Shown here in pieces: positions 1 to 21,964 of a stretch of DNA of 21,964 nucleotides (positions within the stretch are counted from its first letter, which is position 1; each line of letters opens with the position of its first letter). Source of the stretch: Pseudomonadota bacterium (GTDB lineage Bacteria; Pseudomonadota; Gammaproteobacteria; Burkholderiales; JABEVD01). The stretch is from assembly GCA_021811205.1 (NCBI GenBank), contig JAJZPK010000013.1, forward strand, positions 1 to 21,964, read 5' to 3'. A program made the translations under genes and the position numbers. A model generated the notes under the pieces. The model did no database searches. It saw only the letters and a list, made by a program, of their open reading frames with translations, and was not told the origin of the DNA.

Positions 1-672
1 AGAATGGATCAGCACGCCGTCGCTGACTTCGATCGCCACCTTGGCGAGATATTCGTGCGAGCGGTGCATGGGGTTCCTGGTCTGGAAGGCTGCAACCCTG
101 CTCCATCCCATCGATTCGAAAAGCGCGCGCGTCTCCTTGGGAGACATGAAAAGGGATCCGTACTTTTCGGGAAAACCGCCTTGGGAGAGTACCTTGACCG
201 GGCCGGCGAGATTCACGTCCCCCTGTTCCATGACCATCTTGACGCCTGGATGTTCGATATCGGTCGTACCGAAGACGGTCGCGCACTCGTGCGCCTTGTC
301 TATCTCGTATTTTTCGGTGACGGTCAGGATCGCGAGAACTTCATCTTCCTCGGGGTCGACCAGCGCAATTTCTTCCCCTGTTTTGATGGAAGAAGCGGCC
401 TCCTTGCTGACGGAAAGGGTGATGGGTATGGGCCAGAACAGTCCGCTCGACATCTTCATGCCGTCGCATACGCCGGCCCAGTCGGCATGGCTCATGAAGC
501 CGTCCAGCGGCGTAAACCCGCCTATGCCGAGCATGATGAGATCGCCCTTCTCGCGCGAACTGACCTTGAGGCTGGGCAGCCGTGCCGCCCGCACCCTTTC
601 TGCTGCCAGAGAATCCCCTTCGAGAAGCAAGGGTTTGAGAGAACCCCCGCCGTGCGGATTGACCAATGCCAT
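1..672 (-). CDS. sat: Sulfate adenylyltransferase (ATP sulfurylase), C-terminal part cut off by window edge
   Basis: Seen: an open frame of 224 codons runs from the ATG at 672 to base 1 with no stop, so the 3' part of the gene lies outside the window. A good ribosome site (GGGAGGT) sits 7 bases before the ATG. The N-terminal PUA-like part contains [13 protein letters not shown], and near the edge comes [13 protein letters not shown], the nucleotide-binding QxRNPxHxxH signature of homo-oligomeric ATP sulfurylase. Known: the enzyme interconverts ATP plus sulfate with APS plus pyrophosphate in the cytoplasm. It serves sulfate assimilation, or runs in reverse in sulfur-oxidising bacteria that also have APS reductase. 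Inference: this single-subunit Sat, unlike CysDN, hints at a sulfur-oxidising or lithotrophic lineage, but apr/dsr neighbours would have to lie beyond the edge. The likely promoter upstream holds a G9 tract. Confidence 0.95.
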
Positions 673-746
673 CCCAACCTCCCAGCTCACGCGATGTATT
701 TAATGCTGGCACATGGAAGTAAATACCGCGATAACCCATAATGGTT

Positions 747-778
747 ATTATCACCCCCCCCCTATGGTTATAGATCAA
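747..778 (-). promoter_or_regulatory. Likely sat promoter with a poly-G tract in the spacer
   Basis: On the minus strand a -35-like TTGATC (778-773) and a -10-like GATAAT (752-747) are separated by 20 bases. That spacer includes nine consecutive G (C9 on the plus strand, 754-762). An inverted repeat ATAACC-N6-GGTTAT (731-748) overlaps the -10 and the probable transcription start. The 20-base spacing is longer than the usual 17, and losing three G would give the optimum. No start site has been measured, so this is a motif-level call. Confidence 0.45.
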
Positions 779-1659
779 GAGCGGATTGCTTCAAGACGCA
801 ACATGGAAATCGTAACACCGCAAAGAACGAGGAATCCGCCAGCCAGCTGGGCCGAGGTCGGGGATGCGCCAATGAATCCTTCGATCAGCATGGCGAAAAC
901 GGGAACGAGGTTGAGAAAGATGGCCGTCCTGCCCGCCCCGAGCCGCATGATGCCCATGCTCCAGAAAAGGTAGGCAAGCACGGTGCCGCCCAAGGCCATG
1001 ATCGCGAGCGCCGTTGCCGCCCTGGCTCCCGGCTCGGAAAAATGCGCACCGCTTCCCAAAGCCACGGCGAAGAGCACGAAAGCCCCGGCCGTCATGACGA
1101 GGGAGGTGTTGCCCAATGCAGAGCCTGCCGGCATGTATTTTTTCCCGAGCACATTGTAGAGCGCCCAGAAGAAGTTCGCGCCCAGCATCAGCCAGTCACC
1201 CGCAGACACGCTGAAGGTTGCAAAGTTGCCTTTCGTGACCACGACCAATACGCCGGCGAGCGCAACCGGAATCGCCGCGAGATGGCGAAAGGTCGGTTTC
1301 TCCCCCAGCACCATCGAGGCGATCAGGGTAGTGAGCAGGGGATTGGTCGCCATGATGAGCGCGCCGTTGGCAGCCGATGTCGTCCTGAGCGCATAGAAAA
1401 AGAACAGATTGAACGCGGCAATGCCCACCGTGCCGAGCAGCAGGTAAATCCCGGCATGCCTGCGAAGCATCCCTGCAAGATCCTCCTTTTTCAGCCATGC
1501 AAGGGCGATCATCACGGCCGCACCCAGAATGAAGCGCGAGGAGGCTGCCCAAAGCGGCGGAAGATCCGCGAGAACGGGGCCGGCCAGAACGAAGTTTGCT
1601 CCCCAGAAAAAAGCTGCGGTTGCGACGAGAAAATAGGTTGTCCCCATGGATTGCACCAT
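775..1659 (-). CDS. EamA/DMT-superfamily inner-membrane transporter
   Basis: A 294-residue, very hydrophobic protein with about ten membrane segments arranged as two similar halves, the usual layout of EamA (DMT, RhaT/YdcZ-like) transporters. The first half opens with ATAAFFWGANFVLAGPVL and contains the typical segment ALRTTSAANGALIMATNPLL followed by LGEKP. The second half contains GDWLMLGANFFWALYNVLGKKY. Known: such carriers export amino acids, amino-acid-like compounds or other small metabolites; the substrate cannot be read from sequence. The ATG at 1659 has no clear ribosome site, and an ATG at 1647 (MGTTYF) is an alternative. It is divergent from a GcvA-type LysR gene 86 bases away, the common pattern in which the regulator controls the transporter. 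Confidence 0.88.
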   Translation of the reverse strand: MVQSMGTTYFLVATAAFFWGANFVLAGPVLADLPPLWAASSRFILGAAVMIALAWLKKEDLAGMLRRHAGIYLLLGTVGIAAFNLFFFYALRTTSAANGALIMATNPLLTTLIASMVLGEKPTFRHLAAIPVALAGVLVVVTKGNFATFSVSAGDWLMLGANFFWALYNVLGKKYMPAGSALGNTSLVMTAGAFVLFAVALGSGAHFSEPGARAATALAIMALGGTVLAYLFWSMGIMRLGAGRTAIFLNLVPVFAMLIEGFIGASPTSAQLAGGFLVLCGVTISMLRLEAIRS

Positions 1660-1660
1660 T

Positions 1661-1687
1661 TAGAATAATTTGACAGGATCGATTCTA
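1661..1687. promoter_or_regulatory. Inverted repeat in the EamA-LysR divergent region; putative LysR operator
   Basis: TAGAAT (1661-1666) and ATTCTA (1682-1687) are perfect inverted copies 15 bases apart. A consensus -35 TTGACA (1670-1675) lies between them, facing the LysR gene; its -10 is poor (CTGAAT, 1693-1698). The position directly before the EamA start and over the LysR promoter suits a shared operator. Binding is inferred only. Confidence 0.4.
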
Positions 1688-1732
1688 TAGGCCTGAATGT
1701 GGCCGTACAAGCAATGTTTTTTTCTGCAATGG

Positions 1733-1747
1733 ATTAGAAAAACTAAT
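1733..1747. promoter_or_regulatory. T-N11-A palindrome over the LysR start codon
   Basis: ATTAG-AAAAA-CTAAT is a perfect 5-bp inverted repeat of the T-N11-A type favoured by LysR regulators. It overlaps the first two bases of the LysR ATG (1746-1748), a position suited to autorepression. The region lacks a clear Shine-Dalgarno. Short AT-rich repeats also occur by chance. Confidence 0.35.
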
Positions 1748-2639
1748 GCCAAGAAAACTCCCTTCTCTCAATGCGCTGAGAGCATTCGAAGCCGCCGCCC
1801 GCCGCCTCTCCTTCGTGCATGCAGCAGACGAACTCTGCGTCACTCCGGCCGCAATCAGCCAGCAGATCAAGCTCCTGGAAGACCATCTCGGCACCCCCCT
1901 GTTCAGGCGGGGAAAGACCCTGCGCTTGAGCGATGCGGCAGTCGGCATGCTTCCGCTCGTCTCGGAAGCCTTCGACCGGCTCGAACAGGCCGTGAAGAAA
2001 GCGAACAGGCAAGGCGGAGTGCTCGTCGTTTCTGTCCCGCCCGCATTCGCGGCGCGCTGGCTGATCCCGAGGCTCGAGGATTTCAATTCCCGCTCCCCCG
2101 GCATCGAGCTGCGCCTGCTCGCGACGAGGCGGCTGGTGGATTTCGGGATGGAGGACGTGGATGCGGCGATCCGATTCGGAAAGGGAGAATATCCCGGGCT
2201 GATAGCCGACCGCATCACCGAAGAGCGCATCGTCCCCGTCGCCTCTCCCCGGCTTGCATCCTCAATCGGGAATGTATCCGATCTTGCGGCATGCGCCCTG
2301 CTGGAAGACGAGTGGCATACCTCGAATGGCGTCTTTCCGGACTGGAAGACATGGCTCGCCTCGATCGGCTGGAATGCCCATTCGGAGCTGAAAATCAGGC
2401 GATTCAGCGATTCTGGACTGACTATACAGGCTGCAATTTCAGGCATGGGGGTTGCGCTCGCCTGGCAAAGCCTGGTCGAGGAAGACCTGAAATCGGGGCG
2501 GCTCGTGAAGCTGCCGGAAGGCTCAATGCCTTCCGAGCTCTGCTACCATCTCGTCATGCCCGAAAGCCGCTCCCATTCCGAGGAAGTGCGGCTTTTCAGG
2601 GCTTGGCTGCTCGATCAGGCGGGTCAGGGGAAAGGGTGA
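1746..2639 (+). CDS. LysR-family transcriptional regulator, GcvA type
   Basis: A 297-residue protein of normal LysR length. Residues about 3-62 form the winged helix-turn-helix: PSLNALRAFEAAARRLSF, then HAADELCVTPAAISQQIKLL and LGTPLFRR, a close match to the GcvA/AmpR branch. Residues about 90-295 are the periplasmic-binding-like co-inducer domain, including PPAFAARWLIPRL and VDAAIRFGKGEYPGL, which are typical of GcvA-like proteins. It lies divergent to the EamA transporter and probably controls it and itself through the palindromes between the two genes. Its last 16 bases overlap the end of the convergent 108-residue gene. The ligand is unknown. Confidence 0.9.
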   Translation: MPRKLPSLNALRAFEAAARRLSFVHAADELCVTPAAISQQIKLLEDHLGTPLFRRGKTLRLSDAAVGMLPLVSEAFDRLEQAVKKANRQGGVLVVSVPPAFAARWLIPRLEDFNSRSPGIELRLLATRRLVDFGMEDVDAAIRFGKGEYPGLIADRITEERIVPVASPRLASSIGNVSDLAACALLEDEWHTSNGVFPDWKTWLASIGWNAHSELKIRRFSDSGLTIQAAISGMGVALAWQSLVEEDLKSGRLVKLPEGSMPSELCYHLVMPESRSHSEEVRLFRAWLLDQAGQGKG

Positions 2640-2950
2640 AGCTCGTATTCGACCGATCTTGCCCAAGTTCCCTTTGCCCGCTCTCTGCACGCTTCCCTGT
2701 AATAGGATGCGACCGCCTCTCTGAACGCGGCCGGATCGAGCGGGCCGCCGTAGTTGGTTGGGTTTGAGATCTCGAGGCGATTGGTATCGCACGGGGCGCC
2801 CCGAGGCTGCATGATCCTGGCCGAAAGCCCCCTGTTCATGAGGCCGTTTTCCTCCAGGTCGAAATCGATGATGGAGACGACATGATCGTCCTCGCTCCAT
2901 TCGTAATCCTGGACGTCCAGTTCGATCGACCTGAATATCACCCTGATCAT
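2624..2950 (-). CDS. Conserved-looking unknown protein translationally coupled to fumC
   Basis: A 108-residue soluble protein that I do not recognise. It begins MIRVIFRSIELDVQDYEWSE and is rich in acidic residues in its first half. A middle part contains NPTNYGGPLDPAAFREAVASYYREACRERA, split here as NPTNYGG then DPAAFREAVASYYREA. No signal peptide, membrane segment or metal-binding cluster is visible. Its ATG (2950) overlaps the fumC stop in an ATGA junction, so it is almost certainly translated with fumC. Its 3' end overlaps the convergent LysR gene by 16 bases. The coupling is the main evidence that it is real. Confidence 0.7.
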   Translation of the reverse strand: MIRVIFRSIELDVQDYEWSEDDHVVSIIDFDLEENGLMNRGLSARIMQPRGAPCDTNRLEISNPTNYGGPLDPAAFREAVASYYREACRERAKGTWARSVEYELHPFP

Positions 2951-4332
2951 CCTGGCACCGTCATCGATTTCAGGTCGAGCGCAGCTTCCAGCTTCTCCTG
3001 AGGAACGAGCCCGGCAGCCGCCTCCTTCAGCGCCAGCCCTTCGCGCGCCGCCCTTTTCACGAGCCGGGCAGCCTCATCGTAACCGATGAGCGGCGCGAGG
3101 CGGGTTGCCATCATGCGCGATTTGGCAGCGAGCGCAGCGCAGCGCTGTTCGTCGACATCGAGCCCTGAAAGAAGTTTTTCTCGAAGCAGGCGGGCCGATT
3201 CGGCAATCAGCCTGGAAGACTCGATCACCGCATCCCCGACGAGCGGCATGGCGACGTTGAGCTCGAGAATCGATCCCACTCCGCCGAAATCGGAAAAAGA
3301 AACGGCGAGATCGTTCGCAACCACCCTGATCGACATCTGAACGACCGCCTCGGAAGCCACCGGGTTCACCTTTCCGGGCATGATCGATGATCCGGGCTGG
3401 ATTTCGGGAAGAACGAGCTCTCCGAGACCGCAATCCGGCCCGCTTGCCATCAGCCTGATGTCGTTCGCGATCTTGGAAAAGCTGACCGATACTGTCCTCA
3501 GCGCCCCGGAAAAATGCAGGAGCGCATCCTTGGCGCCCTGGGCTTCGAAATGATTCTCCGCCTCAAGAAAAGGCATTCCGCAAGACGCAGAAAGGCTGGC
3601 CGCAACCCTTTTTCCGAATTCGGCATGGGTATTGATCCCCGTCCCTACCGCGCTTCCGCCTATGGCGAGGAATTTCAGCCCTTCCATGGCATTTGCTATC
3701 CTGCTCCTTCCCAGAGACACCTGTTCGGCGAATCCGGAAAAGACCTGGCCCATCGTGACCGGCGTCGCGTCCATGAGGTGCGTCCTGCCTATCTTCGTGA
3801 CGCCGCGCCAGAGGTCCGCCTTCTCCAGGAGGCATTCCTTCAGCCGTCCGAGTTCGGCCAGGACATTCGATCTCGCGAATATCGAAACTGCAACATGCAG
3901 CGCCGAAGGGAAGACGTCGTTGCTGGACTGCCCCATGTTGACATGGTCGTTGGGATGGACGGGGTGCCTCGCACCTCTCGACGAGCCAAGCATTTCGTTC
4001 GCCCTGTTCGCGATCACTTCGTTGACGTTCATGTTGGTGCTGGTTCCGGAACCGGCCTGGAAGAGATCGAGAGGAAAATGCGCATCATGCTTACCTGACG
4101 CGACTTCTCCCGCCGCCTCCATGATCGCGAAAGCGAGCTTCGGATCGAGCTTTCCCAGGTCGCGGTTGGCTTCGGCGCAGGCTTGCTTGAGAAGCCCGAG
4201 CGAATGGACGATCTCGATCGGCACCATGCGCCCGCTTCGTCCGAAATTGAGCCTTGCCCGTTCAGTACCCGCCCCCCAGAGCGCCCATTCCTGCAAATCG
4301 ACAGAACCCAACGAATCGGATTCTTGCCTCAT
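2947..4332 (-). CDS. fumC: Class II fumarate hydratase
   Basis: A 461-residue protein, the normal length for the oxygen-stable class II fumarase that converts fumarate to malate in the citric acid cycle (cytoplasmic tetramer). Signatures: GSGTSTNMNVNEVIANRA (residues 94-111), GQSSNDVFPSALHVA (134-148), GRTHLMDATPVTMGQ with the active-site histidine at 185, and the superfamily loop GSSIMPGKVNP (314-324). GRTHLMDATP separates it from aspartase, which has Gln in place of the His. The frame stays open upstream to 4554, but the ATG at 4332 gives the family N-terminus, and it overlaps the stop of a 33-codon micro-ORF in an ATGA junction. It is also ATGA-coupled to the downstream 108-residue gene, making a three-cistron operon. 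Confidence 0.95.
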   Translation of the reverse strand: MRQESDSLGSVDLQEWALWGAGTERARLNFGRSGRMVPIEIVHSLGLLKQACAEANRDLGKLDPKLAFAIMEAAGEVASGKHDAHFPLDLFQAGSGTSTNMNVNEVIANRANEMLGSSRGARHPVHPNDHVNMGQSSNDVFPSALHVAVSIFARSNVLAELGRLKECLLEKADLWRGVTKIGRTHLMDATPVTMGQVFSGFAEQVSLGRSRIANAMEGLKFLAIGGSAVGTGINTHAEFGKRVAASLSASCGMPFLEAENHFEAQGAKDALLHFSGALRTVSVSFSKIANDIRLMASGPDCGLGELVLPEIQPGSSIMPGKVNPVASEAVVQMSIRVVANDLAVSFSDFGGVGSILELNVAMPLVGDAVIESSRLIAESARLLREKLLSGLDVDEQRCAALAAKSRMMATRLAPLIGYDEAARLVKRAAREGLALKEAAAGLVPQEKLEAALDLKSMTVPG

Positions 4333-4430
4333 CCGGCTTCCCTCGGAAAACAGAATCCCTGAAAGGGGATGAAGAGGAGGATGGCCATGAAGGTCCATAT
4401 GCTGCGCAACGTGTCTGTAGAGGCTTCCAT
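4329..4430 (-). CDS. 33-residue membrane-like micro-ORF coupled to fumC
   Basis: Seen: an ATG at 4430 follows a near-ideal ribosome site (GGAGG, 4-5 bases upstream) and opens a 33-codon frame. Its TGA overlaps the fumC ATG as ATGA. The product starts MEASTDTLRSIWTFMAILLF and then has a short hydrophobic stretch ending in ...FCFPREAG, compatible with one membrane helix. A strong promoter (TTGAGT-16-TATTAT) would start the message about 22 bases before this ATG, so it would be the first cistron. Inference: either a small membrane protein or a translated leader setting fumC expression through translational coupling. I know of no family for it, and it shares a frame with nothing recognisable. Confidence 0.5.
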   Translation of the reverse strand: MEASTDTLRSIWTFMAILLFIPFQGFCFPREAG

Positions 4431-4459
4431 TTTCCCTCCATTCAAGCGTTGATGATCCA

Positions 4460-4487
4460 ATAATAGGACCTATTCCCAATAACTCAA
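4460..4487 (-). promoter_or_regulatory. Promoter of the micro-ORF-fumC operon with overlapping palindrome
   Basis: Minus strand: -35 TTGAGT (4487-4482), 16-base spacer, -10 TATTAT (4465-4460), giving a start near 4453. A perfect palindrome AATAGG-A-CCTATT (4462-4474) covers the -10 and half of the spacer, where a bound repressor would block polymerase. The regulator is unknown. Confidence 0.5.
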
Positions 4488-4544
4488 GAACTATGAAAGG
4501 AGCGGATTTGCGTGTACCATGCCAGATACGGAAAAGAACCCGCC

Positions 4545-5468
4545 ATGCCCTCAATCCTGCTGATCAAGACCTCTTCGATGGGGGATGTCATCCACAATCT
4601 TCCTGTGGCAAGCGACATCGCCAGACATGTTCCGGGAGCCGAAATCGACTGGGTGGTCGAAGAAAATTTCGCAGACATCCCCGCCATGCATCCTGGCATC
4701 CGGCGCGTCTTTCCGGTTGCGATCAGGCGCTGGAGAAAGTCCATTTTCTCTTCAGGCACGAGGGAAGAATTTTCCCGATTCAGAAAAAGCCTCGAAGGCG
4801 AAAAATACGATTTCGTCATCGACACGCAGGGCCTCTTCAAGAGCGCAATCCTGACCCGCCTCGCGCAAGGGGTTCGCTGCGGATTCGACAGGAAAAGCGC
4901 GCGGGAACCCATCGCCTCGCTCTTCTACGACGAATGCAGGTTCGTGGCGAAGAATCTCCATGCAGTGGAACGGAACAGGATGCTGGCTGCCGCATCTCTC
5001 GGCTACGAAATGGAAGGGGAGCCCGATTACGGCATCCGGACCGAAGCCGAGCATGGGAATTATGCCGTGCTGCTCCATGCGACGAGCCGCGCGGAAAAAC
5101 TCTGGGAAGAATCGAACTGGGTCGAACTCGGAAACAAGCTCGGCATGCAGGTTTATCTTCCCTGGGGAAGCCTTGAGGAAAAATCGAGAAGCGAGCGGCT
5201 TGCCTCGAAAATACCGGGCTCCATCGTCCCTCCGAAGCTATCACTCAGGGACGCCGCAAGGCTCATCTCCGGAGCCCAGGTCGTTTTCGGCGTCGACACC
5301 GGGCTATCGCATCTCGCCGCAGCCCTCAAGACTCCCGTGATCGGCATCTACTGCTCGACCGACCCCGGCCTCACCGGCATACTGACACAGGGAAAAGGAA
5401 TCAATCTCGGCGGAAAGGATGGCCCCCCCAGCGTCGTGGAAGCGCTCTGTGCCTGGAGCGGCCTTTGA
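4545..5468 (+). CDS. waaC: ADP-heptose:LPS heptosyltransferase I
   Basis: A 307-residue glycosyltransferase family 9 (GT-B fold) protein. It adds the first L-glycero-D-manno-heptose to Kdo of the LPS inner core at the cytoplasmic face of the inner membrane. Seen: the N-terminus MPSILLIKTSSMGDVIHNLP is the WaaC signature, DFVIDTQGLFKSA matches the family, and the C-terminal donor-site region holds VFGVDTGLSHLAAALKTPVIGIYC, given here as FGVDTGLSHLAAALKTPV. Start choice: the ATG at 4545 fits the family N-terminus, but a GTG at 4512 has a better ribosome site (AAAGGAG, 9 bases before) and would add 11 residues. It overlaps waaA by 4 bases, so the two are translationally coupled, the usual betaproteobacterial pairing. 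Confidence 0.93.
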   Translation: MPSILLIKTSSMGDVIHNLPVASDIARHVPGAEIDWVVEENFADIPAMHPGIRRVFPVAIRRWRKSIFSSGTREEFSRFRKSLEGEKYDFVIDTQGLFKSAILTRLAQGVRCGFDRKSAREPIASLFYDECRFVAKNLHAVERNRMLAAASLGYEMEGEPDYGIRTEAEHGNYAVLLHATSRAEKLWEESNWVELGNKLGMQVYLPWGSLEEKSRSERLASKIPGSIVPPKLSLRDAARLISGAQVVFGVDTGLSHLAAALKTPVIGIYCSTDPGLTGILTQGKGINLGGKDGPPSVVEALCAWSGL

Positions 5469-6685
5469 ACCGCTTCCTCTACAATCTCCTCCTCTGGGCA
5501 ATTTTTCCGCTCGTCATTTTCAGGCTCGTCAATCGGGGAAGGAAACAGAAAGCCTATCTTTCCCATGTACGCGAGCGCTTCGGCCATTACGACTTCGCAC
5601 TCGAAGGAAAAGTCGTCTGGCTGCACGCCGTCTCGGTGGGGGAAATGAGGGCCGCAGCCCCGCTTGTCGAAAAGCTGATCGCTAAGGGCGATGTTGCTCT
5701 TCTGATCACCTGCATGACGCCTACGGGAAGGGAAACGGGAGAGAAGCTCTACGGAGAAAAGGCCAGGATCTGCTATCTCCCCTACGATTATCCCTTCGCA
5801 ATGAAGCGCTTCCTCAACCGTTTCAGGCCAAGCGCGGGCCTCTTGATGGAAACGGAACTCTGGTTCAACCTGATCCGTATCTGCAAAGAGAAGAGCATTC
5901 CGCTTTTCCTCGTCAACGCGAGGCTCTCGGAAAAGTCGCTCAAAAGCTATCTGAGGTTCGAGAAGCTCGCCAGATGCGCGTTATCCGACCTCTCGGGAAT
6001 CGCCGCCCAGACGGAACAGGACGCGCAAAGGCTGACCCGTCTAGGCGCGAAGCGCATTCTGGTGTGCGGAAACCTGAAATTCGATGTTTTTCCGCCGCAA
6101 GACATTCCCGACTTCAGGGCGTTTTTCGATGAGCGGCCGGTTTTTCTCGCCGCGAGCACCCGTGAAGGGGAGGAGGAGATCATCCTGGATGCCTTCGGAA
6201 AACGCGACGACATTCTTCTCGTCATCGTTCCCCGCCATCCGCAGCGCTTTGTCGAGGTCGAAAAGCGCCTCAAGGCGAAAAGCCTCGATTACGTGAAGCG
6301 GAGCGAAAACAGGAAGGTATCAAGCGGCACAAGCGTCTTTCTCGGAGACAGCCTCGGGGAAATGCATGCCTATTACAGGGCCTGCGACTGCGCCTACATC
6401 GGCGGATCCCTCCTGCCTTTCGGCGGGCAGAACCTGATCGAGGCCTCGTCCATGGGCAAACCCGTATTCCTTGGGCCGCATACCTACAATTTCGAGGAAG
6501 CCTCGCAGCTTGCCCTGGAAGCCGGCGCAGCGATCAGGGTAAAGGATGCACAAGAGCTGGCGCTTGAAGTCCGCAAGCTCCTGAATGAACCTGAAAGGCT
6601 GGAAAAAATGGGAAAAGCGGGGCTCCTGTTCGCAGCGGAAAATCGCGGCGCTGCGGACAGGATTCTGGATCTCGTCGAGATCTGA
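5465..6685 (+). CDS. waaA: 3-deoxy-D-manno-octulosonic acid (Kdo) transferase
   Basis: A 406-residue enzyme that transfers Kdo from CMP-Kdo to lipid IVA, ahead of the WaaC step. Residues 1-22 form a hydrophobic N-terminal anchor (NRFLYNLLLWAIFPLVIFRL). Next comes WLHAVSVGEMRAA, whose Glu at residue 60 is the catalytic base known for WaaA, then LLMETELWFNL, the SLLPFGGQNLIEASSMGKPV donor-site region and GPHTYNFEEAS. The start is a TTG at 5465 inside the waaC stop region (TTGA overlap), with GGAG 6 bases upstream. The next ATG would remove the anchor, which supports TTG. The gene ends 1 base before the convergent cphA stop, with no terminator visible. Confidence 0.94.
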   Translation: MNRFLYNLLLWAIFPLVIFRLVNRGRKQKAYLSHVRERFGHYDFALEGKVVWLHAVSVGEMRAAAPLVEKLIAKGDVALLITCMTPTGRETGEKLYGEKARICYLPYDYPFAMKRFLNRFRPSAGLLMETELWFNLIRICKEKSIPLFLVNARLSEKSLKSYLRFEKLARCALSDLSGIAAQTEQDAQRLTRLGAKRILVCGNLKFDVFPPQDIPDFRAFFDERPVFLAASTREGEEEIILDAFGKRDDILLVIVPRHPQRFVEVEKRLKAKSLDYVKRSENRKVSSGTSVFLGDSLGEMHAYYRACDCAYIGGSLLPFGGQNLIEASSMGKPVFLGPHTYNFEEASQLALEAGAAIRVKDAQELALEVRKLLNEPERLEKMGKAGLLFAAENRGAADRILDLVEI

Positions 6686-6686
6686 T

Positions 6687-9233
6687 TCAGGCTGCCATGA
6701 ACCCTGCTTCTTCAGCCCTGAAGCCGATGTGCTCCAGCGCTTCTTCAACCTGATCGATCAGAACCAGGCAGAGCTCTCCGGGATTGAGCCTGGAAAGCGC
6801 AAGGTCGATTGCCGAAAATTCGCCCCTGATTTCGCTGACGCGCTTCAATCGCGACGCGCCCGAAAGACCCGCTTTCAGAAGCGCAAGCACTTCCCCGTCC
6901 GCCCGGCCGCGCTGGCACTGGTCTTCGTAAAGGATGGCTTCGTCGAAGGCCGCGCCGAGCATTTCCGTCTGCAGCCTGATGTCTTCGTCCCTTCTGTCAC
7001 CGGCTGCGCTGATGACGACCGTTCTGCGTCTTGCGGGAATGGCATCGACGGCCTTCACCAGGGCATGGATGGCGTCCGGGTTGTGGCCATAGTCGGCGAT
7101 GACCGTCGCTCCCCGGTAGTCGAACATGTTGAATCTGCCGGGGGTATTGGAAGGATCGTTTTCGAACCCTGAAAGCGCGCGCCTGACCGTATTCCATTCG
7201 ATCCCCAATGCCCAGGCCGCGGCAACAGAAGCCATGGCGTTTTCCATCTGGAAGGGAAGAGTGCCGCATCGGGTCAATGGAATCCTGTCCCAGGGTATGA
7301 ATTCATCGACGCCTTGTCCCGAAGCATGGATGCCGTCAGCGGTCGAAAAGACCACGCGCTCGCCATTGGCGCGATGCGAAAGGATGAGGGGATTGTTTTC
7401 GCTTGAAGAGAAAAAGATGACCGATCCGGGACAGACATCGGCCATGGCTGCGACGATGGAATCGTCCGCATTGAGCACGGCCGCGCCCCAGGGCGCCACG
7501 TTCTTCACGATCACGCGTTTCACGACCGCAAGATCCTCGACCGTATTGATGTATGAAAGTCCCAGATGGTCGCCTATCCCGATATTGGTGACGATTGCGA
7601 CATCGCATCGGTCGAAGGCCAGCCCTTCCCTGAGGATGCCCCCGCGTGCAGTTTCCAGAACCGCTGCATCGACGTCCGGATGGGAAAGCACATTCCTTGC
7701 GCTCTTCGGTCCGCTGCAATCTCCGGTATCGATGCGCTTTCCTGAAATGTAAACGCCGTCTGAATTGGTCATGCCGACGCGCAGGCCGGATTCTTCGAGC
7801 AGCCTCGCGGTCAGCCTGACCGTCGTGGTCTTGCCGTTCGTCCCGGAAACGGCGACGACCGGAATCCTGCCGGTTTCCTCTTCGGAAAAGAGTTCAGCCA
7901 CGATGGCTTGTCCGACCGGCCTCCCCTTCCCGTAAGAGGGCGAAAGATGCATGCGCAACCCGGGCGCTGCATTGACTTCGACGATGGCGCCGCCTTGTTC
8001 CTCAAGCGATCTAGCCACGGATTCGCAGACGATGTCCACGCCGCAAACGTCGAGCCCGACCATCCTGGCAGCCTCCACCGCGCGGGCGGCAACCTCGGGA
8101 TGAACCTCGTCCGTGACATCGGTGGCCGTGCCGCCCGTCGAAAGATTGGCATTGTTCCTGAGCACGACGCGCCTTCCCTTTTCGGGAATTGAATCTGCAT
8201 CCAGGCCCTGTTTTTCCAGTGTGGAAAGAGCGATGTCGTCGAGGCGGATTTTGGTCAATGACGTGGCGTGCCCTTCTCCCCTCAAAGGATCGCTGTTGAC
8301 AACAGCGACCAGCTGCGCGACGCTGCGCTCGCCGTCTCCGACGACGAAAGGCGGATCGCGCCTTGCTGCCGCGACCATGGATGCTCCGACGACCAGGATG
8401 CGGTAGTCGCATCCCGGAATGTAGCGCTCGACGATGACTTCATCCCTGACCTTTTCGGCCGCATCGTATGCGGCCATGATTTCATCTCTTCCCGAGATGT
8501 TCACGGCGATGCCCTTGCCCTGGTTGCCGTCCCTGGGTTTCACCACCACGGGGACGCCTATTTCACAGGCGGCAAGCCAAGCGTCCTCCCTGTCGTCAAC
8601 CGTCCTGCCTTGCGGAACAGGGACGCCTGCAGCATCGAGCAGTATCTTGGTGAGTTCCTTGTCCTGCGCGATGGATTCGGCGATTGCGCCGCATGCATCC
8701 GTTTCGGCCGCCTGGATGCGGCGCTGGCGGCTCCCCCAGCCGAACTGGACGAGGCTGCCTTCGGTGAGCCTTTTCATGGGAATGCCGCGTTCGAGCGCGG
8801 CAAATGCGATGGAGCCCGTGCTCGGGCCTAGCCTCAGATCTTCGTCCAGTTCGCGCAGCTCGGAAACTGCGGATTCGAGATCGAACGGCGTGCCTTCCAT
8901 GACTGCATTGCAAATATCCACGGCCGCTTGAAGCGCCCTTCTTCCTACGTCCTCCTCGCTGTATTCGACGACGACCTGGTAGATGCCGGGCTCGGGGGAA
9001 GCCACTGTCTTGCAGAAATCGACCGGGCATCCGGCCCTCGCCTGCAATTCGAGCGCAATCAGCGCAAGCGCATGGGCGCAGCTTTCGACTCGCTTGATTT
9101 CAGGCAGGCGCTCATGAAGCCGCACCTCGAAATCGGGTGTTGGTTCGTCCGTGCACGACACGATGGCCTCGACGGCGGTGCGCCTGCTCCACAAATTGGG
9201 TCCCCTCAGGGCTCTGACGCGCGTGATGTTCAT
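6687..9233 (-). CDS. cphA: Cyanophycin synthetase with intact ATP-grasp and Mur-ligase domains
   Basis: An 848-residue enzyme that alternately adds Asp (ATP-grasp domain) and Arg (Mur-ligase domain) to build multi-L-arginyl-poly-L-aspartate, a cytoplasmic nitrogen store. Seen: the N-terminus MNITRVRALRGPNLWSRRTA is typical. The ATP-grasp region (about 190-450) has VVKPRDGNQGKGIAVN and VEVNAAPGLRMHL. The Mur-ligase P-loop SGTNGKTTTVRL (463-474) is intact, and the C-terminal part includes YGHNPDAIHALV. The length is close to full for the family. Its ATG overlaps the stop of the upstream paralogue (ATGA), so both are made from one message. No cyanophycinase or isoaspartyl dipeptidase gene is in the window. 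Confidence 0.96.
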   Translation of the reverse strand: MNITRVRALRGPNLWSRRTAVEAIVSCTDEPTPDFEVRLHERLPEIKRVESCAHALALIALELQARAGCPVDFCKTVASPEPGIYQVVVEYSEEDVGRRALQAAVDICNAVMEGTPFDLESAVSELRELDEDLRLGPSTGSIAFAALERGIPMKRLTEGSLVQFGWGSRQRRIQAAETDACGAIAESIAQDKELTKILLDAAGVPVPQGRTVDDREDAWLAACEIGVPVVVKPRDGNQGKGIAVNISGRDEIMAAYDAAEKVRDEVIVERYIPGCDYRILVVGASMVAAARRDPPFVVGDGERSVAQLVAVVNSDPLRGEGHATSLTKIRLDDIALSTLEKQGLDADSIPEKGRRVVLRNNANLSTGGTATDVTDEVHPEVAARAVEAARMVGLDVCGVDIVCESVARSLEEQGGAIVEVNAAPGLRMHLSPSYGKGRPVGQAIVAELFSEEETGRIPVVAVSGTNGKTTTVRLTARLLEESGLRVGMTNSDGVYISGKRIDTGDCSGPKSARNVLSHPDVDAAVLETARGGILREGLAFDRCDVAIVTNIGIGDHLGLSYINTVEDLAVVKRVIVKNVAPWGAAVLNADDSIVAAMADVCPGSVIFFSSSENNPLILSHRANGERVVFSTADGIHASGQGVDEFIPWDRIPLTRCGTLPFQMENAMASVAAAWALGIEWNTVRRALSGFENDPSNTPGRFNMFDYRGATVIADYGHNPDAIHALVKAVDAIPARRRTVVISAAGDRRDEDIRLQTEMLGAAFDEAILYEDQCQRGRADGEVLALLKAGLSGASRLKRVSEIRGEFSAIDLALSRLNPGELCLVLIDQVEEALEHIGFRAEEAGFMAA

Positions 9234-11389
9234 GTGTTTTCCTTGTCGAATGATTCCAGGACTTCCCTGATCATGTTCCTGTCCAAATCCAGTGCCAGGG
9301 CGGCCGCAGCGCCGGCCAGGGCGACTTCCGGCCTTCCGGAGAAGCGCGCAAAGTCGAAGAGCTGCGCCTCTTGCCCGCCTTCTCTCGTATAGATGCTTCC
9401 TTCCCTCGCGAAAACCGCACGTCCCGCATCGGGAAGAACGGATTCATCGAGCGAATAAAAGATCGTCTCGCCGTCGCAATATTGCGCCATGGCGGCAACC
9501 CGTTTATCCATCGCGTTCAGCACGGCTGCACCCTTCGGCAGCACGACATCGACCTGGGTGCGCAGCACGGTGGCCATCTTGTCCGCGTCGAGAATGTCGA
9601 ATTCGGCATCCATGGCGTCTTCCGATATGCCCGTCACCACCCCGACCTGGCAGCGGTCGTAGGCGAGCCCTTCGGCGAGAATGACTTTCGGTCCGTTCTC
9701 GAAGACGGCCGCATCGACGGCAGGATTGAGCAGCGCCTTGCGGGCGGATGCGAAATTCGCGCAATTTCCTTTCGAAACCTGTCTTTTTCCGAGGAAAAAT
9801 CCTGCCCCGCAGGCCATGCCGACATTGAAATTCGCATGCTCCAACATGGAGGCGACCAGTCTCGCCAGATCCGAATTCTCCCCGGTTCCGCTGATGCCGA
9901 CGACAGGTATCCTGCCGTCTTCCGATTCATCGAACAGGCTGTCTATGATGAATTTCCCGACCGGACGGCCCATGCCTACCGCAGGCTTCAGATGCATCAG
10001 CAGGCCTGGGCCCGCGTTGACCTCGACGATGGCGCCGTTCTGTTCGGAAAGCGGCCTGGAAATGTCTTCGGCGAGCAAGTCGATGCCCGCGATGTCGAGC
10101 CCGACGATCCTGGCAGCCAGGGCGGCAATTGCAGCCGTATCAGGATGGACCTTGTCGGTCACGTCAAATGCCACGCTGCCGTTGCGCTGGACGAGCACTG
10201 AAACGCCTTTCGGCGGAATGGAATCGGGAGAAAATCCCTGGCGCTGCAGTTCGAGACGCGCAGCAGAATCGAGTCTGACGAGGTTGAGAGGATGATCTTC
10301 AGACGAGCCTCTGAGCGGATTGCTGTTGATCTGCGCTTCGATCAGCTCGGTGATCGTGGCGCGTCCATCTCCAGTCACGCAAATCTCCTCGCCCCTTGCC
10401 GCTGCCGCGAGCTTTCCGCCCACGATCAGGAGACGATGCTCTATACCCGGCACGAAGCGCTCGACGATGACGCCGCTTCCCTCTTCCTTCGCCACCGAAA
10501 AAGCCGTTTCGACCTGGTCCTTCGTGATCAGGTTGATGAACACCCCCCTGCCGTGGTTGCCGTCGACAGGCTTGACGACGACGGGCAGGCCAATGTCCTG
10601 TGCGGCTTCCCAGGCTTCTTCAGCGGATGAAACCTCGACGCCTTCGGGAACGGGGACGCCGCAGTCGGAAAGCAGCCGTTTGGTGAGCGACTTGTCGCGC
10701 GATATGCTCTCTGCGATCGCCGGCGTCGCATCGGTCTCTGCCGTCCATATCCTGCGCTGGCGTGCGCCGTAGCCGAACTGCACGAGATTGCCTTCGGAGA
10801 GGCGCAAGGCCGGAATGTCGCGGTCGTCCGCAGCATCCACGATGCAGGCCGTGCTGGGGCCCAGGCAAAGCGAATCGGCCATGCGGCGCAGACCCCTCAC
10901 GGTCGAATCGATATCGAAGGGCATGTCCTTCATGGCGGCGAGAACGAGTTCCTTGGCCGCATCCAGGCAGGCCCTGGTGAGCTTTTCGTGATAGGCGCGG
11001 ACGACTACCTTGTAGACCCCCCGCTTCGAGGTTTCCCTTGCCTTGCCGAAACCGCCTGGAAGACCCGCAAGCCCCTGCAGCTCGAGCGTGACATGCTCGA
11101 GGATATGGCATGGCCAGGTTCCGTCTTCGAGCCGCTTCAGGAATCCGCCGCGCTCGCCGATGCTGCAGCGGTGCTCGATCAGGCCGGGAAGCCAGGCGGA
11201 GAGCCTGTCGTAAAAACCGGGTATGACGTTCGAAGGAAAGTCCTCGAGAACCCCGATGTCGACCCTGGCCTCGAGCACGGGCCTGTAGGTCCAGATGCCC
11301 GGTCCGCCCAGATAGCGCACATCGAGAAATGCCATATCGGCATCGTAGGGTACGGTTTCAAACCGTTTGACAGCGGAAATGGTAGACAT
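9230..11389 (-). CDS. Cyanophycin synthetase paralogue with degenerate Mur-ligase site (CphA')
   Basis: About 719 residues, clearly related to cphA downstream: FLDVRYLGGPGIWTYRP, the ATP-grasp part with VVKPVDGNHGRGVFINL and VEVNAGPGLLMHL. The Mur-ligase half is damaged. Where cphA has GTNGKTT this protein has GTGENSD (residues 501-507), lacking the P-loop lysine, and it stops roughly 110 residues earlier, losing most of the last Mur domain. Known: cyanobacterial CphA2 also lost this ATP site and instead joins beta-Asp-Arg dipeptides; paired cphA'/cphA genes are known in betaproteobacteria. Inference: this copy may recycle dipeptides or be a structural partner of CphA. Start: the ATG at 11389 has AGGG 4 bases upstream. 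An ATG at 11413 is possible but would be almost leaderless from the predicted promoter. Confidence 0.88.
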   Translation of the reverse strand: MSTISAVKRFETVPYDADMAFLDVRYLGGPGIWTYRPVLEARVDIGVLEDFPSNVIPGFYDRLSAWLPGLIEHRCSIGERGGFLKRLEDGTWPCHILEHVTLELQGLAGLPGGFGKARETSKRGVYKVVVRAYHEKLTRACLDAAKELVLAAMKDMPFDIDSTVRGLRRMADSLCLGPSTACIVDAADDRDIPALRLSEGNLVQFGYGARQRRIWTAETDATPAIAESISRDKSLTKRLLSDCGVPVPEGVEVSSAEEAWEAAQDIGLPVVVKPVDGNHGRGVFINLITKDQVETAFSVAKEEGSGVIVERFVPGIEHRLLIVGGKLAAAARGEEICVTGDGRATITELIEAQINSNPLRGSSEDHPLNLVRLDSAARLELQRQGFSPDSIPPKGVSVLVQRNGSVAFDVTDKVHPDTAAIAALAARIVGLDIAGIDLLAEDISRPLSEQNGAIVEVNAGPGLLMHLKPAVGMGRPVGKFIIDSLFDESEDGRIPVVGISGTGENSDLARLVASMLEHANFNVGMACGAGFFLGKRQVSKGNCANFASARKALLNPAVDAAVFENGPKVILAEGLAYDRCQVGVVTGISEDAMDAEFDILDADKMATVLRTQVDVVLPKGAAVLNAMDKRVAAMAQYCDGETIFYSLDESVLPDAGRAVFAREGSIYTREGGQEAQLFDFARFSGRPEVALAGAAAALALDLDRNMIREVLESFDKENT

Positions 11390-11422
11390 GACCCTATTCA
11401 AAGCAAACTTCATGCCAAAATT

Positions 11423-11451
11423 ATTATATTGATTACAATCAATCAACTAAA
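11423..11451 (-). promoter_or_regulatory. cphA'-cphA promoter
   Basis: A consensus -10 TATAAT at 11428-11423 with a weak -35 (TTTAGT, 11451-11446, 17-base spacer) would start transcription near 11416. That leaves a leader of about 27 bases before the ATG at 11389. The poor -35 and the FNR box filling the spacer suggest a regulated promoter. Confidence 0.5.
11429..11442. promoter_or_regulatory. Perfect FNR/ANR-type box in the cphA' promoter
   Basis: TTGATTACAATCAA matches the FNR/ANR consensus TTGAT-N4-ATCAA at every defined base, and the symmetry extends to 16 bases (ATTGATT-AC-AATCAAT, 11428-11443). On the minus strand it directly abuts a consensus -10 (TATAAT, 11428-11423). It therefore lies in the spacer, centred about 20 bases before the probable start, a position expected for repression by the bound regulator rather than class II activation. 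For the divergent exporter its centre is about 167 bases before the start codon. Confidence 0.65.
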
Positions 11452-11491
11452 TGCTTTTATCGGGATCTGAAGAGGGGAAAAGTGTCGCCGA

Positions 11492-11567
11492 TTTGAGACG
11501 CTTTTTATCGAAAAAAGGAAAAATCCTTGATAGACAGGGATGAGGCCTGTCTCAAAATGGAGACAGG
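11492..11567. repeat. Cluster of GAGAC/GTCTC repeats able to form alternative hairpins
   Basis: Upstream of the exporter: TTTGAGAC (11492-11499), AGACAGG (11532-11538), CCTGTCTC (11546-11553, with GTCTCAAA at 11549-11556) and GAGACAGG (11560-11567). The CCTGTCT segment can pair with the copy before it (7 bp, 7-base loop), with the copy after it (8 bp, 6-base loop), or, through GTCTCAAA, with the distant TTTGAGAC. Mutually exclusive pairings are typical of operator arrays or attenuators, but no T-run follows. Confidence 0.45.
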
Positions 11568-11589
11568 TGTCTGCTTGCCCGCTTGGCGC

Positions 11590-11595
11590 TATACT
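11590..11595 (+). promoter_or_regulatory. Possible -10 element of the exporter gene
   Basis: TATACT lies 7 bases before the ATG at 11603 and would give a nearly leaderless message. No good -35 is present (GTGTCT at 17 bases). A Shine-Dalgarno is also missing, which agrees with leaderless translation but does not prove it. If the -10 is false, transcription starts further upstream and includes the GAGAC repeats. Confidence 0.3.
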
Positions 11596-11602
11596 GCACG
11601 GC

Positions 11603-13717
11603 ATGAATTCCATCCCGGAAAGCCTGCGCGACATGCTCCGCCCTGGAGAGGAAGCGCTCGCCCATCTGGAGCCCGATCTGGACGAAAACTCCAGGTTTTC
11701 GAACAGCTATTTGCTGCTCACCGACCGTCGCCTCATCCACTTGGGACAAAACGGCAGCCTGCGCGAATGGCCAAGAAGCAAGGGGATGGTTCTCGAACGG
11801 TTCGACCATGCAGGAACGGGGCGCCTCGAGCTGAAGGACGAGACATCCCTGGTCGGCGTCTGGCGATATACGTTGGGCAGGGACATTGCAGCGCGGGATT
11901 TCGTCGAGCGCTTCAGAGGAAATGAACCCGAGCCCGCCCGGACCGAGGAGCAGGCATCCACTCCTGTCTCGCCCAGGACGCTGCTGCGCCTCTGGCGCTT
12001 CGCCAAACCCTACAAGGGAAAGCTTTTTACCGGATTCATGCTGTCGATCGCATCGACCGCTGCAGCCATGATCCCGCCCTATCTCACCATGCCGCTGATG
12101 GACGACGTGCTCATTCCGTTTCAGAACGGCAAGGCGATAAACGTCTCCCTGGTCGAACGCTACCTGAGCGGGCTGCTTGCTGCAGCGCTGGTAGCCTGGG
12201 CGCTCGGCTGGGTGAGGACTTACATCCTTGCCAGGGTCTCCGAAAGGATAGGTGCCGATCTGCGCATCGCCACATACACGCATCTGCACGGGCTTTCACT
12301 CGAATATTTCGGCGGGAAGCGCACCGGGGACCTCGTCGCGCGGATCGGATCGGAGACGGACAGGATCAATGTCTTCCTTTCTCTCCATCTGCTCGATTTC
12401 GCGACCGATCTGCTGATGATCGGCATGACCGCCGCCGTATTGCTGTCGATCAATCCCATGCTCGCCCTGGTAACCCTCCTCCCCCTGCCCTTCATCGTCT
12501 GGATGATCCATGCCGTCAGGGACAGGCTGCGTCATGGCTTCGAACAGGCCGACAGGGTCTGGTCCGAAATCACCAACGTCCTGACCGACACCATCCCCGG
12601 CATACGCGTGGTCAAGGCATTCGCCCAGGAAGCGCGGGAAGTGAAGCGCTTCACGGATGCGAACGCTCACAATCTGGTCGTGAACGACAGGGTGAACACG
12701 GTCTGGTCCCTCTTCGCGCCGAGCGTCACGCTGCTCACCGAAATCGGCCTGCTCGTCGTCTGGATCTTCGGCATCTGGCAGGTCTCGCAAAGCAAAATCA
12801 CGGTGGGGGTGCTGACCGCTTTTCTCGCCTACATCACCCGATTCTACAGCAGGCTCGATTCGATGAGCCGCATCGTCTCCGTGACCCAGAAGGCCGCTGC
12901 TGGCGCGAAGCGCATTTTCGAAATACTCGACCAGTCGTCGAGCGTGCCCGAAGCGTCCATACCGGTCCATCCGGGCAGGGTCGAGGGGGCCATCGAGGCG
13001 AAGGGCATCGAATTCCGCTACGGCAGCAGGGCCATCCTGCACGGCGTGGACCTTTCCATTTCCCCCGGGGAGATGATCGGACTGGTCGGCCAGAGCGGTT
13101 CCGGAAAAAGCACGCTGATCAACCTGATCTGCCGGTTCTACGACCCTGCCAGGGGATCCATCCTCGTCGATGGGCGGGACATCCGCTCGTACCCGATCGA
13201 GGAATACAGGCGCAACATCGGTCTCGTCCTGCAGGAGCCCTTCCTGTTCTTCGGCACCATTGCGGAAAACATCGCCTACGGAAAACCCGAAGCGTCCATG
13301 GCGGAAATCATTGCTGCAGCGCGCGCAGCGCACGCCCACGAATTCATATTGCGTCTGCCTTTCGGCTACGATTCGCTGGTCGGAGAGCGGGGCCAGTCGC
13401 TCTCCGGAGGGGAGCGCCAGAGAATATCGATCGCCAGAGCGATCCTCATCGATCCGCGCATCCTGATCATGGATGAAGCGACTTCTTCGGTCGACACGGA
13501 AACGGAGCGCGAGATCCAGGGTGCGCTCGAAAACCTGGTCAGCGGACGCACCACCATCGCCATCGCACACAGGCTATCCACCTTGCGCCGCGCGGACCGC
13601 CTGGTCGTGATGGAAAAGGGAAGAATCGTCGAAATCGGCCGCCACGATGATCTGCTCGAGGCGAAGGGCGCCTATTTCCGTCTCCATGAAGCGCAACAGG
13701 CGAAAGAAAATGCTTGA
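11603..13717 (+). CDS. Cyanophycin-associated ABC exporter (fused permease and ATPase)
   Basis: A 704-residue half-transporter of the MsbA/LmrA layout. Residues 1 to about 115 are an unusual extra cytoplasmic domain (LLLTDRRLIHLG inside it resembles a PH-like module). About 125-430 hold six membrane helices. About 455-704 hold the ATPase with Walker A GQSGSGKSTL (near 497), signature LSGGERQR (near 600), Walker B ILIMDEATSSVD (near 623) and an H-loop in IAIAHRLSTL. Known: exporters of this form recur beside cphA genes in proteobacteria together with a DUF1854 protein. The substrate is unproven. The frame is open from an ATG at 11540, but 11603 fits the family start. It overlaps the DUF1854 gene by 8 bases. 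Confidence 0.9.
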   Translation: MNSIPESLRDMLRPGEEALAHLEPDLDENSRFSNSYLLLTDRRLIHLGQNGSLREWPRSKGMVLERFDHAGTGRLELKDETSLVGVWRYTLGRDIAARDFVERFRGNEPEPARTEEQASTPVSPRTLLRLWRFAKPYKGKLFTGFMLSIASTAAAMIPPYLTMPLMDDVLIPFQNGKAINVSLVERYLSGLLAAALVAWALGWVRTYILARVSERIGADLRIATYTHLHGLSLEYFGGKRTGDLVARIGSETDRINVFLSLHLLDFATDLLMIGMTAAVLLSINPMLALVTLLPLPFIVWMIHAVRDRLRHGFEQADRVWSEITNVLTDTIPGIRVVKAFAQEAREVKRFTDANAHNLVVNDRVNTVWSLFAPSVTLLTEIGLLVVWIFGIWQVSQSKITVGVLTAFLAYITRFYSRLDSMSRIVSVTQKAAAGAKRIFEILDQSSSVPEASIPVHPGRVEGAIEAKGIEFRYGSRAILHGVDLSISPGEMIGLVGQSGSGKSTLINLICRFYDPARGSILVDGRDIRSYPIEEYRRNIGLVLQEPFLFFGTIAENIAYGKPEASMAEIIAAARAAHAHEFILRLPFGYDSLVGERGQSLSGGERQRISIARAILIDPRILIMDEATSSVDTETEREIQGALENLVSGRTTIAIAHRLSTLRRADRLVVMEKGRIVEIGRHDDLLEAKGAYFRLHEAQQAKENA

Positions 13718-14147
13718 GCTTTCGAAGAATTCCTTCGGGCGACTCGTCTTCGGCAAGACCGAAGTCGTGCCCATACGCGCCTTCCCGGTGACGAGCCCTC
13801 GATCCGGAATATCGCTCGCCGACTCGAACGGGAAGGAGCTCGCCTGGATAGAAAATCTCGATGACCTGGAGGAGGGCGACAGGAAGCTGGTCGAGGAAGC
13901 GCTTCAGGCGAGGGAATTCCTTCCCGAAATCCTCCGTCTATCGTCCGTGTCGAGACATGCGGCGCCCTGCGAATGGCGCGTCGAAACCGACAAGGGAAAA
14001 ACCGCTTTCACGCTGGACAGCGAGGACGACATCCGCAGGGTTTCCTCCCACCTCGTCGTGACGGACAGCCACGGCGTGAGCTTCCTGATCAAAGATCCTG
14101 CCGCTCTGGATCGGCACAGCAGAAGGCTCCTGGCCAGCTTTCTCTAG
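13710..14147 (+). CDS. DUF1854 protein, partner of the cyanophycin-associated exporter
   Basis: A 145-residue protein with the DUF1854 pattern: an early GKTEVVPIRAFPVTSPRSGI, then GKELAWIENLDDLEEG, a helical REFLPEILRLSSVSRHAAPCE, given here as REFLPEILRLSS, and a C-terminal VSFLIKDPAALDRHSRRLLA. Known: DUF1854 proteins sit directly downstream of ABC exporters in cphA neighbourhoods; their role is undetermined. No membrane segment is seen. The ATG at 13710 lies inside the 3' end of the exporter gene (8-base overlap), so the pair is co-translated. The stop shares its bases with the stop of the convergent GGDEF gene in one CTAG. Confidence 0.85.
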   Translation: MLELSKNSFGRLVFGKTEVVPIRAFPVTSPRSGISLADSNGKELAWIENLDDLEEGDRKLVEEALQAREFLPEILRLSSVSRHAAPCEWRVETDKGKTAFTLDSEDDIRRVSSHLVVTDSHGVSFLIKDPAALDRHSRRLLASFL

Positions 14148-15336
14148 GCCCGGGCAAGGGCTGCCGCATCAATCATGCCCGAATAGGCAGAAACCCTGTT
14201 TCGCCCTTCTTCCTTTGCGTGATAAAGCGCCTTGTCCGCCGCCTTGAAGAGAACGGAGAAATCGGCACCCGCATGGCTGGAATCGGCCATCCCGATGCTG
14301 ATGGTGCTCCTGACCCGCTCGCCTTCGTGCTCCAGGATCATTTCGGCATAGTTGCTTCTCAGCCGCTCGGCAAGCCCACCCACCTGGCTCTCGGTGGCGG
14401 AAGGCACAATATGCAGAATTCCTCCCCGCCGTACCTGGCGAAATAATCTCCTGCCCGGATCGTCTTCTGAGCGATGCTTGAAAGCTGCTTCAGCACCTCG
14501 TCCCCGACTGCATGACCGTATGTGTCGTTGATCGTCTTGAAATGGTCCACGTCTATCATCATGACGGTGAGCGGGACCATGGTGCGCGATGCGCGCGCAA
14601 GCATGCGTTCGGCTTCCCCCTCCAGGCTCCGCCTGTTGAAGGCGCCGGTCAGCACATCCCGCTCCGCAAGATGCTGCAGTTCGCCGGCCAGCCTGTAATT
14701 GAGCATCAGCACGAAACCGAAGCTCAGGCAGAGTTCGGCGACGATGATGATGAAGAAAGTCATATCGTTGATCGGCAATGCCGAATAGAGGGTATACGGC
14801 CGTCCAAGCGAAAAGGAGAGGACCACTACCCTGACGACGAGCATCAGGGCAATGATGGCGAAGGATGCGCCGGTCAGCCAGTAAGCGGTGCGAAGCGGCG
14901 GCTGTGCGGGAACAAGAAGCATCCTTGCGCAGGCCACATTGATCGCGATGAAGGCGACCGAATTCGCGATCACGCGGATATTGATGTCAGGGTCGACCAC
15001 CGAAAACAGGATGGTCTGGATCAACACGATGACGACGATCAGGATGGGGAAGCGCCAGTCCAGCTCCTTTTCCATGAAAGCCCTGATGCCGAGATATTGC
15101 AGCACCGAACTGCCTGAAATCAGCACGGATCCCAGCACGAGCCACCAGCCGGCGGTTGCAGGGGTAATCGGCAGGATGGCGAGGCCCAGGCTGAGCGAGA
15201 TGCACAAGCTCGCCAGCGCCCATAGCCCGACGCCGCGCACGTTCCGGGCATGCAGCCCTGCCAGCGCGAGCAACCCGGAAAGCAAAAGGGCCAGCACGGC
15301 TATCATGACCATCATGGTACGCGAATCGAGGTGCAT
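14144..15336 (-). pseudogene. Membrane GGDEF diguanylate cyclase broken by a frameshift
   Basis: The N-terminal half has about seven membrane helices (from MMVMIAVLALLLSGLLALAG to FFIIIVAELCLSFGFVLML), then the GGDEF domain with DVLTGAFNRRSLE, MMIDVDHFKTINDTYGH, the RAGD inhibitory site and the active site ARYGGEEF. Right after FCIL the frame ends in an unrelated tail (326 residues in all). The rest of the domain (PSATESQVGGLAERLR ... ADKALYHAKEEGRNRV) continues in another frame from about 14407. A one-base loss near 14400-14410 explains it, for example FCIL-LPSAT read from a missing base. The site is not a homopolymer, so a real mutation is as likely as a sequencing error. It follows atpC by 60 bases on the same strand. 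Confidence 0.85.
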
Positions 15337-15396
15337 CACTTGTCCACTGCATCGTTCAGGATATTTTGCATCAATTGCCCGCTTTTGTGAAAATTT

Positions 15397-15828
15397 TCAG
15401 AGCCCTGTGCGCTTGTGACCCAGATGCAGATAACCTCTGAGCGCGTTGAATGCCCTGGCGAGTTCAGCCTCTATCTGCACGTAGTCGATGGAAGTGGAGC
15501 GGTTTTTCATGGTCTCGGAAACCTTTCTTCCTTCTTCCGCCAGGCGATCTTCGCTCATTTCATCCTCGGGCAGCGCGAGGTCGGAAAGGATCGTCACGCT
15601 GCCGGGCTGCACTTCCAGCATGCCGCCCGAGACGTAGATGGTCTCCATGTCCTCCTTTTCCGGAATCCTCATTCGCACGGCCCCTGACTTGAGGCGGGAT
15701 ATCAGCGGCGCATGGCCTGGATAGATGCCGACTTCCCCCATTTCTGCCGGAGCGACGACAAATTCGACCATGCCTGAAAAAATCGATTTTTCTATGCTGA
15801 CGATGTCCACACGCACGGTCATTGCCAT
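15397..15828 (-). CDS. atpC: F1F0 ATP synthase epsilon subunit
   Basis: A 143-residue protein that closely follows the epsilon family: MAMTVRVDIVSIEKSIFSG, GEVGIYPGHAPLISRLKSG, IYVSGGMLEVQPGSVTILSD, and a C-terminal helical hairpin ending near LARAFNALRGYL. Known: epsilon binds gamma in the central stalk and its C-terminal helices can inhibit ATP hydrolysis. The ATG at 15828 has AGGAGA 6 bases upstream and gives the family N-terminus; a TTG at 15843 would only add MRRRS. It starts 11 bases after the atpG stop. In almost all bacteria atpD (beta) lies between these two genes, and here it is absent. Confidence 0.93.
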   Translation of the reverse strand: MAMTVRVDIVSIEKSIFSGMVEFVVAPAEMGEVGIYPGHAPLISRLKSGAVRMRIPEKEDMETIYVSGGMLEVQPGSVTILSDLALPEDEMSEDRLAEEGRKVSETMKNRSTSIDYVQIEAELARAFNALRGYLHLGHKRTGL

Positions 15829-15839
15829 TGATCTTCTCC

Positions 15840-16703
15840 TCAAACGGCCGCAGCGCCTGCGACGATCTCGGTGATTTCCTCCGTGATCGCCGCCTGCCTG
15901 GTCTTGTGGTAAATCTGCTTCAGCTCACCGATCGCATGATCCGCATTTTCCGTTGCAGCGTGCATGGCGACCATGCGCGCCCCCTGCTCGGAAGCCATGT
16001 TCTCTGCAACAGCTAGGTATATCTGGGACTCGATGTGACGCCGCAGCATTTCGTCGACGATGATCCTGGGGTCGGGCTCGTAAATGTAGTCCCAGTAGCC
16101 AGAAGGGCTGCCCAGCGCCTCCCCTTTCAATGGAAGCAGCTGCTCCATCACGGGCTGGTGGGAGATGGTGTTGACGAAACGCGTATAGCACATGAAGACC
16201 GCGTCCAGCCGCCCCTCCCTGTAGGCACGGAGGAGTATTCTCGTCGCAGGCGCAAAACGCTCCATTTTCGGCGCATCCCCCATTCCTACGGCAGCGGACA
16301 CGATTCTTGCATTCAGGCGCTTCATGAAAGAAAGCCCCTTCGCTCCCAGGGCGCAGACCTCGACCTCCACCTTCCTTTCCTCCCAGCCTTTCATGCTTTG
16401 CAGCGCAAGGCGCAGGGCATTGCTGTTCAGCGGGCCGCACATCCCCTTGTCGGAGGTGACAAGCAGCAGCCCGACGCGGCGCACATCCTCTCTGACGGCA
16501 AGATACGGGGATTTGTATTCGGGGTGGGCTCGGCTCATGTGCGCCGAAACGTTCCTGATCTTTTCGGCATAGGGTCTGGCCGCATCCATGGCGTCGCGCA
16601 CCATGCGTATCTTCGACTGGGCGACCATTTCCATGGCATGCGTGAGCTTGCGCAGCTTCTCGACCGTCCCGATCTTTCCGCGTATATCCTGCAGGCTGGC
16701 CAT
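15840..16703 (-). CDS. atpG: F1F0 ATP synthase gamma subunit
   Basis: A 287-residue rotor shaft subunit of F1. Both terminal helices that form the coiled-coil are well conserved: MASLQDIRGKI and KLTHAMEMVAQSKIRM at the start, AVAENMASEQGARMVAM and KTRQAAITEEITEIVAGA at the end. The middle has LLLVTSDKGMCGPLN and the usual TRFVNTISHQPVMEQLLPL. Nothing essential appears lost. ATG 16703 fits the family; ATG 16706 precedes it directly. AGAGGA lies 7 bases upstream. Oddly, the gene before it is a GGDEF cyclase (25 bases away) instead of atpA, and the gene after it is atpC instead of atpD. Either the organism's atp operon is split, or this is a second stalk module. Confidence 0.94.
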   Translation of the reverse strand: MASLQDIRGKIGTVEKLRKLTHAMEMVAQSKIRMVRDAMDAARPYAEKIRNVSAHMSRAHPEYKSPYLAVREDVRRVGLLLVTSDKGMCGPLNSNALRLALQSMKGWEERKVEVEVCALGAKGLSFMKRLNARIVSAAVGMGDAPKMERFAPATRILLRAYREGRLDAVFMCYTRFVNTISHQPVMEQLLPLKGEALGSPSGYWDYIYEPDPRIIVDEMLRRHIESQIYLAVAENMASEQGARMVAMHAATENADHAIGELKQIYHKTRQAAITEEITEIVAGAAAV

Positions 16704-16728
16704 CATGTCGTCCTCTCGGACGACAATG

Positions 16729-17895
16729 TTAGCGCATTTTGAACCGCTTCGATGTGAATGTTTGTTTAAACATGCCCCAGAAATCGGCTGCGCTTTCGAT
16801 GCAGCGCCTCAAATAATCGCCGTCTGCCGGACGTGTTTCAATGCACTCGCACACGACCCTGTTCCTTCCGGCTGATTTCGCCCGGTAGAGGGCCCTGTCG
16901 GCGGATTCGATCATGCGCGATGATTCCGCTTCCCCCTCTTCCAGCATCGACAGGCCGATCGAAATGGTGACGTTGAGCACCTGGCCGGATCCGACCCCGA
17001 ATGGGTGGTCGGCTATCCGCTCGCGGATCCGCTCCGCGATGTTTCTTGCATGGCTGACCGCCGTCTGGGGAAGCATGACGACGAACTCCTCTCCGCCGTA
17101 GCGCGCAACGGTGTCGCCTGCGCGAAGCTGTGACAGGATGATGCCTGCGACATGCCGCAGCACCTCGTCGCCTGCCTGGTGGCCGTAAGTGTCGTTGATG
17201 CGCTTGAATCTGTCGACATCGAGGAACATGCAGGCGAGCGGCTGGTTGTGGCGGCGCGCATTTCTTGCCTCGATCTCCGAGCGATGCTCGAAATAGCGCC
17301 GGTTCTGGACACCCGTCAGGGCATCGGTCAGCCCGATCAGCTTGAGCCGCTCCTGGTTCAGAGCGCTGCCCAGGCAGACGGAAATGATTGCCGTGAGGCG
17401 TTCCAGGAACTGGGTGCCGCAATCGCTGCAGTATCTTTCCGGGTCCGCGCTTCCGAAATGCAGGCTGCCGATCAGTTCGTCCTGGCGAACCAGCGGCAGC
17501 AATGCGACCGAAGCGATTTTCTCCGAATCGAAAAGCCCCCTGTGGATTGCGGGATCGTATGCGCCCAGAAGCGGACGGATGTTGTCGCGATAAAGCGATT
17601 CGAGCGCTTCCCCGGATTGGAGCAATGTCAGTCCGGAAAGACCGGCCTCACCCTCGAGTATCCTGGCCGCCTCGTATTCCGGATCGACGAGCGCCAGGGT
17701 GACGCATTCGACCCCGAAGGCAGCCTTGTATTCGGAAAGCAGCAGCCTCACCAGTTCGAGCAGGGAGGGTGCGCCGATCAGCCGACGCTCGAGCTGGTCG
17801 AAGCGGCGCATCTTGTCCTCGTTGCAGCGCGCCTCATGGAGCAGCGCCTCGAGCTGCTGGCGCAGCGAATAGTTTTCTGATTGCAGTTGGCCCAT
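16729..17895 (-). CDS. Soluble GAF-like/DUF484-type diguanylate cyclase (GGDEF)
   Basis: A 388-residue protein with no membrane segment. Residues about 5-40 form a coiled coil. About 40-185 look like a GAF/DUF484 sensor (LALVDPEYEAARIL, ASVALLPLVRQDELIGSLHF, ending LERLTAIISVCLGSALN). About 190-350 form GGDEF with DALTGVQNRRYFEHR, FLDVDRFKRINDTYGHQAGD, the inhibitory site RAGD (258-261), the active site RYGGEEF (GGEEF 267-271) and ADRALYRAKSAGRNRV. Known: it makes c-di-GMP from two GTP and is inhibited by product at RxxD. It carries a Cys pair (CSDC, 156-159) in the sensor. It is first in the run with atpG, atpC and the broken cyclase, and divergent from the BLUF gene. Confidence 0.92.
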   Translation of the reverse strand: MGQLQSENYSLRQQLEALLHEARCNEDKMRRFDQLERRLIGAPSLLELVRLLLSEYKAAFGVECVTLALVDPEYEAARILEGEAGLSGLTLLQSGEALESLYRDNIRPLLGAYDPAIHRGLFDSEKIASVALLPLVRQDELIGSLHFGSADPERYCSDCGTQFLERLTAIISVCLGSALNQERLKLIGLTDALTGVQNRRYFEHRSEIEARNARRHNQPLACMFLDVDRFKRINDTYGHQAGDEVLRHVAGIILSQLRAGDTVARYGGEEFVVMLPQTAVSHARNIAERIRERIADHPFGVGSGQVLNVTISIGLSMLEEGEAESSRMIESADRALYRAKSAGRNRVVCECIETRPADGDYLRRCIESAADFWGMFKQTFTSKRFKMR

Positions 17896-17903
17896 GACAA
17901 GTT

Positions 17904-17922
17904 AACGGCAAATTCGGCCGTT
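17904..17922. promoter_or_regulatory. Inverted repeat just upstream of the GGDEF gene
   Basis: AACGGC (17904-17909) and GCCGTT (17917-17922) are perfect inverted copies with a 7-base spacer, 9 to 27 bases before the cyclase ATG (17895). It could be an operator or a leader hairpin for the GGDEF-atpG-atpC run. No convincing -10/-35 pair was found for this gene. Confidence 0.3.
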
Positions 17923-17955
17923 TCTTTAAGAAATCGGGGCGGCTTTGCTCCTCCA

Positions 17956-17984
17956 TTGATGTTTCGGCAGGCTTGACTTAGAAT
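17956..17984 (+). promoter_or_regulatory. BLUF gene promoter
   Basis: -35 TTGATG (17956-17961), a 17-base spacer and -10 TAGAAT (17979-17984) predict a start near 17991 and a leader of about 32 bases to the ATG at 18024. It looks like a vegetative sigma-70 promoter. Confidence 0.5.
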
Positions 17985-18023
17985 CGGACCAGGGTGCCTT
18001 CGATCGAGAGCGCAAAAGCCAGC

Positions 18024-18428
18024 ATGATCCGTCTTCTTTACCATAGCCAGGCCGTCCGGCCTGTATCGGATGCCCAGACCCAGGACATTCTGGAATCCTC
18101 GCGCCGCAACAACGAAGCGCTCGGCGTGACCGGCGTGCTCGTTCAGGGCGGGGACACCTACATGCAGATCCTCGAGGGACCAGAGGAAAGCGTGCTCAAG
18201 CTGTATGTCAGGATCCTGGACGACCCGAGGCACCGGAACTGCAGCATCCTGCACGTTTCCCCCGCGCACAAGCGCATCTTCCAGAAATGGTCGATGGGAG
18301 TGGTCCAGAGCGATTCATCGCTGTTCGAGAAACTTGCCGATCTGCGCGACGCGTGCACAGAGACGATTCCGGCAAAGGCGTTCACCGATACCATGCTCGA
18401 TTTCGTCAGGCGGTTGAACGCGGCCTGA
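18024..18428 (+). CDS. Short BLUF-domain blue-light receptor
   Basis: A 134-residue stand-alone BLUF protein (residues 1 to about 95 plus a helical tail) that should bind FAD and sense blue light. All photocycle residues are present at the same spacing as in AppA: Tyr6 (MIRLLYHSQA), Asn30 (RRNNEALGVTGVL), Gln48 (YMQILEGPEESV), Trp89 and Met91 (FQKWSMG). No output domain is fused, so it must act through a partner protein. It is divergent from the soluble GGDEF cyclase, and some short BLUF proteins elsewhere control c-di-GMP enzymes or regulators. The ATG at 18024 fits the family; a GTG at 17994 would add ten residues and start almost at the predicted transcript end. Confidence 0.95.
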   Translation: MIRLLYHSQAVRPVSDAQTQDILESSRRNNEALGVTGVLVQGGDTYMQILEGPEESVLKLYVRILDDPRHRNCSILHVSPAHKRIFQKWSMGVVQSDSSLFEKLADLRDACTETIPAKAFTDTMLDFVRRLNAA

Positions 18429-18462
18429 GCACGGATCGCCACAGGCAACGCTCCGAGTCATT

Positions 18463-19272
18463 CTACCCGAGCTTCTCGACCGAATATCTGGCGTAAAGAC
18501 GATGGGACTGCCCCGGCAAAACCGTGACCACGTCGTCGGCCGCATTGCATGTCTCGACGCAGAGCATGCCCAGATGGTTTCCCACGTCCCCCATTTTTTC
18601 GGCCTTGTCTATCCCCGGATTCCAGACAACGGTAGACCGGCTGCCCTGCTTCTCTACCCTGATGATCCTTTTGAATCCTGGGTCGACAATCAGGCAATCG
18701 GACGCCGTGTCGACATAGATCCTGTCCACTTCGCCGTCTATTTTCACGGGCCCTTCCTGGATTCTCCTGCCGCCTCCCACCTTGTCTATATAGGAGACAT
18801 TCTCCAGCCCGCGCACTTCGATTTCTCTCGCGTCGCTCACCGCAAAATAGGTATGCAGCGCGCAGCCGAGCTCGAAGGGTTCGCTTCCCGTGTTGTGGGT
18901 GACGAGCTCGACTTCGAGCGCATGGCCCACTCTGAAGCTGCATTCCACGTAGGAGGGATGCGGCCAGAATGGCGACTGGGGAACCAGCCTCATCTTCGCG
19001 CCGGAATCATTCGATTCGATCAGCTCCCAGTCGAGGTTCCTTGCAATGCCGTGGGCAGGATAGGAAGGCTCGGTCGCATGGGGGCCGAACCAGGGCCAGC
19101 AGACCGGAATACCCCCTCTCACCGATTTTCCGCTGACGTATTTCGCCTGTTCCGAGAGCCACACCACAGCCGTCTCTCCTGAAGGCTTCCAGGTGAGCAA
19201 TTGCGCGCCCTGGCGCGTCAAGACGGCCTCCCCGGCCGGATTTTCTATCCTGATCAGTTCCAAATCATTCAT
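18463..19272 (-). CDS. D-hexose-6-phosphate mutarotase (YeaD-like aldose epimerase)
   Basis: A 269-residue beta-sandwich enzyme of the YeaD/glucose-6-phosphate 1-epimerase branch that interconverts alpha and beta anomers of hexose 6-phosphates in the cytoplasm. Motifs: GGIPVCWPWFGPH (53-65, with Arg52 just before), YPAHGIARNLDW with His74 and Arg78, CALHTYFAVSD with His140, and the catalytic Glu240 in LCVETCNAADDVV. The length is slightly under the E. coli enzyme. ATG 19272 follows AAGGA at 5 bases. It is convergent with the BLUF gene with a 34-base gap and no obvious terminator. Confidence 0.93.
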   Translation of the reverse strand: MNDLELIRIENPAGEAVLTRQGAQLLTWKPSGETAVVWLSEQAKYVSGKSVRGGIPVCWPWFGPHATEPSYPAHGIARNLDWELIESNDSGAKMRLVPQSPFWPHPSYVECSFRVGHALEVELVTHNTGSEPFELGCALHTYFAVSDAREIEVRGLENVSYIDKVGGGRRIQEGPVKIDGEVDRIYVDTASDCLIVDPGFKRIIRVEKQGSRSTVVWNPGIDKAEKMGDVGNHLGMLCVETCNAADDVVTVLPGQSHRLYARYSVEKLG

Positions 19273-19374
19273 GTTTGTCCTTTGCTTTTGATTTCCAATA
19301 TTCTAAAGAGCATGCGGTGCCTGCTCTCGACCACATCCGCCGCCTGCCGCTTCCTCGCGGCTGCGTTCATGGGA

Positions 19375-20487
19375 CTACACGTAAGACGCGAACTGGTTGC
19401 TGTCGCGCGTCAGCAATTGCATAAGCCGGGGATTGATGAACAGCTTTTCCTTGCCCGCATTCGCTTCGCTCAACACCCCGATCTCCACCAGCTGCTTGAG
19501 GTATTGCGAAGCCGTTTGCCGCTTGGCGATGCCGGCTTCGATCAGATTGCTGATGCGGCAATACGGCAGCTCGAACAGCAAACTGACCAGTTCGTGACTA
19601 TAAACCTTGGGCAAGCTCGCACGCACATGCTCTGCGGTCTGGTCGGACAAGGCGCGAATCGCCGCGATCTTCGCCGTCGTCCAGCTTGCGGTTTCTTCGA
19701 CACCCTTGAGGATATAAAGCAGCCACGATTCCCAATCCCGCTCGCGCGTTACCTGCAGCAGCAGGCGGTAATAGTCCGACTTGTTCAGGATGATGTAGCG
19801 GCTCAGATAAAGAATGGGCAACGTCAGCAAACCTTCCTGTATCAGAAACAGGCTGTTCAGCACCCGCCCGGTGCGACCGTTTCCATCGGTGAACGGGTGT
19901 ATCGCTTCGAACTGGTAATGCCCGACCGCCATGCGGACCAAAGGATCAAGTTCCGTTTCTTTGTGCAGGTAGCGCTCCCAATTCGCCAGCAGATCGCGCA
20001 GCAAGGCTTCGCCTTCGGGCGGCGTATAAATGGTTTCGCCCGTCCCATCATTTTTCAGCGTCGTGCCCGGGGTGCGGCGCACCGTCATCTCTACCCCCTT
20101 GATCGTGGTGCATATCTGCTCCGCAGTGCGCGTATTGAGCGGATATTGCTTGAGCGCCGCGTACCCCTCGAACAGCGAACGCGAGTAGCGCAACGCCTCC
20201 CTGGTCGACGGGTTGGCCTGCGCCTCATTGCCCACATGCCTGAACAGCTCGTCGGCGGTCGTCACGATATTCTCGATTTCCGAACTGGCGCGCGCTTCCA
20301 GCAGCGGCAAGGTGCTGATCAGCATGGCTTGGTTGGGAATCAGCTCCGCCGCCTGTTTCAACTCGGCCAGCGCGGCACGGGCGGTAATGCACCGCTTCAG
20401 CACGGCGCGGGTTTCCACCTCTGCCGCAGGCGGCAGAGGCGGCAAGTCATTGTACGGACGATCCGGTTTCCAGCCCGGCGAGTTCAT
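19375..20487 (-). CDS. Fic-family protein AMPylase, self-inhibited class II, with winged-helix C-terminus
   Basis: About 370 residues (ATG 20487; a GTG at 20493 would add two). The N-terminal part holds the inhibitory helix motif SSEIEN (S-x3-E-N, residues 68-73 from this start), whose Glu blocks ATP in class II Fic proteins. The core has the complete catalytic loop [12 protein letters not shown] (about 197-208) with the active His. A C-terminal winged helix ([20 protein letters not shown]) suggests DNA binding. Known: Fic enzymes usually transfer AMP to target proteins; those with this layout are common, mobile and sometimes autoregulated. Four GACATG-type sites lie over and upstream of its promoter. 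Neighbours to the right are toxin-antitoxin remnants and genes, so this begins an accessory region. Confidence 0.92.
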
Positions 20488-20520
20488 GTTCACTTTTTCT
20501 GCATATTTCGACGCATCTGC

Positions 20521-20550
20521 ACTCTAATGTCGACTCCATCGACATGTCAA
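20521..20550 (-). promoter_or_regulatory. Fic gene promoter
   Basis: Minus strand -35 TTGACA (20550-20545) and -10 TAGAGT (20526-20521) with an 18-base spacer. The -35 overlaps a perfect GACATGTC palindrome (20541-20548), so a protein bound there would exclude polymerase. Confidence 0.45.
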
Positions 20551-20618
20551 CATGATGTGTCGATATTCTTCAGTTTTATAGACATGTTCTGGCGACATGT
20601 CGATGGCGTGGACATGAG
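20536..20618. repeat. GACATGTC repeat cluster and 13-bp inverted repeat before the Fic gene
   Basis: GACATGTC occurs perfectly at 20541-20548 and 20594-20601 and imperfectly at 20581-20588 (GACATGTT) and 20611-20618 (GACATGAG). The two perfect copies are embedded in a 13-bp perfect inverted repeat, CCATCGACATGTC (20536-20548) and GACATGTCGATGG (20594-20606), separated by 45 bases. This looks like a cooperative operator or a looping site; the Fic winged helix is a candidate binder. Only the repeats are observed, the function is inferred. Confidence 0.6.
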
Positions 20619-20625
20619 ATGAGCG

Positions 20626-20721
20626 TTATGCGGCTTGCCTCAGAGGAGCGACGGGTTGGCGAGGGCGCTGTTCTGCCTGCCAAAGATCGTAAGCCGCCTG
20701 CATGCGGATCCACAAACCGGG
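20626..20721 (-). pseudogene. Remnant of a HigA-type antitoxin C-terminus
   Basis: Minus-strand reading from 20721 gives PGLWIRMQAAYDLWQAEQRP and then eleven more residues to a TAA at 20628-20626. W(I/L)RMQAAYDLWQAE is the typical end of XRE-family HigA antitoxins. The helix-turn-helix part is missing, and upstream there is only a GC hairpin (CCCCG/CGGGG, 20729-20743) followed by the promoter of the next toxin gene. It is a truncated relic, not a working gene. Confidence 0.65.
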
Positions 20722-20771
20722 AGCCTGCCCCCGATTTCCGGGGCTGATTCGGCAAGGGATGAATTGCCCGC

Positions 20772-20791
20772 GTGTAGTTTATAAGCTACAC
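20772..20791 (+). promoter_or_regulatory. Promoter/operator of the toxin-antitoxin pair
   Basis: GTGTAG-N8-CTACAC (20772-20777 and 20786-20791) is a perfect 6-bp inverted repeat around a -10-like TATAAG (20780-20785), 6 bases before the toxin ATG. This is the expected site for autorepression by the antitoxin or toxin-antitoxin complex. The -35 is weak and the leader very short. Confidence 0.55.
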
Positions 20792-20797
20792 TAAGCC

Positions 20798-21127
20798 ATG
20801 AGCCTGCTTACTCTACTCAGATATCAGACAGAAACCGGGAAGACCCCGTTTACCCATTGGCTGGTCGGCCTGAAAGATGTGCGGGCAAGAGCTCAAATCG
20901 AAATACGCCTGCGCCGCGCTTCCATCGGGAATTTCGGCGATTGTGAGCCTGTCGGCGAAGGCGTCATTGAACTGAGAATAGATATCGGTGCAGGGTATAG
21001 GGTTTACTGCGCAAGGCATGGGAAAGAGGTGGTCATACTGCTGTGCGGCGGCGACAAAAGCACGCAGCATGCAGATATCAGGCTGGCCAAGGAATACTGG
21101 ACTGACTGGAAACGGAGGAACAAATGA
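20798..21127 (+). CDS. RelE/HigB-like toxin of a type II toxin-antitoxin system
   Basis: A 109-residue protein of the phage-derived Gp49/HigB-like RelE superfamily (the HI1419-like killer protein group). It has FTHWLVGLKDVRARAQIEIRL, split here as FTHWLVGLKD and RARAQIEIRLRRA, then GNFGDCEPVGEGVIELRID, GYRVYCARHGKEVVILLCGG and the group signature GDKSTQHADIRLAKEYW. Known: members are ribosome-dependent or free mRNA interferases neutralised by the partner. The ATG at 20798 lacks a ribosome site and is close to the predicted transcript start. Toxin precedes antitoxin, the order typical of this group, with an ATGA overlap. Confidence 0.92.
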   Translation: MSLLTLLRYQTETGKTPFTHWLVGLKDVRARAQIEIRLRRASIGNFGDCEPVGEGVIELRIDIGAGYRVYCARHGKEVVILLCGGDKSTQHADIRLAKEYWTDWKRRNK

Positions 21128-21459
21128 GTGACACCAAATTGAAAGCTTCGGTTTCGCATCACGATGAGCTCATCAAGGAGCTTCGCGCCGATCGTCAGTT
21201 CGCGGTTGAATACCTGAAAGCGGCTTTGTCCGAACTGGATGCCCCGGACAATCGAGCCGCCGGCCTGCTGGCGATGAGGGATGTTGCAGAAGCGTATGGG
21301 GGGCTGGGTGCGGTTGCCCAGGATGCCGGGATAAACAGGGAATCCTTATATCGCGCCTTGTCCCCCAAAGGCAACCCGACTCTGAAGACGATTCTTGCAG
21401 TCATGAAGGCTGTCGGAATGAAGCTTTCGGTAGAGCCGAGCGATCACGTGCACGCCTGA
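21124..21459 (+). CDS. Helix-turn-helix antitoxin of the HI1420-like addiction module
   Basis: A 111-residue partner of the preceding toxin. The N-terminal part (ELRADRQFAVEYLKAALSE) is the family's toxin-contacting helix region. The C-terminal part is an XRE-like DNA-binding domain: LLAMRDVAEAYGGLGAVAQD, GINRESLYRALSPKGNPTLK and AVMKAVGMKLSV, all diagnostic of the addiction-module antidote group. GGAGG about 5 bases before the ATG gives it a much stronger ribosome site than the toxin has, as expected for keeping antitoxin in excess. It probably binds the GTGTAG/CTACAC operator upstream. Confidence 0.93.
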   Translation: MSDTKLKASVSHHDELIKELRADRQFAVEYLKAALSELDAPDNRAAGLLAMRDVAEAYGGLGAVAQDAGINRESLYRALSPKGNPTLKTILAVMKAVGMKLSVEPSDHVHA

Positions 21460-21706
21460 TATATGTTGCAAGGCTGCAGCACGTCAGCCTCGGCTCCCGC
21501 AGCGAATTGGGGTTCTGATTCCCGCGTTTTCCGATTGTCGACATTCAAAGACCAGGCAACTGCTTTTATTACTGGACGGGGCGGGGCAAAGTCTACGCCC
21601 TGAGCAGTGGACAGCTGCCTCACCATCCGGCTTTTTCGGAAATGGTGGCCTGTCCCGGATTTCCATGATTTTGTTCTTGGTAATCCATTCATTCTTGATT
21701 ATAATT

Positions 21707-21720
21707 TTACCTGCAGGTAA
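21707..21720. promoter_or_regulatory. Perfect 14-bp palindrome
   Basis: TTACCTGCAGGTAA has fully matching 7-bp arms with no spacer, at the end of an AT-rich block. The form suits a dimeric repressor of TetR or similar type. No gene start lies close downstream, so its target is unclear. Confidence 0.4.
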
Positions 21721-21804
21721 GCGTGAGGCTTGTAGAGGTTGCCGGGAACGGCGACAGCCCGAACGGGTGGGATCCTCGAACTCAGGACCTGCGCTTCTTT
21801 TCGG

Positions 21805-21828
21805 CGCCCGCGATAAGCGGGCGTTTTT
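21805..21828 (+). terminator. Rho-independent terminator
   Basis: A 7-bp GC stem CGCCCGC/GCGGGCG (21805-21811 and 21817-21823) with loop GATAA is followed by TTTTT. It would stop plus-strand transcription, most simply that of the toxin-antitoxin operon or of a lost upstream gene. Confidence 0.75.
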
Positions 21829-21846
21829 CATTGATGGAGTGATCGG

Positions 21847-21964
21847 TTATTGCAGCGGATCCTGTCCCAGCATCGACCTGATGCAACCCTCAAGCTCCGG
21901 CAGGTGCTTTTCTATCACTGCCGCAACTGTCAGGGGATCGATGTCGCCCAGATAGTTGTGAACG
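21847..21964 (-). CDS. HepT-like (DUF86) toxin, C-terminal end only
   Basis: The minus strand from the right edge reads VHNYLGDIDPLTVAAVIEKH and then 18 more residues (from LPELEGCIRSML) to a TAA at 21849-21847. HNYLGDID with the following LPELEGCI is the end of the HepT/DUF86 fold, in which the R-x4-6-H pair forms the RNase site; the His here would be its second residue. Known: HepT pairs with a MntA-like nucleotidyltransferase antitoxin that modifies it. The partner, if present, lies beyond the edge. Confidence 0.75.
   Translation of the reverse strand, partial: VHNYLGDIDPLTVAAVIEKHLPELEGCIRSMLGQDPLQ

Follow-up and report, generated by a model that had tools for sequence, protein, structure and literature searches.

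An orphan gamma–epsilon pair in the window

Why would a bacterium keep genes for the gamma and epsilon subunits of F1 among diguanylate cyclases, with neither atpA nor atpD beside them? The question is raised by the locus in Table 1, which lies in a stretch of 21,964 nucleotides, called the window here. The initial annotation described four same-strand genes separated by 25, 11 and 60 bases, and these gaps are recovered when the inner starts are taken. The atpC frame spans 15397-15843 on the minus strand with a MAMT start at 15828, and the membrane GGDEF gene starts at 15339 or 15336 on the same strand.

Table 1. Features of the orphan atpG2–atpC2 locus and its surroundings
Feature	Position	Strand	Remarks
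Soluble DUF484 + GGDEF diguanylate cyclase	16729..17895	-	Opens the run; GGEEF motif present
Orphan atpG2	15840..16706	-	Full-length F1 gamma; ATG at 16706 or 16703
Orphan atpC2	15397..15828	-	Full-length F1 epsilon; predicted beta-sandwich and two-helix C-terminal domain
N-terminal portion of the membrane GGDEF protein, extending past the GGEEF motif	14359..15339	-	Frame stops early
C-terminal part of the same membrane GGDEF domain	14144..14407	-	Different frame
DUF1854 protein	13647-14147	+	Convergent neighbour, outside the unit
Cyanophycin-associated ABC transporter	11540-13717	+	Convergent neighbour, outside the unit

The view that both stalk genes are intact and stand without atpA and atpD is upheld. 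The window atpG covers 285/285 positions of PF00231 at 295.9 bits (cut-off 39.9) and atpC scores 91 bits against PF02823 (cut-off 27). Both also exceed NCBIfam F-type cut-offs, gamma with 385.8 against 372 for NF004144 and 292 against 194 for TIGR01146, and epsilon with 143.9 against 135. Orphan gamma shows no large insert when aligned with bacterial gamma and is preserved over its full length, with both the C-terminal helix and the stretch matching E. coli WDYLYEPD; six substitutions are fixed among the orphan gammas. In the AlphaFold model of epsilon2 (mean pLDDT 81.5) the two-helix C-terminal domain is kept, with helices at 93-110 and 113-140. When alpha and beta from a relative served as tblastn queries, neither atpA nor atpD was detected in the window, where the best atpD match had E 0.96, or in the related loci L001-L009; PF00006 rows are absent from the contigs bearing the orphan pair. 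Judged by the presence of atpA and atpD beside atpG and atpC, the window locus is not a canonical ATP synthase operon. Scans of 14000-18500 gave no clear excess over shuffled sequence for promoters (3 versus 1.4, sd 1.3) or terminators (4 versus 3.2, sd 1.9).

Could the arrangement be an assembly artefact, as the initial annotation had allowed? The data do not bear this out. Window positions 5846-17930 form a single 12,128-bp aligned block, 88% identical, with L001, which comes from a separate related MAG, and this collinearity across 12.1 kb rules out misassembly as the cause of the arrangement. The comparison also corrects the description of the membrane GGDEF protein as one gene: it is unbroken in L001 (10813-12003), and in the window it falls into two frames, with a break near 14406 just past the GGEEF motif.

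An additional pair beside the main operon

Is the orphan pair the only central stalk of the cell? We sampled 399 genomes of the order, where the orphans considered are those among the matches listed and more may exist, and examined nine genomes of the family, which are MAGs with some bins cut or possibly mixed. The carriers are bacteria related to sulfur oxidisers. An orphan pair is present in 9/9 family genomes, and in orphan pairs atpC follows 10-15 bases past atpG. The main atpA-G-D-C operon is complete in six of the nine and broken by contig ends in the other three. Epsilon rows number two in all nine, and main-type gamma rows number two in 8/9; the remaining genome, G004, has the orphan gamma only, with its main operon at a contig end and no main gamma, alpha or delta rows. 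G008 has no main delta or c, and its atpA (437 of 480 codons), like that of G009, runs off a contig end. In G289, too, gamma and epsilon each have two strong rows. Main-type alpha, beta, delta and c each occur at most once in the nine family genomes, and five of the strongest PF00006 rows, when checked, proved to be FliI. A FliI contig with identical ORF starts occurs in the bins G003 and G008, so these bins may be mixed. Thus, in the relatives, only gamma and epsilon, the rotor stalk, are duplicated among main-type subunits.

These counts bear on the two readings offered by the initial annotation. The first, a split operon whose only stalk genes were relocated into a signalling operon, draws on nothing but the window's own absence of atpA and atpD. 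It is extremely unlikely given that main operons in relatives retain their own gamma and epsilon, including that of G001, a genome with an orphan gamma 94% identical to the window's. The second, an accessory stalk pair, fits: the proposed search for other atp genes, run in relatives, found the extra pair beside a complete main operon (uncut in 6/9), which points to an accessory module.

Might the pair serve another enzyme, such as a soluble F1-like ATPase or a distant N-type-like ATPase? Six of the nine family genomes do have a distant second set: two PF00006 rows, accompanied on the same contig or a linked one by a weak gamma row. The alpha of this set lies above general F-type alpha cut-offs; we call the set N-type-like by gene order, best model and divergence, as NCBIfam N-type cut-offs are not reached. 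We consider this partnership very unlikely. The set has its own gamma, to which orphan gamma is only 22-26% identical, against 56-58% to main gamma. G002-G004 carry the pair without N-type-like rows, although these are smaller drafts that may be incomplete. The window gamma scores 83.3 bits against the N-type model TIGR03323 (cut-off 282.35), the N-type-like gammas of these genomes likewise fall below that cut-off (54-69 bits), and the N-type order D-C...A-G is not seen in the window.

Genomic context and the link to c-di-GMP

What do the neighbours of the pair imply? In three of ten directly linked atpG-atpC loci (the window, G001 and G003) the gene directly upstream encodes a diguanylate cyclase, and other neighbours are found at the remaining seven. 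GGDEF genes flank the pair in the window and G001, a protoglobin-GGDEF gene is directly upstream in G003 and an MCP-CZB gene in G005, and the context in Sulfuriferula multivorans is a tetrathionate-reductase-like locus; among L012-L035, neighbour inspection covered L012 only. Because each genome has 32-56 GGDEF matches, chance adjacency to a cyclase is not negligible; a crude, post hoc binomial estimate gives 0.008-0.016, the value varying with the way of counting contexts. No FNR-type box is shared upstream of the pairs, the best sites having 3-4 mismatches of 10, and since the context is not conserved either, no common regulation is evident. Of the gene order for which the initial annotation looked to relatives, atpG-atpC is kept and the cyclase neighbours mostly are not. 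The conserved unit is therefore atpG-atpC alone, and the link to c-di-GMP is local; control of the pair by c-di-GMP, as first suggested, does not hold in general.

The same observations weigh on a moonlighting role, in which gamma2-epsilon2 would work with the two cyclases in c-di-GMP signalling and not in ATP synthase. The signalling genes beside the pair in the window, G001, G003 and G005 are what speaks for it. We nevertheless find it very unlikely, given the seven loci with no cyclase directly upstream, the abundance of GGDEF matches, and a window in which the membrane cyclase is frame-broken and the pair is intact.

Phylogeny and selection

Where does the pair come from? In trees the orphan gammas form a clade apart from main gammas (support 100/99) and the orphan epsilons a clade apart from main epsilons (100/100). 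The orphan clade makes up 40 of the 79 rows of the gamma tree. From 120 listed gammas the trees use 40 (P0002 left out); 18 of those 40 were removed as near-duplicates when A-D-G-C sequences were included, and the epsilon trees use 16 of 120 listed epsilons. An origin of the orphan by recent duplication of the main gamma in the same family is rejected (orphan plus own main clade, p-AU 0.006), as is a grouping of the Sulfuriferula orphan with the Sulfuriferula main gamma (p-AU 3.4e-5). At family depth, dN/dS is 0.05-0.18 for orphan gamma and 0.03-0.30 for orphan epsilon, and none of the ten directly linked gammas or epsilons has an internal stop, which speaks strongly against decayed pseudogenes. 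In the relatives the pair is shown to be an additional one, old, monophyletic and intact, and to evolve under purifying selection.

The pair is likely sister to a second F-ATPase of gene order A-D-G-C, a type present in at least three genomes (G043, G087 and G401). The gammas of these three cluster at 100/99 and are placed as sister to the orphan gammas at 85/93, below 95%; the epsilons are placed likewise at 92/85, and the data do not reject an alternative that joins A-D-G-C gammas to the main gammas of Sulfuriferula (p-AU 0.185). Like the orphans, A-D-G-C operons have adjacent G and C genes, and they likely hold the nearest relatives of both subunits; unlike the orphans, they come with a, c, b, delta, alpha and beta genes of their own, the view of G043 extending from A to C only. 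The orphan pair would most likely descend from the G-C end of such a second operon after loss of the other genes. A functionless relic of that operon could account for this kinship, and orphan copies do mostly change faster than main copies; with dN/dS of about 0.03-0.3 and reading frames free of internal stops, we give such a relic almost no credence.

In the second operon of G401, the atpF(part)-H-A-D DNA is 99.8-100% identical to that of the main operon, the old gamma is cut to 33 codons, and divergent a, c, gamma2 and epsilon2 are kept. This operon resembles a natural swap experiment and, as far as sequence can tell, supports the view that the gamma2-epsilon2 type fits main-type alpha, beta and delta.

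A probable alternative central stalk

Based on these observations, we propose that the pair is probably an alternative central stalk, gamma2-epsilon2, which is a remnant of an A-D-G-C operon and would exchange into the main F-type ATP synthase. Gamma2-epsilon2 would most likely take the position of gamma1-epsilon1 in an enzyme with the main alpha3beta3, delta and c-ring, an exchange that we infer for the orphan-pair lineage, and the resulting second enzyme form may differ in coupling or in self-inhibition of ATP hydrolysis. In the window, expression may be tied to the signalling genes. Several points stand against this model. The orphans come without their own c-ring, whereas the related pair of G401 sits with a divergent c; the six fixed gamma substitutions could even forbid assembly with main alpha and beta; the sister placement to A-D-G-C gammas falls short of 95%, with the Sulfuriferula alternative standing; and neither a conserved context nor an FNR-type box is found upstream.

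A decoy or inhibitor would use the same proteins differently: made under stress, gamma2-epsilon2, or epsilon2 alone, would bind to F1 or to the c-ring, where it would halt ATP hydrolysis or the leak of protons but give no functional alternative synthase. The inhibitory role of the epsilon C-terminal two-helix domain comes from work on E. coli and Bacillus, and epsilon2 is predicted to retain this domain; moreover, G240 has a lone orphan-clade epsilon2, its gamma rows being the main one and one distant (126.6 bits). Yet a full-length gamma2, with its WDYLYEPD-equivalent stretch and C-terminal helix, exceeds the needs of a plug, and the related pair of G401 is part of a complete operon. On balance a decoy is unlikely.

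What would the alternative central stalk imply? Bacterial ATP synthase is generally regarded as having a single central stalk for each enzyme set, with adjustment coming from the C-terminal domain of epsilon or from separate inhibitors. If a conserved gene pair doubles precisely this rotor stalk, a bacterium would be able to swap the shaft and not the motor, and with a natural second stalk the share of regulation and coupling residing in gamma-epsilon becomes testable. More tentatively, we can imagine one alpha3beta3, delta and Fo set served by two complete, exchangeable central stalks, between which the cell switches with its respiratory or sensory state; the stalk would then act as a regulatory cartridge. 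As part of this tentative reading, the wiring would be lineage-specific: cyclases in the window, protoglobin-GGDEF in G003 and the tetrathionate-reductase-like locus in Sulfuriferula multivorans.

Comparison with known systems

In the open-licence PMC literature we recognised no orphan atpG-atpC pair among titles and starts of abstracts, and found no paper on Sulfuriferula multivorans together with ATP synthase. Known arrangements are compared here on extracts of the papers describing them. Divided transcription units for ATP synthase, the subject of a survey of 2248 bacterial strains, resemble the orphan pair in that some genes stand apart from the rest; there, however, the set is divided and not duplicated, and the extract describes no module of gamma and epsilon only (PMC5709465). 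N-type ATPase operons likewise place additional ATPase genes beside a main F-type operon, but encode the whole enzyme, starting with atpD and atpC and including atpQ/atpR (PMC5376962). The orphan pair comes without any of the other subunits, and both proteins are of the main F-type. The F1-like Type 2 and Type 3 clusters of mycoplasmas also add F1-type genes, including gamma- and epsilon-like ones, but have alpha- and beta-like subunits and further proteins as well (PMC3369863). In Arabidopsis chloroplasts, with the gamma isoforms ATPC1 and ATPC2, there is a second gamma gene beside a single catalytic set, and the isoform alters regulation of the assembled enzyme: the gamma2 enzyme is redox-insensitive and active in light and dark (PMC5522872). 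The plant genes differ from the orphan pair in being nuclear, in involving gamma alone and in the redox basis of the difference (PMC5522872). By analogy, the orphan pair may be a regulatory rotor isoform like plant ATPC2, for which the G401 operon offers indirect support.

Genomic organisation of the stalk genes

Directly behind a soluble GGDEF gene, the window encodes the F1 subunits gamma and epsilon, followed by a membrane GGDEF gene (see table). The best PDB matches of both stalk proteins are bacterial gamma and epsilon chains, which we take to be those of E. coli. As the initial annotation had claimed, the pair stands without atpA and atpD: a tblastn search of the window with the alpha and beta subunits of a relative as queries gave no match. 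The membrane GGDEF gene, described there as the fourth member of the run, is indeed present on the same strand, but the span assigned to it consists of two frame pieces. The frame is broken just past the GGEEF motif, through either a sequencing error or recent decay; the counterpart in L001, the collinear locus of the related genome G001, is a single open frame of 396 codons. The possibility that the assembly had joined unrelated pieces is ruled out by L001, a contig of another MAG, which matches window positions 5846-17930 in one aligned block of 12,128 bp at 88% identity. It has the order GGDEF-atpG-atpC-GGDEF, then DUF1854, an ABC transporter, two cphA and waaA. The block ends at 17930, so the neighbour on the BLUF side differs in the relative.

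Features of the window, with coordinates and strand
Feature	Position	Strand	Remarks
Soluble GGDEF protein (DUF484-GGDEF)	16729-17895	minus	first of four consecutive genes
atpG	15840-16706	minus	full length; curated F-type cut-off passed
atpC	15397-15843	minus	likely start 15828; full length; curated F-type cut-off passed
Membrane GGDEF gene	14144-15339	minus	read in two frames meeting near 14406
Cyanophycin cluster	6687-14147		two cyanophycin synthetases, cyanophycin-associated ABC transporter, DUF1854 protein
BLUF blue-light sensor gene	17994-18428	plus	divergent from the DUF484-GGDEF gene
Fic gene	19375-20493
Gp49-like / HI1420-like addiction module pair	20798-21459
DUF3800-VII RNA	21712-21798		74.4 bits

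A scan of relatives' contigs with the window gamma as query returned 35 loci. In L001-L009 the gamma is 71-94% identical to that of the window, atpC follows atpG after 10-15 bases, and no match to atpA or atpD was found within any of the nine loci. In L010 and L011 (gamma 52-57%) atpC lies about 1.5 kb further on, like ordinary operons; among L012-L035, neighbours were inspected for L012 only. An orphan gamma occurs in all nine genomes of the family available for search (G001-G009). In an order-wide sample of 399 genomes, 385 had a gamma match, and at least one further strong orphan was found among the matches listed, in G289. We take this genome to be Sulfuriferula multivorans, because its orphan gamma is identical to a protein bearing that name (P0022).

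The main operon atpA-atpG-atpD-atpC is complete on one contig in six of the nine family genomes (G001, G002, G003, G005, G006 and G007). G008 lacks the final 43 codons of atpA at a contig end, the operon of G009 is cut inside atpA, and in G004 only atpD-atpC is left, at a contig end. All nine genomes and G289 have two main-type epsilon rows, and eight of the nine have two main-type gamma rows, G004 having the orphan alone. A single main-type beta is present in 9/9, alpha in 8/9, c in 8/9 and delta in 7/9 (the gaps belong to G004 and G008), and in none of the nine was a second main-type copy of any of these four subunits found. The part of the main enzyme that occurs twice is therefore exactly its rotor stalk. 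Five of the strongest remaining PF00006 rows were tested and belong to FliI. Two of the FliI contigs, L058 (G003) and L066 (G008), have identical ORF starts in different MAG bins, which hints at possible mixing of bins. In addition, a distant ATPase set with alpha, beta, gamma, epsilon and c subunits of its own is present in six genomes (G001 and G005-G009); we call it N-type-like because of its best gamma model and because beta precedes alpha-gamma, its gammas (54-69 bits) and alphas scoring below the N-type cut-offs.

Age, selection and origin

In a gamma tree of 79 rows the orphans form one clade (40 rows, support 100/99) that includes Sulfuriferula, and the family's own main gammas lie in a separate clade; epsilon trees agree (orphan clade 100/100). 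A clade uniting the orphan and main gammas of the family was rejected (p-AU 0.006), as was a grouping of the Sulfuriferula orphan with the Sulfuriferula main gamma (p-AU 3.4e-5). Pairwise dN/dS, rough in the many distant pairs with dS near 1, is 0.05-0.18 for orphan gammas (9 pairs) against 0.04-0.09 for main gammas (7 pairs), and 0.03-0.30 for orphan epsilons (9 pairs) against 0-0.06 for main epsilons (7 of 8 pairs computable). Within the same pairs the orphan ratio is the higher in 6/7 for gamma (the exception is G008-G009) and in 7/7 for epsilon. By these ratios the orphan pair evolves faster, yet clearly under constraint.

At six positions all 34 distinct orphan gammas share one residue that none of 34 main gammas has, except at 214, where two of the main gammas share it. 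The substitutions are A28Q, Q35R, H64S, L86M, V214I and S240G (E. coli numbering without Met); L86 adjoins C87, which according to crosslink work faces the beta DELSEED region. Orphan gammas retain both the C-terminal helix and the stretch matching E. coli WDYLYEPD. The epsilon2 model (16-row alignment, mean pLDDT 81.5) predicts a beta-sandwich and two C-terminal helices, with low confidence over the last five residues.

Some genomes of the order (G043, G087, G401) carry a second kind of F-ATPase operon, with the unusual order A-D-G-C. That of G087 (L171) reads a-c-b-delta-alpha-beta-gamma-epsilon and has its own c subunit (a, c, b and delta assigned by eye); in G043 (L172) the operon likewise ends in A-D-G-C. 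The gammas of these second operons group together (100/99) as sister to the orphans at 85/93, and the epsilons agree (92/85). Derivation of the orphan pair from such an operon would account for G and C lying side by side, which is otherwise odd. This origin is probable but short of proven, because a grouping of A-D-G-C gammas with Sulfuriferula main gammas was not rejected (p-AU 0.185). In G401, of the S. multivorans family, the second operon (L156 = G401:C1:1564000-1578000, 4346-9856) has a stretch from within atpF through atpD (atpF(part)-H-A-D) that is 99.8-100% identical to the main operon of this genome. The atpG between atpA and atpD has lost all but 33 codons through an in-frame cut. 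Behind atpD comes a divergent atpG2-atpC2, and for subunits a and c the main locus shows no close match at the DNA level. This arrangement is an argument that gamma2-epsilon2 is able to function with alpha, beta and delta of the main type; the rotor parts c, gamma and epsilon may travel together.

A proposed model of an exchangeable stalk

What might a second stalk do? Sequence comparison establishes a pair that is extra, old, intact, under selection and limited to the stalk. We propose that gamma2-epsilon2 would serve as an exchangeable central stalk: expressed separately from the atp operon, it would be built into the main enzyme, changing its inhibition or coupling. Compatibility with main-type catalytic subunits is supported by the G401 operon; for the lineage of the window, we infer the exchange itself, a functional difference and regulation. 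In function the closest parallel is the plant pair of gamma isoforms ATPC1/ATPC2, where the enzyme built with gamma2 is insensitive to redox state (PMC5522872). A survey covering the ATP-synthase transcription units of 2248 strains lists epsilon-beta modules and modules that contain gamma, and no gamma-epsilon-only unit is seen in the portion used (PMC5709465). By titles and starts of abstracts, no paper on an orphan atpG-atpC pair was recognised in open-licence PMC.

Neighbouring genes and c-di-GMP

The run with two cyclases proposed initially recurs in L001, but across the relatives the conserved unit is atpG-atpC and does not extend to the cyclases. The gene directly upstream of atpG is a DUF484-GGDEF gene in the window and G001, a protoglobin-GGDEF gene in G003, a yicC-type gene (named by eye) in G002 and G004 and an MCP-CZB gene in G005; in G006-G009 the genes at this place are divergently oriented. 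With 32-56 GGDEF matches per genome (ten genomes searched), two cyclase contexts of seven have a probability, crudely estimated post hoc, of 0.008 (0.012-0.016 under other ways of counting), which is suggestive at most of adjacency beyond chance. In S. multivorans about 3.5 kb separate the gamma2 gene from the epsilon2 gene; both lie in a tetrathionate-reductase-like locus, whose TtrA-, TtrS- and TtrR-like proteins score under their equivalog cut-offs. G240, with a main gamma row and a distant one, has a lone epsilon2 of the orphan clade (L192 = G240:C138, 9095-9526), and its neighbours are a multihaem cytochrome, an MtrB/PioB porin and a NapC/NirT gene.
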